A DNA stretch of 64,000 nucleotides from Gammaproteobacteria bacterium. Its GTDB lineage: Bacteria; Pseudomonadota; Gammaproteobacteria; Steroidobacterales; Steroidobacteraceae. The position numbers and the translations under genes are program-made. The notes below the pieces were generated by a model. The model saw nothing but the letters and a program-made list of their open reading frames with translations, made no database searches and was not told the origin of the DNA. The stretch covers positions 1 through 64,000 of the forward strand of contig JAJPKM010000026.1 of NCBI GenBank assembly GCA_021323735.1, given 5' to 3'. Below, one piece after another: positions 1-64,000 of the stretch (within the stretch, counting starts at the first letter, position 1; each line of letters opens with the position of its first letter).

Positions 1-365
1 GCGAAGGACTTGGGATCGTCCGTCGATCCCCAGTTGCCCTGGCCGTCGACGATGGGATAGCGGTAGGAGAAATCCTGCGCCATGTGCACCATGGCCTCGT
101 AGCAGGCAGAATCGCCGTGCGGGTGGAACTTGCCGATCACGTCGCCGACGGTGCGCGCCGATTTCTTGTGCTTGGAACCCGCCGCCAGGCCGAGCTCGCT
201 CATGGCATAGATGATGCGCCGCTGCACCGGCTTTAAGCCGTCACCCAAGCTTGGCAACGCACGGTCCAGGATGACGTACATCGAATAGTCGAGGTAGGCG
301 CTTTCCGCAAAGGCCTTGATGGGCTTGCGCTCGACCCCCTCGAAGTTCAGTTCTTGGTCTTTCAT
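1..365 (-). CDS. parC: DNA topoisomerase IV subunit A, N-terminal part (cut by window edge)
   Basis: ParC is the breakage-reunion subunit of topoisomerase IV, which decatenates daughter chromosomes together with ParE. The visible 121 residues start [19 protein letters not shown] and contain the winged-helix region with the quinolone-resistance segment [13 protein letters not shown]. The Ser and Glu that are usually altered in resistant strains are both wild type. The catalytic tyrosine lies beyond the window edge. The ATG at 365 sits 9 bp after the parE stop, so parE-parC is an operon read leftwards. GyrA is the main alternative, but the parE neighbour and the [13 protein letters not shown] wording favour ParC. 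Confidence 0.95.
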
Positions 366-374
366 GGTGAATCG

Positions 375-2261
375 CTACAAATGGGCGAGGTTGCCCTTGC
401 TCTCCAGCCATTCGCGTCGATCGGCCGCGCGCTTCTTGGCGAGCAGCATGTCGAACAGCTGGTCCGGACTGTCTTTGGCGTCGATGGTGAGCTGCACCAG
501 GCGGCGCGTTTGCGGCGCCATGGTGGTCTCGCGCAATTGGGTCGCGCTCATCTCGCCCAGGCCCTTGAAGCGGGTCACCACCACCTTGGTGCGCGAGTTC
601 GCCTCCGCGATCCGCTTCAGCGCCTTCTCGCGCTCGGCCTCGTCGAGGGCATACACCACTTCCTTGCCGGCATCGATGCGGAACAGCGGTGGCATGCAGA
701 CGTACACGTGCCCGGCGGTGACGAGCGGTCGGTAGTGGCGCAGGAACAGTGCGCACAGCAGCGTGGCAATGTGCTGCCCGTCGCTGTCCGCGTCCGCCAG
801 AATGCAGATCTTGTGGTAGCGCAGGCCCGACAAATCCGCCGTGGCCGGATCCACGCCGATGGCGATGCTGATGTTGTGCACTTCCTGGGACTGCAGCACC
901 TCGCCGGCGTCCGACTCCCAGGTGTTCAGGATCTTGCCGCGCAGCGGCATGATGGCCTGGGTGACGCGGTCGCGCGCCTGCTTGGCGGAGCCTCCGGCCG
1001 AATCACCCTCCACCAGAAACAGCTCGCCGCGCGCGGGATCCTGGCTCACGCAATCGGCAAGCTTGCCGGGCAACGCGGGACCGGCCACCACGCGCTTGCG
1101 CGCGACCTTCTGGCTGTCCTTGAAACGCTGCTGCGCGTTGGCGATCGCGAGCATCGAGATTTTCTCGCCCTGGTCGGGGTGTTGATTGAGCCACAGGGCG
1201 AAGGCGTCCTTGATGACCCCTTGCACGACCCCGGCGGACTCACGCGAGGACAGTTTCTCCTTGGTCTGTCCGGCGAATTGCGGCTCGTGCATCTTCATGG
1301 ACAGCACGAAGCTGACGCCGTCCCATACGTCCTCGGGCGTCAGCTTCAAGCCGCGCGGCACCAAATTGCGAAACTCGCAGAACTCGCGCACGGCATCGGA
1401 GGCGCCGACGCGCAAACCGTTCACGTGCGTGCCCCCCTCGGTGGTGGGAATCAAATTGACGTAGCTTTCGGTGACCGGATGCTCGGACTCCAGCACCCAG
1501 GCGAACGCCCATTCCAGGCCGCCACCCTCGATGTCGCGCTTGCCGTAGAAGGTCTCCGCCGGCAACCACTGGCCCTTGCCGAGTTCCTCGGCGAGGTATT
1601 GATGCAGGCCGCCGGTGTAGAACCACTCGTCCTTCTCTCCGGTGAGCTCATTGCTCAGCGTCACGCGCAAGTTGGGGCACAGCACGGCCTTGGCGCGCAG
1701 CACCTGCTTGAGCTTCGGAATCGCTAATTTGTCGGTATCGAAGTACTGGGCATCCGGCCAAAAGCGGATGGTCGTTCCGGTCTTGGACTTCGGCACATCG
1801 CCGACCACCTCGAGTTTCGATTTGGGCTTGCCGCCGGCGTAGCTCTGGTTGTATTCCTTGCCGCCGCGACGCACCCATACTTCGAGGTTCTTGGACAAGG
1901 CGTTGACCACGGACACGCCTACGCCGTGCAGGCCGCCGGAATGCTGATAGCTCTTGTCGTTGAATTTTCCGCCGGCGTGCAGGCGCGTGAGAATGAGCTC
2001 GACGCCGCTGATCTTCTCCTTAGGGTGGATATCGACCGGCATACCCCGGCCGTTATCTCTGACTTCGCAAGAACCGTCCTTGTGCAGCGTGACGTCTATG
2101 GCGTCGCAATGACCGTTGATCGCCTCATCGACGCTGTTGTCGATCACCTCGTGCGCCAGATGGTTGGGCCGCGTGGTGTCGGTGTACATGCCGGGGCGGC
2201 GGCGCACCGGATCCAACCCGCTCAGCACCTCGATGTCGGAGGCCGTATAAGAGGATGCCAT
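375..2261 (-). CDS. parE: DNA topoisomerase IV subunit B
   Basis: This is the ATPase subunit of topoisomerase IV, 628 residues, the usual ParE length and without the roughly 170-residue insert of many gammaproteobacterial GyrB proteins. The GHKL ATPase motif EVIDNSVDEA (residues 38-47) carries the catalytic Glu and the Mg-binding Asn. The glycine-rich lid GLHGVGVSVVNALS follows near 110-123. The TOPRIM domain shows EGDSAGG (418-424) and the DADSDG acidic motif (490-495), both complete. It is the first gene of the parE-parC operon. The ATG at 2261 gives a standard ParE N-terminus (SYTASDIEVLSGLDPVRRRPGMY). Confidence 0.97.
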   Translation of the reverse strand: MASSYTASDIEVLSGLDPVRRRPGMYTDTTRPNHLAHEVIDNSVDEAINGHCDAIDVTLHKDGSCEVRDNGRGMPVDIHPKEKISGVELILTRLHAGGKFNDKSYQHSGGLHGVGVSVVNALSKNLEVWVRRGGKEYNQSYAGGKPKSKLEVVGDVPKSKTGTTIRFWPDAQYFDTDKLAIPKLKQVLRAKAVLCPNLRVTLSNELTGEKDEWFYTGGLHQYLAEELGKGQWLPAETFYGKRDIEGGGLEWAFAWVLESEHPVTESYVNLIPTTEGGTHVNGLRVGASDAVREFCEFRNLVPRGLKLTPEDVWDGVSFVLSMKMHEPQFAGQTKEKLSSRESAGVVQGVIKDAFALWLNQHPDQGEKISMLAIANAQQRFKDSQKVARKRVVAGPALPGKLADCVSQDPARGELFLVEGDSAGGSAKQARDRVTQAIMPLRGKILNTWESDAGEVLQSQEVHNISIAIGVDPATADLSGLRYHKICILADADSDGQHIATLLCALFLRHYRPLVTAGHVYVCMPPLFRIDAGKEVVYALDEAEREKALKRIAEANSRTKVVVTRFKGLGEMSATQLRETTMAPQTRRLVQLTIDAKDSPDQLFDMLLAKKRAADRREWLESKGNLAHL

Positions 2262-2382
2262 CGATTACCTCATGCTCACGGGAAATACCTACGACAGGCT
2301 CCCCCGAAGGCGGCGAAGTTTAGCATGCTGAACCAAGGTGTACCGGCTGGTACCGCGCATGTGATTCAGCTATCTTTGGCGC

Positions 2383-2649
2383 ATGGGAATCGCCAACCAG
2401 CAGAATATGATTCGCAGCATTCCGGTTCTGCCGCAACCGTACGGCATCCGTGTACGGCTGCGTCATGGCGATCCATTCGCCAAGCTGGTCGGTGCCGACT
2501 GGCAGAAGACTCACTGGTTCTTCACGGCGTCGGAGCGCGACCGCGTGCTCGACGACATGTCGCGCAAGCACGAGTACTCCCGCATCGGCGATGCCCCCGC
2601 GCTGGTTTTCGAGAAGGTCGAAAAACTCGGCGAGAGCCGCAGCTTCTAG
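2383..2649 (+). CDS. Small conserved-looking hypothetical protein
   Basis: An 88-residue soluble protein with no signal peptide or membrane segment. The sequence is compact and globular in composition (for example IRSIPVLPQPYGIRVRLRHG, then ADWQKTHWFF and DDMSRKHEYSRIGDAPALVF), unlike the arginine/alanine-rich shadow frames around it. It stands alone, divergent from parE and ahead of a tandem repeat that separates it from the convergent patatin gene. A second possible start is the ATG at 2407. I do not recognise the family and assign no function. It is called as a real gene on amino-acid composition and the absence of any overlapping better candidate. Confidence 0.6.
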   Translation: MGIANQQNMIRSIPVLPQPYGIRVRLRHGDPFAKLVGADWQKTHWFFTASERDRVLDDMSRKHEYSRIGDAPALVFEKVEKLGESRSF

Positions 2650-2661
2650 TAAGGCGCTTAC

Positions 2662-2811
2662 GCGCAATCTTTTCCGGCTTTTCCGAACCTTTTTAGGACG
2701 GGGTCGCTTCGACCCCGGGAAATGTTGGCGCGCCAGCGCAATCTTTTCCGACTTCTCCGAACCTTTTACGTACGGGGTCGCTTCGACCCCGGGAAATGTT
2801 GGCGCGCCAGC
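2662..2811. repeat. Two tandem copies of a 74-bp palindrome-containing repeat
   Basis: Two units with a period of 74 bp begin at 2662 and 2736 and differ at only a few positions. Each holds a perfect hairpin, CGGGGTCG-CTT-CGACCCCG (2699-2717 and 2773-2791), followed by the self-complementary octamer GGCGCGCC (2727-2734 and 2801-2808). They lie between the convergent 88-residue gene and the patatin gene, where bidirectional terminators or repetitive extragenic palindromes are usual. No long T-run follows either hairpin, so an intrinsic terminator is not proven. Confidence 0.85.
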
Positions 2812-2813
2812 GC

Positions 2814-5066
2814 CTAAAAAGTCCGACCCAAGAACAAATAGTACGCGCTGTGCCCCGCGGTATCGTAGCCCGACCCCAGGTAAACGGGACCCAGAAAGGT
2901 ATCGAAGGCGAGGAATATCGACCCGTCCTTGCGCGCGGAGCCGAAACTCGCGTTGCCGCGCTGCTGCCAGGTGTCTCCGAGTTCCAGCGATGCGCCGATG
3001 TAGGCGGGGAATTCGAAAAAGCCCTCGCCGCCTCGCCCGATTTTTCGAAAATAAATGGCGCGTGTAATCGCATAGTTCTGGCCGAACAACGACGCGGGCG
3101 CGAGTCCCGACAGATTGAAGAATCCGCCCAGGGAAAACAATTCCGGCACCGTGGTTGCCTTGATGGTACCGCTGACCACGCTGCCGGCCGATGCCCAGAA
3201 AAGCAGCGTATTGCGGCCGGCCGACCGCGCGATCAGCCAATCCGCCTGGACTTTGTCCCACGCGGAATCGGCGCCCAGATCGTTTCTATTTGCGTCCCAC
3301 TGAAAAGTGAATTGCTGCCCATCGCGCGGGAAATGCAGATTGTCGAGCTTGTCGTAGCTGAATTTGACGAACAGCTCGCCCTCGTTGTACTGCTGGTCCA
3401 CGAGCGTGGGATCGCCCAGGCGCACCCGTACCGCGCCGTTGGTGCGATGAAATCCGGCGCGGATTTCGCCCCAGTTGCCGAGAGTACGCCCGATGTCCAA
3501 ATCGGCTTCAGCCTCGCGGTCGCGATAGTCGGCAACCGCCACATCCTTGGTATAGAGCTGCAGGTCGCGTGCTTCCACGCGCAGGCTCGGCGCCACGAAC
3601 CAGGTCCGCTGCGCGTCCAGCGGCTGGTAGAATTCGCTGGCCACTTTCGGATCGCTGCCGATCTGCACATCGGTGATCAGCTCCGCGCCCAAGTCATCGA
3701 GCTCGGTCAAGATGAAGCGCGTCGCGGCATTGTACCGGCTGTTGCCTTGGAAATTGTCCTCCAGATTCAAGCCGAAGCGAATGTAGTTCGGCCCCCAGGA
3801 TTTGCGGCGCGCCCGTACCTCGAGACCGGATTCCTCCTCGGACCCCTCTCCCTGATCGACCAAGGCATAGTCCAGGGTCTCGAAATTTCCCAGCCCGTAC
3901 AGTTGCGTGACGTGCTTGCCGACCGCATCGACATCCAACGGCTTGTCGATCAGCGGCTGCATCTCCGCCATGATGGTCTTTTCGTAGCGCTTCGATTCCT
4001 CATCCACGCGCACGAACTTGAGGGCCGGCAATCCCGGTTCCCGGGACGCCCGGCGCGCCAGATAGTCACGATAAGCGCCATCGCCGACGCGGAGCGGATC
4101 GAGTCGAGCGAGCATCGCCCGGGCCGCATTCTCGCCGGCGGCCACGGTGGAACTTACCGCGGTGAAATCGGTGGAACTGGCCGAGCCCATCACGGGCTCG
4201 ACCAGAATGTCCGCCGGGCGCAATGTGCCGCGCTGCCGATCGGCGTCCTTGCGCACCAAAATCGCCAGCATCTGGTTGGAAATCGACAAGGCAGAATCCA
4301 ATTGGGATCGCGACTGTAGCGGGAAGCTCACGTCGGACACGATGAGAATGTCGGCATGCATGTCGCGCGCCACATCGATGGGCAGGTTCTCCGCGAGCCC
4401 CCCGTCCACCAACACCTTGCCCTGGGTTTCGACCGGGGCAAACACCCCGGGGGCTGAAATGCTGGCACGCATTGCGATCGACAGGTCGCCCTTGTCCATC
4501 AGCACTGCACTGCCGGTGAGCAGATCGGTCGCCACCGCACGAAATGGCGTGGGCAGCAAGTCGAAATCGGTGGTGTTGCTGAACGGCAGAGTGAGCTGGC
4601 GCAGCGTTTCCTGGAGTTTTTGCCCTTGAATGAAGCCCTTGGGCAGCAGGATTCGGCCGTGCTTCAGCCCCAACGGCAAATTCACCAGAAAATTTCGATC
4701 GTCTTGTTTACGTCGGAATGCGAGGTCGCGTCGGGGCGGTGCATCGTGGAAGGCTTCCTGCCAGTCCACCGAGCGCATGGTCACGTCGATCTGCGCGGCC
4801 GTCATCCCGCTGGCGTACAGGCCTCCCACCACCGCGCCCATGCTGGTGCCCGCGATGCAGTCGATCGGCACCTTCAGCTCTTCGAGGACCTTCAAGACAC
4901 CGATATGCGCCATGCCACGCGCGCCGCCACCTGAGAGCACGAGACAAATTCGCGGCCTGGCCGCAGGCGAGATGTTCCCTACGGCCGCCTGCTCGGTGGA
5001 GTAAGCGACTTGGCAACTCGCGGCCAGCGCGCAGGCCCAAACGACTTGTCTGGCGAACTTCCCCAT
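2814..5066 (-). CDS. Patatin-like phospholipase with C-terminal surface-antigen beta-barrel (type Vd / PlpD-like)
   Basis: A 750-residue secreted esterase/phospholipase that appears to carry its own outer-membrane barrel. An N-terminal signal peptide (through about residue 23) precedes the patatin domain. That domain has the oxyanion loop SGGGARG (45-51), the nucleophile elbow GTSMG (73-77, Ser75) and the catalytic DGG (Asp221), a complete Ser-Asp dyad. The middle resembles a POTRA module. The C-terminal half is rich in beta-barrel strands and ends in an aromatic residue (YYLFLGRTF), as expected for BAM recognition. This order (patatin, POTRA, bacterial surface antigen) is that of PlpD-type autotransporters. 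Both neighbours end or start cleanly, and the gene appears monocistronic. Confidence 0.9.
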   Translation of the reverse strand: MGKFARQVVWACALAASCQVAYSTEQAAVGNISPAARPRICLVLSGGGARGMAHIGVLKVLEELKVPIDCIAGTSMGAVVGGLYASGMTAAQIDVTMRSVDWQEAFHDAPPRRDLAFRRKQDDRNFLVNLPLGLKHGRILLPKGFIQGQKLQETLRQLTLPFSNTTDFDLLPTPFRAVATDLLTGSAVLMDKGDLSIAMRASISAPGVFAPVETQGKVLVDGGLAENLPIDVARDMHADILIVSDVSFPLQSRSQLDSALSISNQMLAILVRKDADRQRGTLRPADILVEPVMGSASSTDFTAVSSTVAAGENAARAMLARLDPLRVGDGAYRDYLARRASREPGLPALKFVRVDEESKRYEKTIMAEMQPLIDKPLDVDAVGKHVTQLYGLGNFETLDYALVDQGEGSEEESGLEVRARRKSWGPNYIRFGLNLEDNFQGNSRYNAATRFILTELDDLGAELITDVQIGSDPKVASEFYQPLDAQRTWFVAPSLRVEARDLQLYTKDVAVADYRDREAEADLDIGRTLGNWGEIRAGFHRTNGAVRVRLGDPTLVDQQYNEGELFVKFSYDKLDNLHFPRDGQQFTFQWDANRNDLGADSAWDKVQADWLIARSAGRNTLLFWASAGSVVSGTIKATTVPELFSLGGFFNLSGLAPASLFGQNYAITRAIYFRKIGRGGEGFFEFPAYIGASLELGDTWQQRGNASFGSARKDGSIFLAFDTFLGPVYLGSGYDTAGHSAYYLFLGRTF

Positions 5067-5156
5067 GGTGGGAGCATACCCAACTTCGTTCGGCGCGGCC
5101 TCCGATCACCGCCCGTCTACTCGCGGCCTCGAGGAAAGACAGGCTCGCGCCCAGAT

Positions 5157-5192
5157 CTAAAGAACCACGCCGATTTAAAGGACCACGTCGAT
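5157..5192. repeat. 18-bp imperfect tandem duplication over a stop codon
   Basis: Two adjacent 18-bp units (5157-5174 and 5175-5192) match at 15 of 18 positions. The right-hand unit encodes the last residues and stop of the DUF4382 lipoprotein gene on the minus strand. The left-hand unit would encode almost the same peptide end plus a second stop in the same frame. It looks like a small duplication of the gene's 3' end. Confidence 0.8.
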
Positions 5193-7199
5193 ACTGGAAG
5201 CGGTAAAGCTGTTGGCCGTCGGATTATAAAAGCCTCGAGCCACAAACCGGGTCGCCGGGGTGGGCGTGGCAAAGGTCGTGTTCAGCTGCGTCACGAAAGC
5301 GCCAAAGCCGTTGAATGACTCGATGGCGGGGGTAGCCGACCCAGGAATGGCGCCGGGGCCGACGGAAAACACTGGATTGAACAGCGGCAGGCCATTTGCA
5401 GCCGCCTGGGCCGCTGCCGGCACGATGGTCGGCGAGGCGCTCAAGGTCTTGAGGTCGATGCCATTGGCACCGATGCGAAGCTGGCCGGAAGCGAAAGCGG
5501 CATTGCCCAGGTCGATCGTCAGGCCGCCGGACGTCAGCGTGGAGAATGGCGCAGTGGTTCCGGTACCGCTCCAGCTCACCACGAGGCTGGCAGGTTCATT
5601 CACCTCGGCATTCACGGCCTGGGCGATGAACGCCGGTGGTGCCGTACCGAATGGACTGGTGAAGCCCTCGATCCACAGCGGATTGCCGGCGACATTGGCC
5701 GGCAGCGTCAGCGTGCCGGTATTGACCGCATAGTTGGCCGCCGTGGGATCCTGCGCCGCGCTCATGCCATTTCCCGCGAAGTTGTAAATGCTGGCCGGCC
5801 AATTGCCGATGGTTTGCAAGTTCAAGGACAAGCTGCCGGCGCCCGAGGAAATCAGATTGCCGAAGATTTCGGTGGACTGAATTCGCACCGAGCCGGTATC
5901 CGCCGAGGAACCCGTGGCATCGAAAATCGTGACACCCGCCGAGTTGATCGAGAAGAGGCCGCGAGCGGTAATGTGTTGTCCGACGGAAATCGAATTGAAG
6001 TTCAAAGGCCCCAGGGTCGAAACCCCGTCGGCGGTCACGAGGGTGCCCGGTCCCAACAGCACCTGCGAATCCAGGTTCTGGTATAGAACGAGTTGCGCAT
6101 CATTGTTGAAGAGCGTCGCGCCGCGCACCGTCAGAACATTGCCGCTGCGGGCGATCACGTCGCCCTCCAATCCCTCGGTAAAGAAATCCTCCAGCGTTCC
6201 GCCCTCGACCACGTAGACGGAATGGAATATTCCGGCCGAAATGCCCGGCGCAGGCGTGGTCGTTGGTTCGAAAGTAGTGAACGCGGCGGCCACGGTCGAG
6301 CCCGCCGAGGCTTGGGATATGGGCACCAAGCCGGACGAGCCCACATAGGTGGTACCGCCGAAGGTATAGACGGTATGGGCGTCACCGAACAAGGTCGTCG
6401 TGCCCAAACTGTTCACTTCATCGAAGAACGGCCGCACGACCACGGTGTACGTGCCGATGTTCACGTTCGAATTGACCAGGGCGCCGCGCACACGGATCAG
6501 CTTGTTGTCCGGCTCGGTGGTGGAAACCGACATGAATGGCTTGACCGTAACCTTGGGCGGATTGACGGTAGCATCGATGGTATTCGACGCCGAAAGGTCA
6601 AAGTTGAACGCAAGGCGAAGCGCATTGCTCGTGGCGAACGTGGGCTGCAGCGTCAGCTCATTGTTGGGGTCCAAGTTCACGTTCACGGCCACCGTCGTCA
6701 GGGGATTGTTGCTCGGATCCACGATCGTCGCCTTCACCGGCGCCCCGTTGACCATCACATTGATCTGCGAGTTGGTATAGTCGAGGGTGATCATGGCCGA
6801 GGTATAGGTATCCACGGGCACACTTGCCGTCGCCCAGAGTTCGGAAAGATTCTGCAGCTTGGTAAAATCGACCGTCTCCGGAACCGCTACCGCCGTAACG
6901 GAGCCGTTGAGCTTGCCGACCAGGACGACGGAGTCGACGGTCACGATGTAGCTGGAAAACTGCCCGGCATCATCGGTTAGGCTTAAGGTGGTCCACGCAA
7001 CACCGAACCCGCTGTCGATATTGTTGTTGTGGCAGCCCGCGGCCACCACGCCGAAAGTGCACGCGCAGAGCAGTGCGGCCAGACGTTTGCGGGCCCTATT
7101 CTTGATCGATGAATACACGACGGATTCCAATTTGTGGGTAGGGACTCGAGCCTTTGAGGCTGCGTAGGATAAAGACTTTCGAGACTTTGCGCGCATCAA
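5175..7199 (-). CDS. Large DUF4382-type lipoprotein
   Basis: A 674-residue exported protein. A basic stretch (KNRARKR) is followed by a hydrophobic run and the lipobox VVAAGC, predicting lipid attachment at that Cys near residue 55. The first mature domain (WTTLSLTDDAGQFSSYIVTVDSV and onward to about residue 230) fits DUF4382, found in surface or periplasmic lipoproteins. The rest consists of repeated Thr/Val/Gly-rich beta segments of about 80-100 residues, each with 'G...V..RG' or 'VTARG' turns, resembling DUF5666-like repeats. The long N-terminal leader suggests the true start is downstream of 7199, perhaps the GTG near VVYSSIKN. Function is unknown; a structural or adhesive surface role is possible but not shown. 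Confidence 0.8.
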   Translation of the reverse strand: MMRAKSRKSLSYAASKARVPTHKLESVVYSSIKNRARKRLAALLCACTFGVVAAGCHNNNIDSGFGVAWTTLSLTDDAGQFSSYIVTVDSVVLVGKLNGSVTAVAVPETVDFTKLQNLSELWATASVPVDTYTSAMITLDYTNSQINVMVNGAPVKATIVDPSNNPLTTVAVNVNLDPNNELTLQPTFATSNALRLAFNFDLSASNTIDATVNPPKVTVKPFMSVSTTEPDNKLIRVRGALVNSNVNIGTYTVVVRPFFDEVNSLGTTTLFGDAHTVYTFGGTTYVGSSGLVPISQASAGSTVAAAFTTFEPTTTPAPGISAGIFHSVYVVEGGTLEDFFTEGLEGDVIARSGNVLTVRGATLFNNDAQLVLYQNLDSQVLLGPGTLVTADGVSTLGPLNFNSISVGQHITARGLFSINSAGVTIFDATGSSADTGSVRIQSTEIFGNLISSGAGSLSLNLQTIGNWPASIYNFAGNGMSAAQDPTAANYAVNTGTLTLPANVAGNPLWIEGFTSPFGTAPPAFIAQAVNAEVNEPASLVVSWSGTGTTAPFSTLTSGGLTIDLGNAAFASGQLRIGANGIDLKTLSASPTIVPAAAQAAANGLPLFNPVFSVGPGAIPGSATPAIESFNGFGAFVTQLNTTFATPTPATRFVARGFYNPTANSFTASSIDVVL

Positions 7200-7224
7200 A
7201 GTTCCATTTTGCCGCTGCGGGGGC

Positions 7225-8358
7225 TTAGCGGCCGGAGCGCTTTCCCGCCGGGCGCGGCACTTGCTGGGTAATACAGTGGATATTGCCTCCCCCGAGCAGG
7301 ATTTCGCGGGTGGGGACAGCCAGCACGGTGCGGGTGGGGAACAAGCGCTTCAGCTTGGCCAAGGCTGCGGCATCGCTGCGTTCACCGTACCGGGGCATCA
7401 CCACGCATTTGTTGGCGATGTAGAAGTTGATGTAGGAGGCGGCCAGCCGATCGCCGGCGCGGCGCGGATGGCTGTCCGCACGCACATCGATGCCCGCCGC
7501 TTCCTCGGCGGTCATGAACAGCGGCCCGGGCTGATGAATTTTGTGAACCTCCAGGCGGCGGCCGCGCGCATCCTTGGCGTGGCGCAAGCGCTGGTACGCA
7601 TCCAGGGAAATCTCGTACTGGGGATCGGATCGATCCTCAGTCCAGGTCAGTGCCACGTGCCCGGGGCTGGTAAAGCAAGCGAGCTCGTCGATATGGCCGC
7701 TGGTCTCGTCGCGATAGACCCCCTTGTCCAGCCAGATCACGGTGCGCACTCCCAAGTACCCATGCAACTGCTGTTCGATCTGCTCGCGCGACAGATGCGG
7801 ATTGCGATTCGGATTGAGCAGGCACTCTTCCGTGGTGAGGCAGGTCCCCTGGCCGTCCACATGAACCGCGCCGCCCTCCATCACCAAGGATGTGCGGTAT
7901 CGGTCGGCGCCCTCCAGCTCCAATACCTTTTGCGCGACCTCATCGTCCCGATCCCAAGGAAAGTACAACCCTCCCCTAAGACCACCCCATGCATTGAAGG
8001 TCCAATCGATGCCGCGGCGGCGCCCCTTAGCGTCGATGACGAAGGTCGGCCCGCAGTCGCGCATCCACGCATCGTTGCTGGTCAGTTCGATCACGCGGAT
8101 ATCCCGCGGCAGGCGCGCGCGCGCGTTCGCGAATTGCGCCGCCGACACCCCGACGCTGACCGGTTCGCCGGCGGCGATCGCCGTTGCAACCGCAGCGAAC
8201 GCCGCCTGCGCCGGCTTTGCGCCCAGGCGCCAATTGTCCGATCGCTCGGGCCATAGCATCCAGCAGCCCGAATGCCTCTCGAACTCCGCGGGCATGCGAA
8301 AGCCGTCTTTGGCCGGTGTTGAAATGAAGTTGCGCAATGCGAGTCTCCGGTCGCGCAT
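7225..8358 (-). CDS. aguA: Agmatine deiminase
   Basis: AguA hydrolyses agmatine to N-carbamoylputrescine and ammonia, the first step of the agmatine route to putrescine. The 377-residue protein belongs to the guanidino-group-modifying fold. It starts with the family's GFRMPAEFERHSGCWMLWP and shows NDAWMRDCGPTFV, the EGGAVHVDG motif, DETSGHIDELACF, and the C-terminal catalytic Cys in GGGNIHCITQQVP (residue 362). The ATG at 8358 has no evident ribosome site. A TTG at 8337, preceded by GGAG at good distance, may be the real start. It is divergent from icd with only 35 bp between starts. Its pathway partner AguB is about 34 kb away at 41951-42820. Confidence 0.93.
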   Translation of the reverse strand: MRDRRLALRNFISTPAKDGFRMPAEFERHSGCWMLWPERSDNWRLGAKPAQAAFAAVATAIAAGEPVSVGVSAAQFANARARLPRDIRVIELTSNDAWMRDCGPTFVIDAKGRRRGIDWTFNAWGGLRGGLYFPWDRDDEVAQKVLELEGADRYRTSLVMEGGAVHVDGQGTCLTTEECLLNPNRNPHLSREQIEQQLHGYLGVRTVIWLDKGVYRDETSGHIDELACFTSPGHVALTWTEDRSDPQYEISLDAYQRLRHAKDARGRRLEVHKIHQPGPLFMTAEEAAGIDVRADSHPRRAGDRLAASYINFYIANKCVVMPRYGERSDAAALAKLKRLFPTRTVLAVPTREILLGGGNIHCITQQVPRPAGKRSGR

Positions 8359-8393
8359 GCTAGCATTGCCGCTGCGTTTACAGGAGCCGCGGA

Positions 8394-9701
<1,308 letters not shown>

Positions 9702-9712
9702 CGACGCCGGAC

Positions 9713-11170
9713 TTATGACGGGGATCGAACGGCGCCAACTTCGCGCGCCGCACCTGCCACTTTGAGCGTTGCAGGTCGCGGCAGCGAGCGCTGCTTCAAG
9801 ATATCGAACGCGGCGATTCGATACGCCTCGCTCATGGTGGGGAAGTTGAAGACCTGCTCGATGAAGAAGTCCGCGGTGGCGCCGGTTGCTATGGCCGCCT
9901 GGCCGAGGTGGACTAAGTCGGCCGCACCTTCGCCCAATACCTGAACACCCAGCACCTGCGAGCTGCTGCGCTCGCACAGCAACGTCAGGAATCCCGCCGG
10001 CTCGCCGGCGATGTGTGCGCGTGCCACTTCGCTGAAGTCGGCCCGACCGACGATGATGTCGATTTTCTTCGCCGCAGCCTCGGTCTGCGAGAGGCCGACG
10101 CACGCGATTTCAGGAATGGTATAGACGCCCGTGGGAACCAAGCTGGTGACGGGCGGCGGCGGCAGTCCCAGAGCGACCAACGCGGCGCGCCGTCCCTGAT
10201 CGGCCGCCGCACACGCCAGTGCCGGCGGACCGGTGGCATCGCCCGCGGCATATATGCCCTCGATGTTCGTTTCGAAGAAGCTGTTTACCTGCACGGTCCC
10301 ACGCGGACTGATGTTCAGGCCCAACCGATCCAATCCAATACCCTCGACGTTGGCAACGCGGCCGAACGCGGCGAACACGATGTCCGATGCCAAAGGCTCG
10401 GCGCCGCGCAGCTGGACTTCGACCTGCGAGAAACCATCGAAGCGAGCGCCGCAGACCTCGGCTTCCCCGCAATATTCCCCGCCCATCGCGCGGAAGGCGG
10501 CGAGGAATCCCGAGCGCAGCGCCGGATCGAGAAATCCCAGCGGCTCCGCCGCCTTGTCCAGCATGGTCACCGTGCAGCCAAGCGCCGCAAATATGGAGGC
10601 ATACTCGCAGGCTATGACGCCGCTGCCCAACACCAGCATCGAACGCGGAATGTAGGGGAGGCTCAGGATCGAATCGCTGTCGACGATGTGTTCGTGGTCC
10701 ACCTCGATGGCAGGCACGTGCCGCGGCCGGGACCCGGTGGCGAGCAGCATGCGGGGCGAATGAATGATCCGGCGGGTACCGTCCAAATGCTGAACTTCAA
10801 CCCGGCCTGGGTCCAGGAAAACCCCTTTACCTCGAATCAGCTCGACGCCGTTGCGGACCATCTGCGCCAGCAGATAGCGATCCTGCGCCGCGATCACTTC
10901 ATCGACGCCGTGCAGAAGCGCGGACAAGGGCGCATCGCCGTGCAATTCGACGGCCAATGCGTTCGCGCTGCCCTGCATACGCCGGTACCTGAGCGCCTGT
11001 TCACGCAAGGCCTTGCTGGGGATGGTGCCGGACAAGAGACATGAACCCCCCACCTGCGGCTCACGTTCCACAACACAGGCTCTGAAGCCGGCTTTCGCGG
11101 CCTGTATCGCCGCCTTCTGGCCGGCCGGCCCCGAGCCGATGCAAACCAGATCGAACTGCGCCGGCCGCAT
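9713..11170 (-). CDS. sthA: Soluble pyridine nucleotide transhydrogenase
   Basis: SthA reoxidises NADPH with NAD and so balances NADPH made by enzymes such as the adjacent Icd. The 485-residue flavoprotein has the FAD motif CIGSGPAGQKAA at the N-terminus and GGSCLLSGTIPSKALRE. In that segment only one Cys remains where dihydrolipoamide dehydrogenase has CxxxxC, as in SthA. The NAD motif VLGSGVIACEYASIFAALG, the second FAD contact IYAAGDATG and the C-terminal VFNFPTMSEAYRIAAFD are complete. Its ATG shares one base with the TAA of the preceding HDOD gene (TAATG), which suggests translational coupling. Confidence 0.93.
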   Translation of the reverse strand: MRPAQFDLVCIGSGPAGQKAAIQAAKAGFRACVVEREPQVGGSCLLSGTIPSKALREQALRYRRMQGSANALAVELHGDAPLSALLHGVDEVIAAQDRYLLAQMVRNGVELIRGKGVFLDPGRVEVQHLDGTRRIIHSPRMLLATGSRPRHVPAIEVDHEHIVDSDSILSLPYIPRSMLVLGSGVIACEYASIFAALGCTVTMLDKAAEPLGFLDPALRSGFLAAFRAMGGEYCGEAEVCGARFDGFSQVEVQLRGAEPLASDIVFAAFGRVANVEGIGLDRLGLNISPRGTVQVNSFFETNIEGIYAAGDATGPPALACAAADQGRRAALVALGLPPPPVTSLVPTGVYTIPEIACVGLSQTEAAAKKIDIIVGRADFSEVARAHIAGEPAGFLTLLCERSSSQVLGVQVLGEGAADLVHLGQAAIATGATADFFIEQVFNFPTMSEAYRIAAFDILKQRSLPRPATLKVAGAAREVGAVRSPS

Positions 11171-12021
11171 TACATTCCCGCCAAGCTGCGCACGTGATCG
11201 CGTTTGGCCAACATCCGGCGTCGATCGTCGGGAAAAACGCTGAGCTGTTCGAAAACCGGATTCTCGATCACCTGCGCTTCGTCCAACAACTGCGGATGCA
11301 GAGTATGGGTAGCCAGGAGATGCGCCGCGTGCACCGTTCCCGCCAGATCGCTGTGCGTGGACTTGCGGTAGTCACGCCAATCGCTGGCCGCGTTTTGAAC
11401 GTCGTCCGGCAGCCGCCAGTTGCCCATCAACAGCCGGCCGTATCGCGGTTCGAATTCACTCACCAGTTCGGCAAACGCCCCGGCATCCATGACGGTTCGC
11501 TGCTGCATCTCGAATCCGGAAAGAATCTTCAGCGCCAATGCCGCCCCCGTGCGATGCATGAGCGCAGCCAGAAAGGCGCTCTCCACATGTTTGCGGCGCT
11601 CGCGGGCAATCTCCTTTCCCCAGAGGGCCGCCAGCCATGCTTCGTGCCAGAGCTCTTCGGATTCCGACTCATGCCCCGGCGCGCTGAATACCTCGCCGCG
11701 CAGCATCACCGCCATCGCAATGTTGCGCACCTCGGCAACCCCAAGCCATGACACAGCCTGTTGCAGGGACACGATGGGCGAGCGCGGCCGCAACACCGGA
11801 GAGTTCGCGCTGCGCATGATTTCGCCGGCCAGCGCAGGATCGGATTGGATCAGTCGTGCAAGCTGCGCGGCATCCGCCGCATGCTGCGCGGTCAATTCGG
11901 CGAGTTGCGCGCAAACACGCGGCATCGGCGCGATGTTTTGCGGGCCGGCCAGAGAGGCATCCAGAAAAGCCTGCGCCGCTCGGGACTGCGCGGGAACTAG
12001 GTTCGCGGATGGAAGACTCAA
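11170..12021 (-). CDS. HDOD-domain signalling protein (copy 1)
   Basis: A 283-residue single-domain HDOD protein, a non-catalytic relative of HD phosphohydrolases that usually serves in signal transduction. The pattern IAPMPRVCAQLAEL, LIQSDPALAGEIMRSANS, SIVSLQQAVSWLGVAEVRNIAMA and HEAWLAALWGKEIA is typical. The catalytic HD pair is absent (ALMHRTGA where active HD enzymes have HDIG). The start is a TTG at 12021 preceded by AGGTG. A candidate sigma-70 promoter lies about 100 bp upstream (12124-12151). The gene is coupled to sthA and has a paralogue at 14652-15536. Confidence 0.88.
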   Translation of the reverse strand: MSLPSANLVPAQSRAAQAFLDASLAGPQNIAPMPRVCAQLAELTAQHAADAAQLARLIQSDPALAGEIMRSANSPVLRPRSPIVSLQQAVSWLGVAEVRNIAMAVMLRGEVFSAPGHESESEELWHEAWLAALWGKEIARERRKHVESAFLAALMHRTGAALALKILSGFEMQQRTVMDAGAFAELVSEFEPRYGRLLMGNWRLPDDVQNAASDWRDYRKSTHSDLAGTVHAAHLLATHTLHPQLLDEAQVIENPVFEQLSVFPDDRRRMLAKRDHVRSLAGM

Positions 12022-12123
12022 CTGGCACCTATCACGGCGTTCTTACACGACGTTCGTTCACGACGTTCTTGTCGATCCCTTGAAGATCGGCACCGCCTAA
12101 GGATGCTTGAGCCGCCTGCCTAG

Positions 12124-12151
12124 ATTATGTTAATAAACTATGTAAAATCAA
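12124..12151 (-). promoter_or_regulatory. Candidate sigma-70 promoter for the HDOD-sthA operon
   Basis: In an AT-rich 134-bp gap, the minus strand carries TTGATT (12151-12146), a 16-bp spacer and CATAAT (12129-12124), about 100 nt upstream of the HDOD start. It matches four to five of six consensus bases in each box. Between this and the gene the motif ACGACGTTC is repeated (around 12039-12063), possibly a regulator site. Confidence 0.4.
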
Positions 12152-12155
12152 TGGA

Positions 12156-13328
12156 TTAATTAAATGCCTTGGTGAGCGCCTGTGCCAGATCGTTGTTCAG
12201 GTCGGATTCATCCTCCAGACCTATCGAGAGGCGCACGGTCCCCTTACCCACCAGCGACTGGGCGCGCTGCTCGGCGGTGTACTCACCGCTGTACAAGAGC
12301 TGCGGCGGCATGACCAACGACTCGGTCGAACCGACGCTGGCCGCGATCGAAAACAATTCCAAAGACTCGGCGAAGCGCGCACCTTCCCGGAAGCCGCCGT
12401 CCAATTCGATGCTGACCACGGTACCGAAGTCCTTCATCTGACGGCGCGCCAGCGCATGCTGGGGATGAGTGCTGAGGCCGGGATAGTGCACTCGCTTCAC
12501 ACGCGGATGCGCTTGCAGAAATTCGCTGACGATGAGCGCATTGGCACACTGCCGCTCATAGCGCAGGAAATAGGTGCGCATGCCGCGCTGTATCAGGAAC
12601 GCGGCGTGCGGGTCCAGCGCCGGACCCATCGGCCCGATGTCCTTGCGCATGGCGCCGATGAGTTCGTGGCGCCCGATGATGGCGCCGCCCATGACATCGC
12701 CGTGGCCGGAAGCGTACTTGGTCAGGCTGTGAAGATACACGTCGATGTCGTACTGCCCGTGATTGTGAAAACCGGCAAAGGTATTGTCCAACACGGTCAG
12801 GCACCCCGCAGCTCTGGCTTTGGAAGTCAGGTGCTCGATGTCCGCAATCTTGGTGACGGGATTGGTGGGACTTTCGAAAATCGCCAGCCTGGTGGGTTTC
12901 TCCTCGAGCAATTGCTCGATGCCCGGGAGGTCCTCGATCGACAGCATGGTGTGCGCGACGCCGAATTTGCCGAGCAGGCGCTGCACGATGTAGCGCGTGG
13001 GCCCGTAGGATTCGACGAAGAGCAGCACGTGATCGCCTGCTTTGCACAGCGCGAGGAGGCTCGCGGCTATGGTCGAGACACCCGAGCCGGTCAGCAGGCA
13101 GTCATCCCTGCCCTGCAGCTTGCTGAGCAAGCCCTGCAGCTGCGCCAAGGTAGGATTGGACGTACGCGAGTAGAAGAAGCCCGCGCGTTCGGCGCGCTGG
13201 TAGCGCAGCGTTTCATCCGTATCGTCGAACGAAAACTTCACCGACTGGTAGATGGGCGCCACCAGCGGCCTGTTGTCCTTAGGCACCTCGACCGCGGGCG
13301 GATGATTGACCAGAGTGGTATTTTTCAT
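12156..13328 (-). CDS. Trans-sulfuration PLP enzyme (cystathionine gamma-synthase / lyase family)
   Basis: A 390-residue Cys/Met-metabolism PLP enzyme of aspartate-aminotransferase fold type I. Family marks are APIYQSVKFSF, YSRTSNPTLAQLQ, LTGSGVSTIAASLLAL, ESPTNP, VLDNTFA and the Schiff-base lysine in YLHSLTKYASGHGDVMGG. The sequence does not separate cystathionine gamma-synthase, beta-lyase and methionine gamma-lyase. The ATG at 13328 was chosen because the in-frame upstream extension would run into the divergent acyl-CoA dehydrogenase gene and looks non-homologous. Only 21 bp separates the two start codons, so the promoters must overlap coding sequence. Confidence 0.88.
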   Translation of the reverse strand: MKNTTLVNHPPAVEVPKDNRPLVAPIYQSVKFSFDDTDETLRYQRAERAGFFYSRTSNPTLAQLQGLLSKLQGRDDCLLTGSGVSTIAASLLALCKAGDHVLLFVESYGPTRYIVQRLLGKFGVAHTMLSIEDLPGIEQLLEEKPTRLAIFESPTNPVTKIADIEHLTSKARAAGCLTVLDNTFAGFHNHGQYDIDVYLHSLTKYASGHGDVMGGAIIGRHELIGAMRKDIGPMGPALDPHAAFLIQRGMRTYFLRYERQCANALIVSEFLQAHPRVKRVHYPGLSTHPQHALARRQMKDFGTVVSIELDGGFREGARFAESLELFSIAASVGSTESLVMPPQLLYSGEYTAEQRAQSLVGKGTVRLSIGLEDESDLNNDLAQALTKAFN

Positions 13329-13349
13329 GAATAACACGATAATCGAAAC

Positions 13350-14513
13350 ATGAACTTCACGCTCACCGAAAATCAGCTGATGATCCAAGCGGCTGCGCGC
13401 GAATTCGCGCAGAACGAAATCGCACCGATTGCCGCGCAATTCGACGCCTCGGGGGATTTCCCCAAGGACACCATCGCCAAGGCCGGCGAACTCGGATTCA
13501 TGGGCGTGGAGGTTCCGGAAGAGTACGGCGGTGCGGGCCTCGATTCGATCTGCTACGTGCTGATGATGGAGGAAATCGCGTATGCCGATGCCGCGCATTC
13601 GACCATCGTCTCGGTGAATAACACGCTGTATAACAACGGGATTTTGCAGTTCGGCACGCAGGAGCAGAAGCGTCGCTACGTCACCCCGGTGGCCTCAGGC
13701 AAGGCCCTCGGCTGCTATGGACTCACCGAACCGCAATCCGGATCGGATGCGGCCAACATGCGCACCCGCGCGGTACTGTCGGCGGACGGCTCCCACTACC
13801 TGCTCAATGGCAAGAAGTCCTGGATCACCTCCGGCCCGGTGGCCGACTACATGGTGATGTTTGCGGTCACGCGCCCAGAGGCCGGGTCTAAGGGCATTAC
13901 CGCGTTTATTCTCGATTGCAACCAACCCGGCTTCATCCGCGGGAAGGTCGAACCCAAGCTCGGCATCCGTGCCTCCGCAACCTGCGAGATCGAATTCGTC
14001 GACTACAAAATCCCCGCCGCCAACCGCTTAGGGGAGGAAGGCAACGGATTCACCATCGCCATGACCATCCTCGATCAGGGTCGCGTGGGCATCGCGGCGC
14101 AGGCCAACGGCATTGCACGTGCCGCCTATGATGCGGCTTTGAGCTATTCGAAAGAGCGCCGCGCATTCGGCGCTCCGATCGGATCGTTCCAAATGACCCA
14201 GGCAAAAATTGCCGATATGAAGACCCGGCTGTCGGCATCGCGCTTGCTCATGCTACAGGCCGCTTGGGCCAAGCAGGAGGCGAAGGCCAGCGGCGCGAGA
14301 ACCACCACCGAAGGCAGCATGGCCAAGCTCTATGCCTCGGAAACCGCCATGTTCAATGCACACGCCGCGCTGCAGATCCATGGCGGCATGGGATACAGCA
14401 AGGAGATGCCCCTCGAACGTTACTTTCGCGACGCGAAGATCACGGAGATTTATGAAGGCACCAGCGAGATACAGCGCATGGTGATCGCGCGCCAGGAAAC
14501 CGGGCTGCGCTAG
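13350..14513 (+). CDS. Acyl-CoA dehydrogenase (short/medium-chain type)
   Basis: A 387-residue FAD enzyme catalysing alpha,beta-dehydrogenation of acyl-CoA in fatty-acid or branched-chain catabolism. Motifs include GLTEPQSGSDAANMRTRA (FAD/substrate loop), WITSGPVADYMVMF, RRAFGAPIGSFQMTQAKIADM and LQIHGGMGYSKEMPLERYFRDAKI. The catalytic base is the Glu of IYEGTSEIQRMVIAR near the C-terminus. Length and motif order match short-chain/butyryl-CoA dehydrogenases. There is no Shine-Dalgarno sequence. GATAAT at 13338-13343 ends 6 nt before the ATG, consistent with a leaderless mRNA. Confidence 0.93.
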   Translation: MNFTLTENQLMIQAAAREFAQNEIAPIAAQFDASGDFPKDTIAKAGELGFMGVEVPEEYGGAGLDSICYVLMMEEIAYADAAHSTIVSVNNTLYNNGILQFGTQEQKRRYVTPVASGKALGCYGLTEPQSGSDAANMRTRAVLSADGSHYLLNGKKSWITSGPVADYMVMFAVTRPEAGSKGITAFILDCNQPGFIRGKVEPKLGIRASATCEIEFVDYKIPAANRLGEEGNGFTIAMTILDQGRVGIAAQANGIARAAYDAALSYSKERRAFGAPIGSFQMTQAKIADMKTRLSASRLLMLQAAWAKQEAKASGARTTTEGSMAKLYASETAMFNAHAALQIHGGMGYSKEMPLERYFRDAKITEIYEGTSEIQRMVIARQETGLR

Positions 14514-14576
14514 GAGTCTGGGCGGTAGGCGATATCAAAGCGGCAGTGCAAAATTACTGCCGCCCAGAGTCCTAGC
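14513..14576. other. Alternative nested hairpins between convergent genes
   Basis: An inner perfect hairpin, GCGGCAGT-GCAAAATT-ACTGCCGC (14540-14563), competes with an outer pairing of about 14513-14527 with 14558-14573 (one mismatch). The two share the ACTGCCGC arm, so they are mutually exclusive. The site begins at the stop codon of the acyl-CoA dehydrogenase gene. A transcription-ending or mRNA-protecting role is plausible. No T-run follows either structure. Confidence 0.55.
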
Positions 14577-14651
14577 CCGAGCCTTTACCGATCGATATGT
14601 CCGTGTGGGCCATCCTGCGTCGTGCATCCTGAACGGCCACCGAGCGACCTC

Positions 14652-15536
14652 TCAAGGCGACAGATATCGGTCCAGTTCTCCGTTGATGGCAGCGATGGAG
14701 TCGAACAGTGTTCCTGCGTCTTGCGTCGACAGGCCAAGATCCCGATAACCTCGATCCATCACCAGCAGCTCGCGGGTCAGCATGCCTGGTTCATGCAGTG
14801 TGTAGTCCGCAAGCTTGTGCGCCATGTAAACCACATTGGCCTCACGCCTCACCGCGCCGGCCGATGCATAGCTGTCCCATCGGGCGACCACGTCGGGCAC
14901 GGGCGGCGGCAAAGCCCACGCCGAAACCACCCGCATGCCGACATCGCGCTGGAAAATGTCGATGAGGGCATCGTATTCGCCGCCGGCAAGCGTCAGCCGG
15001 GCGCGCTGTGCAACCTCATGGGCAGCACCCAAAGTGATGGCCCGGCCGATGCCGTGGAGCAGCCCTGACAAGTAGCACAGGCCCGTGTCCGCACCCAGCG
15101 TATGCGCGAGCTGGCGCGCCCAGAGTGCAGCGGCCAGCGAATGGCGCCACAGCCGCCGAGCTTTGCGGTGCTGACCCTCGACATTGAGCATTTTTCCCTG
15201 CAACGCCAGCGTGAAAGCAATGTTGGCGACATCATCGAGGCCCAGCCAGGCAATCGCATGTTGCAGCGATGTGATGGGCAAGGACGGACGCTTGGCGGCG
15301 GATGAGACGATCCGCAGCACATATTCCGTCAGCGCGGAGTCGGACTGGATGATCTCCGCGAGAATGTGCGCATTGCCCGAGTTCTTGCTGCCGCTGCGTA
15401 CCACCCGGACCGCGATGTCAGGCAGGCGGGGAAGCGCCAGCCCGTCGCCGGCCAGGTATTGCTCGAGCAAGCGGTGAACGACGTCGAGGCTGTCGTCTGC
15501 CGGCTCCCGATTGAGGCATAGAGATCTCACACCCAA
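14652..15536 (-). CDS. HDOD-domain signalling protein (copy 2)
   Basis: A 294-residue HDOD protein, paralogous to 11170-12021 with the same blocks (LALPRLPDIAVRVV, IIQSDSALTEYVLRIVSSA, ITSLQHAIAWLGLDDVANIAF, WRHSLAAALWARQLA, YLSGLLHGIGRAI). The HD catalytic pair is again missing (LLHGIG). The N-terminus is uncertain: the longest frame starts with TTG at 15536 and lacks a ribosome site. It is divergent from the DUF3683 oxidoreductase with 89 bp between. No output domain is attached, so it probably works through a partner protein. Confidence 0.85.
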   Translation of the reverse strand: MGVRSLCLNREPADDSLDVVHRLLEQYLAGDGLALPRLPDIAVRVVRSGSKNSGNAHILAEIIQSDSALTEYVLRIVSSAAKRPSLPITSLQHAIAWLGLDDVANIAFTLALQGKMLNVEGQHRKARRLWRHSLAAALWARQLAHTLGADTGLCYLSGLLHGIGRAITLGAAHEVAQRARLTLAGGEYDALIDIFQRDVGMRVVSAWALPPPVPDVVARWDSYASAGAVRREANVVYMAHKLADYTLHEPGMLTRELLVMDRGYRDLGLSTQDAGTLFDSIAAINGELDRYLSP

Positions 15537-15625
15537 GGTAACGGCCGGCGAATCAACGACTTGAGACGAGTGGGCGACCTTCGGAGCGACAACGTCGGCG
15601 GAAAAATGCGTAAACTCGAGCGAAC

Positions 15626-18600
15626 ATGAACGCCGTCGCAGATTTTGCCCACGCAGCGCGACATCCCGGGGGGAAACAGGCGGAGCCGCGATTGCGCGAA
15701 ATTCCGTACAACTACACCTCGCTGGCCGACCGGGAGATCGTCATCCGGCTGCTGGGAGAACCGGCGTGGGATACGCTCGATGGGTTGCGCAGCGAGCGGC
15801 GCACCGGCCGATCGGCGCGCATGCTGTACGAAGTCCTGGGCGACATGTGGGTGGTCGATCGCAACCCCTACCTGCAGGATGATTTGCTCGACAACCCGAA
15901 GCGGCGCCGCCAACTCATTGCAGCCATGCAGCATCGCCTATCCGAAGTGGAAAAGCGCCGCGATGGCGCGGATGAGGCGCGCCACGCCAAAGTCGGAGAA
16001 TTGCTGCGGACGGCGCTTACGGCCGTGGAGCGATTCGAACGGCAATTCACCGCAATCGGCGTCAAGCGCAAGCATGCGCGGCGCCTCCTGCTCCGGCATA
16101 CCCATGCCGACAACATCCGCTTCGATGCATTCTCGCGCGTCTCCCATGTCACGGATGCCACCGATTGGCGGGTCGAGTTGCCCTTCGTCGTGCTCATGCC
16201 CGATACGGAAGCCGAAATTCCCCTTCTGGCGCGTGATTGCATCGAACTGGGTCTGACCATCATCCCGCGCGGGGGCGGTACCGGCTACACCGGCGGCGTC
16301 GTGCCGCTCACACCGTGGTCTGCGGTGATCAATACGGAAAAGCTCGACAGGTTAGGTCCGGTCGAGCACGTTGCGTTGCCCGGCCACACCGCGACGACCG
16401 CCACCATATTCTCCGCCGCCGGGGTGGTGACCAGGCGGGTGAGCGAAGCGGCGGAAAACGCGGGGTTGGTCTTTGCGGTCGACCCGACCTCTGCCGACGC
16501 ATCCTGCATCGGCGGCAACATTGCCATGAATGCCGGCGGCAAAAAGGCGGTACTGTGGGGCACGGCCGTGGACAACCTGGCGTGGTGGCGCATGGTGGAT
16601 GCGCAGGGCAATTGGCTCGAAGTCACCCGCCTGAACCACAACTTGGGCAAGATTCATGATGCGCCGCTCGCGAGTTTCGAATTGGTTTGGAAGGACGGTT
16701 CGAAGGCGCCGGAACACGCGGCGGTGTTGCGCAGCGAGCGTCTCGCCATCGAGGGCGCCAAATTTCGCAAAATCGGCCTGGGAAAAGACGTCACCGACAA
16801 ATTCTTGGGTGGATTGCCCGGGGTACAGAAAGAGGGCTGCGACGGGTTGATCACCGCGGCGCGCTGGATCCTGCACCGCATGCCTAAGCACACCCGGACC
16901 GTGTGCCTGGAATTCTTCGGCCAGGCACGCGATGCCATACCCAGCATCGTCGATATCACTCAGTTCCTCGAATCGAATGCCAAGGCGACGGGAACGTTGC
17001 TGGCCGGCCTCGAGCATTTGGACGAGCGGTATTTGCGGGCGGTCGGCTACAGCACCAAATCCAAGCGCGGCGCGCTGCCCAAGATGGTGCTGCTCGGCGA
17101 TATCGTGGGCGAGGACGAAAGCGCGGTGGCCGCCGCCACATCGCATGTCGTGCGCCTGGCCAACGCCCGCGCGGGCGAAGGCTTCATCGCCGTCAATGCC
17201 GAGGCGCGGCAAAGATTTTGGCTGGATCGCGCCAAGACCGCTGCCATCGCCAAACACACCAACGCCTTCAAGATCAACGAGGACGTGGTCATTCCCTTAG
17301 GTAGGTTGGGTGAATACACCGATGCCATCGAGCGCATCAACATAGAACTTTCGATCCGCAACAAGCTCGATTTGCTCTGCGCCTTGGAAGAATACTTCTC
17401 CGCCGACGACACTGCCGGCGGCACGGCGGTCAGCGCTCCGGTCAACGCTCCGGTCAACGCTTCGGTCAGCGCTTCGGTCAGCGTCTCAGGCGCAGCTTCC
17501 GGCGGCACCTCGAGCCGAACTGCGGCCGGGGCTACCGATGGCACTGCGGCTGCCGATGCAGCCCGGGCTCAGGAGGCCTGCGCAGTGATCGCTCACGCCC
17601 GCACGCAGTGGCAATATCTGCTCGACAACATGGATGATGCAGAGAGCGATGAGGGCAGCGTGTTCGATCGGCTGCAGAATCGCAGCATTCGAGTGAGTTG
17701 GAAGACCGAAGTACGGGAAAACCTGGCGCGAATATTCGTGGGCGGCGCCTTTGCCCCGATTTTGCAGCATTGCGATGCGGTCCATCGGCGCATCCTGCAG
17801 GGCCGGGTGTTCGTCGCCCTACACATGCACGCCGGCGACGGCAATGTGCACACCAACATTCCCGTCAATTCTGACAACTATGCCATGCTGCACACCGCGA
17901 ACCGCACCGTGGCGCGGATCATGGACATCGCCCGCAGTTTGAACGGCGTGATATCCGGCGAACATGGCATCGGTATTACGAAGCTGGAATATCTTTCCGA
18001 CGCCGAACTTGCCGCCTTTCGCGACTACAAGGATCGGGTCGATCCGCATGGCCGCTTCAACAAGCTGAAGCTGATGCCGCAAGGCGATCTGCGCCGCGCC
18101 TACACCCCGAGCTTCGGACTCCTGGGACACGAATCCCTGATCATGCAGCAGTCCGACATCAGCACCATATCCGATGCCATCAAGAACTGCCTGCGCTGCG
18201 GCAAGTGCAAACCGGTTTGCGCCACGCACGCACCACGCGCAAATCTGCTGTACTCGCCCCGCGACAAAATCCTCGCGACGTCGCTGCTCATCGAGGCATT
18301 CCTTTACGAAGAACAGACGCGACGCGGAGTCTCGATCCGGCATTGGGATGAGCTCTCGGATGTTGCGGATCACTGTACGGTCTGCCACAAATGCGAATCG
18401 CCCTGCCCGGTCGGAATCGACTTCGGGGATGTGTCCATGGGCATGCGGGATCTGCTGCGCCGCATGGACAGGAGGCGCTTCAACTTGGGCACCGCCGCGT
18501 CGATGTTCTTCCTCAACGCCACCAACCCCCAGTCGATCAAGTTGACTCGGAAATTGATGATCGATTGGGGTTACAAGCTGCAGCGCGCCGGCAATCGCGC

Positions 18601-19600
18601 GCTCAATACATTCGCCAAAGCGCAAGTTCAGCGGCCACCGGCCACGACCGGAAGAGCGCCGATCAGAGAACAGGTGATTCACTTCGTGAACAAGCGCATG
18701 CCGGGCGGACTACCGAACCGCACCGCCCGCGCGCTTCTCGACATCGAGGACAGGAACTACGTACCCATCATTCGGGATCCGGTCAAGGTCAACGGCGAAT
18801 CGGAGGCTGTGTTCTACTTCCCGGGTTGCGGCTCCGAACGTCTGTTTTCACAGGTGGGACTCGCCACTCAGGCCATGTTGTGGCACGTGGGCGTGCAGAC
18901 CGTGCTGCCGCCGGGGTATCTATGCTGCGGCTATCCGCAACGAGGCACCGGGGAGTTCGCCAAGGCCGAGAAAATCATCACCGACAACCGCGTGTTGTTC
19001 CACCGGGTGGCGAACACACTCAACTATCTCGATATCAAAACGGTGGTGGTGAGTTGCGGCACCTGTTTCGATCAACTGCAGGGATATGAGTTCGGGAGTA
19101 TATTCCCCGGGTCAAAGATCATGGACATCCATGAGTACCTCCTGGAGAAGGGGGTGCGCTTGGAGAACATCACCGGCACGCGCTACATGTACCACGACCC
19201 CTGCCATTCACCGATGAAAAAGTACGATCCTCTGCATGTCGTGAACACGCTGATGAACAGCGGACAAAACGGCACCATCCCCAAGAACGAGCGCTGCTGC
19301 GGCGAGACAGGCACCCTCGCCGTCACCCGCCCTGACATCTCCACGCAGGTGCGTTTTCGCAAAGAACAGGAGGTGCGTATCGGCGTCGACGAAATCCGCG
19401 CCGCAGGCCACTCGGGTGCGGTCAAAATTCTCACTTCTTGCCCCTCGTGCCTGCAGGGACTGAAGCGCTTCGAGGACGATGCCGACATGGATGCGGATTA
19501 CATCGTGGTGGAAATCGCCAAGAATTTGCTCGGCCCCGACTGGCTGCAAGACTATGTAAGGCGCGCCAACACCGGCGGCATCGAAAGGGTTCTGGTTTAG
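15626..19600 (+). CDS. Multidomain FAD/Fe-S oxidoreductase with DUF3683 N-terminus
   Basis: A 1324-residue fusion. An N-terminal DUF3683 block ([22 protein letters not shown] and [16 protein letters not shown]) is followed by a GlcD-like FAD-binding domain ([12 protein letters not shown], about residue 214) and an FAD-oxidase C-terminal domain ([14 protein letters not shown]). Two ferredoxin-type 4Fe-4S motifs follow ([11 protein letters not shown] near 855 and [11 protein letters not shown] near 917). Two CCG/heterodisulfide-reductase-like domains close the protein (FPGCGSERL with LCCGYP, then VSCGTCF with RCCGETG and SCPSC). This arrangement fits a D-2-hydroxyacid dehydrogenase passing electrons to the quinone pool; the substrate is unknown. 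An Ala/Ser/Val-rich linker at about residues 598-650 comes from a 12-bp minisatellite. Confidence 0.9.
17428..17487 (+). repeat. In-frame 12-bp minisatellite, five units
   Basis: Five consecutive 12-bp units of the form GGTCARCGCTYC run from 17428 to 17487 (the last ends GTCTC). They encode Val-Ser/Asn-Ala-Pro/Ser repeats inside the DUF3683 oxidoreductase. Because 12 is a multiple of 3, unit gain or loss would change linker length without breaking the frame. Confidence 0.9.
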
Positions 19601-19604
19601 CAGC

Positions 19605-20996
19605 ATGTCAGACGTATTCCGCCCAGACGATGCCATGGCACAGCCCGCAAAAATCCCGCCTCCAGCCGGCGGCAGTGGAGCGGCCGAACAATGCGATGTG
19701 GCGGTGATTGGCGGAGGTCCCGCCGGCAGCACGGCGGCGACCCTGCTCGCCAAGCGCGGCTACAAGGTGATCGCTCTGGAAAAGGCGCATCACCCGCGTT
19801 TCCACATCGGCGAGTCGCTGCTGCCCATGAATCTGCCGGTATTCGAACGGCTTGGCGTGCTCGATAAGGTGCGCGCACTCGGCGTATTCAAGCCCGGCGC
19901 CGATTTCGAGGCGGATAACGACACCGGCTACAACACCTTCGCCTTCTCGAGGGCCATCGGCAACAGTCCTCCGCATGCCTACCAGGTTTGGCGCCAGGAT
20001 TTCGACAAAATGCTGTATGACCATGCACGCGACTGCGGCGCCGATGCCCGCGAGGGGCATGAAGTCATCAAGATCGACCAACCGGGTCCGCGCGACACAC
20101 GGCTCGAGGTTCGCACCGATGCAGGCCGCACCTACGGCATTCAGGCACGCTACTTAGTCGATGCCAGCGGGCGCGATGCCTTCCTGTCCGCCCGGAAAAA
20201 GCTGCGCCGCAAGAACGACCGGCATCAGAGCGCCGCCATTTTCGGACACTTTCGCGGCGCGCAGCCGCGCCCGGGCGAGGACGCCGGCAATATCAGCATC
20301 TACCGCTTCGAGCACGGCTGGATGTGGATGATCCCGCTGCCGGACGGCGTCATGAGCATCGGCGCCGTCTGTTGGCCCGAATACCTGAAGCAGCGCAAGG
20401 GGCGCACCACAGAGTTTCTCCTGGAAACGCTGCACCAGAATGCGGGACTGCGGCAGCGAATCGAGCACGCCGAACTCATCGGCGAAGTGCGAGTCACCGG
20501 CAACTACTCCTACGATTCGACGCGGATGGGCGGACCGGGTTGGGTGCTGGTGGGCGATGCGTTCGCATTTCTGGACCCGGTCTTCTCTTCCGGCGTCTAT
20601 CTGGCCATGAGCGGTGCCGAGCAGGCGGCGGTGGTGGTGGACGCCGCGCTGCGTGAGCCGCGGCGTGAATCGGCGCTGTTGCGCAAGCTCGAAAAGCGCC
20701 AGCGCGCCGGCATGTCGCGATTTGCATTCTTCATCTATCGATTCAACGGCCCGGTGATGCGTCAAATGTTTCGCCAGCCGCGCAACAGCTGGCAGCTGGA
20801 ACAGGGCGTGATCTCCATGCTGGCGGGGGATCTTTTCGACACGCCGAAGGTACTGCGGCGGCTGCGGCTGTTCAAAGTCGTCTACCTCATCGCCGGCCTG
20901 CGCGACTGGCGGCACTGGCTACCCGCTCATAGATATCGGCTGGCGCAGGCCCGCGCACAGTTCACCGGCGGCAACACGCCGCTGGACAAAGTTTAG
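19605..20996 (+). CDS. Flavin-dependent halogenase-like FAD oxidoreductase
   Basis: A 463-residue flavoprotein with the Rossmann motif DVAVIGGGPAGSTAA (residues 31-45) and EKAHHPRFHIGESLLPMN. It carries both signatures used to define flavin-dependent halogenases: WxWxIP (WMWMIP, 239-244) and FxxPxxSxG (FLDPVFSSG), plus a Lys in VFKPGADF (Lys96) where halogenases keep the catalytic lysine. Many proteins of this group in type III PKS clusters are annotated only as oxidoreductases, so halogenation is not assured; hydroxylation or quinone formation is also possible. It starts 4 bp after the preceding stop; an alternative ATG is at 19635. It is convergent with the ketosynthase gene. Confidence 0.85.
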   Translation: MSDVFRPDDAMAQPAKIPPPAGGSGAAEQCDVAVIGGGPAGSTAATLLAKRGYKVIALEKAHHPRFHIGESLLPMNLPVFERLGVLDKVRALGVFKPGADFEADNDTGYNTFAFSRAIGNSPPHAYQVWRQDFDKMLYDHARDCGADAREGHEVIKIDQPGPRDTRLEVRTDAGRTYGIQARYLVDASGRDAFLSARKKLRRKNDRHQSAAIFGHFRGAQPRPGEDAGNISIYRFEHGWMWMIPLPDGVMSIGAVCWPEYLKQRKGRTTEFLLETLHQNAGLRQRIEHAELIGEVRVTGNYSYDSTRMGGPGWVLVGDAFAFLDPVFSSGVYLAMSGAEQAAVVVDAALREPRRESALLRKLEKRQRAGMSRFAFFIYRFNGPVMRQMFRQPRNSWQLEQGVISMLAGDLFDTPKVLRRLRLFKVVYLIAGLRDWRHWLPAHRYRLAQARAQFTGGNTPLDKV

Positions 20997-21011
20997 ACCA
21001 CACTGACGGAT

Positions 21012-22253
21012 CTAGGGCCGCGGCACGCCGCATGCGGCGACCAACACTGCGTTTGTGCCGCCGAATGCAAAGGAGTTCGACATGACGGTTCGCAGTGGCA
21101 CGCCTATCCGCGCCCGCCCCGCGACATAGTCAAGATCGCAATCGGGATCCGGCGAATCCAGATGCATCGTCGGCGGCACGATACCGCGCTCCAGGCTGGC
21201 GACCGCAATCACGAACTCCAGCGCCCCAGAGGCGCCCAGAAGGTGTCCATGCATGGATTTCGTCGAACTCACGGGCACCTGATAGGCACGCGCCCCGAAG
21301 ATTTCCTTCAGAGCGGCTGTCTCGACGACATCATTTTGCAGCGTCCCGGTGCCATGCGCATTGACGTAATCAATCGCGTCGGGATGCACGCCGGCCGAGC
21401 TCAACGCCGCGCGCATCGCGCTTGCCTGGCCCTCAACCGTCGGGCGCGTGATATGCGCGGTGTCGGTCGTCAATCCATAGCCGGACAGTTCCGCATGGAT
21501 CGGCGCGCCGCGGGCAACGGCGTGACTCCACTCTTCGAGAACCACGAATGCCGCACCCTCGCCGAGCACCAAGCCTGTCCGCGTGCCGGCAAAAGGACGA
21601 CACGAGGCTGACGGGTCCTGCGGATCCTCCGTCGCCAGTGTGCGCATGGCCTCCCATGCGCGCAGGACGCCGAACGTGAGCGGCGCCTCAGCGCCGCCTG
21701 CGAGCATCACGTCCGCATCGCCGTACCGAATCTTGCTGGCCGCCTCCCCTATCGCCACCGCCGAGGACGAGCAGGCCGTCGAGTAGGTGAGGTTGGGTCC
21801 GCAAAGCCCATGGTCGATGCCGATCCACGACGCCGGCGCGTTCGACATTGCCGTCAGTACGCTATACGGTTTGACGCGATCCGATTGCAGCGCGTAAATG
21901 GTTTGATAGCCCTCATCGGTCGATTCGGCGCCGCCCATGGCCGTCCCTACGCAAACTCCGCAACGTTCGCGCCGCTCGCCCGCGAAGTCGAGTTTCGCAT
22001 CCGCGATCGCCTGCGCCGAGGCGACCAGCGCCAGTTGACTGACGCGATCCAGCAAGCGCAGCCGCGTCAGCGGGAAATGCATGTTTCCGTCGAAGTCGAC
22101 CGCCGCGCCAATCGGAGATTTCAGCCGCTCGACGAGCGGCGGTGCCAGGCGTCTTACGCCGGACCGGCCGGCCACCAGGTTGGTGAACAGCTCGTCGACG
22201 GAGTTTCCGAGCGGCGCGATCACGCCGAGCCCGGTAATCGCAACGCGACGCAT
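21012..22253 (-). CDS. Beta-ketoacyl-ACP synthase (FabF-like ketosynthase)
   Basis: A 413-residue condensing enzyme of the KAS II family. The catalytic triad is intact: Cys161 in YSTACSSSAVAIG, His300 in NAHGTGTLQND and His335 in STKSMHGHLLGASG, with the C-terminal glycine loop NSFAFGGTNAVLV. The start is the ATG at 22253 (MRRVAITGLGV); GTG at 22259 is possible. It follows the ACP stop by 7 bp and is third in the minus-strand set type III PKS, ACP, KS. That placement suggests it builds or loads an acyl-ACP starter for the type III PKS rather than serving housekeeping fatty-acid synthesis. Confidence 0.92.
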   Translation of the reverse strand: MRRVAITGLGVIAPLGNSVDELFTNLVAGRSGVRRLAPPLVERLKSPIGAAVDFDGNMHFPLTRLRLLDRVSQLALVASAQAIADAKLDFAGERRERCGVCVGTAMGGAESTDEGYQTIYALQSDRVKPYSVLTAMSNAPASWIGIDHGLCGPNLTYSTACSSSAVAIGEAASKIRYGDADVMLAGGAEAPLTFGVLRAWEAMRTLATEDPQDPSASCRPFAGTRTGLVLGEGAAFVVLEEWSHAVARGAPIHAELSGYGLTTDTAHITRPTVEGQASAMRAALSSAGVHPDAIDYVNAHGTGTLQNDVVETAALKEIFGARAYQVPVSSTKSMHGHLLGASGALEFVIAVASLERGIVPPTMHLDSPDPDCDLDYVAGRARIGVPLRTVMSNSFAFGGTNAVLVAACGVPRP

Positions 22254-22260
22254 CGCCACG

Positions 22261-22548
22261 CTACGAGCGCTGTTTCGGGAGCAGATCCTCCCCCGCGGTA
22301 GCGCGCGCCGCCGGCTGATGGGCGAGCAATCCGTCGATGTAGGCGACGACATCGCTGACGGTCAGCAAATCGGACGGCGTGTCGTCCCGGATCTTGACGC
22401 CAAAGCGGTCCTCGATCTTGAACATCAGTTCGAGCAAGTCGAGCGAATCGACGCCGAGCGCATTGAGCTCCGCCGTGGGAGCCAGTTGCTCACGCGTGAG
22501 TTTGAATTCACGGACCAAAATGTCCTGTAGTGCCTCGAGCGTGCTCAT
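22261..22548 (-). CDS. Acyl carrier protein dedicated to the PKS cluster
   Basis: A 95-residue acyl carrier protein. The phosphopantetheine attachment motif is GVDSLDLLELMFKIEDRFGV, with Ser35 as the modified residue, followed by the acidic recognition helix. A 15-20-residue Ala/Arg-rich tail after YIDGLLAHQ makes it longer than housekeeping AcpP. The ATG at 22548 fits the ACP fold; the frame remains open upstream but that part overlaps the PKS gene 3' end and is not ACP-like. It is 40 bp after the type III PKS gene and 7 bp before the ketosynthase gene. Confidence 0.92.
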   Translation of the reverse strand: MSTLEALQDILVREFKLTREQLAPTAELNALGVDSLDLLELMFKIEDRFGVKIRDDTPSDLLTVSDVVAYIDGLLAHQPAARATAGEDLLPKQRS

Positions 22549-22588
22549 GGGTTTTTCTCGGAAAACATGGTTGGATACCGGCCGACCG

Positions 22589-23647
22589 TCACTCGACGGC
22601 AAGCAACGCGCCGTGACAGGTGAATCCTGCGCCGAATGAAGACATCCACCACCACCCGCCGGGCGCGGCGTCGGCAAGCGCAGCATCGAGCACGAAGTAG
22701 ACGAATGCACTGCTCAGGTTGCCGTAATCGCGCAGGGCGTCGCGGCTATAGCGCAACGCCTGCGGATCCACTTTAAAGCGGTCCTCGAGCGCCAGCAACA
22801 CGTCGCGGCCGCCGGCATGCATGATCCAGCCGGTTATCTGGTCGCGCGTCAGACCGGCGCGCGACAACGCGGTCGCGAGCACTTCATCGGCGTGCTGCGC
22901 GGCCAGCCGCGGTACGGCGCGAGTCAACACGTTGCGCAACATGCCGCCGCGGTGTTGGAAGCGCAGCGCCTCGCGTGCGTCCGGGTTGGTCAGCGAACTC
23001 GTTTCGCGCCACTCCACATTGCGCCGGCCGGCGGGACGCCTCTGCGACAGAACTGCCGCGCCGGCACCGTCGCCGAACAGACAGGCGCTGATCAATACTC
23101 CAGGATCATCGTCGAGATACATCGCGGCGCTGCATACCTCGACACAGATCGACAGCACGTGCTCACATTGCCGGGCGCCGAGCAGCGCGTTGGCCAGTTG
23201 CCAGTTCGGGAGCGCGCCGGCGCATCCCTGCCCCACCAGATCGAAACCGAGTACATCGGAGCGCAGTCCCAGCCGCTCGATGACGTAACCGCTGAGACCC
23301 GGGCAGAGGTTGCCGGTACAGGTCGACACGACGACCGCGTCGATCGCCGCCGGAGCGAGCGCCGCTCGATGCAACGCGGCCGTTCCGGCCTGCCCCGCAA
23401 GGCGGGGCGCATGCGCGGCGAAGCGCCTGTGCAAGGTGTCAGGGTCGATGGCGAATACTTCATCGAGCGAGTCGAGGGCAAGCCAGCGGGACTCGATGCC
23501 GTTTTCCCGCCGCAGCACCATCTTCGCAATGGCGTGCGAGCGTGTATCGAGGCGGCCGTACCAGTCGGAAGCGGCGAACGCATCCCAGCATTCCGCCTTC
23601 GTGTAGCGGTGTTCGGGAAGCGCGGTGCCAATGGCATTCAAGTACAT
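22589..23647 (-). CDS. Type III polyketide synthase (chalcone/alkylresorcinol synthase-like)
   Basis: A 352-residue thiolase-fold condensing enzyme. The type III PKS triad is complete and in type III wording: Cys142 in FDLVGQGCAGALPN, His277 in WIMHAGGRDVLLALE and Asn310 in DYGNLSSAFVYFVLD, with the C-terminal glycine loop SSFGAGFTCHGALL. A FabH enzyme would instead show HQAN and NTSAAS, so type III PKS is preferred. The enzyme should extend an acyl starter with malonyl units and cyclise it to a resorcinol, pyrone or similar ring. A strong ribosome site (GAGGGGG) lies 5 nt before the ATG. The product cannot be read from sequence. Confidence 0.9.
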   Translation of the reverse strand: MYLNAIGTALPEHRYTKAECWDAFAASDWYGRLDTRSHAIAKMVLRRENGIESRWLALDSLDEVFAIDPDTLHRRFAAHAPRLAGQAGTAALHRAALAPAAIDAVVVSTCTGNLCPGLSGYVIERLGLRSDVLGFDLVGQGCAGALPNWQLANALLGARQCEHVLSICVEVCSAAMYLDDDPGVLISACLFGDGAGAAVLSQRRPAGRRNVEWRETSSLTNPDAREALRFQHRGGMLRNVLTRAVPRLAAQHADEVLATALSRAGLTRDQITGWIMHAGGRDVLLALEDRFKVDPQALRYSRDALRDYGNLSSAFVYFVLDAALADAAPGGWWWMSSFGAGFTCHGALLAVE

Positions 23648-23688
23648 TCATCCCCCTCGTGCTCTTGGGGTAAATCAATATGGAGCCT

Positions 23689-23720
23689 GGATGCATCCGT
23701 GCGGACGTACCGTATGGTAC
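23689..23720. promoter_or_regulatory. Palindromes in the divergent PKS / exporter control region
   Basis: The 269-bp gap between the divergent type III PKS and DHA2 exporter genes holds a perfect 10-bp palindrome GGATGCATCC (23689-23698) and, 8 bp on, GTACC-GTAT-GGTAC (23707-23720). Paired palindromes in a shared divergent promoter are typical of a repressor site. No regulator gene is adjacent. The rest of the gap shows no coding signal. Confidence 0.4.
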
Positions 23721-23916
23721 AGCACTCATGCGATTCACTTCGCCGTTTTACGCCAACGGCCGCACAGAGAGCAAAAACCCACCGCCGGACGCGCGAAATC
23801 GACACACGACCAACCTGTGGACCCGCGCTATTTGCGCAACTTGCCGTTGCCTCTGGTAAGTTGCGTTCTGAGTTGCGATCAATGTATCCATTCAGTTTTC
23901 AGTGCGCCGGGTAAAG

Positions 23917-25521
23917 ATGGCAATACCTTCCACCGTTGCCGTTGATGTCGGTCCAGCGACATGGATCGGTTATCTTGCGCTTTGTCTCGGCATGTTCATG
24001 GCCATCCTCGATGTGCAGATCGTCGCCAGCTCTTTGCCCGACATCCAGTTTGCCCTGCATATTGCGCCCAATCATCTCAGCTGGATTCAAACCGCCTATC
24101 TTATTGCCGAAGTGGTCGCGATCCCTCTAACCGGCTGGTTGACACGGTTGATGTCGCTGCGCGGCCTGTTCGTGGCCGCCATCATCGGCTTTGCCGCGTC
24201 GAGCGTGGGCTGCGCCGCAAGCCACCATTTCGAAACGCTGCTGCTTTTTCGCATTGTCCAAGGATTTTGCGGGGGCGCCCTCATTCCCATCGTCTTTACT
24301 TCCGTGTTCACGATGTTCCCCGTAGGAAAACATGTCTTGGCGACGACCATCGGCGGCCTGTTCGCCATGCTGGCGCCTACGATTGGACCGGTTCTCGGCG
24401 GATATATCACTGAAAACTACTCATGGCACTGGCTTTTTCTCATCAATGTCCTGCCGGGATTCGCGGCCGCGGCGGTGGCTGCCTGCCTCATTCGCATCGG
24501 AAAGCCGGACTTAAGATTGCTGGCGCGGCTGGACTTGCCGGCGCTGATGCTCATCGTCGCCTGCCTTGCCAGCCTCGAGCTGGCGTTGAAACAAGGGCCC
24601 AGGCATATATGGAATGACGGTCTCATCGTCTCGCTCGTGGTTGTATGCCCCATCGCCGGAGTTTTCGCCATCCGCCGCTGTCTTTCGTCGCCGGAGCCGA
24701 TCATCGATGTCCGGTGCTTTGCGGACCGCAATTTCAGTATGGGATGTTTCTACAGTTTTGTGCTGGGCATGGGTTTGTTCGGTTCGGTCTACATCACGCC
24801 GCTTTACCTCGGCTTCGTCAGGCAACACACCCCGTTTGAAATCGGCGAAATCATGATTGTCATGGGCGCGGCGCAGCTTGCGATGGCCCCCTTTGCCGCC
24901 ATGGCGGCCAGGAGATTCAACCCGCTGTTACTGACGGCAATTGGCTATGGCGTCTTTGCGGCCGGCTTGGTCGGCGACGGCTTCATGACCTACGACACCG
25001 ATTTTGACGAGCTGCTGTGGCCGCAAATTCTGCGTGGCGCGGCCGTACTGTTCTGCCTGTTGCCGACCACCAGCTTGGCGCTTGAAGGGCAGCCGATCGC
25101 GCGGATGCCAAACGCCAGCGGATTGTTCAATCTGATGCGCAATTTGGGCGGTGCCATCGGCATCGCCCTGATCGACACCGTACTGGAACAGCGCGCGCCC
25201 ACACATGTCGCACACTTGGTTGCCAGGCTTCAAGCGGGAGACATAGCGGCAGCGCGCATCGTCGGCATACCTCTGTCCCTCTTCAAGAATGCGCTGCTTG
25301 GGCCCATCGACCAGGCGACCAAGGATCTGGTAAGGCCGCTGGTCAATCGTGCGGCGCTGGTCATGTCGTTCAACGAGGCATGGCTGATGCTGGGGACAAT
25401 CTTTGTCGTCGCGCTCATGGCGGTGCCTTTGATGCGGCGGATACCCATGGCCGCTAACGCGCAGATGGAAGGCCCGGGCGCCGCGCCGAGTGAATCACCG
25501 CGATGCCGCCAAGAAGATTGA
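23917..25521 (+). CDS. DHA2-family multidrug/metabolite exporter (EmrB/QacA type)
   Basis: A 534-residue major facilitator protein with about 14 hydrophobic segments. It has the DHA2 motif C region (GGLFAMLAPTIGPVLGGYITENYSWHWLFLIN) and the motif D1 region LDVQIVASSLPDIQ in the first helix. It would export a small hydrophobic compound by proton antiport; divergence from the type III PKS gene makes the cluster product a natural candidate. The ATG at 23917 is preferred over GTG at 23902. Its last 68 bp overlap the 3' end of the convergent UbiE-like gene, and the C-terminal tail (about 25 residues) is not membrane-like. Confidence 0.9.
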   Translation: MAIPSTVAVDVGPATWIGYLALCLGMFMAILDVQIVASSLPDIQFALHIAPNHLSWIQTAYLIAEVVAIPLTGWLTRLMSLRGLFVAAIIGFAASSVGCAASHHFETLLLFRIVQGFCGGALIPIVFTSVFTMFPVGKHVLATTIGGLFAMLAPTIGPVLGGYITENYSWHWLFLINVLPGFAAAAVAACLIRIGKPDLRLLARLDLPALMLIVACLASLELALKQGPRHIWNDGLIVSLVVVCPIAGVFAIRRCLSSPEPIIDVRCFADRNFSMGCFYSFVLGMGLFGSVYITPLYLGFVRQHTPFEIGEIMIVMGAAQLAMAPFAAMAARRFNPLLLTAIGYGVFAAGLVGDGFMTYDTDFDELLWPQILRGAAVLFCLLPTTSLALEGQPIARMPNASGLFNLMRNLGGAIGIALIDTVLEQRAPTHVAHLVARLQAGDIAAARIVGIPLSLFKNALLGPIDQATKDLVRPLVNRAALVMSFNEAWLMLGTIFVVALMAVPLMRRIPMAANAQMEGPGAAPSESPRCRQED

Positions 25522-26251
25522 CCCACTGCGTTTCGCCGAACCCCGCTGCGTCGATGCGCTTTGCCAGGGCAGGTTGATCGGGAAATTTTCGGATGCTTTC
25601 GGCCAGATATCGATAGGCGCCGCCATCCTTGGTGATCCATTGCCCGAGCGGCGGCATCACTATGCGGCAGTAAGCGTCAAACAGGGGCTTCAGCCCGCGT
25701 CGAACGCCGGAGGTAAATTCAAGGCAGTAAAAATGCCCGCCGGGCCGCAAAACACGCGCCGCTTCGCGCAGCGCCCGGTCGATATGCGTGACATTGCGCA
25801 GGCCGTAGGCAATGGAGTAGGTGTCAACGCTGCCATCGGGCAGCGGCAAGGTTTCGGCGTTGCCCGTCATCCATTCGATGCTGGAAACGCCCTTTTCGCC
25901 GGTCATTTTTGCGCGGCCCGCTTCGAGCATGGCGGGATTGAGATCGCAAACGACGATCCTGGCCTTACCGTGTGTGCGTCTGGCACAACGCAACGCGATA
26001 TCGCCCGTTCCGCCAGCCACGTCGAGAATATTCTGCCCTGCCTTCGGGTTCATCAGCGCGACCAGGCGATTCTTGAAGAACCGGTGCAACCCGGCGGACA
26101 TGACATCGTTCATCAAATCGTATCGCCAAGCGACCGAAGCGAAGACATTTTGCACCAGAAGGGTCTTTTCCTCCGGCTTGACGCGCCTCGCCCCAAACCA
26201 CTCGGATTCCGGATTGGTCTCGGCGGAGGATTCGTGTTCTATTTGAGGCAT
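25454..26251 (-). CDS. UbiE-like C-methyltransferase
   Basis: A 265-residue SAM-dependent methyltransferase of the UbiE/MenG family, which C-methylates the ring of ubiquinone or menaquinone precursors. Motifs: FASVAWRYDLMNDVMSAGLH, SAM motif I LDVAGGTGDIAL, CDLNPAMLEAGR, NAETLPLPDGSVD, YGLRNVTHIDRALREAARVL and RYLAESIRKFPDQ. The start is the ATG at 26251. It stands without ubiJ or ubiB, inside a polyketide cluster, so it may be either the respiratory quinone enzyme or a paralogue acting on the cluster's ring product. TATAGT lies exactly 7 nt before the ATG with no ribosome site, suggesting a leaderless transcript. Confidence 0.88.
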   Translation of the reverse strand: MPQIEHESSAETNPESEWFGARRVKPEEKTLLVQNVFASVAWRYDLMNDVMSAGLHRFFKNRLVALMNPKAGQNILDVAGGTGDIALRCARRTHGKARIVVCDLNPAMLEAGRAKMTGEKGVSSIEWMTGNAETLPLPDGSVDTYSIAYGLRNVTHIDRALREAARVLRPGGHFYCLEFTSGVRRGLKPLFDAYCRIVMPPLGQWITKDGGAYRYLAESIRKFPDQPALAKRIDAAGFGETQWVNLLGGIAVIHSARRPGLPSAR

Positions 26252-26353
26252 GGCACCAACTATAATCGCAAACCATGGGAAAGTAGCGCCATATCGCTTG
26301 TGCCAGTCCGGTAAAAGCAGCCGTTGAAGTTTCACCCAACACGGGCATTCCGC

Positions 26354-27151
26354 ATGAAGCATGATTTCAGTCGACGCAGCACGCAGACCGAATTGATGGA
26401 CACCGAACCGCTGAGCTGCGCCGCCTTCCATGCTTATTTACTCGACCTCACCGCCCTCAACATCTATACCCTGACCTATCGCCCCACCCTGCAATGGCTG
26501 CGCCGCGCGCTGATCGCAGGCCAGCCGCCACAACCCGTGTCGGTTATCGATGTCGGCAGCGGCGGCGGCGACATGTTGCGCCGGATATGGAAATGGGCCG
26601 CAAAACGCAAGATCAACACCGATCTCGTCGGCGTCGATCTCAATCCGTGGTCGAAGCAGTCGGCGGAAAAGTTGACGAGCGGCATGCCCATTCGCTTTGA
26701 AACCTCCGATATTTTCGACTTCCACCCCGATCGCCGCGCCGATTTCATCATCAGCTCTCTATTTGCACATCATCTGACGGACGATGAGGTGATTCGTTTC
26801 ATCCGATGGATGGACGCGCATGCGGTACATGGTTGGTTCATCAACGATCTGCATCGGCATCCCCTGCCTTATGCCTTCATCAAGTACTTCACGCGTTTGT
26901 TTGGTTTTAATCGGTTGGTTCAGCATGATGCGCCGCTGTCGGTTGCGCGCGCGTTCGTCATGGCCGATTGGCGCCGATTGTTAATGGCGGCCGGCATCCC
27001 CATGGAGCGAATCCGCATCACGTGGTTCTTTCCCTTCCGCTACGGCATTGCCTGTCAGGCGCGGACCCGTGATCAAGCGAATGCCGCCGCCAAACTTGAT
27101 GTAGGACCAGAACCAGTTGAGAAGCGTCGCAACGCGATTTCTGACGCCTAA
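26354..27151 (+). CDS. Class I SAM methyltransferase of the type III PKS cluster
   Basis: A 265-residue methyltransferase with SAM motif I VIDVGSGGGDMLRR, the acidic motif II VGVDLNP and a motif IV-like ADFIISSLFAHHL. The N-terminal LTALNIYTLTYRPTLQWLRR and the helical C-terminus recall methyltransferases encoded beside bacterial type III PKS genes. In Streptomyces SrsB methylates an SrsA-made phenolic lipid and SrsC is a flavoprotein hydroxylase, so an O- or C-methylation of the polyketide is inferred. The start is uncertain (ATG 26354, ATG 26396 or TTG 26324). The last 30 or so residues, after RYGIACQA, are translated from the antisense of the NDH-2 gene and look acquired. Confidence 0.8.
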   Translation: MKHDFSRRSTQTELMDTEPLSCAAFHAYLLDLTALNIYTLTYRPTLQWLRRALIAGQPPQPVSVIDVGSGGGDMLRRIWKWAAKRKINTDLVGVDLNPWSKQSAEKLTSGMPIRFETSDIFDFHPDRRADFIISSLFAHHLTDDEVIRFIRWMDAHAVHGWFINDLHRHPLPYAFIKYFTRLFGFNRLVQHDAPLSVARAFVMADWRRLLMAAGIPMERIRITWFFPFRYGIACQARTRDQANAAAKLDVGPEPVEKRRNAISDA

Positions 27152-29242
27152 CATAAAACCTATGTGCACGACGCCCCACAGCCACCATGCAGGTGCGCCC
27201 CACAGTTTGAAAGCACCAAAATCTGCGACGGCGGCCTTGCGCCCGATGGTGGCGAGGCTGCCGAGGTGTCGATAGCGGAACGGCGGCAGAGAGGCCCGGC
27301 CATCGATGAGAGCGCGGATCTGCTTGGCCACGTAAGCGCCTCCCTGTTTGGCGGCGGGAGCCAATCCAGGAACGGGTTGGCCATTCCACGCGTTGCTGGC
27401 CACCGTGTCCCCGACGGCAAATACATTGCTCATCCCGGGCACCCGTAGATCTTCGCCGACGACTATGCGGCCCGCCGGATCTGACGGCGCCTTCAGCCAC
27501 ATCGCGGCCGGCGATGCCGTGACGCCCGCCGCCCAGAGGACGGTGCGCGCCTCGATACGTTCATCGCCGAACCCAACACCGCGCTCATCGATATGGTTCA
27601 CGCGGCTCTCAAGGCGGACTTCCACGCCCAACTTCGTAAGCTCGCGCTGCGCAATTCGCGACAGGCGTTCGGAAAAACTCGGCAGCAACCGCGGGCCGGC
27701 ATGTACCAGGATGATGCGTGCATGGGCTGGATCAAAAGTCCTGAAGTCCTGATTCAATCCAAATCGGGCTAGTTCCGCGATGGCACCGGCGAGTTCCACG
27801 CCCGTAGGGCCGCCGCCGACAATCAGGAAGGTCAACAACGCCGCCTTCTCCGACTGATCGATGCTCTCCTCGGCGCGTTCGAAGGCCGTCAAGATTCTCC
27901 CGCGAAGGTCGAGGGCGTCCTCAACATACTTGAGCCCCGGCGCGTGGCATGCCCACTCATCCTTGCCGAAGTAGCTATGGGTGGCACCGGTGGCGAGTAC
28001 CAAGTAGTCGTACGGAATCTCGCGGCGCTCCGTAAGCACCAGCCGCTTCTGCGTATCTATCCCGGTGACCGTGCTCAACAACAACTTCGTGGCGGGGGCG
28101 TCTCGGAAGATTTGCCGCGTCGGCACGGCGATGTCGCCCGGGGACAGCGCGGCGGTGGCGACCTGGTAGAGCAAGGGTTGAAAAAGATGAAAGTTGTTTC
28201 GGTCGATCAGGGTGACTTTCACGTTAGCGTCCCTGAGCGCTTGTGCACAGCGCAGGCCGCCGAATCCCGCGCCGACGATGACCACTCGAGGCCAATTCCG
28301 CGAAGCCAGTTCCATGGCACTGGGAGTGGAAAAATGGCGGCTTTGCCACCGCTTCGCCAGAACATCGATGGCCAGCGCGCCGCCCCCATGTGTGGCAAGT
28401 ATGGCCAGAAGCATCAATAGGTAGATTGAATCGCTGAGGCGGGGATCGGCGACCGAGTATGCGAATAGGCCAAGCAGCAACAGCAAGGCAACTTGCCGCG
28501 TGCCAGCGCCCAATATCAACGTAATGCCGCCCATCAGCGCGCCAATCGTTGGCACCCGCGTGGCGACGTCCAAGGGCAACCACCTTTCTGCGCTCGTACC
28601 GAGCCATGGTCGCAAGTCCGCCGAGGCGGCGACAATCAGCGCCACGGCCAGCCATAGACGTAACGTCATGAGGTACCACGGCGTGGCGGTGGACCTCAGC
28701 CATTGGGACAGTCGAATCGCGGCCGGAATGAGCGGTATGGCGCTGTCCGCGAGGCCGCGACGCAGCAGATGGTCGAGCGAGATCGGACCTGCGCCATGGA
28801 TGACATACCAACAAAATAACGCAATCCAAAACAGCTGGGTGTCGAAAGGCTCGAAGCGAAATTGCGTGATGGCGGCAAGTATCAGCAGCGGCAAGGACGC
28901 GTAGCGCGTCATGAACCCCAGCGCCAGCAATATGGCACAGATCGAGTCGGCGCCCGCGCTCAGATACGCCGACACCGTCGGCGCGAGCAGCGGGAAGGGA
29001 TTCTGCTCATCGGCAACCTGTAGGGTCGCCGTCCAATGCATGAGTTCCTGGACGCCAAAGGAGAAAAACAGTCTCGCGATCCACAGACGAATCAGTAGTT
29101 CCACGTAGGGCCATACGAGTCTATGAGCCAACAAATTCCAGAAGCTCACGAGCGACCGCACGAAGGCGAACCGTGCAAGCCAGAATCGCGACCATCCCAT
29201 CACATCAAGTTTGTTGTGCATGGCTAAAAGACCTAGAGACAC
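26981..29242 (-). CDS. DoxX-like membrane domain fused to type II NADH:quinone oxidoreductase
   Basis: A 753-residue fusion. Residues about 45-300 form two DoxX-like hydrophobic modules (for example SICAILLALGFMTRYASLPL and ITLILGAGTRQVALLLLLGL). From residue 318 a complete NDH-2 flavoprotein follows: FAD motif VVIVGAGFGGLRCAQAL, quinone-site region FHLFQPLLYQVATAALSPGDIA, NAD motif FLIVGGGPTGVELAGAIAEL and second FAD contact NVFAVGDTVA. It should pass electrons from NADH to quinone without proton pumping, anchored by the DoxX part. The start is GTG 29242 or ATG 29221. It follows potI by 15 bp. Its C-terminal 56 residues overlap the convergent methyltransferase gene. Confidence 0.88.
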   Translation of the reverse strand: MSLGLLAMHNKLDVMGWSRFWLARFAFVRSLVSFWNLLAHRLVWPYVELLIRLWIARLFFSFGVQELMHWTATLQVADEQNPFPLLAPTVSAYLSAGADSICAILLALGFMTRYASLPLLILAAITQFRFEPFDTQLFWIALFCWYVIHGAGPISLDHLLRRGLADSAIPLIPAAIRLSQWLRSTATPWYLMTLRLWLAVALIVAASADLRPWLGTSAERWLPLDVATRVPTIGALMGGITLILGAGTRQVALLLLLGLFAYSVADPRLSDSIYLLMLLAILATHGGGALAIDVLAKRWQSRHFSTPSAMELASRNWPRVVIVGAGFGGLRCAQALRDANVKVTLIDRNNFHLFQPLLYQVATAALSPGDIAVPTRQIFRDAPATKLLLSTVTGIDTQKRLVLTERREIPYDYLVLATGATHSYFGKDEWACHAPGLKYVEDALDLRGRILTAFERAEESIDQSEKAALLTFLIVGGGPTGVELAGAIAELARFGLNQDFRTFDPAHARIILVHAGPRLLPSFSERLSRIAQRELTKLGVEVRLESRVNHIDERGVGFGDERIEARTVLWAAGVTASPAAMWLKAPSDPAGRIVVGEDLRVPGMSNVFAVGDTVASNAWNGQPVPGLAPAAKQGGAYVAKQIRALIDGRASLPPFRYRHLGSLATIGRKAAVADFGAFKLWGAPAWWLWGVVHIGFMLGVRNRVATLLNWFWSYIKFGGGIRLITGPRLTGNAVAEGKEPRDADSLHGDAGRH

Positions 29243-29257
29243 CGTGTATAGTCGGGA

Positions 29258-30079
29258 TCAAAGGGCATCCAGCTTGGCCCGCCGCGCCATCCACAGGCTC
29301 ACGCCGACGACCATCGTGCTCACCACGCCGAGCGTGATGGTTGCCAGCACGTTGATTTCGGGGCTGACCCCGAGGCGCACTTTTGAAAACACCACCATGG
29401 GCAGGGTGCTGCTGCCGGGGCCCGAAGTGAAACTCGATATCACCAGGTCATCCCAGGACAGCGTGAAGGCCAGGAGCCAGCCGGACAAAATGGCAGGGAA
29501 GATGATCGGCAGGGTGATGACGAAAAAGACCTTGAGGGGACGGGCACCTAAATCCATCGCCGCCTCCTCGAGCGCCGTGTCGAAACTCGCCATGCGCGAA
29601 TTGACGATGACCGTCACGTAGGCCATGGAAAAAGTCATGTGCGCAATGGTCATGGTGGTGATTCCGCGTCCCGCGGGCCAGCCGATGAGCTCCTCCAAGG
29701 CGACGAACAGCAGCAACAATGAAAGTCCCGTGATCACCTCGGGCATCACCAGCGGCGCCGTCGTCATCGCATTCAGGGTAAACCGCCCCCGGAACTGGCT
29801 GAATCGAGCCAACCCAAACCCGGCGAGCGTGCCTAAGATGACGGAACCGGAGGCATTGATGACCGCCACTTTCAGGGAAATCCACGCAGCGTCCAGGACC
29901 TCCTCGTTATGCAGCAGTGCGTAGTACCACTTCAACGTCGGCGAATTTGCACCGTCCCAGACCGTCACCAATTTCGAGGCGTTGAAGGAAAACACCACCA
30001 TGGACAGGATCGGGATGTATAGAAATGCAAACCCGAGTCCGATGCAAGTGAGGATGAAGAACGAGCTGCGATAGTTCAT
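29258..30079 (-). CDS. potI: Putrescine ABC transporter permease (PotI-type)
   Basis: Inner-membrane permease of 273 residues with six hydrophobic segments. The binding-protein-dependent transport loop for the ATPase reads EEAAMDLGARPLKVFFVITLPIIFP, the EAA motif. It forms the channel with PotH. The ATG at 30079 overlaps the potH stop by four bases (ATGA), a typical coupled permease pair. The N-terminus (MNYRSSFFILTCIGLGFAFLY) fits the family; an upstream in-frame start is rejected because it lies inside potH. Confidence 0.93.
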   Translation of the reverse strand: MNYRSSFFILTCIGLGFAFLYIPILSMVVFSFNASKLVTVWDGANSPTLKWYYALLHNEEVLDAAWISLKVAVINASGSVILGTLAGFGLARFSQFRGRFTLNAMTTAPLVMPEVITGLSLLLLFVALEELIGWPAGRGITTMTIAHMTFSMAYVTVIVNSRMASFDTALEEAAMDLGARPLKVFFVITLPIIFPAILSGWLLAFTLSWDDLVISSFTSGPGSSTLPMVVFSKVRLGVSPEINVLATITLGVVSTMVVGVSLWMARRAKLDAL

Positions 30080-30939
30080 CGAGCGCCCGCCGACTCGCGC
30101 GCCTGTACGCTCTGGTACCACATCATGAATGGAACCAGCAGCAGCAACAACAGGATGGCCACCGCGCTGGCCACCGGCCAGGCGCGGTTCGCGAAAAACT
30201 CATCCCACAACACCCGCCCGATCATCAGCGCATTGGGACCGCCGAGCAGCGCCGGAATCACGAACTCGCCGACCGCCGGAATGAACACCAGCATGGACCC
30301 GGCCAAGATCCCATTGCGCGACAGGGGCAAGGTGATCTTGTAAAACGCCTGCCAGGGGCGGCAGCCCAAGTCCTCGGCCGCCTCGAGCAGCTGCCAATCC
30401 ATTTTTTCCAAATTGGCGTACAGCGGCAGGATGAGGAAGGGCAGGTAGGAGTACACGATGCCCACATACATGGCGAAGGGCGTGTACAGCATCGTCAAGG
30501 GCTCGTGAATCAGCCCCAGCGACAGCAACACATTGTTGATGACTCCATTCGCCTTCAATAAACCGATCCAGGCGTACACCCGCAGCAGCAGCGAGGTCCA
30601 AAACGGCAGTATCACCAGCAGCAGCAGCACATTGCGTACCGCAGGCTTGGCCCGTGCGATCCCATAGGCCATCGGATATCCAATGATCAAGCACATCAGG
30701 GTGGAGAGGAATGCCACCTTGATGGAGTTCGCAAAGGCGTGGAGGTACAGGGAATCGGTGAACAGAAACGCGTAGTTGTCGAAGTTCAGCTTGACGGCTA
30801 GCGAGTGCTTGCCGACCCACTCCAGCAACGGTTTGTAGGGTGGAATCGCCAGAGCGACATCCGAGAAGGATATCTTCAGGACGATGATGAACGGCACGAC
30901 GAAGAACAGCAGCAGCCAGAGGTACGGCAGCGCGACCAC
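30076..30939 (-). CDS. potH: Putrescine ABC transporter permease (PotH-type)
   Basis: First permease of the putrescine importer, with six hydrophobic helices and the EAA loop LEAAEDLGCRPWQAFYKITLPLS. The annotated GTG at 30939 (VALPYLWLLLFFVVPFI) leaves little cytoplasmic N-terminus. Homologues carry roughly ten more residues, and the frame stays open upstream with only a CTG (30972) available, so the true start is uncertain. It lies 55 bp after potG. Confidence 0.92.
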   Translation of the reverse strand: MVALPYLWLLLFFVVPFIIVLKISFSDVALAIPPYKPLLEWVGKHSLAVKLNFDNYAFLFTDSLYLHAFANSIKVAFLSTLMCLIIGYPMAYGIARAKPAVRNVLLLLVILPFWTSLLLRVYAWIGLLKANGVINNVLLSLGLIHEPLTMLYTPFAMYVGIVYSYLPFLILPLYANLEKMDWQLLEAAEDLGCRPWQAFYKITLPLSRNGILAGSMLVFIPAVGEFVIPALLGGPNALMIGRVLWDEFFANRAWPVASAVAILLLLLLVPFMMWYQSVQARESAGAR

Positions 30940-30994
30940 CAGTCCGCGGCCAGTGATCCCGGCTCGGCGCAGCCACGCGGCGAGACTTAAGGAG

Positions 30995-32155
30995 CTAACG
31001 GGTCACCACCACCGGGCTGGTCGCATCCCACGATAGATAGACCTGCTGATCCCAGCCGATCGTCTCGGCATGGCGCGAAGTATTGGGCTGAGTGACCCGC
31101 ACCACCTTGCCGGTGGCCAGCCTGACTAAGTAGATCGACAAATCGCCAAGGTACGCGATGTCCTGCACGTTGCCGCGCACCACATTGTCGGCGGCCCCCG
31201 CCCCGTTGTCGTCACCCGCAGGCGGTGACATCGACATGAACACTTTTTCCGGCCGCAGCGCCGCCCAGACGGTGGCCCCGGGGGGCGCGCTGATTCCATG
31301 GTTGACGTAAATCGTTGCGCCGAGCTCCGCCGAGTCGATGCGCACGTAGTCCGGTTCGTCCTCGATCAGCTTGCCCTCGAACATGTTCACCGAGCCCACG
31401 AAGTCCGCCACGAACCTCGAGTTGGGGAACTCATAGATCTCGGACGGCGTTCCGGCCTGAACGATCTCGCCGTGATTCATCACGCCGATGCGGCTTGCCA
31501 GGGTCATGGCTTCCTCCTGGTCGTGGGTCACTACGATGAAAGTCACGCCTAACTTGTCCTGCAGACCGATCAATTCGAACTGGGTGTGCTCGCGCAGCTT
31601 CTTGTCGAGCGCACCCAAGGGCTCGTCCAGCAACAGCAGCTTGGGGCGCTTGACCAGGGAGCGGGCCAGGGCCACCCGCTGGCGTTGGCCGCCGGACAGC
31701 TGGTGAGGTTTGCGCCGGGCGTACTCGCCCATCTTGACCAGGTCCAGCATGGTTGCCACACGCGATTGAATCTCCCCCTTGGGGAGCCGGTCCTGTTTCA
31801 GCCCGAATCCCACGTTTTGCTCCACATTCATGTGGGGAAACAGCGCATACGATTGGAACATCATGTTCACCGGCCGCTCGTAGGGCGGCACCCCGGTCAT
31901 GTCCTCGCCGTCGATGAGAATTCTTCCCGACGAGGGAGTTTCGAATCCGCCCAGCATGCGCAGCAACGTAGTCTTGCCGCACCCGGAGGCGCCCAGCAGA
32001 CAGAAGATCTCGCCCTTGTAGACTTTCAAGGACACATCCTTGACCGCCGTAAAATCGCCGAATGATTTATTGACCCGCTCGATCTCTACGTAGGGCCGCG
32101 CCGACGGATCGTTCCAGATCTGGGCTTTGACGACGCCGCCCGCGGATGCCGTCAT
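30995..32155 (-). CDS. potG: Putrescine ABC transporter ATP-binding protein
   Basis: A 386-residue ABC ATPase: Walker A GASGCGKTT, Q-loop MFQSYALFPHM, signature LSGGQRQRVALARSL, Walker B LLLLDEPLGALDKKLRE, switch His in VTHDQEEAMTLA. A C-terminal TOBE regulatory domain follows (ALRPEKVFMS, IAYLGDLSIYLVRLATGK). PotG rather than PotA is preferred from the long N-terminus and PPYERPVNMMFQSYALFPHM wording. The ATG at 32155 comes 3 bp after the potF stop. Confidence 0.93.
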   Translation of the reverse strand: MTASAGGVVKAQIWNDPSARPYVEIERVNKSFGDFTAVKDVSLKVYKGEIFCLLGASGCGKTTLLRMLGGFETPSSGRILIDGEDMTGVPPYERPVNMMFQSYALFPHMNVEQNVGFGLKQDRLPKGEIQSRVATMLDLVKMGEYARRKPHQLSGGQRQRVALARSLVKRPKLLLLDEPLGALDKKLREHTQFELIGLQDKLGVTFIVVTHDQEEAMTLASRIGVMNHGEIVQAGTPSEIYEFPNSRFVADFVGSVNMFEGKLIEDEPDYVRIDSAELGATIYVNHGISAPPGATVWAALRPEKVFMSMSPPAGDDNGAGAADNVVRGNVQDIAYLGDLSIYLVRLATGKVVRVTQPNTSRHAETIGWDQQVYLSWDATSPVVVTR

Positions 32156-32158
32156 CGG

Positions 32159-33292
32159 TTATTGACCCGTCTTGAATTTTTGCCAGACGCGGGTAATGGC
32201 GCGAGTCTGTTCGGGCGAATCGGCCAGCTGCACCGCGAGCGACTGCCGCTGTTCCGGGGGCGGATAAATCCCCGGGTCATCCTTGACGGCGGGTAGCACC
32301 AGCGGCTGCGAGGCGAGATTGGCGTTGGCGTAGCGCTTGAAATTCGAGACATCGGCGATGACCTGTGGGGTCATCATGTAGTTAATGAAGGCGTGTGCGC
32401 TGCCCGGATTCGGCGCATCCTTCGGGATGGCGAGCACGTCGAGCCAGAGAATCGAGCCTTCCTTGGGCACGACATACTTGATATCAATGCCCTTGTTGGC
32501 CTCGCGCGCACGATCGCGCGCCTGCATCACATCGCCGTTGTAGCCGACGGAAATGCACAAATCGCCGTTCGCCAGCGCCTCGATATATTCAGATGAGCTG
32601 AAGTTGCGGATATAGGGCCGGATCTTGAGCAGCGCCGCTTCCGCCTGCGCCAGATCATCGGCACTTTGTGAGTTCGGATTCTTGCCCAGATAGCTGTATA
32701 CGGCGCGCATCATTTCCGCCGGCGAGTCCAGCAGGCTGATGCCGCACTTCGCCACTTTCGCAGCCACGGCGGGGTCGAACACCAGCCGCCAGCTATCGAG
32801 GGGTGCATCCGGCATGACTGCCTTGACCATCTTCTCGTTATAGCCGATGCCATTGGTGCCCCACATGTAGATGATGCCGTGGGCATTGTCCGGATCGTGC
32901 AGAGCCACCTTGGCCATGAGCTGCGGATCCATGTTCTTGAAGTTGGGCAGCTTGTTGCGGTCGAGCGCCTGGTAGGCGCCGGCTTTGATCTGCCGCTCGA
33001 AATACGAGGCGGTGGGCACCACGACGTCGAATCCGCTGCTGCCTGCCAGCAGCTTGGTCTCCAGCGTCTCGTTGGTATCGAAGTAGGCGACATGCACCTT
33101 GATGCCGGTCTGCTTCTCAAAATCGGGCAGGGTGTTGGGCGCCAGGTAATCCGACCAGATGTAGAGGTTCAAGACCTTAGGCCCAGCGGAGGCGCCCGAG
33201 GCCGAATCGGCCGCCGGCTTGCCGCCGCCGCAACCGCTCAAAGCCCACAAACACACAAGCGCCAGAATCGCCGTCCGACGAACGCTGCACAT
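32159..33292 (-). CDS. potF: Putrescine-binding periplasmic lipoprotein
   Basis: Solute-binding protein of the putrescine importer, 377 residues. It has a short signal with lipobox WALSGC (unlike the soluble E. coli PotF), so it is probably lipid-anchored. The mature part begins KVLNLYIWSDYLAPNTLPDFEKQTG and carries the family's TNETLETKLLAGSSGFDVVVPTA, WGTNGIGYN and EYIEALANGDLCISVGYNGD segments that line the polyamine pocket. AGAGGA lies 8 nt before the ATG. It sits between puuA and potG in one long operon. Confidence 0.93.
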   Translation of the reverse strand: MCSVRRTAILALVCLWALSGCGGGKPAADSASGASAGPKVLNLYIWSDYLAPNTLPDFEKQTGIKVHVAYFDTNETLETKLLAGSSGFDVVVPTASYFERQIKAGAYQALDRNKLPNFKNMDPQLMAKVALHDPDNAHGIIYMWGTNGIGYNEKMVKAVMPDAPLDSWRLVFDPAVAAKVAKCGISLLDSPAEMMRAVYSYLGKNPNSQSADDLAQAEAALLKIRPYIRNFSSSEYIEALANGDLCISVGYNGDVMQARDRAREANKGIDIKYVVPKEGSILWLDVLAIPKDAPNPGSAHAFINYMMTPQVIADVSNFKRYANANLASQPLVLPAVKDDPGIYPPPEQRQSLAVQLADSPEQTRAITRVWQKFKTGQ

Positions 33293-33317
33293 CCGACGCT
33301 TCCTCTATTTTTTTGAC

Positions 33318-33333
33318 CCGCTATTTATAGCGG
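33318..33333. other. Intercistronic hairpin between puuA and potF
   Basis: A perfect hairpin CCGCTA-TTTA-TAGCGG sits in the 46-bp gap between puuA and potF. In the direction of transcription it is followed by an A-run, not a T-run, so it is unlikely to be an intrinsic terminator. It may stabilise or separate the highly expressed binding-protein message from the upstream enzyme genes. Confidence 0.5.
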
Positions 33334-33338
33334 ATTGA

Positions 33339-34676
33339 CTAGACATTCAACAACAAATGTTCGCGCTCCCAAGAACTGATCACCTGCGCAAAGGTCTCGT
33401 ACTCGGCTTCCTTGACGGCCGTATAGGCCAGCACGAAGCGGTCGCCGAACAGGTCCACCAGCGGCTTCGACTCGCGCAGCAGCCGCAGTGCCTCCGCCAA
33501 GGTACGCGGCAACGCGATGGCCAGATCGTAGGCGCTGCCGCCGATAGGCTCGGAGGGTTTCAGGCCCTCCATCATCCCGAGGTAGCCGCAGGCCAGGGAT
33601 GCAGCGATGGCCAGGTAGGGATTTGCATCCGCTCCCCCTACCCGATTCTCCACGCGCCTTGCATCGGGACCGGACATTGGGACCCGCAATCCCGCGGTGC
33701 GGTTGTCGTAGCCCCAATGCACATTGATGGGGGCCGAGGAGTAGCGGCTGATACGCCGGTAACTGTTCACGTTGGGGCAAAACAGGGACATCGCGCCCGG
33801 CAGATACTTTTGCAGACCCGCGATGTGACCGAAGAACAATTCCGAGGGCGAACCATCGGCGGTGCTGAAGATATTCTTGCGGGTCTTCGAATCGATGATG
33901 CTTTGATGCAGGTGCATCGCGCTGCCGGGCTCTTTGGCCATCGGCTTCGCCATGAAAGTGGCGTACATCTTGTGGCGCATGGCCGCCTCACGTGCCGTGC
34001 GCTTGAACAGGAAAGCCTGATCGGCAAGGCTCATCGGATAACCGTGCAGCAGGTTGATTTCCATCTGCGCCGCACCCGACTCGTGAATCAGCGTATCGAT
34101 CTCGATGTCCTGCGCCTCGCAGAACGAGTACATGTCGTCGAACAAGGGATCGAACTCATTGACCGCGGCAATGCTATAGGCCTGGCGGCCGATCTCCGGA
34201 CGCCCCGAACGGCCCACCGGCGGCTTCAAGGGGTAGTCGGAGTCGATATTCGGTTCCACCAGGAAAAATTCGAGTTCCGGCGCGACCACCGGCTCCCACC
34301 CCTGAGCCTCATACAACTGCAGCACGCGCCGCAGCACGTAACGCGGCGCCATGGTCACCGGCCTGCCGTCGCCGTAGAAGCAATCGTGAATCACCTGCGC
34401 GGTCGGCTCCGCGGCCCAAGGCACGACGCGCACGGTCTTCGGATCCGCCTTCAACACGATGTCGATGTCCGAGGGGTTCATCGCGCTTTGGTCCTCGGGG
34501 TAATCTCCCGTAACCGTTTGCAGGAAAATCGCTTCCGGCAGCCGCATGCCCTCTTCTTCGGCAAATTTTTCCGCCGGCATCAGCTTGCCGCGCGCCACGC
34601 CGGCCATGTCCGGAATGATGGCTTCGACCTCCGAAATGCCGTGTTCTTTCAAGAATTGTTGAATCGTGCTCGCCAT
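33339..34676 (-). CDS. puuA: Gamma-glutamylputrescine synthetase (glutamine-synthetase family)
   Basis: PuuA joins glutamate to putrescine using ATP, the first committed step of the Puu pathway. The 445-residue protein has the glutamine-synthetase fold: PELEFFLVEPN (metal ligands), HESGAAQMEINLLHGYP, SAMHLHQSI and the ATP/substrate loop NSYRRISRYSSAPINVHWGYDNRTAGLRV read in two parts, then EYETF near the C-terminus. It lacks the C-terminal adenylylation tyrosine context of GlnA. The gene is 3 bp after puuD (stop/ribosome site overlap AAGGTGAG) and leads into potF. Glutamine synthetase-like enzymes for other amines are the alternative. Confidence 0.92.
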   Translation of the reverse strand: MASTIQQFLKEHGISEVEAIIPDMAGVARGKLMPAEKFAEEEGMRLPEAIFLQTVTGDYPEDQSAMNPSDIDIVLKADPKTVRVVPWAAEPTAQVIHDCFYGDGRPVTMAPRYVLRRVLQLYEAQGWEPVVAPELEFFLVEPNIDSDYPLKPPVGRSGRPEIGRQAYSIAAVNEFDPLFDDMYSFCEAQDIEIDTLIHESGAAQMEINLLHGYPMSLADQAFLFKRTAREAAMRHKMYATFMAKPMAKEPGSAMHLHQSIIDSKTRKNIFSTADGSPSELFFGHIAGLQKYLPGAMSLFCPNVNSYRRISRYSSAPINVHWGYDNRTAGLRVPMSGPDARRVENRVGGADANPYLAIAASLACGYLGMMEGLKPSEPIGGSAYDLAIALPRTLAEALRLLRESKPLVDLFGDRFVLAYTAVKEAEYETFAQVISSWEREHLLLNV

Positions 34677-34679
34677 ATC

Positions 34680-35435
34680 TCACCTTGAAGCAATCGCGCG
34701 CCGACGGCTGGCAGTGCCAAATTCCGCGAACAACGCGCTGGAAAACGGATCGCGTGCAAACTGCCACTCCGGATGCCACTGCAGCCCCAACGCGAAAGTC
34801 GGTGAATCCGCAACGCGAAACGCTTCAATAACGCCATCCGGTGCACGCGCCTCGATGGCCAGACCGTCCCCCAGTTTTGCAACCCCCTGCCAATGCAGGG
34901 AATTCACTTTCAAACGATCCCGCCCGGCAATTTTCCGAAGTTGCCCTCCAGGCTCGAGCAGCACCTCGTGCGCGGGGGCGTATTGCACGTCCAGCGGCAT
35001 GGATTCGTCGTCGCGGTGATCCAGGTTTCCATTCACCTCGTGCAAGCGGGGATTCAGTGTGCCGCCGAAGGCAACATTCATCTCTTGAAATCCACGGCAG
35101 ATCGCCAGCACCGGCAGTCCTTGCGCGATGGCCCGTGGAATCAACGGAAGCGTCGTAGCATCCCGATCTGGGTCATGCAGTGTTCCCGGCTCACTGGCCG
35201 GTCCTCCGTAGTGTTGTGGTTCGACATTCGACGCGCTGCCCGTGAGCAGCAATCCGTCGCAGGCATCCAACAAGGACGGCAAATCAATTTCAGACCCCAG
35301 CGCCGGAACGAGCACCGGCACCGCGTTCGCGCCCTTGGCGACGGCTTCGATGTACTTCTCGCCGACCATGTGGAAATAGTGCTTTCCATACAGCCGGCGA
35401 TCAGCCGGAATTCCTATGAGCGGCAGGCGCGACAT
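34680..35435 (-). CDS. puuD: Gamma-glutamyl-GABA hydrolase
   Basis: PuuD releases GABA and glutamate from gamma-glutamyl-GABA. The 251-residue class I glutamine-amidotransferase-like hydrolase has the nucleophile Cys113 in AICRGFQEMN, the oxyanion region LLLTGSASNVEP, and the catalytic His in GLQWHPEWQ. It is the first gene of the puuD-puuA-potFGHI operon. No ribosome site precedes the ATG at 35435. A -10-like TAATAT ends 7 nt before it, inside an inverted repeat, so a leaderless transcript under operator control is plausible. Confidence 0.92.
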   Translation of the reverse strand: MSRLPLIGIPADRRLYGKHYFHMVGEKYIEAVAKGANAVPVLVPALGSEIDLPSLLDACDGLLLTGSASNVEPQHYGGPASEPGTLHDPDRDATTLPLIPRAIAQGLPVLAICRGFQEMNVAFGGTLNPRLHEVNGNLDHRDDESMPLDVQYAPAHEVLLEPGGQLRKIAGRDRLKVNSLHWQGVAKLGDGLAIEARAPDGVIEAFRVADSPTFALGLQWHPEWQFARDPFSSALFAEFGTASRRRAIASR

Positions 35436-35680
35436 GTTTAAAATATTAAACGTCCGGATGGACGACTAAACTTTGATAACGACAGTATTACACCACACCG
35501 ACCACACCCCGTGCCGATTCCGCGCGCAGAAAGAGCCAAGATTTAGGCATTTCCAGCACTTAGGCGTGCTTTGTGCGATGCAACAACATTGCCTTTTTAT
35601 GGAAAACCTCTGTAGGCTCACAGGCACTTCATCCTGTCAATAGCCATAAAATTTTAAACACTTTCGAACCGAAGAACCCG
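35436..35680. promoter_or_regulatory. Divergent puuD / puuB control region with a shared AT-rich motif
   Basis: The 245-bp gap between divergent puuD and puuB contains an inverted repeat GTTTAA-AATA-TTAAAC (35436-35451) touching the puuD start. It also holds a hairpin CGTCC-GGAT-GGACG (35451-35464). Near puuB, on the other strand, GTTTAAAATTTT occurs (35648-35659), which matches 11 of 12 bases of GTTTAAAATATT at the puuD end. The shared motif near both promoters is a candidate binding site for a polyamine regulator such as the PuuR-like protein at 42838-43386. Confidence 0.45.
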
Positions 35681-36961
35681 ATGCGCCTGTCGTTTCCCCC
35701 AGCCCGCTCCTACTACCTCCTCGGCAATGCGGCGGCGCCCCGCCCCGCCCTGCAGGGCGAGATCAAGGCGGACGTCTGCGTGCTCGGCGGCGGCATCGCG
35801 GGGTGCTCGGCCGCGCTACACCTGGCACAAAGAGGCTACCGAGTCGCGCTGCTCGAGGCTCGGAGCGTGGGCTATGGAGCCTCGGGCCGCAGCGGCGGCC
35901 AAACCATTTTCGGATTGGCGGCGAGCCAGCAGAAGCTCAGCGTGGAGGTGGGAAGAGCCGATGCACATCGATTGTTCAACCTCTCGGTCGAGGCATTGGA
36001 TCTCACGCAATCGCTGATTCGCGAACACGCCATCGATTGCGACTATCACCCCAACCATGTGCACGTCGCTCTGAAAGCCCGCCACGTGCAGGAACTTCGC
36101 CAATGGGCCGACGAGCTCCGCGATGAATATGCCTACGAGTCGGCAAGCATGCTGGATCGCGAGGAAACTCACGCCCATGTGCACAGCGACCGATATCTTG
36201 CAGGGCTGCTCGACCGCCGCAGCGGACACCTGCACCCCCTCAAGTACACCCAAGGTCTGGCGCGCGCCGCGGAAGCCGCCGGCGCCGCCATCTATGAGAC
36301 TTCGGAAGTGCTGCACTACCAGGACGGACCCCAGGTATCCGTACACACGGCACAGGGCACCGTACGCTGCGCCCATCTGGTGTTATGCGGCAATGCCTAC
36401 ATCGGTGCCGTGGCCCCGGCGCTGGCGCGGCGGATCCTGGGCGTGGGCACGTACATCATCGCGACGGAACCGCTCGGCGAGGCGATGGCTCACGACCTGC
36501 TGCCCACCAACGCCGCCGTTGCCGACATCAACTGGATTCTGGATTACTTCAGGCGCTCACAGGATCATCGCCTGCTGTTCGGCGGACGAGTCAGTTACAG
36601 CTCGGTGCAACCACCGCGCCTCGCCGATTCCATGCGCAAGCGCATGGTGCGTGTCTTCCCGGCGCTGGCGCACGCCAAGATCGACTATGCCTGGGGCGGC
36701 TACTTGGACATCACCCTGAGCCGAGCGCCGAACTTTGGGCGCCTGTCGGCCAATGTGTACTACCTACAGGGCTTTTCCGGCCACGGCATCGCGCTGGCAG
36801 GGCTGGCAGGCAAACTGGCGGGTGAAGCGATTGCCGGTACCGCGGAGCGTTTCGACGTGTTCGCACGCATTCCGCACCGGGATTTCCCCGGCGGCCCCAT
36901 TTTCCGGCGGCCGTCGCTGATGGCCGCCATGCTGTACTACCGGCTGCGGGATTTGCTTTAG
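35681..36961 (+). CDS. puuB: Gamma-glutamylputrescine oxidase
   Basis: An FAD-dependent amine oxidase of 426 residues (DAO family) that oxidises gamma-glutamylputrescine to the aldehyde. It begins with the family's SYYLLGNAAAPRPALQGEIKA, then the FAD motif VCVLGGGIAGCSAALHLA and GYGASGRSGGQ. The C-terminal half shows RLLFGGRVSYS, WGGYLDITLSRAPNFGRL and the flavin-contacting YLQGFSGHGIALAGLAGKL. The ATG at 35681 was chosen because upstream in-frame residues do not resemble the family. Divergent from puuD. The next enzyme, PuuC aldehyde dehydrogenase, is not in this window. Confidence 0.92.
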   Translation: MRLSFPPARSYYLLGNAAAPRPALQGEIKADVCVLGGGIAGCSAALHLAQRGYRVALLEARSVGYGASGRSGGQTIFGLAASQQKLSVEVGRADAHRLFNLSVEALDLTQSLIREHAIDCDYHPNHVHVALKARHVQELRQWADELRDEYAYESASMLDREETHAHVHSDRYLAGLLDRRSGHLHPLKYTQGLARAAEAAGAAIYETSEVLHYQDGPQVSVHTAQGTVRCAHLVLCGNAYIGAVAPALARRILGVGTYIIATEPLGEAMAHDLLPTNAAVADINWILDYFRRSQDHRLLFGGRVSYSSVQPPRLADSMRKRMVRVFPALAHAKIDYAWGGYLDITLSRAPNFGRLSANVYYLQGFSGHGIALAGLAGKLAGEAIAGTAERFDVFARIPHRDFPGGPIFRRPSLMAAMLYYRLRDLL

Positions 36962-36971
36962 GACGCGCTCC

Positions 36972-37382
36972 TCAGCTCGGTTTTTCGGAGGCGGCGAAGC
37001 TCGCGGACAATTTCTGACCGGTATCGAGCAGCGTGACGGAATTCAAACCCCCGCCGTGAGAGCCGTCGCGCAACGGATTGAATTCGACACTGACTCGATC
37101 GCCGGGCTTGATCGAATTGCGGGTCCAACCGCCGCGCGTCAGTACACCCGGGCTGGTGGTTTCGAAGCTCCACTCCTGCGGCTCGCCACCGCCCTCCGGC
37201 TGCACCACCACCCAAATCACGGAATGGGGGTTGGTCCATTGAAAGCTCTTCACGGTGCCCTTGAACGTCAGTACACGGGTCCGATCATAGACCGCGAAGG
37301 AGTGGTGCGCCGCGACCGGCCATGACGCCAGGGCCGCTGCCGCCAACAGGATTGTGCCGAGGGCGTGCTTCAACCGTGACAT
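36972..37382 (-). CDS. DUF6152-type small secreted protein
   Basis: A protein of about 136 residues with a signal peptide (SRLKHALGTILLAAAALASW, then PVAAHHSFAVYD). The mature part, HHSFAVYDRTRVLTFKGTVKSF then NPHSVIWVVV and DRVSVEFNPLRDGSHGG, matches my memory of the DUF6152 family, a small beta-rich domain of unknown function. Several ATGs in frame (37382, 37400, 37403, 37418) make the start uncertain; 37382 gives the shortest classical signal. It lies 118 bp after the gene at 37501-38322 and is probably cotranscribed. Function unknown. Confidence 0.75.
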   Translation of the reverse strand: MSRLKHALGTILLAAAALASWPVAAHHSFAVYDRTRVLTFKGTVKSFQWTNPHSVIWVVVQPEGGGEPQEWSFETTSPGVLTRGGWTRNSIKPGDRVSVEFNPLRDGSHGGGLNSVTLLDTGQKLSASFAASEKPS

Positions 37383-37500
37383 CTTCAATCGTGAAATCAT
37401 CATTCCTGCCCGATTCATTACTTGATTCGCTGACGCTTTCATTGGTGCTGGATTGGTAGCCTGATTCATTTCCGCTTTCATTCGTCTCTGCTTTGACCTG

Positions 37501-38322
37501 TCATTTCGAGTCGGAACCCACCGGTACGCCTTGGTGGAACTTGATGGGCGCAAAAATCGAATTGCCATCCTTGTCGACGGCGTCGTTGTAGCTACCCTGC
37601 TCGCAAACGCCCTCGACGATGTCGTATTTCTGCGCCCGCTGCCGAATGTACTTGCGCGTGGTCTTCCATGGTTTGGACAGCAGCTTGTTCGCGGTAATTT
37701 CCAAATCGTCGGCCAATGTGTGGCCATCCAATATATGGATACGTTCGACGATATGCATGTCGCCGTTGTTCGGCACACCCACCGCTTCATTGACCGCGAG
37801 ATAAGCCTGCGGCAGCAGTGCGACGGTGTCCACCACCAGCGTCTGTCCCTCCCAATGGCCTATCGAGTGGCCGTGGAAGCTGGGGTCGGGGTCCTGAGGA
37901 TGCGGCCGGCCGTCGGTATAAATGCGGCGCAATCGATTGCCGTCGCCCTCGCCCAGCAGCGTGACCCGTCCCGGCGTCAGCAGTATCTCGAATGCATTGT
38001 GCGTGATGAGCATGTAGCTCGGCATCCCGGTCGGGAAACAGTGGTCAATGATCGGGAACGGCCGGCCGGCTTTCTCTTCGGCGTACATGTGCTCGACCTG
38101 CTTGGCGATCTCGGGCTTCCAAGGCGGCGGATTGCTGCGCTCTTGCGCGACTTGATCGCTGATCAGCGGCGTCCACACCCCGCCTAAGTCCGGCAGCTTC
38201 GCCATGGCCTGCCAATCGCTCAAGGTCGGCGGCGGATTGATCGGTTCATTCCCGGCGGCCGCGAACGCAGTGTGCGCCGCAATGCCAAAGCCTATCAGGG
38301 GCCAGAAGCGATGGATTTTCAT
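37501..38322 (-). CDS. Secreted protein of unknown function, partner of the DUF6152 protein
   Basis: A 273-residue exported protein with an N-terminal signal (IHRFWPLIGFGIAAHTAFAA). Striking segments are NPPPWKPEIAKQVEHMYAEE, CFPTGMPSYMLITHNAFEIL, GRPHPQDPDPSFHGHSIGHW and EGQTLVVDTVALLPQ. The paired His/Asp-rich 'SFHGHSIGHWEG' region could bind a metal, but this is inference. I recall similar proteins encoded beside DUF6152 genes in aromatic-degrading proteobacteria, yet no activity is known to me. The upstream neighbour rlmKL ends 40 bp away, so the pair could be read from the same transcript. Confidence 0.8.
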   Translation of the reverse strand: MKIHRFWPLIGFGIAAHTAFAAAGNEPINPPPTLSDWQAMAKLPDLGGVWTPLISDQVAQERSNPPPWKPEIAKQVEHMYAEEKAGRPFPIIDHCFPTGMPSYMLITHNAFEILLTPGRVTLLGEGDGNRLRRIYTDGRPHPQDPDPSFHGHSIGHWEGQTLVVDTVALLPQAYLAVNEAVGVPNNGDMHIVERIHILDGHTLADDLEITANKLLSKPWKTTRKYIRQRAQKYDIVEGVCEQGSYNDAVDKDGNSIFAPIKFHQGVPVGSDSK

Positions 38323-38362
38323 GCGCGCAAAGATTACCCGAAGCCGGCCCCAGGTGGCCAGA

Positions 38363-40528
38363 TTATTTGAATTTCACGCTGAAACAGCGGTGGATGCGCG
38401 CGTGGCGTTCAAAATCCTTCGGGATGGTCGCCGCGCTCAAGTCCTCGATGGCGAGGTCGGCGAGGGCCGCTTCGTCCAATTTGAAACGGGTGTAGTTGGT
38501 GGAAAATACCAGGCGGCCCGAAGCCCGCAGAAGCTTCAATGACCGACGAATCATCCCCACGTGATCGCGCTGCACATCGAGCACGCCTTCCATACGCTTG
38601 GAATTGGAAAAGGTAGGCGGGTCCAAGAATATGAGATCGAATCGCGGACCTCGCGACTCCTGCTCCTCGAGCCAGGCCAGGCAGTCCGCGCGGTACAATT
38701 CGTGGTTGGTGCCGGGAAAGCCGTTGAGCAGCAGATTCTCGTGAGCCCAATCCAGATAGGTGTTCGAGAGATCGACGCTCGTGGTGCTGCGTGCCCCACC
38801 CGCCGCGGCGTACACCGTCGCCGAACCGGTGTAGCAAAACAGATTCAGGAAATCCGTGTCCTTTGCCCACTCACGCAGCTTGGCGCGCATGATGCGATGA
38901 TCGAGAAATAGCCCGGTGTCCAAGTAGTCGCGGAAATTGACCCAGAATTTCAGTCCGCCCTCCTGGACGGCATGCCGCTCGGCGGCATTGGCGCGCTTTT
39001 CATATTGTTCGGCACCCTTCTGCGGTTTGCGCACGCGCGAATGAATCTGCATCAGGGGAACGCCCAGCACTTCGGGCAATACCGCCAGCACTTCGCGCCG
39101 CCGCTCGCGCGCGCTCTCCTGATTGACCGTCTTCGGTGGTGCGTATTCCTGCACATACGCGTGTCGCGCCGCCCGGCCGTAAAGATCGATGGCAAAGGCG
39201 TACTCCGGCATGTCCGCGTCGTATACGCGAAAACAATCGATGCGTTCGCGTTCCGCCCAGGGGTCCAGGCGCTGCAGGTTCTTGCGCAGGCGGTTGGCGA
39301 ACATTTGCGCGCCCGGGCGGCTCGACCAATCGGCGCGCACCTCTTCGGCCGGCCGTTCCGCGCTGGCTTCATTCACGTCGAAGCGCAGAAGGCGGCACTC
39401 GATGGTGCCGTTGAACACGCGATGCGTGCGCTTGGCAAAAATCCCTAAGTTGCGCGCCAGCGGCGGGTTGCCGGTGAGAATCGCTGCCTGCCAGCCCTGG
39501 AACCTGTCGCGCAGCGCCGCGCCAAGCTCGGAGTACAGTGCCGGCAGTCCCGACTCCGCGCCAATCCGCTCGCCATAGGGCGGGTTCGCGACCACCAGCC
39601 CCAGGTCAGCCTTGGGCCGCGTCACTTCGCTCAAGGGTCGCTTCTCGACATGCAACCACTCGCCGACGCCTGCTTGGCTTGCGTTGGCGATGGCCATGCG
39701 CACCGCCTCGGAATCGATGTCCGAACCGAGTATGCAGCGCCGCGGCGTACGGGCCGCCCGCCGAGCGCGGGCTTCCGCGCCCAATCGAGCCCATAGTTCT
39801 GCGTCGTGACCGCGCCAACCCAGGAATCCAAAGTACTCGCGCTCCAGCGCCGGAGCTGCATCCGCCGCGATCAGGGCACCCTCCGTCAGGAACGTACCGG
39901 AACCGCACATGGGATCCAGGAGCAGCCCGCCCTGCTCTGCGATGCCTGACCATCCGGCGCGCAGCAGTACGGCAGCCGCAACGTTCTCCTTCAGGGGTGC
40001 GCGGCCGCCTTCGCTGCGATAACCCCGCCGATGCAGACTTTCGCCGGAGAAATCCACCGACAGCAAGGCCGTGGGACCCTCGACATGCAAGTGCAGCAGC
40101 ACATCGGGACGCTCGGGCTTTATGTTCGGCCTCTCGCCGGTCGCATCGCGTAAATTGTCGCAGACTGCGTCTTTGAGCAGCTGGGAGCCGTAGATCGTAT
40201 GCCGGATGGACTCGTTCCCGCCGCTGCTGTCGCACGCCAGAGTCGCGCCCGGGGCGATGTGCTCGCGCCAGTCGATACGCTTTACCGCCTCGTAGACGCT
40301 CTTCGAGCTGCCCGCGTCGATGGATCCCAAACTCAAGAGCACGCGCGTGGCGGTTCGCGACCATAGGCAGGCCCGGTAGCCGACTTCGAGCGTGCCTTGA
40401 AACTTGACGTCATGGCTGCGTTCGCGAATGTCCTGCGCGCCGAACTGCGCCAGCTCTTCTGCCAAAACGGAGGCGGCACCCACCGGGGCGGTGGCGATCC
40501 AATAGCGAATGTTGTCGTCGGCGCTCAA
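38363..40528 (-). CDS. rlmKL: Bifunctional 23S rRNA methyltransferase RlmK/RlmL
   Basis: A 721-residue fusion of two rRNA methyltransferases that modify 23S rRNA at m2G2445 (RlmL half) and m7G2069 (RlmK half). The N-terminal THUMP region is followed by the RlmL catalytic motif VVANPPYGERIG, with SAM-binding DPMCGSGTFLTEGAL. The RlmK half has NLFCYTGSATVYAAAGGA and LDPPTFSNSKRM. Length matches the gammaproteobacterial fusion. The start is a TTG at 40528 that overlaps the exonuclease stop by four bases (TTGA), with AAGGAAG about 11 nt upstream. Confidence 0.95.
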   Translation of the reverse strand: MSADDNIRYWIATAPVGAASVLAEELAQFGAQDIRERSHDVKFQGTLEVGYRACLWSRTATRVLLSLGSIDAGSSKSVYEAVKRIDWREHIAPGATLACDSSGGNESIRHTIYGSQLLKDAVCDNLRDATGERPNIKPERPDVLLHLHVEGPTALLSVDFSGESLHRRGYRSEGGRAPLKENVAAAVLLRAGWSGIAEQGGLLLDPMCGSGTFLTEGALIAADAAPALEREYFGFLGWRGHDAELWARLGAEARARRAARTPRRCILGSDIDSEAVRMAIANASQAGVGEWLHVEKRPLSEVTRPKADLGLVVANPPYGERIGAESGLPALYSELGAALRDRFQGWQAAILTGNPPLARNLGIFAKRTHRVFNGTIECRLLRFDVNEASAERPAEEVRADWSSRPGAQMFANRLRKNLQRLDPWAERERIDCFRVYDADMPEYAFAIDLYGRAARHAYVQEYAPPKTVNQESARERRREVLAVLPEVLGVPLMQIHSRVRKPQKGAEQYEKRANAAERHAVQEGGLKFWVNFRDYLDTGLFLDHRIMRAKLREWAKDTDFLNLFCYTGSATVYAAAGGARSTTSVDLSNTYLDWAHENLLLNGFPGTNHELYRADCLAWLEEQESRGPRFDLIFLDPPTFSNSKRMEGVLDVQRDHVGMIRRSLKLLRASGRLVFSTNYTRFKLDEAALADLAIEDLSAATIPKDFERHARIHRCFSVKFK

Positions 40529-41964
40529 GAAACGCAGGCTTCCTTGGCGGCGCGCAGATCATGCCAGACGAGATTGGGATGATTCGAGAAATAACGCAGC
40601 AGCATCTTGTAGACATCGACATCGAAGACACCGTATGCGTGCCGCGTACTCAAGGCCGCCAGTTCTTCCTCGGTTCGAGCAGAACCCAAGTACATCCAAT
40701 GTTCGAGCACGTGGAACTCGCCTTCCAATGTACCGTCGGACGAGAACTCGCCCACCGCCCGTTCACGCAGCGCGATGCGTCCGGGGAAAGGCCAGCTCTT
40801 GATTTTCAATGCCGACAGGGCCAGTTGCACCCGCATGTTGTGCAGCATGAGCGGCTCCTTTCCGGTACACGCGCCGCGGCACTTGCCGATCTGCGAGGCG
40901 AAGCAGGAACCGGAACTCTCCTCCAGCCCCAGCACCTTGAGACACAGCTGTTGGGCACGGGCAATGTCGGCGAGCGCCTTGAGCGCATCCTTCTGCGAGT
41001 GAAACACGCCGAAGCTCTGCGCAAGATCTTCGGTTTCCAGGGTATCGATGCGGCGGATTTGCACACGACCGGAAGAGTCGGCCGCCGGCCGCAGTGTGAC
41101 CGCTTCGGTGTGGCTCTTATGATGCCGGTTATGCAGCGGCTTTTGCGACCGGGTCCAGCTCGACTCGAGGAGCATGGCGCCGAGTTCGCCCGCGGTCTGC
41201 ACCCAGTCGACACGCTGTACCAGGGCGCCCCATGTCCGCCCGCGCGGGCCCGCGCGCTCATCGGCGAGCTGCGCCAGAATCCTGCTGCGCAGCGAATTGC
41301 TCCTGCCGATGTACAAGAGGACATCGTTCTCGCCGAAGAATCGATACGCTCCCGGCGTGTCCGGCAGTTCATCCGCCAGACCCGGCGGCAAATGCGCGGG
41401 CAGCTTCGGCGTTGAAAGCGCGGCCTGCGCGGCTGCGGCGGCCAGCGCTTGCGCCGGTATTTCGCGCTTAAGCTTCAGCCACAGGTCCTTGAGCACCCGC
41501 GCATCGCCCAAGGCGCGGTGCCGGGCGCTGCAGGCCAGGCCATGACGCTCGATCAAGGCATCCAAGTTGTGCCGGGCATGTTCGGGAAACAGGCGACGTG
41601 AGAGCTTGACAGTGCACAGAACTTCGGCCGCGTAATCCACGCCGACTTTGCGAAATTCGCCGCGCAGAAAGGAGTAGTCGAAGCGCGCATTGTGGGCGAT
41701 GAACACCGCACCGCGCAGCTTTTCGAGCACCGTTGCGGCGATGTCCGCGAAGCGTGGCGCTTCGGCCACCATCTCGCTACTGATGCCGGTGAACGCTTCG
41801 ATGTAGGGGGAAATCGAGCACTCGGGATTCACCAGGGAACTCCATTCATCGACCAGCACGCCGTTTTGGACACGCACCACGCCGACTTCGGTGATGCGAT
41901 GGCAGGCTGGGTTGGCACCTGTCGTTTCCAAATCAACGAATACTAGGTGGTCAGCCGCGTCCAT
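40525..41964 (-). CDS. DEDDh exonuclease fused to a GIY-YIG nuclease domain (Cho/DnaQ-like)
   Basis: A 479-residue protein. The N-terminal DnaQ-like 3'-5' exonuclease shows VFVDLETTGANP (Asp/Glu), HNARFDYSFLRGEF and HRALGDARVL (His and last Asp), so the DEDDh set is complete. From about residue 200 a GIY-YIG domain follows (PGAYRFFGENDVLLYIGRSNSLRSRI), like the N-terminal nuclease of UvrC or Cho. A cysteine-bearing segment CFASQIGKCRGACTGKE resembles the region after the UvrC nuclease. A DNA-repair role is inferred. The start ATG 41964 overlaps the aguB stop by 14 bp; the earlier in-frame start lies inside aguB and is not family-like. Confidence 0.87.
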   Translation of the reverse strand: MDAADHLVFVDLETTGANPACHRITEVGVVRVQNGVLVDEWSSLVNPECSISPYIEAFTGISSEMVAEAPRFADIAATVLEKLRGAVFIAHNARFDYSFLRGEFRKVGVDYAAEVLCTVKLSRRLFPEHARHNLDALIERHGLACSARHRALGDARVLKDLWLKLKREIPAQALAAAAAQAALSTPKLPAHLPPGLADELPDTPGAYRFFGENDVLLYIGRSNSLRSRILAQLADERAGPRGRTWGALVQRVDWVQTAGELGAMLLESSWTRSQKPLHNRHHKSHTEAVTLRPAADSSGRVQIRRIDTLETEDLAQSFGVFHSQKDALKALADIARAQQLCLKVLGLEESSGSCFASQIGKCRGACTGKEPLMLHNMRVQLALSALKIKSWPFPGRIALRERAVGEFSSDGTLEGEFHVLEHWMYLGSARTEEELAALSTRHAYGVFDVDVYKMLLRYFSNHPNLVWHDLRAAKEACVS

Positions 41965-42820
41965 CGAGCGACAACAAGGGGGAGTAAAGATCGGGCCGCC
42001 GATCGCGGAAAACACCCCAGGCCTGACGATAGCGGCGCACCTCATCCAGATCGAAGCTTGCTGTCAGCACCGATTCGGTCTCGCGATCCGCTTCGGCGAG
42101 CTTTTCACCCGTCGGGGAGGCGATGAACGATGAGCCGTAAAATGTCATGGTGTACTTTTCACCCTTCTCGGTGCCGATGCGATTCGACGCGACCACCGGC
42201 ATGACATTGGCGGCGGCGTGCCCCTGCATGGTGCGCTGCCAATGGCCGCTGGAGTCGATACTGGCATCCTGGGGTTCCGAGCCGATCGCGGTGGGGTAGA
42301 GCAGGATCTCAGCGCCCATCAAGGCCATGGACCGCGCCGCCTCGGGAAACCATTGGTCCCAGCAAATCGCGACACCCAAATTCGCGTAGCGCGTCCGGAA
42401 TACGCGAAATCCGGTATCGCCCGGCGAGAAATAGAATTTCTCGTGATAGCCGGGGCCTTCCGGAATATGCGACTTGCGATAGCTGCCGAGAACCGACCCG
42501 TCCGCGTCGAGAATGACCACCGAGTTGTAGAAGGCGTTGTTGGCGCGCTCGAACACGCTGATCGGAAGCACGACTTGCAGTTCATGCGCCACGCGGCGGA
42601 AATGTTCGACCGCGGGATGCCCCTCGAGCGGCAGCGCGAGTTCCAGATGCCGCGCAATGTGATCCTTGCAGAAATACGGCGTCTCGAACAATTCTTGCAA
42701 CAGGATCACCTGGGCGCCCTGCTTCGCCGCCTCGCGAACGAGTTTCTCGGCGCACGCCATGTTGGCGTCCCGATCCCAACTGCAGGCCATTTGGGTGGCC
42801 GCTACCGTTACCGTGCTCAT
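41951..42820 (-). CDS. aguB: N-carbamoylputrescine amidase
   Basis: A 289-residue nitrilase-superfamily amidase hydrolysing N-carbamoylputrescine to putrescine, carbon dioxide and ammonia. The catalytic triad is Glu43 (LLQELF), Lys116 (YRKSHIPEGPGYHEKFYF) and Cys153 (AICWDQWFPEAAR), in AguB wording. It completes the agmatine route started by AguA (7225-8358). It lies 17 bp downstream of puuR and is coupled to the exonuclease gene, an odd grouping of polyamine and DNA/RNA genes in one operon. Confidence 0.94.
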   Translation of the reverse strand: MSTVTVAATQMACSWDRDANMACAEKLVREAAKQGAQVILLQELFETPYFCKDHIARHLELALPLEGHPAVEHFRRVAHELQVVLPISVFERANNAFYNSVVILDADGSVLGSYRKSHIPEGPGYHEKFYFSPGDTGFRVFRTRYANLGVAICWDQWFPEAARSMALMGAEILLYPTAIGSEPQDASIDSSGHWQRTMQGHAAANVMPVVASNRIGTEKGEKYTMTFYGSSFIASPTGEKLAEADRETESVLTASFDLDEVRRYRQAWGVFRDRRPDLYSPLLSLDGRG

Positions 42821-42837
42821 GGGGTTGTATGCTACCC

Positions 42838-43386
42838 TTAAAAACTGGGCGGCGAGCTAGCGCTGACGATCTCGCAATCTTCCCGCCCGACATTGCGGAA
42901 TCGGTGCGGTAGGGAGCTCTTGAAGTAGTAGGCATCGCCCGTGTTCAAGACACGCGATTCGCCGCCTACAGTGAGTTCGATTTTCCCCTTGACGATCACC
43001 CCGCCCTCCTCGCCGGTATGCGTCAGCATTTCCTCGCCGGTGTCGGCGTTCGGCGTGTAGCGCTCGTGCAGAATCGACATGCCGCGTTTCGCCAGTCGTC
43101 CGCCGACCAGCCGCAGCTCCACGCTGGCGGTGCCGATGTTCGCCAGTTCTTCGCGCGGGAAGAACACCTGTGGCTTCCCGCCCAAGTCCAGGGTGAAAAA
43201 GTCCGCGAGCCCCATCGGGATGCCGTCGAGCACTTTTTTGAGCGAACCGACCGAAGGGCTGACGCGATTTTGCTCGATGAGCGAAATCAATCCATTGGTA
43301 ACCCCTGCGCGCTTGGCAAGCTCCCGCTGCGACAGACCGTACATCTGCCGCACGGCCTTCAAATGGGTACCTACGTCCAAACTCAT
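42838..43386 (-). CDS. puuR: PuuR-like XRE/cupin transcriptional regulator
   Basis: A 182-residue regulator with an N-terminal XRE helix-turn-helix (LSQRELAKRAGVTNGLISLI, residues about 18-37) and a C-terminal cupin sensor (THTGEEGGVIVKGKIELTVG and PHRFRNVGREDCEIVS). In E. coli PuuR represses the puu genes and is relieved by putrescine; the context here (aguB downstream, puu genes nearby) supports the same role. Its own start is preceded by a perfect 20-bp palindrome containing TATAAT 7 nt from the ATG, with no ribosome site, so it is probably autoregulated and leaderless. Confidence 0.88.
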   Translation of the reverse strand: MSLDVGTHLKAVRQMYGLSQRELAKRAGVTNGLISLIEQNRVSPSVGSLKKVLDGIPMGLADFFTLDLGGKPQVFFPREELANIGTASVELRLVGGRLAKRGMSILHERYTPNADTGEEMLTHTGEEGGVIVKGKIELTVGGESRVLNTGDAYYFKSSLPHRFRNVGREDCEIVSASSPPSF

Positions 43387-43387
43387 A

Positions 43388-43407
43388 CTGTCTATTATAA
43401 TAGACAG
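43388..43407. promoter_or_regulatory. Perfect 20-bp palindromic operator with embedded -10 element
   Basis: CTGTCTATTATAATAGACAG reads identically on both strands. It contains TATAAT in each direction, starts one base upstream of the puuR ATG and lies about 150 bp upstream of the divergent transaminase gene. A repressor bound here would cover the puuR -10 box. It is the natural candidate for the binding site of PuuR itself. The rest of the 169-bp gap shows nothing else I can support. Confidence 0.65.
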
Positions 43408-43555
43408 ATCGCGTAAGAGAGAAGCTAAAATTGAGCTGAGTGTCGATTTTCCTTATCATCGAGTGACCTTCAATGCCCCTCAAAGTGCATGGCTTTTATT
43501 GCCCTCGAGGACCTTCAAGGCCACGACGCCAAGGACAACGCAAGGACTTATCGCC

Positions 43556-44899
43556 ATGAATGCCCAGCTCACCCCCGCAAGTGCTGCCACGAATCCCGAA
43601 CTCGACGCGTTTTGGATGCCCTTTACGGCGAATCGGCAGTTCAAGGCCGGACCTCGTCTCCTGGCGAAAGCGCAGGGCATGTTTTACTGGACCGCTGACG
43701 GCCGCGAAATCCTGGATGGCGTCGCGGGCCTGTGGTGTGTCAATGCCGGCCACGGCCGGCGCGAGATCACCGAGGCGGTCACCCGGCAGCTTACGACCAT
43801 GGAATTTGCCCCCGCGTTTCAAATGGGTCATCCCGTCGCGTTCGAGCTGGCGAATCGCCTGGCCCAAGTCGCACCGCCCGGCCTTGATCGAATTTTCTTC
43901 ACCAATTCCGGTTCGGAGTCGGTCGATACCGCGCTGAAGATCGCGCTCGCCTATCATCGGGCGCGCGGCGCGGGTGAGCGCACCCGCTTCATCGGACGTG
44001 AAAAGGGTTATCACGGTGTGGGATTCGGCGGAATGTCCGTCGGCGGCATGGTCAACAACCGCAAGGCTTTTGGCTCCTCGATGCTGCCGGGCGTGGACCA
44101 TCTTCCGCATACGCTGAATACCGAACACAACGCATTCTCGCGCGGGCTGCCGCAATGGGGCGTGCACCTTGCGGACGAATTGGAGCGCCTGATTGCCTTG
44201 CACGACGCCTCGACCATCGCGGCAGTCATCGTTGAACCGGTTTCCGGCTCGGCCGGTGTCGTGCTGCCGCCCTTGGGGTATTTGAAGCGGCTGCGCGAGA
44301 TCTGCGACAAACACGGCATCCTGTTGATATTCGACGAAGTGATCACAGGCTTCGGCCGGGTCGGAAAGCCGTTTGCGTCGCAGGCATTCGACGTCACGCC
44401 CGACCTCATCACCACGGCCAAGGGTTTGACGAACGGCGCAATCCCCATGGGCGCCGTGTTCTCGCAGCGCAAGATCTACGACGCGTTCATGCAGGGTCCG
44501 CAAAACTCGATCGAGCTGTTCCACGGTTACACCTACTCCGCGCATCCTGTCGCCTGCGCCGCGGCTCTGGCGACACTGGACATCTACGTGAAGGAGGGGC
44601 TGTTGACCCGTGCCGCGAGCTTGAGCGCGCATTGGGAAAACGCAGTCCACTCATTGAAAGGCCTGCCGCACATCACCGACCTGCGCAACTATGGCCTGAT
44701 CGGCGCCGTCGAAATGGAGCCCCGCCCGGGAAAACCCGGCGCGCGCGCCTTCGATGTTTTCCTAAAGTGCTTTGAGCGGGGCATCATGGTGCGTCAAACA
44801 GGCGACACCATCGCAATGTCGCCGCCGCTGATCATCGAGCCTGCGCAAATCGAACGCCTGGTCGAAACCTTGGGAAAGGTGATACGCGAGACCGCCTAG
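43556..44899 (+). CDS. Omega-amino acid:pyruvate transaminase (class III, BauA-like)
   Basis: A 447-residue PLP aminotransferase. It opens with FWMPFTANRQFKAGPRLLAK, diagnostic of beta-alanine/omega-amino-acid:pyruvate transaminases, then FTNSGSESVDTALKIAL (phosphate loop), EKGYHGVGFGGMSVGG, FDEVITGFGRVGKPFA (Asp binding the pyridine N) and TTAKGLTNGAIPMGAV with the Schiff-base lysine. Substrates could be beta-alanine, GABA or putrescine; the location beside puuR and the puu genes suggests a role in polyamine breakdown. The ATG at 43556 is chosen; the long open frame upstream runs antisense through puuR and is spurious. Its last 4 bp overlap the convergent cupin gene. Confidence 0.9.
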   Translation: MNAQLTPASAATNPELDAFWMPFTANRQFKAGPRLLAKAQGMFYWTADGREILDGVAGLWCVNAGHGRREITEAVTRQLTTMEFAPAFQMGHPVAFELANRLAQVAPPGLDRIFFTNSGSESVDTALKIALAYHRARGAGERTRFIGREKGYHGVGFGGMSVGGMVNNRKAFGSSMLPGVDHLPHTLNTEHNAFSRGLPQWGVHLADELERLIALHDASTIAAVIVEPVSGSAGVVLPPLGYLKRLREICDKHGILLIFDEVITGFGRVGKPFASQAFDVTPDLITTAKGLTNGAIPMGAVFSQRKIYDAFMQGPQNSIELFHGYTYSAHPVACAAALATLDIYVKEGLLTRAASLSAHWENAVHSLKGLPHITDLRNYGLIGAVEMEPRPGKPGARAFDVFLKCFERGIMVRQTGDTIAMSPPLIIEPAQIERLVETLGKVIRETA

Positions 44900-45258
44900 G
44901 ATTTTGGCTCGAAAATCGCGTACCATTTTTTGCACGGCTCGCTGACTTCCCAAACGCCCTGGAAGCCTGCGGGCACGACGAAGGCGTCCCCCGTCTTGAA
45001 TTCATGCTTTTCTCCCGAAGCCGATTCGATGCGTACACGTCCTTCGATGATCACGCAGAACTCGTGCTCGGTATACCGAACCCGCCATTTACCGGCGGTA
45101 CTGGTCCAAATACCGCAGAAAAACTCTCCCTTCGCATCGGAGTACTGATTCGACACGCGCGTGCGTGGAATGCCCGCGAGAATATTTTCATGGGAAGGGT
45201 TCGCGGACTCACCGGTCTGAAACCGATCCAAGGCCACTATCTTCGGCGGTGCGCTCAT
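44896..45258 (-). CDS. Small cupin-domain protein (DUF861-like)
   Basis: A 120-residue single cupin. The barrel motifs are visible as WRVRYTEHEFCVIIEGRVRI and GEKHEFKTGDAFVVPAGFQGVWEV, with only part of the usual His/Glu metal set (Glu in TEHEF and the following residues). A C-terminal CKKWYAIFEPK resembles EutQ/ureidoglycine-type cupins. It may assist amine or beta-alanine catabolism: Pseudomonas bau loci also pair this transaminase type with a small cupin (BauB), but that link is inference. It converges with the transaminase gene with a 4-bp overlap. Confidence 0.8.
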   Translation of the reverse strand: MSAPPKIVALDRFQTGESANPSHENILAGIPRTRVSNQYSDAKGEFFCGIWTSTAGKWRVRYTEHEFCVIIEGRVRIESASGEKHEFKTGDAFVVPAGFQGVWEVSEPCKKWYAIFEPKS

Positions 45259-45293
45259 TCGCTATCGTAGGCTGAGGGCGCGCGCGGAAACAA

Positions 45294-45325
45294 GTGCGGC
45301 CCGGAGTTTCAGCTGCGGGCCGCAC
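45294..45325 (-). terminator. Probable intrinsic terminator of the OmpA-family gene
   Basis: A perfect 10-bp GC-rich stem GTGCGGCCCG / CGGGCCGCAC encloses a 12-nt loop. Reading leftwards it begins 24 bp after the OmpA-family gene stop and is followed by TTGTTTCC. The stem is strong but the T-tract is interrupted, so termination may be partial. Confidence 0.65.
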
Positions 45326-45349
45326 AACCTTGCCTAACGGTCGCTCGCG

Positions 45350-46126
45350 CTAGTCGTTCTTACCGACCCGGGCGACGGCGGCTTCGGATTCCATTTGCAG
45401 CGTCAACCGAACGCGGCGTTCCATCGCATAACCGTCGTTGTCCACGGCCTCGCTCTGACTCTTTCCGTACGCATTGACCTCCAGCACCTGCTCATTGACC
45501 CCGGAAGCCAGCAACAGATCGCGCACCGCGTTGGCCCGGTCCTGGGAGAGCTTCATGTTGGTGTCGATGGTGCCGCGCGGATCTGCGTATCCATCCACCC
45601 GGATCTTCAGTTCCGGCGACTTCGACACCGCCTGCGCGAGCACCTGAATCTGGTGCGCGACATCCGGCGTGATCTCGGCGCTGCCGGTACGGAACAGCAC
45701 ATCGCCCTGCAGCCCGTCGAGCGCCTCCGAGGCATCGGCTTTGGCGGTCTGGACCGTCTTGACCTGCTGCGACAGATCATCGAGCTTGCCGCTCAAGGAC
45801 CGGTTGGACTCGGCCAACTGGTTCTTTTCGGTCAGAAGCAGCGATTTTTCCGTCTGCAGTTCGGATTTGTCGCCTTCCAGTGCGGCAACCCGCGCCTCCG
45901 CCTGCTTGGCCTCGCTCGCGCGGTGGACTCGATTGCCCAGCCAGGTGCCAAGACCTGCGCCGACTACGGCGCCGATCGGGCCTGCCGCAAACCCACCTAT
46001 CACCGCGCCGCCGACGAATCCCGCCGGCTCCTGCGGTGGCCGCGGCTTCGATTCGCCCGCCAGGGCCGCAGCACTCACACCCATCAGTCCCATAGTCCAG
46101 ATCAACTTGGAATATCCCTTGCTCAT
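45350..46126 (-). CDS. OmpA-family outer-membrane/peptidoglycan-associated protein
   Basis: A 258-residue exported protein. After a signal peptide (IWTMGLMGVSAAALA) comes a glycine-zipper segment (GGAVIGGFAAGPIGAVVGAGLG) that may insert in a membrane. A coiled-coil of about 65 residues rich in Glu/Lys/Leu follows, then a C-terminal OmpA-like peptidoglycan-binding domain (DVLFRTGSAEITPDVA, IRVDGYADPRG, NMKLSQDRANAVRDLLLASG, NAYGKSQ, ERRVRLTLQ). The start ATG 46126 has GAGGAG upstream; the longer in-frame start lacks a signal peptide. It probably links outer membrane and cell wall. Confidence 0.88.
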   Translation of the reverse strand: MSKGYSKLIWTMGLMGVSAAALAGESKPRPPQEPAGFVGGAVIGGFAAGPIGAVVGAGLGTWLGNRVHRASEAKQAEARVAALEGDKSELQTEKSLLLTEKNQLAESNRSLSGKLDDLSQQVKTVQTAKADASEALDGLQGDVLFRTGSAEITPDVAHQIQVLAQAVSKSPELKIRVDGYADPRGTIDTNMKLSQDRANAVRDLLLASGVNEQVLEVNAYGKSQSEAVDNDGYAMERRVRLTLQMESEAAVARVGKND

Positions 46127-46312
46127 GACAGACTCCTCGCTCCTCACCATTCGAGACGGCGACCGCCGCCCCATGGAAGCCATTACGCACTCACATTCAG
46201 GCGGTCTGCGGCAGGAGTCGTGGCAAATCATGGCGAACCCGCGACCAATGCGGCAAGGCACTGCGGCCTTTAACCTTGGGTCTTGAGGGTTAAGCCTAGT
46301 GTCGAGAGAAGC

Positions 46313-47023
46313 TTAAGTCTTGAGAGAAAAGGGCGTGAAATTGGTGTTGATGTCGTAGTAGTCCTCATTTTCCGCCTTCTTGAGGAAGGCGACCACCCGA
46401 TACGTCAGGGGGGTTGCCACGATTTCCCAGCCGCTCTTCAGGGCGTACTGCGTGAACAGGATGGCGACCAGATGCGGCAGCGCCATGCGCCCGTAGAAGG
46501 CAATGAAATAAAACAGGATCGAGTCCACCAGCTCGCCGCACAGGGTTGATCCCACGATGCGCGTCCACAGCCAACGGCCGCGGGTCCAGATCTTCATCTT
46601 CGCCAGCACATAGCTGTTGACGAAAGTACCGCACAGGAAGGCCGTGATCGAAGCCAGCACGATCCTCGGGGTGTTGCCGAATATCGCCTCCACCGCGGAT
46701 TGGCCGGCGCGTGATGCGTCCGAAGGTGGCAGATGCACCACCACCGATGCCATCAGGGATGCAAATGCCAGTGCCGCAAATCCTGCCCAAACCACACGCC
46801 GGTCGCGGCCATAACCATACACTTCGGTCAGGATATCGCCGAAGATATATGAGATCGGGAAGAACAGTACCCCGGCGAGAAAAGTCACGCTGCCGCCGAA
46901 AGGCAGCAATATCGTGGTCTCTTTGGCAGGACCGATGAGATTGGAACATAGCAGCACGCAGACATAGGCTGCCATCACGAAATCGTAGTACTTGAATTGG
47001 CGGTTCTGGGACGGCGTGTTCAT
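46313..47023 (-). CDS. yhhQ: Queuosine precursor transporter (YhhQ family)
   Basis: A 236-residue inner-membrane protein with about six hydrophobic helices, of the VUT/YhhQ family that imports 7-cyano- or 7-aminomethyl-7-deazaguanine for queuosine synthesis. Motifs: ISYIFGDILTEVYGYGRDRRVVW, FVNSYVLAKMKIWTRGRWLW and STLCGELVDSILFYFIAFYG. The ATG at 47023 is the only sensible start. It is divergent from the EAL gene. I see no preQ1 riboswitch in the short leader. Confidence 0.92.
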   Translation of the reverse strand: MNTPSQNRQFKYYDFVMAAYVCVLLCSNLIGPAKETTILLPFGGSVTFLAGVLFFPISYIFGDILTEVYGYGRDRRVVWAGFAALAFASLMASVVVHLPPSDASRAGQSAVEAIFGNTPRIVLASITAFLCGTFVNSYVLAKMKIWTRGRWLWTRIVGSTLCGELVDSILFYFIAFYGRMALPHLVAILFTQYALKSGWEIVATPLTYRVVAFLKKAENEDYYDINTNFTPFSLKT

Positions 47024-47178
47024 GGCGCGGCAGTTTAGCCTGCTGCCACCCCAATTTGCCGACGATATGTAATACCGGCGGCGCTGCGGACGCCCAATTG
47101 TCGTGTTTTGGCGAAGACATCACATCAAAGCGGCCACCGGTACGGTAGATATACGGGCACACACCTCAAGCAGCGGAT

Positions 47179-48912
47179 ATGGAGCAGGGAAAACCCTTGA
47201 TGCAGTCGGACAGTCCGCTGGTTGATTTCGATGCCATTTGCGTGAAGGTGCGCGCGGCACTCGAACCGAATCGCACACACGCCATATCGTTGCATGACCA
47301 GGCCGGCGATGTGCTGTGGCTGAGCGAAAGCTCCATGGGCCCGGATGAGCACAACGCCGTCCGCGAAGCTGCCGAAGCATTCTCCAATCCTACCGCCGCG
47401 CCGATATTGTCTTTCGACCTGGGTGACTCGCGCTCGGCCGTGATGATCCGCGTCGTGAACGCGAAACGAGCCATCGTCGGGCTGGCCATGATCGTCATGG
47501 ACACCCGCATCGTCGCACAGGGAGCGCCGAAGCTGATGACGCCGAAGTTGCAGCGGGCGCTGGTCCAGTTCGCCGCCATGCGGCCCGAGCCTGCGCCCAC
47601 CGCGGCAACTCTGACATTGGAACCGGCTCCGAAGGCAGCTCCGAGCGCTGCGCCGAGCCCCACCCCGAGCGTAGCGCCCAGCGCCACCTCGAATGCAGCC
47701 CCGGGCGCCGCGGCCTCACGTGCCGTTCCGCCCGTGGCGGCTACCGCCCCCGTACACGCGGCACCGCTCGCCGTAGGACCCAAAACCATTGCCGCACAAC
47801 TCGAGCAGATCGTGGCGCGCGGAGCCGTGCGGCCCGCCAACAGGGCCAACCCTCTGACCGTCTCACGTCCTGCAACGTATGTCAGCCACGTAAGTCCGCC
47901 CCGGCAGACCGCGTCGTCGCAGCGAGCCCAGACTCCGCAACCTGCGCCTCCACCGCAAGCTGCTCCGTCACAGCAGTCTGTGCCGTCATTTCAGGGCACG
48001 CCGTCGCATCATGGCGCACCACATCCTGGCGCACAGTCGCAGCCGCCCTCCCCGCCGCGACCGGCCGCGCCCACACAGCGCGCGACTCCTACCTCCGCGC
48101 CACCACCCGAATCAGCGGAAAGGTCTCAGGCCCCTAAAGGGATCCCGCCGGAAATCGATCGGCTCAACGCCGCGATGCGCAAGAGTCCCATCGCGCTGCA
48201 TGTTCAACGCCTGGTTCCGTTGAGCAAGGGCAGCCAGATGCGGCGCTACGAGGTACTGCTGCGATCCGGAGCCGATGACGCGCCAAATGCAGCGCCGCAG
48301 GCCATGCTCAAGGCTGCGGTCGAGAATGGCCTGGGCTCCATGATCGACCGCCGTGTAATCACCGAACTCGTCGCTTGGCTGATTCGGCATCCCGACACCT
48401 GGCAGACCAACCCGGTCATGTTCTCGGTGAACCTGACGACCACGGCGCTGCACGATGAGCATTTCATCAAGTTCGTCGAACTTTGTTTGGCCAAGTCTTC
48501 CGTGCCGAAGGGAACGATTGCATTTGAACTCGATGCGCCGACGGCGCTCACGATGGCCGACAAGATCAGCGAAGTGGCCACGGCGCTGCATCGACTGGGC
48601 TGCCCGTTGGCGCTCGATGATTTTGCACTGCGTACCGAATGCTTCGAGCTGCTCAGACTGCCTGGCGTCCGCTATGTGAAGCTGGCTCCCGAAATCACCT
48701 CGAAAATGCGCACCGACAAGGTATCTCAGGCAGCGATCACCGGGGTGGTGCAGATGGCACGTGTCCTTGGCATGCACACCGTCGCCAAGCACACCGACAC
48801 CACGGCCGAACAGGAATGGTTGACCGCTCTCGGCGTGGACTTCGTCCAGTCGAACGCCATATCGCCGGCTGTCGCCATCGACACCGTGAGCAACCAAGAC
48901 TTCGAGGCATAG
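47179..48912 (+). CDS. Degenerate EAL-domain protein with long Pro/Ala linker
   Basis: A 577-residue cytoplasmic protein. The first 135 residues form a globular domain (LWLSESSMGPDEHNAVREA and VMIRVVNAKRAIVGLAMIV) that resembles no domain I can name. A roughly 190-residue Pro/Ala/Ser/Gln-rich linker follows, then a C-terminal EAL domain (from about residue 335). The catalytic signature is lost: YEVLLR replaces EALxR, FELDAP replaces the ExxES motif, and KHTDT replaces EGVET, though LALDDF is kept. It should therefore bind rather than cleave cyclic di-GMP, or have lost that too. Confidence 0.85.
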   Translation: MEQGKPLMQSDSPLVDFDAICVKVRAALEPNRTHAISLHDQAGDVLWLSESSMGPDEHNAVREAAEAFSNPTAAPILSFDLGDSRSAVMIRVVNAKRAIVGLAMIVMDTRIVAQGAPKLMTPKLQRALVQFAAMRPEPAPTAATLTLEPAPKAAPSAAPSPTPSVAPSATSNAAPGAAASRAVPPVAATAPVHAAPLAVGPKTIAAQLEQIVARGAVRPANRANPLTVSRPATYVSHVSPPRQTASSQRAQTPQPAPPPQAAPSQQSVPSFQGTPSHHGAPHPGAQSQPPSPPRPAAPTQRATPTSAPPPESAERSQAPKGIPPEIDRLNAAMRKSPIALHVQRLVPLSKGSQMRRYEVLLRSGADDAPNAAPQAMLKAAVENGLGSMIDRRVITELVAWLIRHPDTWQTNPVMFSVNLTTTALHDEHFIKFVELCLAKSSVPKGTIAFELDAPTALTMADKISEVATALHRLGCPLALDDFALRTECFELLRLPGVRYVKLAPEITSKMRTDKVSQAAITGVVQMARVLGMHTVAKHTDTTAEQEWLTALGVDFVQSNAISPAVAIDTVSNQDFEA

Positions 48913-48940
48913 GGAGCGCGCGGAATACCCGAACAAGCTC

Positions 48941-50398
48941 CTACTTGCGCTGCGGATCCTTAGGCGTCGGCGGGTTCCAGCCGCCGCCCAGCGCTTTGAT
49001 CAGGAACACGGCGGTGGTGAACTGCTGCCCCTGGATCTGCACCGCCTGACGCTGATTCGTGAGCAAGGTTTGTTGGGCGGTGATCACATCCAAATAGGTA
49101 TCCACGCCCCCCTTGTAGCGCTCGGTAGCGATATCACAGGCCCGTTGGGCACTGCGCACGCTGGCGTTCGCTTGAAGTTCCGCGCGCTCGAGCGAGCTCA
49201 AGCCGGTGATGCCGTTTTCGACCTCCTCCATCGCCGTCAGCACGATCTGCCGATACGCCGCCACCGCCGCCGTGTAATCCTCATCGGCAAAGTGCACATT
49301 TGCCCGCGTCTTGCCCGCATCGAACAAAGTCTGCGCGGCGGATAGGCCGAGCGACCAGAGCTGGCTCGGGGCGGCGAACAAATTCGCCAGCGCGCTGCTC
49401 TCCCATCCGACGCTCTGCACGCCCAAGCCGGGCTCGAGGGTGATGCTGGGGAAGTAACCGGCCCGCGCCACGCCGATGCGGGCATTCGCCGCCGCCATGG
49501 CGCGCTCAGCGGAAGCCACGTCAGGCCGCCGCTGCAAGAGATCGGCGGGCAGCCCCAGGGGCAACGCGGGCAATGGCGGCACGGCGGCGGCCGGTGCCAG
49601 CGAGAAAGTCGGTGCGGGCGTACCGATCAGAGTTGCGATGGCATGCTCGAACTGCGCACGCTGATTCTGCAACAGCTCGAGCTGCGTCGCGCTGGCATCG
49701 AGCAGCGCCTGCTGCTGCGCAAGATCCAAGCCTGTCGCGAATCCCAAATCGTGCCTCGATGCGACCAAGGTCAGTGCGTCACGCTGCAGATCCAAGCTTC
49801 GGCGCACGACATCGATCTCGGCATCGCTCTCGCGCAATGAAAAATAATTGGTCACCAGTGCCGCCATCAGGACGAGTCGCGTGTTTTGAAAATCCGCTTC
49901 CGCCTGCTGCGCGCCGGCCTTGGCGCCCTCTACCTCCCGCCGCACGCGACCAAACAGATCGAGCTCGTAGCTCACCGAGGGACCCAATAAAAAATCGTTC
50001 TGGACCACGGACTGATTGAACGCGGTGTAGGTCCCGAGCGGTCGATTTGCAGAGTCCTTGGTGCGCACCGCCGAGGCATCAAGCTCGACGGTGGGGAATA
50101 GAGTCGATCTTGCGATGCTCAGCTGATCGCGTGCCTGGGCGAGGCGCGCAGCCGCCACGCGCAGGTTCTGATTGCCCGCCAGGGCTTGTTCGACCAGCGG
50201 ATTCAAGGCGGGGTCTTCGAACAGCTCCCACCAGCGCCCCTTGAGCGCGGTATCGCCGGGCGTCGCCTCGTGCCAGGGCTCTGCCGGCCGCCACGCCGGC
50301 GGCGTATCGGCCGAGGGCCTGTGGTAGTCAGGTCCCACTGCGCAGCCGGCGAGCAGCATCGTCACGCCCACTGACCCGAGAATGGCTCGACAGCGCAT
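48941..50398 (-). CDS. RND efflux outer-membrane lipoprotein (OprM/NodT family)
   Basis: A 485-residue outer-membrane channel. The signal peptide ends in the lipobox LLAGC (Cys19) followed by AVGPDYHRP, standard for NodT-type factors. Two internally repeated TolC-like segments are visible (NLRVAAARLAQARDQLSIARS early; RYKGGVDTYLDVITAQQTLL late, typical of the second repeat). It starts 2 bp after the adaptor gene stop and closes a three-gene efflux operon. Confidence 0.93.
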   Translation of the reverse strand: MRCRAILGSVGVTMLLAGCAVGPDYHRPSADTPPAWRPAEPWHEATPGDTALKGRWWELFEDPALNPLVEQALAGNQNLRVAAARLAQARDQLSIARSTLFPTVELDASAVRTKDSANRPLGTYTAFNQSVVQNDFLLGPSVSYELDLFGRVRREVEGAKAGAQQAEADFQNTRLVLMAALVTNYFSLRESDAEIDVVRRSLDLQRDALTLVASRHDLGFATGLDLAQQQALLDASATQLELLQNQRAQFEHAIATLIGTPAPTFSLAPAAAVPPLPALPLGLPADLLQRRPDVASAERAMAAANARIGVARAGYFPSITLEPGLGVQSVGWESSALANLFAAPSQLWSLGLSAAQTLFDAGKTRANVHFADEDYTAAVAAYRQIVLTAMEEVENGITGLSSLERAELQANASVRSAQRACDIATERYKGGVDTYLDVITAQQTLLTNQRQAVQIQGQQFTTAVFLIKALGGGWNPPTPKDPQRK

Positions 50399-50400
50399 CG

Positions 50401-51543
50401 CTACCGCAAGGTCACGACGTCGCCATCGGCAAGCGAGTCGGCCGGGTTCAAGACGACGCGATCGTCGGACTTCAACCCCTTGAGCACCGCCACGGTGCTG
50501 CCGAAATCGGTGCCGAGCTTCACGGTACTCAAGGTTACCCGCCCGGCTGCATCCACCGTCGCGACTCGCGGCCCATCGGGGCGAAACAAAAGCACATTGG
50601 TGGGAACGAGCAGCGCTTCCCCATCTTGCTTGATAGGCAAATTTACCTGCACGTAAGCCCCCGCGATCAAGGCGTCTTTGGGATTGGGCACCCTGATCTC
50701 GACTTGCATGGTGCGAGTGCCGGTGTCGATTGCCCGGGCGGTGCGGGCGATGCTGCCCTGATATTCCTGTCCTTCATGCTCCGGCAAGCTGACCGTCACT
50801 GTGTCGCCCACCTTGACTTGCTGCGCGTACACCTGCGGCACGTACACATACAGCCGCAGCGGATCGACCTGCGCGATCGTGAACAAGGCCTTACCCACGC
50901 CGCCATTTCCGGCATCGACCAAGTCGCCCACATCGATATTGCGGCTGGTCACGACACCGTCGAACGGGGCCACGACCTTATTGAAGCTCTGCAGGTTTCG
51001 CAGCCTCAGGGTATTGGCCTCCGCCGAAGCGAGATTGGCCTGCGCCTGGAGGAAAGTGCTCTGCCGCTCATCGAGGTCCTGCTGCGTCACCGCATCTTTT
51101 TCGCGCAGGCTTTGCCAGCGCAGCGCCGTGCTCCTCGCCAGACTCTCGCTGGAAGCGGCCTGCTGCTGCGCGGCCACTGCCTGCGACAGCTCTTGATCGA
51201 CTTCCGGGGCGGCGATTTCCGCCAACAGTTCGCCCTTCTTGACCGAGCTGCCGATATCCTTGCTCCAGCGAACGATATAGCCGTTGCTGCGCGCGTATAC
51301 CGTGGCTTCGTTGATACCCTGCAGAGTGCCCGGCAGCGTCAATGGCAACCCGCCGCCGCTCGGCTTGGGATTGACGGTGGTGACGTACTGCTTTGCATGA
51401 AGCTCCGTGGATGCCGCGAGGGCGGATGCCTGGAAGCTCCGCGTCACGAAAATGACGACACCCCCCACCAGCATGGCGCCCACGACGGCTGCGACGATGA
51501 ACTTTGCGCGCTTGACGGCCGGCACCGGCGGCAGCGTTGACAT
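50401..51543 (-). CDS. RND efflux periplasmic adaptor (membrane fusion protein)
   Basis: A 380-residue adaptor. One N-terminal transmembrane anchor (FIVAAVVGAMLVGGVVIFV) is followed by the lipoyl/barrel-sandwich half-motif YARSNGYIVRWSKDIGSSVKKGELLAEI, an alpha-helical hairpin (EVDQELSQAVAAQQQAASSES) and the returning motif VVAPFDGVVTSRNIDVGDLV. A beta-barrel and membrane-proximal domain complete it. The ATG at 51543 leaves a 1-bp gap to the pump stop; the longer frame is inside the pump gene. Confidence 0.93.
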   Translation of the reverse strand: MSTLPPVPAVKRAKFIVAAVVGAMLVGGVVIFVTRSFQASALAASTELHAKQYVTTVNPKPSGGGLPLTLPGTLQGINEATVYARSNGYIVRWSKDIGSSVKKGELLAEIAAPEVDQELSQAVAAQQQAASSESLARSTALRWQSLREKDAVTQQDLDERQSTFLQAQANLASAEANTLRLRNLQSFNKVVAPFDGVVTSRNIDVGDLVDAGNGGVGKALFTIAQVDPLRLYVYVPQVYAQQVKVGDTVTVSLPEHEGQEYQGSIARTARAIDTGTRTMQVEIRVPNPKDALIAGAYVQVNLPIKQDGEALLVPTNVLLFRPDGPRVATVDAAGRVTLSTVKLGTDFGSTVAVLKGLKSDDRVVLNPADSLADGDVVTLR

Positions 51544-51544
51544 A

Positions 51545-54500
51545 CTAGATGATCCCACGCGCATGCTTGCGCTGTTCGAGACGCCGATGCAAACCGGCGT
51601 AGACGACCGGTACGAAAAACAATGTGGATACCGTGGCGAACAACAGGCCCCCGATGACCGCGCGGCCCAAGGGGGCGTTTTGCTCGGCACCCTCGCCCAA
51701 CCCTAAGGCCATGGGAATCATGCCGATGATCATGGCCAGTGCCGTCATCAATACCGGTCTGATGCGCGTGGCACCCGCATCGCGGGCGGCGCTGACGGGA
51801 TCCAAACCTTCGTTCATCCGTTGACGGGCAAACGAGACGACCAGAATACTGTTGGCGGTGGCCACGCCCATGGTCATGATGGCCCCGGTGAATGCCGGCA
51901 CACTTAAGGTCGTCGCAGTGAGGAACAGCATCCAACAGATGCCCGCCAGCGCCGCCGGCAATGCGGTGACGATGATGAAGGCATCGATCCACGACTGGAA
52001 ATTCACCACAATCAGCAAATACACCATGACGATCGCCATCACCAGACCCACACCCAGCTCGACAAAAGAGGAGCGCATGGTCTGCGCCTGCCCTCTTACG
52101 GCGACCGCCGACCCGCGCGGCAATTGCGGTCGCAATTCATCGACCAGCGCATTGATCTTCGCGGCAACGCTGCCCAAATCCTTGCCCTGCACGCTCGAGT
52201 AGACATCGACTGCGGGGGTCAGGTTATACCTCGACACCACCGCAAGCTGCGCGGCGGGCGCGACGCTGACCAAATTGCTCAGCAATTGCGGGGCGCCTCC
52301 GGCCGCCGTGCGCACCGGGGTACGCAGCAGCGCGTCCACACTGTCGATCTGATATTGCGGCGACTGCGCCGCTAAATTGTAAACCACCCCATTGGATGGA
52401 TCCAACCAGAAACCGGGCGATGTTTGAGTCGTGCCGGCGGTGGTCGCCAGCAGATTCTGCGCCACATCGTTCGCGGTCAAGCCCAACGTTTGCAGCTGCG
52501 TACGGTCCATTTGCAAAGACAAGGTCGGCAAATCCAGTCTTTGGTGGATATGGGTATCCACGGCGCCAGGGATCTGCCTGATCTGCTTCATGATTTTCGC
52601 GGCGAACACGTAGTTGGTCCGCACATCGGCGCCGGTAAACAGTACATCGATGGCCGCGGGAAGTCCGAAATTCAAAATCTGCGTCACCATGTCGGCGGGT
52701 TGGAAGAAGAACTCCACGCCCGGAAAGCGCGCCGGCAGTTGCCGCCGCATTTCCTCGATATAACGCTGGCTCGGCGCATGGCCCTCGTTCAGCGATATCT
52801 GGATCTCCCCATCCAACGTGCCGAAGGTACCGGCGTTGCTGTAGGTATTGTTGATGCTGCTGATGGGCACCCCCAGATTGTCGAGCAACGTACCGAGTTG
52901 GCTCGCAGGGATCAGGGTGCGAATGACTCCTTCGATCTGGTCGGCCGTCCGGGCCGTCTCTTCGATGCGCGTTCCGGAAGGCATGCGCATGTGAAGGCGA
53001 ATCTGGCCGGCATCCACGCTTGGGAAGAAATCCCGTCCCAGCAGGAACACCAACCCGCAGGAGAGTACGCAAAACGCGAGGAAGCCGCCGGCAAAGGGGC
53101 GCCGCCGCTCCAGCACCGCCGCGAGGATCCCGTTGTATCCGGCGCGAATCTTTTCAAAGCGCGCGTCGAATGCCCGGTACACCCGCTGCAGCATGCTCAA
53201 GGGTGCATCGGCGTGCGGCGTGTGATCCATCAACAGCATGACGAGGGTCGGCACCAGCGTACGCGACAGCACATAGGAAGCGAGCATGGCGAATACCACC
53301 GCCTCGGCCAACGGCGCGAATAAATAACGCGCAACGCCCGTGAGGAAAAACATCGGTACGAACGCGATGCAAATGCACAGTGTGGATACCAGCGCCGGGA
53401 CGGCGATTTCACCGGCACCGTCCAGAATGGCCTTGTGCAGATCCGAGCCCTGATGAATGTGCCGCTCGATATTTTCGATCGTGACCGTGGCATCGTCGAC
53501 CAAGATGCCGACCGCCAGCGCAAGGCCGCCCAAGGTCATGATGTTCAACGTCTGCCCGACGATGTACAGGGTGATGATCGAGCATAGGATGGACAGCGGG
53601 ATGGACACCGCAATGATGCAGGTGCTGCGCCAGTTGCCCAAGAACACCAGGATCAGCATCGCGGTCAGGCAAGCCGCAATGACCGCCTCACGCACCACCC
53701 CGCTGATGGCCGCTTTGACGAAGCCGGATTGATCGAAAAGAGGCGTGATGACGATATCTTTCGGCAGTATCTGCGCGGCAACCGGCAATACCGCCCGCAA
53801 GTTGCTGATGATATCCAGGGTCGAGGAGCCGCCATTCTTGATGACCGGCATGAGCACGCCCCGCTCGCCGTTCTGGCGCACGATATTGGTCTGCGGGGAA
53901 AATCCGTCCCGGACATGCGCCACTTCGGACAAATAGGTCGTGGCACCGTTCTTGGTCATCACGGGGATGCGGTTGAGCCCAGCGATCGTGTCGGGCGAGC
54001 CGTTCAGCGCGATGGCGAATTCGGTCGATGCGATTTTGACGGTCCCCGAAGGCAGGATGAGATTTTGTGCGTTCACCGCGTTGACGATGTCGTTCGGCGT
54101 CAGGCCTTTCGCCAACAGTGCCGAGGTGTCGAGATCCACCGAGATCAGCCGCGACTTGCCGCCGAATGGGAACGGTACGGCGACGCCGGGAATGGTTACC
54201 AGCCGTGGGCGCAGGAAATTGAAAGCGGCGTCGAACAGGGCCGGCTCGGTCATCGTCGGGCTGGAGATTCCCAGCTGAATGACCGGAATCGCCGAGGCGG
54301 AGTACTTAATGATCAGCGGCGGCAAGGCTCCGGGCGGAAGCTGTTTCAGCTGCTGCTGTTCCGTGGCCACGATTTGGGCAATGGCCGTCGGGATATTCGC
54401 ATTGGGCTGAAAGAAGACCTTGGTGACCGACAGACCGGCAAAGGATTGGGACTCGACGTGTTCGATATCGGTGACGGTGGTGGTCAGGGTGCGCTCGGTC

Positions 54501-54697
54501 ACCGCCGTGATGCGCTGGCCCATCTCCTGCGCCGATAGCCCGGCATAGGTCCACACGATGCTGATGACGGGAATGTCTATTTCCGGAAAGATGTCGGTCG
54601 ACATCTTGCGCAAAACCAATGGCGTTGCGAGCAAAATCACGAGCGCCATCACCAAGAACGTGTATGGGCGCCGCAGCGCAACTTGAACGATCCACAT
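51545..54697 (-). CDS. RND multidrug efflux inner-membrane pump (HAE1/AcrB-like)
   Basis: A 1050-residue RND transporter. It begins WIVQVALRRPYTFLVMALVI and has two repeated halves, each with a periplasmic loop. The proton-relay helix 4 region is TLGGLALAVGILVDDATVTIENIERH, with the conserved Asp-Asp pair, and the second half has VGLGMAIVMVYLLIV-like and GAIMTMGVATANSILVV segments. Substrates cannot be read. The operon order pump-adaptor-outer membrane factor is reversed from the common adaptor-first order. No local regulator gene is present. Confidence 0.94.
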   Translation of the reverse strand: MWIVQVALRRPYTFLVMALVILLATPLVLRKMSTDIFPEIDIPVISIVWTYAGLSAQEMGQRITAVTERTLTTTVTDIEHVESQSFAGLSVTKVFFQPNANIPTAIAQIVATEQQQLKQLPPGALPPLIIKYSASAIPVIQLGISSPTMTEPALFDAAFNFLRPRLVTIPGVAVPFPFGGKSRLISVDLDTSALLAKGLTPNDIVNAVNAQNLILPSGTVKIASTEFAIALNGSPDTIAGLNRIPVMTKNGATTYLSEVAHVRDGFSPQTNIVRQNGERGVLMPVIKNGGSSTLDIISNLRAVLPVAAQILPKDIVITPLFDQSGFVKAAISGVVREAVIAACLTAMLILVFLGNWRSTCIIAVSIPLSILCSIITLYIVGQTLNIMTLGGLALAVGILVDDATVTIENIERHIHQGSDLHKAILDGAGEIAVPALVSTLCICIAFVPMFFLTGVARYLFAPLAEAVVFAMLASYVLSRTLVPTLVMLLMDHTPHADAPLSMLQRVYRAFDARFEKIRAGYNGILAAVLERRRPFAGGFLAFCVLSCGLVFLLGRDFFPSVDAGQIRLHMRMPSGTRIEETARTADQIEGVIRTLIPASQLGTLLDNLGVPISSINNTYSNAGTFGTLDGEIQISLNEGHAPSQRYIEEMRRQLPARFPGVEFFFQPADMVTQILNFGLPAAIDVLFTGADVRTNYVFAAKIMKQIRQIPGAVDTHIHQRLDLPTLSLQMDRTQLQTLGLTANDVAQNLLATTAGTTQTSPGFWLDPSNGVVYNLAAQSPQYQIDSVDALLRTPVRTAAGGAPQLLSNLVSVAPAAQLAVVSRYNLTPAVDVYSSVQGKDLGSVAAKINALVDELRPQLPRGSAVAVRGQAQTMRSSFVELGVGLVMAIVMVYLLIVVNFQSWIDAFIIVTALPAALAGICWMLFLTATTLSVPAFTGAIMTMGVATANSILVVSFARQRMNEGLDPVSAARDAGATRIRPVLMTALAMIIGMIPMALGLGEGAEQNAPLGRAVIGGLLFATVSTLFFVPVVYAGLHRRLEQRKHARGII

Positions 54698-54751
54698 TAA
54701 CTGAATAACCCCTTTTCATCATACTTGCCGATACCGACCTCGAAATCAACA

Positions 54752-54852
54752 AGCGCTGCTGCCTTGCCGCTACCGGCCTCGACTCGACAAGAGCAGCAGC
54801 GCTCGAGAGCGAAAACCCTTGCAAATCATTGGCCCCCTTTGCAAATCATTGG
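54752..54852. promoter_or_regulatory. Control region of the RND operon: inverted and direct repeats
   Basis: In the 250-bp gap between the divergent pump and membrane-protein genes lie an 11-bp perfect inverted repeat AGCGCTGCTGC / GCAGCAGCGCT (54752-54762 and 54793-54803) and two 14-bp direct repeats TTGCAAATCATTGG (54819-54832 and 54839-54852). The direct repeats are 20 bp apart, close to two helical turns, which suits a dimeric regulator binding one face of the DNA. Confidence 0.5.
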
Positions 54853-54947
54853 AAACAAAGCAAACTACACACGTCTGCAACGAGACACCGGGACCGGGCT
54901 AAGTGTTTTGTTAGTCCCATGAGGTTCGGTTCCGGTTCCCGTTAGGT

Positions 54948-55610
54948 ATGCCGCCCATGACATTCACCGCCCTAATCCTCGTCTGCGCGCTCTTGGGCCT
55001 CCTGTTCTTAGTGGCAGCGGCCCGCCGCTTCCGGCGCCGGCGAATCATGGGCGGCATGGCACATGGGTCCGCCGCGCTCATTTTATTCCTGGCAGCGGCC
55101 TGCGCGGCGCTCATTGCCATGAATCTGCGCACCTACGAACGCTTGACCCATGAGCAGCTCGCTGCCGAGCTGCAGTTCTCGCGCACCGGCGAGCGCCGCT
55201 TCGACGCGGTGATGAGCTATCCGGACGGCGAACGCGCGAGTTTTGCTTTGCGGGGCGACGAGTGGGAGGTCTACGCCAGGGTGCTCAAATGGCATGCCTT
55301 CGCGAACCTCCTCGGATTCGATGCGGCTTATCGGTTGGAGCGCATCAGCGGGCGATACGCGAAAGTCGAGGACGAACTCACTGAGCCTCGTACGGCCTAT
55401 GACTTGCACGGGCCGGGCCCCACCATCGATCTGTGGGAGCTGATCCGACGTAACCGTTCATGGATCCCCTGGATGGATGCGCTATATGGAAGCGCGACCG
55501 TTCTACCGATGGCGGACGGCGCCCTGTACGAGATCAAAGTATCGCAAAGCGGCTTGGTCGCGCGGCCGCTGAATCAAGCGGCACGGGAAGCCGTCGGTAG
55601 CTGGCATTGA
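54948..55610 (+). CDS. Small membrane protein of unknown function
   Basis: A 220-residue protein with two N-terminal hydrophobic helices (LILVCALLGLLFLVAAARRF and ALILFLAAACAALIAMNLRT) and a soluble C-terminal domain of about 160 residues (QFSRTGERRFDAVMSYPDGE, DEWEVYARVLKWHAFANLLG, YEIKVSQSGLVARPLN). I recall similar proteins annotated loosely as cation/multidrug efflux proteins in gammaproteobacteria, without evidence. It shares four bases with the MscS gene (TTGA overlap), so the two are translationally coupled and may act together. Confidence 0.75.
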   Translation: MPPMTFTALILVCALLGLLFLVAAARRFRRRRIMGGMAHGSAALILFLAAACAALIAMNLRTYERLTHEQLAAELQFSRTGERRFDAVMSYPDGERASFALRGDEWEVYARVLKWHAFANLLGFDAAYRLERISGRYAKVEDELTEPRTAYDLHGPGPTIDLWELIRRNRSWIPWMDALYGSATVLPMADGALYEIKVSQSGLVARPLNQAAREAVGSWH

Positions 55611-57484
55611 ACATAAAAGCAACCACCATGAAACGACTTACCCTCGCGGAAAGAATTGCGGGTGTCGCGCTCGCGGTACTGCTGATTCTGGCCGGCGTCG
55701 CATGGTGGAAAACATCACCGCCCACACTGCGTGCCAAAAAGCCGTCCGCGGCAGCGATCACGGCCACGAATCTGGTCGACCAAGGCACTTACTCGACAGC
55801 CCAACGGCTGGCTCAAATCGCCGTCACGCCCGAGGAGCAGACCGACGCCCAATCTGCATTACGCGTGGCGGACCACGAGCTGGATCTGGCATTCACCGAA
55901 GCATTGCGCGATGCCGAAGCACATCCGCCGACGCTCAATTCCGCCGCCGCGGCCATTCAGGCACGCATCGCAAAGTCGCAGAGCCTGTTGGCCGCCGATC
56001 AACAGCATGTGAATGACCTCACCGCCTCCCTGGCGCAGGCCAAGACCGACCAGAAGGACAAGATTCAGGACCAACTGGACCTTGCCCAGTCGCAATTGGA
56101 ATTGGACAAAGATGAGCTCGATCAGGCCAACCAAGACCTGGTCGATGCCGGCGGCAACCCCCGACTGCAGATCGAAGCCATGATCCAGGAGCATGCGGCG
56201 CAGACGAAGACGCGCCCGACAGCCCCGGACGTCAAGGCAGCCATGCCCGACAATCAGCGCGGCGCGATCGGCAAGTTTCGCGAGTGGCGCTTGTTGAGCC
56301 AGAAAGAGGCGGCCCTGGAAGCAGCGCAGGTCGGTGCACAGTCGATGGCCCAGGCCCTGAATACTCGCCGAACGGCTCTGGAAAGCGGTCTCGAAACGAC
56401 AAAAAGCGCCATCCCGGAACTCGCGGGCCATGCGGCTTCCGCCAAAGATGCGCCGGCTCCCGCGGCCGCGGCACACGCGGCCCCCACGCAGCCCCAGCGT
56501 AGTCACGAAGATGCCGCCGCGTTGATCGGACGCACCAAGGCGATCGCCGCCGATCAAACGATATTGACGCTGCTCAACCGGCGTATTGCGGATCAGAACC
56601 AGCTTTCCACCATTTACGGCCAATGGGCATCTGTGGCGGAGCTGCAGGCGCGCGTGCTCGTGCATGCATTGCTGCTGGATGTCTTGACCGTCATCGGAAT
56701 ATCGATCGTTTTGCTGTTGCTCGACGGGTGGCTGCAACACCTGCTCGATCGCCCGAAATTGGATCGACGGCAAGTCGAAACCCTGCGCAGCATCACCCGC
56801 GTCGGCTTGCGCATCATTGCCGTAGTCGTCGTATTGCTCATTGTCACAGGTATACCGAGTCAATTCGCGACCACGATCGGCATCGTCGGCGCGGGCCTGA
56901 CGGTGGCTCTCAAGGACTTCATTGTCGCCTTCTTCGGCTGGCTGGTCCTGATGGGCCGCAACGGCATCCGTCTCGGCGACTGGGTGGAAATCAACGGCGT
57001 CAGCGGCGAAGTCACCGAACTCGGCATGTTCCACACCGTGCTTCTGGAGACCGGCAACTGGAGCGACTCCGGACACCCGACCGGCAGAAGGGTGACCTTC
57101 ACCAACAGCTTTGCCATCGAAAGGCATTACTTCAATTTCTCCACGTCGGGGCAGTGGCTTTGGGACGAGCTACAGCTGATCGTTCCCCTGGGACGAGACC
57201 CTTACCCGATTGTCGAGGCCATCACCAAGCAGGTGACGCAAGCGACCGCAGACAGCGTTCGGCAAGCCGAGCAAGAGTGGCAGCGAGCCGTCCCCGCACA
57301 GCGCGCCAAGGTGTTCTCCGGGACGCCTGGCGTCAACGTAAAACCCGTTGTCGGCGGCGTGGAAATCGCCGTCCGCTATATCACCCGCGCCAATGAGCGA
57401 TTCTTGGTTCGCGCCAAACTCTATCAGGCCGCGGTGGACCTGCTGGGCGCGAGGCAGGTGGCGCAGTCCACGCCCAGCGCGTAA
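55607..57484 (+). CDS. Mechanosensitive channel (MscS family) with long coiled-coil N-terminus
   Basis: A 625-residue protein. A signal/TM segment (IAGVALAVLLILAGVAWW) is followed by a large periplasmic region predicted as coiled coil (KDKIQDQLDLAQSQLELDKD). After further helices comes an MscS domain: pore-lining helix and beta domain read VGAGLTVALKDFIVAFFGWL, GIRLGDWVEINGVSGEVTEL and the gating-associated HTVLLETGN. The large N-terminus resembles MscK/YbdG-type relatives more than small MscS. Starts are TTG 55607 (overlapping the previous stop) or ATG 55628, seven codons in. Confidence 0.88.
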   Translation: MNIKATTMKRLTLAERIAGVALAVLLILAGVAWWKTSPPTLRAKKPSAAAITATNLVDQGTYSTAQRLAQIAVTPEEQTDAQSALRVADHELDLAFTEALRDAEAHPPTLNSAAAAIQARIAKSQSLLAADQQHVNDLTASLAQAKTDQKDKIQDQLDLAQSQLELDKDELDQANQDLVDAGGNPRLQIEAMIQEHAAQTKTRPTAPDVKAAMPDNQRGAIGKFREWRLLSQKEAALEAAQVGAQSMAQALNTRRTALESGLETTKSAIPELAGHAASAKDAPAPAAAAHAAPTQPQRSHEDAAALIGRTKAIAADQTILTLLNRRIADQNQLSTIYGQWASVAELQARVLVHALLLDVLTVIGISIVLLLLDGWLQHLLDRPKLDRRQVETLRSITRVGLRIIAVVVVLLIVTGIPSQFATTIGIVGAGLTVALKDFIVAFFGWLVLMGRNGIRLGDWVEINGVSGEVTELGMFHTVLLETGNWSDSGHPTGRRVTFTNSFAIERHYFNFSTSGQWLWDELQLIVPLGRDPYPIVEAITKQVTQATADSVRQAEQEWQRAVPAQRAKVFSGTPGVNVKPVVGGVEIAVRYITRANERFLVRAKLYQAAVDLLGARQVAQSTPSA

Positions 57485-57577
57485 GTAGCGAGTTAGTCAG
57501 GCCGCCTTGTCCTCGCCGGGTCGTCCGGTCAGGTCCTCGCCCCGAAGACCGGACAGGTGCCTGCAAGCCAGGTCCGC

Positions 57578-57583
57578 TATAAT
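57578..57583 (+). promoter_or_regulatory. Likely -10 element of the tRNA-Thr gene
   Basis: A perfect TATAAT ends 15 bp before the tRNA 5' end. No good -35 hexamer is seen at 16-18 bp spacing. Confidence 0.5.
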
Positions 57584-57598
57584 GGCAACCTGCTCTCC

Positions 57599-57673
57599 GC
57601 CGGCTTAGCACAGTGGTAGTGCAACGGTTTTGTAAACCGTAGGTCGGGGGTTCGAATCCCTCAGCCGGCACCA
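57599..57673 (+). tRNA. tRNA-Thr (anticodon UGU), CCA encoded
   Basis: A complete 75-nt cloverleaf. The acceptor arms GCCGGCT (57599-57605) and AGCCGGC (57663-57669) pair fully, with discriminator A and an encoded CCA. The anticodon stem ACGGT/ACCGT (57624-57628, 57636-57640) encloses loop TTTGTAA with anticodon TGT (57631-57633), decoding ACA threonine codons. The T-loop GGTTCGAATCC is standard. Its 3' 19 bp are duplicated at 57833-57851, marking it as an integration site. Confidence 0.97.
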
Positions 57674-57712
57674 ATTTACAAAAAATTTATCGGCAGCAAT
57701 CGAGCACCGATA

Positions 57713-57836
57713 GATTACTCGGTCGAACCCCCGACATAAAACAAGAAGGGTTCGACAACTTGGGCGCAGCCCAAGTTGAACGACGGAGGTCTGCCGACCG
57801 CGGCCCGCAGGGCGAGGCACGTAGCGCCGAGTAATC
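57713..57836. mobile_element. Small element bounded by 10-bp inverted repeats, downstream of tRNA-Thr
   Basis: GATTACTCGG (57713-57722) and its exact reverse complement CCGAGTAATC (57827-57836) bound a 124-bp non-coding segment. Inside are a 13-bp inverted copy of the tRNA T-arm sequence (57723-57735), a perfect 10-bp hairpin with a GCA loop (57756-57778) and the 40-bp repeat described at 57778-57817. Terminal inverted repeats, small size and no coding capacity resemble a MITE or REPIN-like unit; mobility is inference. Confidence 0.45.
57778..57817 (+). repeat. Structured 40-bp repeat, copy A
   Basis: Copy A matches copy B (60333-60372) at 36 of 40 positions in the same orientation. It ends in a small hairpin GCCC-GCA-GGGC (57803-57813) and directly follows a perfect hairpin CAACTTGGGC-GCA-GCCCAAGTTG (57756-57778). 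The pair brackets the accessory genes vapBC and the membrane/CMD fusion gene. Confidence 0.8.
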
Positions 57837-57851
57837 CCTCAGCCGGCACCA
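57833..57851 (+). other. Duplicate of the tRNA-Thr 3' end (att-like site)
   Basis: AATCCCTCAGCCGGCACCA is an exact 19-bp copy of the tRNA-Thr 3' end (57655-57673), 178 bp downstream in direct orientation. Such duplications arise when an integrase or retron-type element recombines at a tRNA gene. No integrase gene is nearby, so this is a remnant or the footprint of a very small element. Confidence 0.75.
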
Positions 57852-57937
57852 TTTTTACAGTTACCTCTAATTATTAAGGACACGTGATTTTTGTGTGTCA
57901 GGCAGCTCAGTTGGTTTGCCTGGGAAGAACCCGCAAT

Positions 57938-58354
57938 CTAGCTCTCCGCAAACGGATCAAAAACCTTGATTCCCGGCCTCTGAAAATCCTTCACGTTCCC
58001 AGTCGCAATCGTCAAGTTGTGGCGGCGTGCGATCGCCGCGATATAGCTGTCTTCAATCGGCATAGGTTTGCCTGCCGCTTGTAGCTGGTATTGCTGATCC
58101 GCCCACACGTGAGCGACCGACACGTTGAATCCAAGAATCCTACCGTGCATCGCCTCGACCAATTCCGTCAACCACTTCTGCAGGGCCACGCGCTGCCTTC
58201 CGCGCTTGGTTCTCACCCAAAACGCCAATTGAGCAATGACAATTGAACTGGTGTAGCACTGGCTTTGATGCTTTTCGATCCACTTGATGACACGAGGATC
58301 GCCGACTTTCTTTGCAGGTTGGCTTAGGACGTCCGAATCGAGCAGCCAGCTCAC
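57938..58354 (-). CDS. vapC: VapC-like PIN-domain toxin with an altered active-site residue
   Basis: A 138-residue FitB/VapC-type PIN domain, normally an Mg-dependent ribonuclease. The first Asp is in WLLDSDVLSQP (Asp6) and the third and fourth acidic residues are in PIEDSYIAAIA (Asp102) and NVKDFQRPGIKVFDPF (Asp123). The second acidic position, usually Glu in 'xxELxxG', is Gln42 in SSIVIAQLAFWV (codon CAA), so activity may be reduced or lost. It starts with GTG at 58354, overlapping the antitoxin stop by four bases (GTGA). Confidence 0.88.
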   Translation of the reverse strand: MSWLLDSDVLSQPAKKVGDPRVIKWIEKHQSQCYTSSIVIAQLAFWVRTKRGRQRVALQKWLTELVEAMHGRILGFNVSVAHVWADQQYQLQAAGKPMPIEDSYIAAIARRHNLTIATGNVKDFQRPGIKVFDPFAES

Positions 58355-58578
58355 AGCTTGAGGCGCTTGGGAAACTCACGGCGCCGGGATGGAAGATCGT
58401 CCATTCTCACCGGGCAGGCCTTGAGCACGTTCACCCAATCCGCATTCCGGGCTATTCGGCGGAAAACCACGGCGTCTTCATCGGGGTCGAACTCCGCTTG
58501 GAAATGATCGCCCGGCTGAGCGGGCACGAGGCTCGCTGGGAGCGTCAGTCGGCGCTTGGCATCGAGGGTAAGTATCAT
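58351..58578 (-). CDS. vapB: VapB-like AbrB-family antitoxin
   Basis: A 75-residue antitoxin. Its N-terminal swapped-hairpin DNA-binding motif LTLDAKRRLTLPASLVPAQP is typical of AbrB/MazE-like VapB, and the basic C-terminal tail (PSRRREFPKRLKL) would bind and block the toxin. The ATG at 58578 is preceded by a promoter with the operator palindrome inside it, indicating autoregulation. The frame stays open upstream to 58704 but that extension crosses the promoter and is not family-like. Confidence 0.82.
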   Translation of the reverse strand: MILTLDAKRRLTLPASLVPAQPGDHFQAEFDPDEDAVVFRRIARNADWVNVLKACPVRMDDLPSRRREFPKRLKL

Positions 58579-58580
58579 GA

Positions 58581-58613
58581 GTGGGATTATCCCACCCCGG
58601 TCAATATTGTCAA
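58581..58613 (-). promoter_or_regulatory. vapBC promoter with overlapping operator; probably leaderless
   Basis: On the minus strand a consensus TTGACA (58613-58608), a 16-bp spacer and GATAAT (58591-58586) lie so that the -10 box ends 7 nt before the vapB ATG. A 15-bp palindrome GTGGGAT-T-ATCCCAC (58581-58595) covers the -10 box, as expected for VapBC self-repression. There is no ribosome site, which fits a leaderless message. Confidence 0.7.
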
Positions 58614-59240
58614 CCAACTGGGATCGTGTGGGTGCTCCAAGTGGCCAATATGGCGCGGCGGGGAACTGCTTAGGATCACCCGCCAGCGTCAGCCCCGTGA
58701 CCACGGCAAAGACCAGAAGTCGAATATGTAGCTAAAAAGAGGCTAAAAAGAGCCTAGTTCGCTCCGGCGTGTGATCATATTCGACCGGGCTATCGCCGCC
58801 GCAACGTCGAGCGGCAATCGCGATTATTCGCATCCTTTGTGAACGGATGGATGCGCCGCATCACTTATAGTGCCTGTAGCTGGGTGGCCGGCGGTAGTCG
58901 TTATTTCAATTCGATCAGTGTTCAGTGGTCGTCTATAGTGGTGCATTTCGCGCCCTCGCTGCGATAGCGACAGTCGCAGTCCTTCTTCCAATTGTTCTTT
59001 TTTGGATGCGTTTTCTACAACGCATCGTGAGCTACCGCAACGCCAACAATGTTACTGATGATTCTGACTAGTCGCGCTATCCGTTAGCCGCTCGTCGTGA
59101 GAGGCTCGAATGGGTCGACCCCAGTCTTTCCCACCCACCGCCCCGCAGCTTCCGTCCCAATTCCGCAAGGACCTGCGCTTGGAATGCGAATGTTATGCCA
59201 CGATAATCACGATCTACGCATAAACATAGGCCAATTATGT
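58614..59240. other. Long non-coding stretch with no recognisable gene
   Basis: About 630 bp of lower-GC sequence without a credible gene. It holds a short direct repeat (GGCTAAAAAGAG around 58731-58755) and a perfect inverted repeat GATGCGTT-TTCTAC-AACGCATC (59005-59026) without a flanking T-run on the correct side. I see no further signal; it may be the decayed part of the islet. Confidence 0.5.
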
Positions 59241-60164
59241 ATGGGCAAACCAGATACACCCGACCGCCTCGCGCAGATCCTGATCGTGCTCCCGGCATTG
59301 TTTTCACTCGTCAATGGTTTCATTATGGTGTGGGAGCCCCAGGGTTGGTACCAGATGCTGCCGACAGTTCAAGCTACCGGCGCATTTAACCCGCATTTCA
59401 TTCGCGATATTGGCCTTGCTTACTTGACCTGCGGAATCGTACTTGGCTATGCGTGGCATTTCCCGTCCGGCCGCTGGCTCGCCGCGCTTGCCGGCGCACT
59501 GTGGCTGACCCTGCACGGCGCTTTTCATGTTTGGGAACTTCTGACTGGCATCGGTGCGCAGCATGTCTTCTGGATGGATGCACCGGGGGTGCTCGGTCCG
59601 CCACTGCTGATATGGATTGCGCTCGGCATACTGGTCGCACGACAGCGAATCGCTCCGGCTGGAATTCCCAAAAGCATGTTCCTGCGCGTTATCGACAGAA
59701 TGTCACCGGGGGAGTCAGCCTATATTCATGAACTCGCCCACGCCCCAGGCCACGCCTTGGAGAAGTTTCAACGTTTCATGCCGCTCACGATGCATCGCTA
59801 TGCCGCGCCCGCCGATTTGTTTCATATGACGCGGATTGGCGCAACGTTGATCGAGGATTGTGGCCCGTGCGCATTGACCGCGGCCCGTGGCGCTTTGAGC
59901 GATGGCGTTCCTAAGGATCTCATCAACGCGGCACTCGCCTCGAAACCACTCGATGGCGATCGGCAAACCGCGTTTGAGTTTGGCCAAGCGATTGCCCGAC
60001 AGTCAGCCCATGCGTTGACTCTTGGCGAGGCCATCGAAGCGAAATACGGCCGCACAGTCCGTCTTGAGCTTGCAATGACGGCTGCGACGGTTCGCGCCTA
60101 TCCCGGAATGAAGCGGGGTCTGGGCCTCACCACAGCCTGTTCTCTCACTAAGCTTGAAGTCTAA
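59241..60164 (+). CDS. Membrane domain fused to carboxymuconolactone decarboxylase/AhpD-like domain
   Basis: A 307-residue protein. Residues 1 to about 140 carry four hydrophobic segments (ILIVLPALFSLVNGFIMVW, DIGLAYLTCGIVLGYAWHF, WLAALAGALWLTLHGAFHVW, VLGPPLLIWIALGILVA). The C-terminal half is a helical CMD/AhpD domain with the peroxidatic CxxC in LIEDCGPCALTAARGAL; the usual His two turns later is not seen. AhpD-type proteins reduce peroxides or act as decarboxylases, so a membrane-tethered redox role is inferred. ATG 59241 is chosen since upstream in-frame residues look random. It lies in the islet between the two 40-bp repeats. Confidence 0.78.
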   Translation: MGKPDTPDRLAQILIVLPALFSLVNGFIMVWEPQGWYQMLPTVQATGAFNPHFIRDIGLAYLTCGIVLGYAWHFPSGRWLAALAGALWLTLHGAFHVWELLTGIGAQHVFWMDAPGVLGPPLLIWIALGILVARQRIAPAGIPKSMFLRVIDRMSPGESAYIHELAHAPGHALEKFQRFMPLTMHRYAAPADLFHMTRIGATLIEDCGPCALTAARGALSDGVPKDLINAALASKPLDGDRQTAFEFGQAIARQSAHALTLGEAIEAKYGRTVRLELAMTAATVRAYPGMKRGLGLTTACSLTKLEV

Positions 60165-60332
60165 TTCTTACTTGGGCGCGCTACGGGTTAAGGTAGTACA
60201 TATGTTCTGCAGGACCTGCGGTATTGAGGGCTTCGCACTCGGATCAATTGCCGCGCAGCGGCGGCGATCGCCCTCTAGGGCGACTCGAAGGGTGAGCGCG
60301 CAGCGCCGAATACAACGTCGCGCAGCGACATC

Positions 60333-60372
60333 GAACGCCGGAGGTCTGCCGACGGTGGCCCGCCGGGCGAGG
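60333..60372 (+). repeat. Structured 40-bp repeat, copy B
   Basis: Second copy of the islet repeat (36/40 identical to 57778-57817), preceded by a GTCGC-GCA-GCGAC hairpin and ending in GCCC-GCC-GGGC. Hairpin arms differ in sequence from copy A but the three-base loops and spacing are conserved, pointing to a structured element rather than chance. Its last bases (GAGG with the following TGAG) supply the ribosome site of the DUF3592 gene. The rest of the 60165-60381 gap is hairpin-rich and non-coding. Confidence 0.75.
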
Positions 60373-60381
60373 TGAGTCTCA

Positions 60382-60939
60382 ATGGAAACCTGGATACCGA
60401 GTGATCAAACAACAGGTCGTCAATCTCCTGCTCGGAAATTGATGGGGCTGCTAGGCGTATTCTCAGCGCTTTCTGCAATATTTATGCTAGCGGTGTCCGT
60501 CGCAGACTGGGCCCGAGAGTATGCGCAGAAGAGCTGGCCGGAAGCCATTGCGACTGTCGAACGGTGCAGCGTCGACTCGTATATTCCTCTCAGGCGGCAT
60601 ACCCCCGTCTGGTACATCGAATGCCGAATTCGCTACCAGGCAAATTCTGGTGAAATCGAGACCAAGATTCAGTCGCGTAGCACAAGCTTGGGTTGGGGAG
60701 GAGATACCGAAGCAATGCATCGTTGGGTGGCGGGCCATCGACCTGGCAGCCAAATAGATATCCACTACGACCCCGGCGACCCTAAGACCGCAGTGCTTAC
60801 GGCGACTGACATGCCCGATGCAGGGCCACGAACACCTGGCAACCTTCGCCTTCTCTCGATTTTCGCACTTGTATTCCTTGGAGTCCGGGTGATTTCAAAG
60901 CGGGAAAAAATTACGAGTGGTTCGACTCTCCGGCGATGA
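60382..60939 (+). CDS. DUF3592 membrane protein
   Basis: A 185-residue protein with a hydrophobic helix near each end (GLLGVFSALSAIFMLAVSVA and LRLLSIFALVFLGVRVI). Between them is a DUF3592-like domain: WPEAIATVERCSVDSYIPLR, WYIECRIRYQANSGEIETKI, GHRPGSQIDIHYDPGDPKTAVL. The YDP-xP turn is characteristic. Function is unknown. The GAGGTGAG ribosome site 5-6 nt before the ATG overlaps the end of repeat copy B. It converges with the GGDEF gene. Confidence 0.82.
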   Translation: METWIPSDQTTGRQSPARKLMGLLGVFSALSAIFMLAVSVADWAREYAQKSWPEAIATVERCSVDSYIPLRRHTPVWYIECRIRYQANSGEIETKIQSRSTSLGWGGDTEAMHRWVAGHRPGSQIDIHYDPGDPKTAVLTATDMPDAGPRTPGNLRLLSIFALVFLGVRVISKREKITSGSTLRR

Positions 60940-60970
60940 CCACACCAGAGCAACCTTCTACTGGTCGCCT

Positions 60971-62941
60971 TCAGCGGACCTGGTAAATCGACATCGGGAG
61001 ATTGGATACAACCTCAGCGGTCAACACCCGGTCGCGTCCCTCGCGCTTTGCCCGGAGCAACGCGCCGTCCGCCGCTGCGAGCAAATCGGCGGGTGTCGTT
61101 CCGTGATCGGGCAATGCGGCGACCCCCAAGGACAGGGTTACCTTGCCCAATACGATATCTCTGTGCTTTATGGAGAGCCGTTGAAATGACGCGCGCAGCT
61201 CTTCCGCGCGGTCTCGCGTCTCCTCCAGGGAACATTCCGGTAAGATCAACGTGAATTCTTCTCCGCCGTAACGACAGGCAAGGTCCCCGCCACGGATGAA
61301 TTTCGCCAAATAATCTCCCAGTTCGCGGAGCACCGTATCCCCCGCATCATGACCGAACAAGTCGTTGAACTGCTTGAACCGGTCCACGTCGAACATGATG
61401 ACGCCCAAGCTGCGATTTCTACGCAGCGCACTGGGTACTTCGCGCTCCAGCGATTCATCCAGATAGCGCCGGTTGAAAAGGCCCGTAAGCGGGTCGCGGA
61501 CGGACTGATGACGCAACTTTTCGCGCAGCCGCAGGTTGGCGAAAGAAAGCGCGGCCTGCTCTGCCACGGCAACCGTGAGTTGCTCGTTCAACTTGGATAT
61601 GGAATGCGGCGCCGCGGGGTGAGCGTCCGCCTCCGTGACGAGGCAGAGTACACCGAGTGTTTCGCCGTGCGCCATCAGAGGTATGCACAGGCTGGGCAAA
61701 CGCGAGTTCGCCCCGAAATGTGAACAACGCACGGCGCCGTCGTCGCCGGCGGAATGATGCAGTCGGCCCCGCCGCAATGCCCAGCATTCGCTGGGACTAA
61801 AAACCCGTTGTGCGGGTGAACTTGGGCCCCAGGTGGTGATGACCTCCAGCACATTGCGCGAAGGGCTGAACACCAGCACGGCACCCGAAAAGCCGTGAAA
61901 CAGTTTGCGTGCCGAAGAGGCAATGACATTCGAAGCTTCCTCGAGCGTGAAACAGGAATGCAGCAGATCCGCCATTTCGCTCAGCGTGCCGGCCTCCAAG
62001 TTCCGCAATTCCAACTCTCCCATGGAGTTCTTGAGACTCTCGTGAGCTTGGGACAATTGCTCTTGCGACTGACCGCGCTCCACCATGAGCTTGGCCAGAC
62101 TATCGGCCATTTCGTTGAATGAACCGGCAAGCTCCCCGAGTTCGTCTGTCGAGCGGATAGGAATTCTCGTATCCATTTTGCCGCGGCCAAGCTGCAGCGC
62201 AGCGTCGCGAAGTTTTCGGATCGGGCCGACGACCGCGCCGGAGACCACCGCCGCCAGACCCATGCTGACAGCCAGCCCCAGAAGGACGATCAGAATGGTT
62301 TGCTTATAGGTGCCCTTGAGCGCCTTCTCGATGTTGAGCCGATATTCTCCGGCTCCCTGATCAGTAACGCCGGTCAGCTCCCGCACGGGCCTAGTCAGTT
62401 CATCCCGCACCTGCGGCTCGAGGATCTGATGGGAAAAATCGCCTTCGGCGGGGGAAAACCCATCCGAAAGCTGGATGAATTTTTCCGCGTTGGCTTTCAG
62501 GCTCGGAATCAACCCATCCAACTCTTTCAGCAGTTGTGATTCCCGCTGGTCGATGGCGTCGGGAGCCGTTGCTCCTGCCGCCAAGCTCTCCTGCACCTGC
62601 TGAGCTTCGGACCGGGCGATGGCGTCCAGATGCGTTTCAAAGGCGGTTATCCCTGAGCGAAGTGCGTCGTTGACAAGTCTGCGCCGACGCTCGGCGCTTT
62701 CGCGTTCGGGTGGCTGAACACGAATTCGATAGGTTTCATTGAGAGACTCCTCCACCGCCCACCCGATCGCATTCAGATCGGCCTGCAGTCTCAGCGCATT
62801 CACGCCCTGTTGCGCTTCGTATTCGTTCATACGCAGAGCGAAGGAAATCCCGGGATTGCCAATGAGAGCAAAGTACGCCGCGATCGGCGGCAGGAGCGAG
62901 ATGATCCCGAGCGATACCAGTAGTTTCGTCTTGATCTTCAA
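60971..62941 (-). CDS. Membrane diguanylate cyclase (HAMP-GAF-GGDEF)
   Basis: A 656-residue sensor that makes cyclic di-GMP. Two transmembrane helices (LLVSLGIISLLPPIAAYFAL and QTILIVLLGLAVSMGLAAVV) flank a roughly 180-residue helical periplasmic sensor. A HAMP domain follows (about 235-290), then a GAF domain (about 320-470) and an intact GGDEF domain with active site GGEEF (559-563). The inhibitory I-site RGGD (550-553) sits five residues upstream, so product inhibition is expected. The start is TTG at 62941. Confidence 0.93.
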   Translation of the reverse strand: MKIKTKLLVSLGIISLLPPIAAYFALIGNPGISFALRMNEYEAQQGVNALRLQADLNAIGWAVEESLNETYRIRVQPPERESAERRRRLVNDALRSGITAFETHLDAIARSEAQQVQESLAAGATAPDAIDQRESQLLKELDGLIPSLKANAEKFIQLSDGFSPAEGDFSHQILEPQVRDELTRPVRELTGVTDQGAGEYRLNIEKALKGTYKQTILIVLLGLAVSMGLAAVVSGAVVGPIRKLRDAALQLGRGKMDTRIPIRSTDELGELAGSFNEMADSLAKLMVERGQSQEQLSQAHESLKNSMGELELRNLEAGTLSEMADLLHSCFTLEEASNVIASSARKLFHGFSGAVLVFSPSRNVLEVITTWGPSSPAQRVFSPSECWALRRGRLHHSAGDDGAVRCSHFGANSRLPSLCIPLMAHGETLGVLCLVTEADAHPAAPHSISKLNEQLTVAVAEQAALSFANLRLREKLRHQSVRDPLTGLFNRRYLDESLEREVPSALRRNRSLGVIMFDVDRFKQFNDLFGHDAGDTVLRELGDYLAKFIRGGDLACRYGGEEFTLILPECSLEETRDRAEELRASFQRLSIKHRDIVLGKVTLSLGVAALPDHGTTPADLLAAADGALLRAKREGRDRVLTAEVVSNLPMSIYQVR

Positions 62942-63238
62942 AATCTGGTTTCCGAGCGAGCACTAAGATACACGCCGGAATTTTCCAGGTTTATGACCGG
63001 ACTTTCGCGGGATGGGTCTCATTTGAGCCGGCGTCCAAGCCGCGCGCATCGACAATCAACTGCGGCGACCATACAGTGGAGCATGCATGGGCCAATCGCA
63101 AGAATGATTACATCGTCTCATGGCGATCGTACCCAGGTTCAACTGCACATTCGTCAACCAGCGCAGCGCCGGCACTGGGTACCTTAAGCAAGCCCGTCGT
63201 CAATCTGCGCCTGCCGGCAATACGCGGAATAAAAAAGG
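62942..63238. other. Non-coding gap with no recognisable feature
   Basis: About 300 bp between the GGDEF gene start and the serine hydrolase gene end. Short frames here have biased, non-homologous composition and no ribosome sites. On the minus strand CCTTTTTTATT (around 63225-63235) follows the hydrolase stop, but no clear stem precedes it. Confidence 0.45.
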
Positions 63239-64000
63239 TTACTGCAGCTGCCTGTGAAATGTGACCGGCGTCGCATCCCCGACGCGATCTCCCGCCAGCG
63301 GGAAGTCGGGGGAATCCATCTTCATGGCGGTGGCACGATCATTCTGCAGGACAAATGAAACCCGAGACCTCGGGGATGAGCGCAGCGAAAAGCTGCCATC
63401 CTCCTGCTTGAGCAACCGCTCCGGACCCTCGCCCAGGGGCTGGATCATAAGACGGCCATCCTCATCGAATATGCGGTACGTGCGCCGATATTGGGCGAAG
63501 GAATCGTGCAAATTGGCGGAAACCCGGGCCAGCTTCAGTACAAAAGTTCCGGCGAGCTGGCTGCGCTCCGCAGCGGATACCGGCTTATCGGCAAGTTTCG
63601 GCTCCACACGGGGCGCAGGAGATACGAGCGCAGGCAGCCCCAGAATGGCGCGGGACAGCGCGCGCGTGATGGCATAGGCATTCTGTCCCTCGGTATTGGT
63701 GAGCACGACAATGGTCAGCTGGTCCGCCGGGAAATCATACAGACTGCCGCTGTAGCCCAGCAGTGAGCCATGCTGGCCAATGCGCCGATGGTCTTCTTCG
63801 TGGTTCAGAATCATGGCAAAGCCGTACTGAGCTTTCGGATCCTGGGCGCTCATCTGTGCCGCAGCCCCTTCGGCGGTCGACATCATGTGGAAGGTTCCCG
63901 GCCGGACCAGGTGTTTATCTTCGATGGACTGCCACAATTGCAAGAGATCGCCCACCGTGCTGCAGAAGCGCAGGTCGGAGTTGTACGCCATGCCGTTTTC
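63239..64000 (-). CDS. Serine hydrolase / beta-lactamase-family protein, C-terminal part (cut by window edge)
   Basis: The last 254 residues of a class C beta-lactamase-like serine hydrolase. The third active-site element is visible as HGSLLGYSGS (HxG in place of the KTG box), preceded by YGFAMIL and followed by FPADQLTIVVLTNTEGQ, the usual strand of this fold. A C-terminal domain of about 110 residues (SQLAGTFVL through VTFHRQL) resembles the DUF3471-type extension. The SxxK nucleophile and YxN motifs lie beyond the window. Esterase or peptidase activity cannot be distinguished. Confidence 0.88.
   Translation of the reverse strand, partial: ENGMAYNSDLRFCSTVGDLLQLWQSIEDKHLVRPGTFHMMSTAEGAAAQMSAQDPKAQYGFAMILNHEEDHRRIGQHGSLLGYSGSLYDFPADQLTIVVLTNTEGQNAYAITRALSRAILGLPALVSPAPRVEPKLADKPVSAAERSQLAGTFVLKLARVSANLHDSFAQYRRTYRIFDEDGRLMIQPLGEGPERLLKQEDGSFSLRSSPRSRVSFVLQNDRATAMKMDSPDFPLAGDRVGDATPVTFHRQLQ

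Follow-up and report, generated by a model that had tools for sequence, protein, structure and literature searches.

Type III polyketide synthases (PKSs) are usually described as fed by CoA and free of carriers; CoA thioesters are given as their general substrates, with ACP-bound starters accepted by GCS, SCO7671, ArsB and ArsC (PMC6274091, in the sections available). In the ars operon of Azotobacter vinelandii, a carrier domain passes the acyl chain directly to ArsB or ArsC and a long-chain phenolic lipid is formed; Gcs and SCO7671 of Streptomyces coelicolor likewise accept acyl-ACP, and the available portion of the source reports no dedicated operon pair of ACP and ketosynthase (KS) for them (PMC6274091). 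In the cylindrocyclophane cluster, the type III PKS CylI, which makes an alkylresorcinol, is supplied by a free ACP (CylB) and by CylD and CylH, condensing enzymes that act upstream of it (PMC8086630, excerpt). Alkylresorcinols are also made by type III PKSs encoded together with methyltransferase and oxidoreductase genes, as in the hidABC hierridin operon and in planctomycetal methyltransferase-oxidoreductase-PKS operons, and planctomycetal PKSs yielded alkylresorcinol in a heterologous host; the accessible part of that paper describes no ACP-KS pair (PMC10896814).

Here, a window of 64,000 nucleotides, i.e. the whole stretch of gammaproteobacterial DNA that was analysed, was found to contain a short operon coding for a type III PKS, a dedicated ACP and a KAS II-like KS. 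Since carrier-fed type III PKSs are already known, this operon with a free ACP and a KS is a variant of them. In the ars operon the carrier is one of the domains of the fatty acid synthase ArsA, whereas in the window ACP (95 aa) and KS are free-standing proteins; where the excerpt on the cylindrocyclophane cluster mentions type I PKSs and a halogenase, CylC, the window has a single KAS II-like KS. With the hidABC and planctomycetal operons the locus shares the set of type III PKS, methyltransferase and oxidoreductase, a likeness of gene set. The srsABC genes of Streptomyces reportedly form a set of PKS, methyltransferase and flavoprotein hydroxylase, in which no ACP-KS pair is known; the window differs in being without a hydroxylase of the PKS-linked kind. 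The locus belongs to a recurring operon that gives a type III PKS its own ACP and KS, and it suggests that an acyl-tailoring pair of the NodFE kind can be reused for another lipid. Three small proteins would suffice to test the hand-over from carrier to type III PKS, and the operon is present in named isolates. No study of this operon was found among the matches listed from open-licence PMC papers, which does not prove its absence.

The core consists of the PKS at 22589-23647 (352 aa; Pfam matches Chal_sti_synt_C and FAE1_CUT1_RppA), the ACP at 22261-22548 and the KS at 21012-22253 (413 aa), all on the minus strand and separated by 40 bases (PKS-ACP) and 7 bases (ACP-KS). Since strands alternate across the listed genes, the operon by layout comprises PKS-ACP-KS only. 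The Cys-His-Asn triad of the PKS (C142, H277, N310) is invariant in an alignment of 31 sequences, made up of the window PKS and those of 30 of the 66 loci described below. The predicted PKS structure (pLDDT 91.9) has the thiolase fold of the chalcone synthase type: the best 50 of 1246 Foldseek matches are all type III PKSs by title, and M. tuberculosis PKS11 is the best of these 50 (TM 0.90-0.91). The catalytic residues C161, H300 and H335 of the KS are invariant in seven aligned sequences; its top NCBIfam match is FabF with 435.8 bits, which is under the cut-off of 493.75, and it exceeds the cut-off of the KAS II subfamily PRK07314 (426.9 vs 387). S35 of the ACP is invariant in nine aligned sequences, its NCBIfam ACP matches being below the curated cut-offs. 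Each of the genes listed in an earlier note on this DNA was confirmed as an intact open reading frame, with the catalytic residues of PKS, KS and ACP retained. Selection acts on the core, as dN/dS since the split from the related locus L011 is 0.12 for the PKS, 0.21 for the ACP and 0.12 for the KS.

Gene content was counted by homology in 66 PKS loci; six peptide patterns taken from the window PKS had served to retrieve them, so that the set is biased towards close relatives. The operon PKS-methyltransferase-FAD-ACP-KS is present in 36 of the 66, two further loci have the same genes without the KS, and L011 is PKS-ACP-KS, lacking, like the window, the methyltransferase and FAD genes that elsewhere separate the PKS from the ACP; an ACP accompanies the PKS in 39/66 loci. 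The ACP-KS pair is absent in 26/66 (PKS-methyltransferase-FAD or PKS-methyltransferase), with too little flank to judge in six rows. In the PKS tree, from which four fragments (L072, L073, L075, L076) were excluded, all 35 KS-bearing rows fall into one clade of 44 rows (support 100/99), and the KS label requires 6 changes, compared with a mean of 17.8 after shuffling (57 rows counted). A second instance of ACP and KS occurs in sphingomonads with a different type III PKS (30-33% identical), in the order ACP-KS-PKS-methyltransferase-FAD in Sphingobium and ACP-KS-PKS-FAD, with a methyltransferase nearby, in Novosphingobium. Isolates carrying an ACP-KS-linked type III PKS operon belong to Caballeronia, Paralcaligenes, Azohydromonas and Sphingobium; Paralcaligenes ureilyticus DSM 24591 and Azohydromonas lata NBRC 102462 have the operon of five genes. 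The proposal of the earlier note that a dedicated KS/ACP goes with the type III PKS is borne out by the 36 loci and L011, by their position in one clade and by the sphingomonad instance, and the conserved PKS-ACP-KS layout provides a dedicated, linked carrier of the Ars/Gcs/Cyl kind. The finding that would have spoken against that note, a neighbourhood conserved in no related genome, does not hold for the core; the five-gene layout including a UbiE-like gene that it named differs from the conserved one, PKS-methyltransferase-FAD-ACP-KS. Clusters c5, c7 and c10, considered as conserved partners, were discarded, as they overlie the PKS, methyltransferase and KS genes and are thus antisense shadow ORFs.

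A parallel to the pair itself is NodF/NodE of rhizobia, where a dedicated ACP also adjoins a KAS II-like KS; in the window genome a FabF-like copy is located on another contig (C12). The window KS is 44% identical to the KS of a Neorhizobium nod cluster vs 39% to FabF of its own genome, and so appears slightly closer to the NodE-like protein. In a tree of 14 of the 37 locus KSs, it belongs to the beta/gamma operon KS group, and this group and the nod-cluster KSs are sister groups (96/94 and 96/92) which are not grouped together. The ACP-KS pair would be expected to work like NodF/NodE, with a KS that is not a member of the nod-cluster group. The genes nodEF are needed for unsaturated acyl chains and set the acyl chain (PMC9048898, in the part available). 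The difference lies in the acceptor: NodA puts the chain on a sugar backbone, while here a type III PKS would receive it.

On this basis we consider it fairly likely that the type III PKS receives its starter from the ACP-KS pair, which resembles NodFE, and that the resulting resorcinol or pyrone is methylated by the enzyme encoded at 26354-27151 and perhaps exported. A fatty acyl group would be put on the dedicated ACP, and the KS would lengthen the chain or determine how long it becomes, in the manner of NodF and NodE with the acyl chain of the Nod factor; the PKS would then receive the chain from the ACP, add malonyl units and close an alkylresorcinol or alkylpyrone ring. The predicted product of the gene set is probably a methylated fatty phenol. 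The candidate tailoring enzyme is a SAM methyltransferase of 265 aa (26354-27151, plus strand) of the kind found with alphaproteobacterial type III PKSs; it is PRK06202-like (118.5 bits, cut-off 243) and lies on the strand opposite to the PKS, 2.7 kb away. In a tree that used 19 of the 64 locus methyltransferases, it falls into a clade of nine rows (100/100) with plasmid PKS-linked methyltransferases, to seven of which it is 39-44% identical. Its relatives are flanked by a PKS and a FAD monooxygenase in 10/10 cases of a phylum sample, and a PKS link was also seen in 5/5 records examined of the 24 found. It is thus a PKS-linked methyltransferase as in the Hid/Srs type, of a non-native kind and outside the PKS operon. 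No native-type methyltransferase was found in the genome by a search that had no positive control. The core has lost its usual methyltransferase and FAD genes and the gene set is a mosaic, in which the methyltransferase at 26354-27151 may have been captured from a PKS cluster of the alphaproteobacterial type as a replacement for the lost native one. Methylation of the product, as the earlier note had it, is accordingly a role that the family membership of this second methyltransferase makes credible. Export is plausible only: the DHA2 family MFS transporter at 23917-25521 (plus strand, divergent from the PKS; a GTG start at 23902 is also possible) matches TIGR00711 with 366.5 bits (cut-off 230.2), and homologues adjoin the PKS in L011 (51-53%) and in Methylobacterium oryzae (48%), which speaks for the export claimed earlier, while two of its closest relatives, the two examined, have no PKS nearby.

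A different division of labour, a split type II/type III line, is possible but rather unlikely. In such a line, the KS would condense at least once on the ACP and the unreduced beta-ketoacyl-ACP would pass to the PKS, which would finish the chain and close the ring. No ketoreductase is present among the three core genes or the five genes of the 36 loci, so that the keto group need not be removed. A housekeeping enzyme could still remove it, and the absence refers to the core and the five-gene set. If true, this arrangement would have evolved separately in the beta/gamma operons and in those of the sphingomonads, around dissimilar PKSs.

We regard it as unlikely that the PKS uses ordinary acyl-CoA and that the ACP-KS pair tunes the fatty acid pool or serves another lipid, being linked for co-expression only. 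CoA thioesters are the rule for type III PKSs (PMC6274091, available sections), neither the verrucomicrobial PKS loci nor a second beta group showed an ACP-KS pair, and seven rows inside the ACP-KS clade are without the KS, two of which retain the ACP; relatives within the clade thus manage without the pair. However, the linkage of ACP and KS in one clade is tight and lasting, the pair is found again with the different PKS of the sphingomonads, and ACP-fed type III PKSs are known from the sources cited above (PMC6274091, PMC8086630, both in part), all of which argue for a starter supplied by the dedicated ACP.

It is improbable that 19605-29242 encodes one pathway in which the PKS-made ring undergoes oxidation or halogenation by the FAD protein and two methylations, and enters a quinone cycle with the UbiE-like and NDH-2 proteins, even though all of these genes are adjacent and intact. 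Homology of the window to an empty-site relative (genome G225, locus L107) is interrupted between 20986 and 29274, which places an inserted segment at about 20990-29270 (ends approximate); it includes a DoxX/type II NADH dehydrogenase (NDH-2) fusion at 26981-29242 (minus strand) and excludes the halogenase-like FAD gene beside it at 19605-20996 (plus strand). The FAD protein contains WMWMIP and FLDPVFSSG, instances of the strings WxWxIP and FxDPxFSxG, which we take to be signatures of flavin-dependent halogenases; it matches the Pfam family Trp_halogenase (E 1.9e-25), and in the PDB its top match is to a halogenase (190 bits). The motifs are present in 20/20 P0004-like proteins (the best 20 of its 35 matches) and in none of 57 operon FAD proteins, nor in any of seven PKS-operon FAD proteins, for which reason it was rejected as the operon hydroxylase. 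No FAD hydroxylase of the Hid/Srs PKS-linked type lies in the insert, and within the genome this neighbour comes nearest to the operon-type enzyme, with 25% identity and differing motifs. Its orthologue occupies the same spot in the sister genome G225, which has no island, and G225, G106 and G110, with FAD orthologues of at least 70%, gave no PKS match at E 1e-30 among the genomes listed in the PKS search. The gene is variable at this site, being absent from 6/19 other loci of the genus, in which the genes on either side directly adjoin each other; this would allow joint arrival with the island and later loss in G225. The flavoprotein, to which the earlier note ascribed oxidation or halogenation of the product, is a neighbouring gene product found at this position even where the island is missing. 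A reading of 19605-27151 as one operon was likewise rejected, owing to the alternating strands and the FAD gene at the site without the insert.

The UbiE-like gene of the inserted segment (25454-26251, minus strand) codes for a second, divergent UbiE-family methyltransferase and is an extra copy, as a quinone cycle would have it. It passes TIGR01934 (249.3 bits, cut-off 158.35), but among the 25 families listed it reaches none of the equivalog cut-offs for UbiE/MenG (290.5 vs 351; 242.9 vs 378). Contig C41 carries a copy that does exceed such a cut-off (386.1 vs 378) and is likely the housekeeping one, so that the window gene was dismissed for that role. At E 1e-15, UbiE and NDH-2 had no match in the PKS loci examined and the FAD protein matched only the window's own, which argues against conservation of the UbiE-like gene within the set, as claimed earlier, and against a single pathway. 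A weak UbiE match upstream of the PKS in L071 (39% over 110 aa) falls under this limit.

That the locus is a decaying remnant, which lost methyltransferase and hydroxylase and no longer works, is very improbable: the canonical methyltransferase and FAD genes were not found in the genome and gene origins and strands are mixed, but the catalytic residues are intact and dN/dS is 0.12-0.21 against L011, whose operon is likewise missing both of these genes.

As to the insert as such, no integrase was found by Pfam among the neighbouring genes, and no clear flanking repeat among the repeat families listed (direct, 20 of 40; inverted, 25 of 30). The promoter scan gave 0 vs 2.5 expected by chance, and nine terminators were found vs 8.2 expected by chance. 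Relative to 32 window genes, GC3 z-scores are -1.1 to -2.1 for the MFS, UbiE, methyltransferase and NDH-2 genes and -0.05 to 0.73 for PKS, ACP and KS, a contrast within the insert that is suggestive only.

The type III polyketide synthase (PKS; 22589-23647), the acyl carrier protein (ACP; 22261-22548) and the ketosynthase (KS; 21012-22253), all on the minus strand, belong to a gene set at 19605-27151 that the earlier note had taken for one biosynthetic island in which a KS/ACP pair feeds the PKS. Every gene of this set was located and the catalytic residues of the three proteins are intact: C142/H277/N310 of the PKS (n=31 aligned sequences), C161/H300/H335 of the KS (n=7) and S35 of the ACP (n=9) were kept without exception. 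The top structural match of the PKS model (pLDDT 91.9) was M. tuberculosis PKS11, with a TM of 0.90-0.91 and 28-29% identity.

Relatives came from a scan that took a single genome for each species and yielded 66 loci with PKSs 51-90% identical; a gene was counted towards the operon if it was homologous, on the PKS strand and no more than 6.5 kb away. The order PKS-MT-FAD-ACP-KS, with a methyltransferase (MT) and an FAD monooxygenase gene (FAD) between PKS and ACP, was found in 36 of the 66 loci and, outside this count, on a Caballeronia plasmid; the others carried PKS-MT-FAD (18 loci), PKS-MT (8), PKS-MT-FAD-ACP (2), PKS-ACP-KS (1, locus L011) and PKS alone at a contig edge (1). ACP-KS was not found in the verrucomicrobial relatives or in a second beta group within these loci. 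A PKS tree built from 62 of these 66 loci together with the window placed every one of the 35 KS-bearing rows in a single clade of 44 rows (support 100/99). The KS label (35 rows with and 22 without KS, six short-flank rows being omitted) required 6 changes; 500 shuffles averaged 17.8 and none reached so low a count. This fits a history in which an older PKS-MT-FAD set acquired ACP-KS once and about five losses followed. The dN/dS values between the window and L011 were 0.12 for PKS, 0.21 for ACP and 0.12 for KS; the three genes are still under purifying selection between the two. The core is a real, conserved variant of a known principle, and no description of this operon was found in literature searches of open-licence PMC papers. 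The key inference of the earlier note holds for a dedicated KS/ACP pair with a type III PKS; for the flavoprotein, the UbiE-like protein and the exporter it was either not borne out or stays a possibility.

The window KS is 39% identical to the FabF of its own genome and 44% to a KS from the Neorhizobium galegae nod cluster, where an ACP gene adjoins that for the KS. ACP-paired KSs were set apart from FabF with support of 93/94, which is below the mark of the tool. NodE is a ketosynthase homologue and NodF an ACP homologue, as described in PMC9048898; the N. galegae record does not label its genes nodF/nodE, and reading them so follows from position and that description. The window pair probably works like NodFE, although its KS lies outside the NodE clade. 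Stand-alone ACP-KS pairs were seen on a Xanthomonas sacchari plasmid (L161, 5698-7218), near aminotransferase genes, and on a plasmid of Azoarcus sp. KH32C (L159, 5746-7245), beside an isoprenylcysteine carboxylmethyltransferase family gene. Because no type III PKS is annotated in either stretch, an ACP-KS pair alone does not imply a PKS.

A second instance of the combination was found in sphingomonads, as ACP-KS-PKS-MT-FAD on Sphingobium yanoikuyae pKN1 and as ACP-KS-PKS-FAD on Novosphingobium pentaromativorans pLA3, where a methyltransferase gene lies close by on the opposite strand. Identity to the window was 30-33% for PKS and 40-41% for KS. The KSs of both plasmids cluster with the nod-cluster KS, and that of the window with the KSs of the beta/gamma operons plus a single Azoarcus KS (supports of the two groups 96/94 and 96/92). 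From this distance and the separate KS groups, the ACP-KS pair was probably joined to a type III PKS twice.

In the proposed working, an acyl group carried by the ACP would be lengthened by the KS, and the type III PKS would take over the chain and close a resorcinol or pyrone; step order, product and acyl transfer are all putative. PMC6274091 describes use of acyl-ACP by GCS, SCO7671, ArsB and ArsC, a precedent for such use by a type III PKS, and the hand-over has a precedent in CylB, CylD and CylH, which feed CylI (PMC8086630). For product and methylation, the precedent is planctomycetal PKSs with adjoining methyltransferase and oxidoreductase genes, which lead to alkylresorcinols; when the two G. 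maris genes were supplied together, the product gained a single further methyl group (PMC10896814). Here the second methyltransferase (26354-27151, plus strand) would methylate either the ring itself or its oxygens, with the DHA2 transporter (23902 or 23917-25521, plus strand) as a possible exporter of the product.

The window is a mosaic. The MT and FAD genes usual between PKS and ACP are missing, as they are in L011, and searches of the genome found neither a native-type FAD nor, in a search run without positive control, a native-type MT. The methyltransferase at 26354-27151 shares 20-27% identity with native-operon MTs (20 rows) and 39-44% with seven MTs of alphaproteobacterial type III PKS clusters. 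The tree joins it to these seven at 100/100, in a 9-row clade into which a long Deinococcus row also falls; an eighth MT from the alphaproteobacteria, that of Mesorhizobium, groups with the native kind instead. It had no match in 119 other family genomes at E 1e-10, and distant relatives (29-31%) in 3 of 368 other genomes of the class (E 1e-20). In a phylum sample, relatives occurred in 10 of 397 other genomes (E 1e-30), with type III PKS and FAD monooxygenase genes as neighbours in all ten. The missing native MT, together with this kinship and PKS linkage, suggests that a foreign MT with an equivalent role has taken the place of the native one. On a Mesorhizobium sp. INR15 plasmid (L164), a gene of the cyclopropane-fatty-acid synthase family comes after those for type III PKS, methyltransferase and FAD monooxygenase, with transposase and integrase genes around.

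The halogenase-like FAD protein (19605-20996, plus strand) carries the strings WxWxIP and FxDPxFSxG, as do 20/20 of its kind tested (the best 20 of 35 matches); both are absent from 57 native-operon FAD proteins and from seven of plasmid PKS operons (six alphaproteobacterial, one Deinococcus). Its only match at E 1e-15 in the PKS loci examined was the window's own sequence in locus L145. Relatives were seen at L113 (7369-13706; 46%), enclosed by two KS genes and small ORFs in surroundings that resemble an aryl-polyene locus, and at L110 (8901-11099; 73%), followed by a Polyketide_cyc2 gene. The UbiE-family protein (25454-26251, minus strand) is an extra copy scoring under the equivalog cut-offs; the copy on another contig, C41, is likely the housekeeping UbiE. 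No homologue of UbiE or of the DoxX/NDH-2 fusion (26981-29242, minus strand) was found at E 1e-15 in the PKS loci examined. In L011 and in Methylobacterium oryzae a transporter homologue adjoins the PKS; the two closer Rhizobium relatives examined have no PKS nearby.

In a same-genus genome without the island (G225), both flanks are kept and syntenic with the window, and an orthologue of the FAD gene (83%) directly adjoins the ABC permease gene with nothing of the KS-to-NDH-2 stretch in between. Since homology to G225 breaks off at 20986 and returns at 29274, the insert spans about 20990-29270. The junction between the DUF3683 FAD-linked oxidase gene (15626-19600, plus strand) and the permease gene (29258) is a variable cargo site, with gene content differing between genus genomes. 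Among 19 other genus loci, DUF3683 and permease genes stand side by side without the FAD gene in six and the FAD gene is alone at the site in one (G225); the remaining 12 have a wider gap between DUF3683 and permease genes, or no DUF3683 gene was seen within the stretch examined. The FAD gene is itself an addition at this variable site, so it may possibly have arrived together with the island and been retained in G225 after the island was lost; however, FAD relatives occur in 34 of 120 family genomes (E 1e-40) and, within the order, the PKS in just 4 of 296 genomes (E 1e-30), counts that both include the own genome and come from different samples. Beyond the insert, 29258-36961 encodes two ABC permeases, an ATPase, a binding protein, a glutamine synthetase-like enzyme, a C26 peptidase and a DAO oxidoreductase, which, read from the domains, is likely a cluster for polyamine uptake and use; the counterpart of the glutamine synthetase-like enzyme in the G225 locus (L107) shares 97% identity with it.
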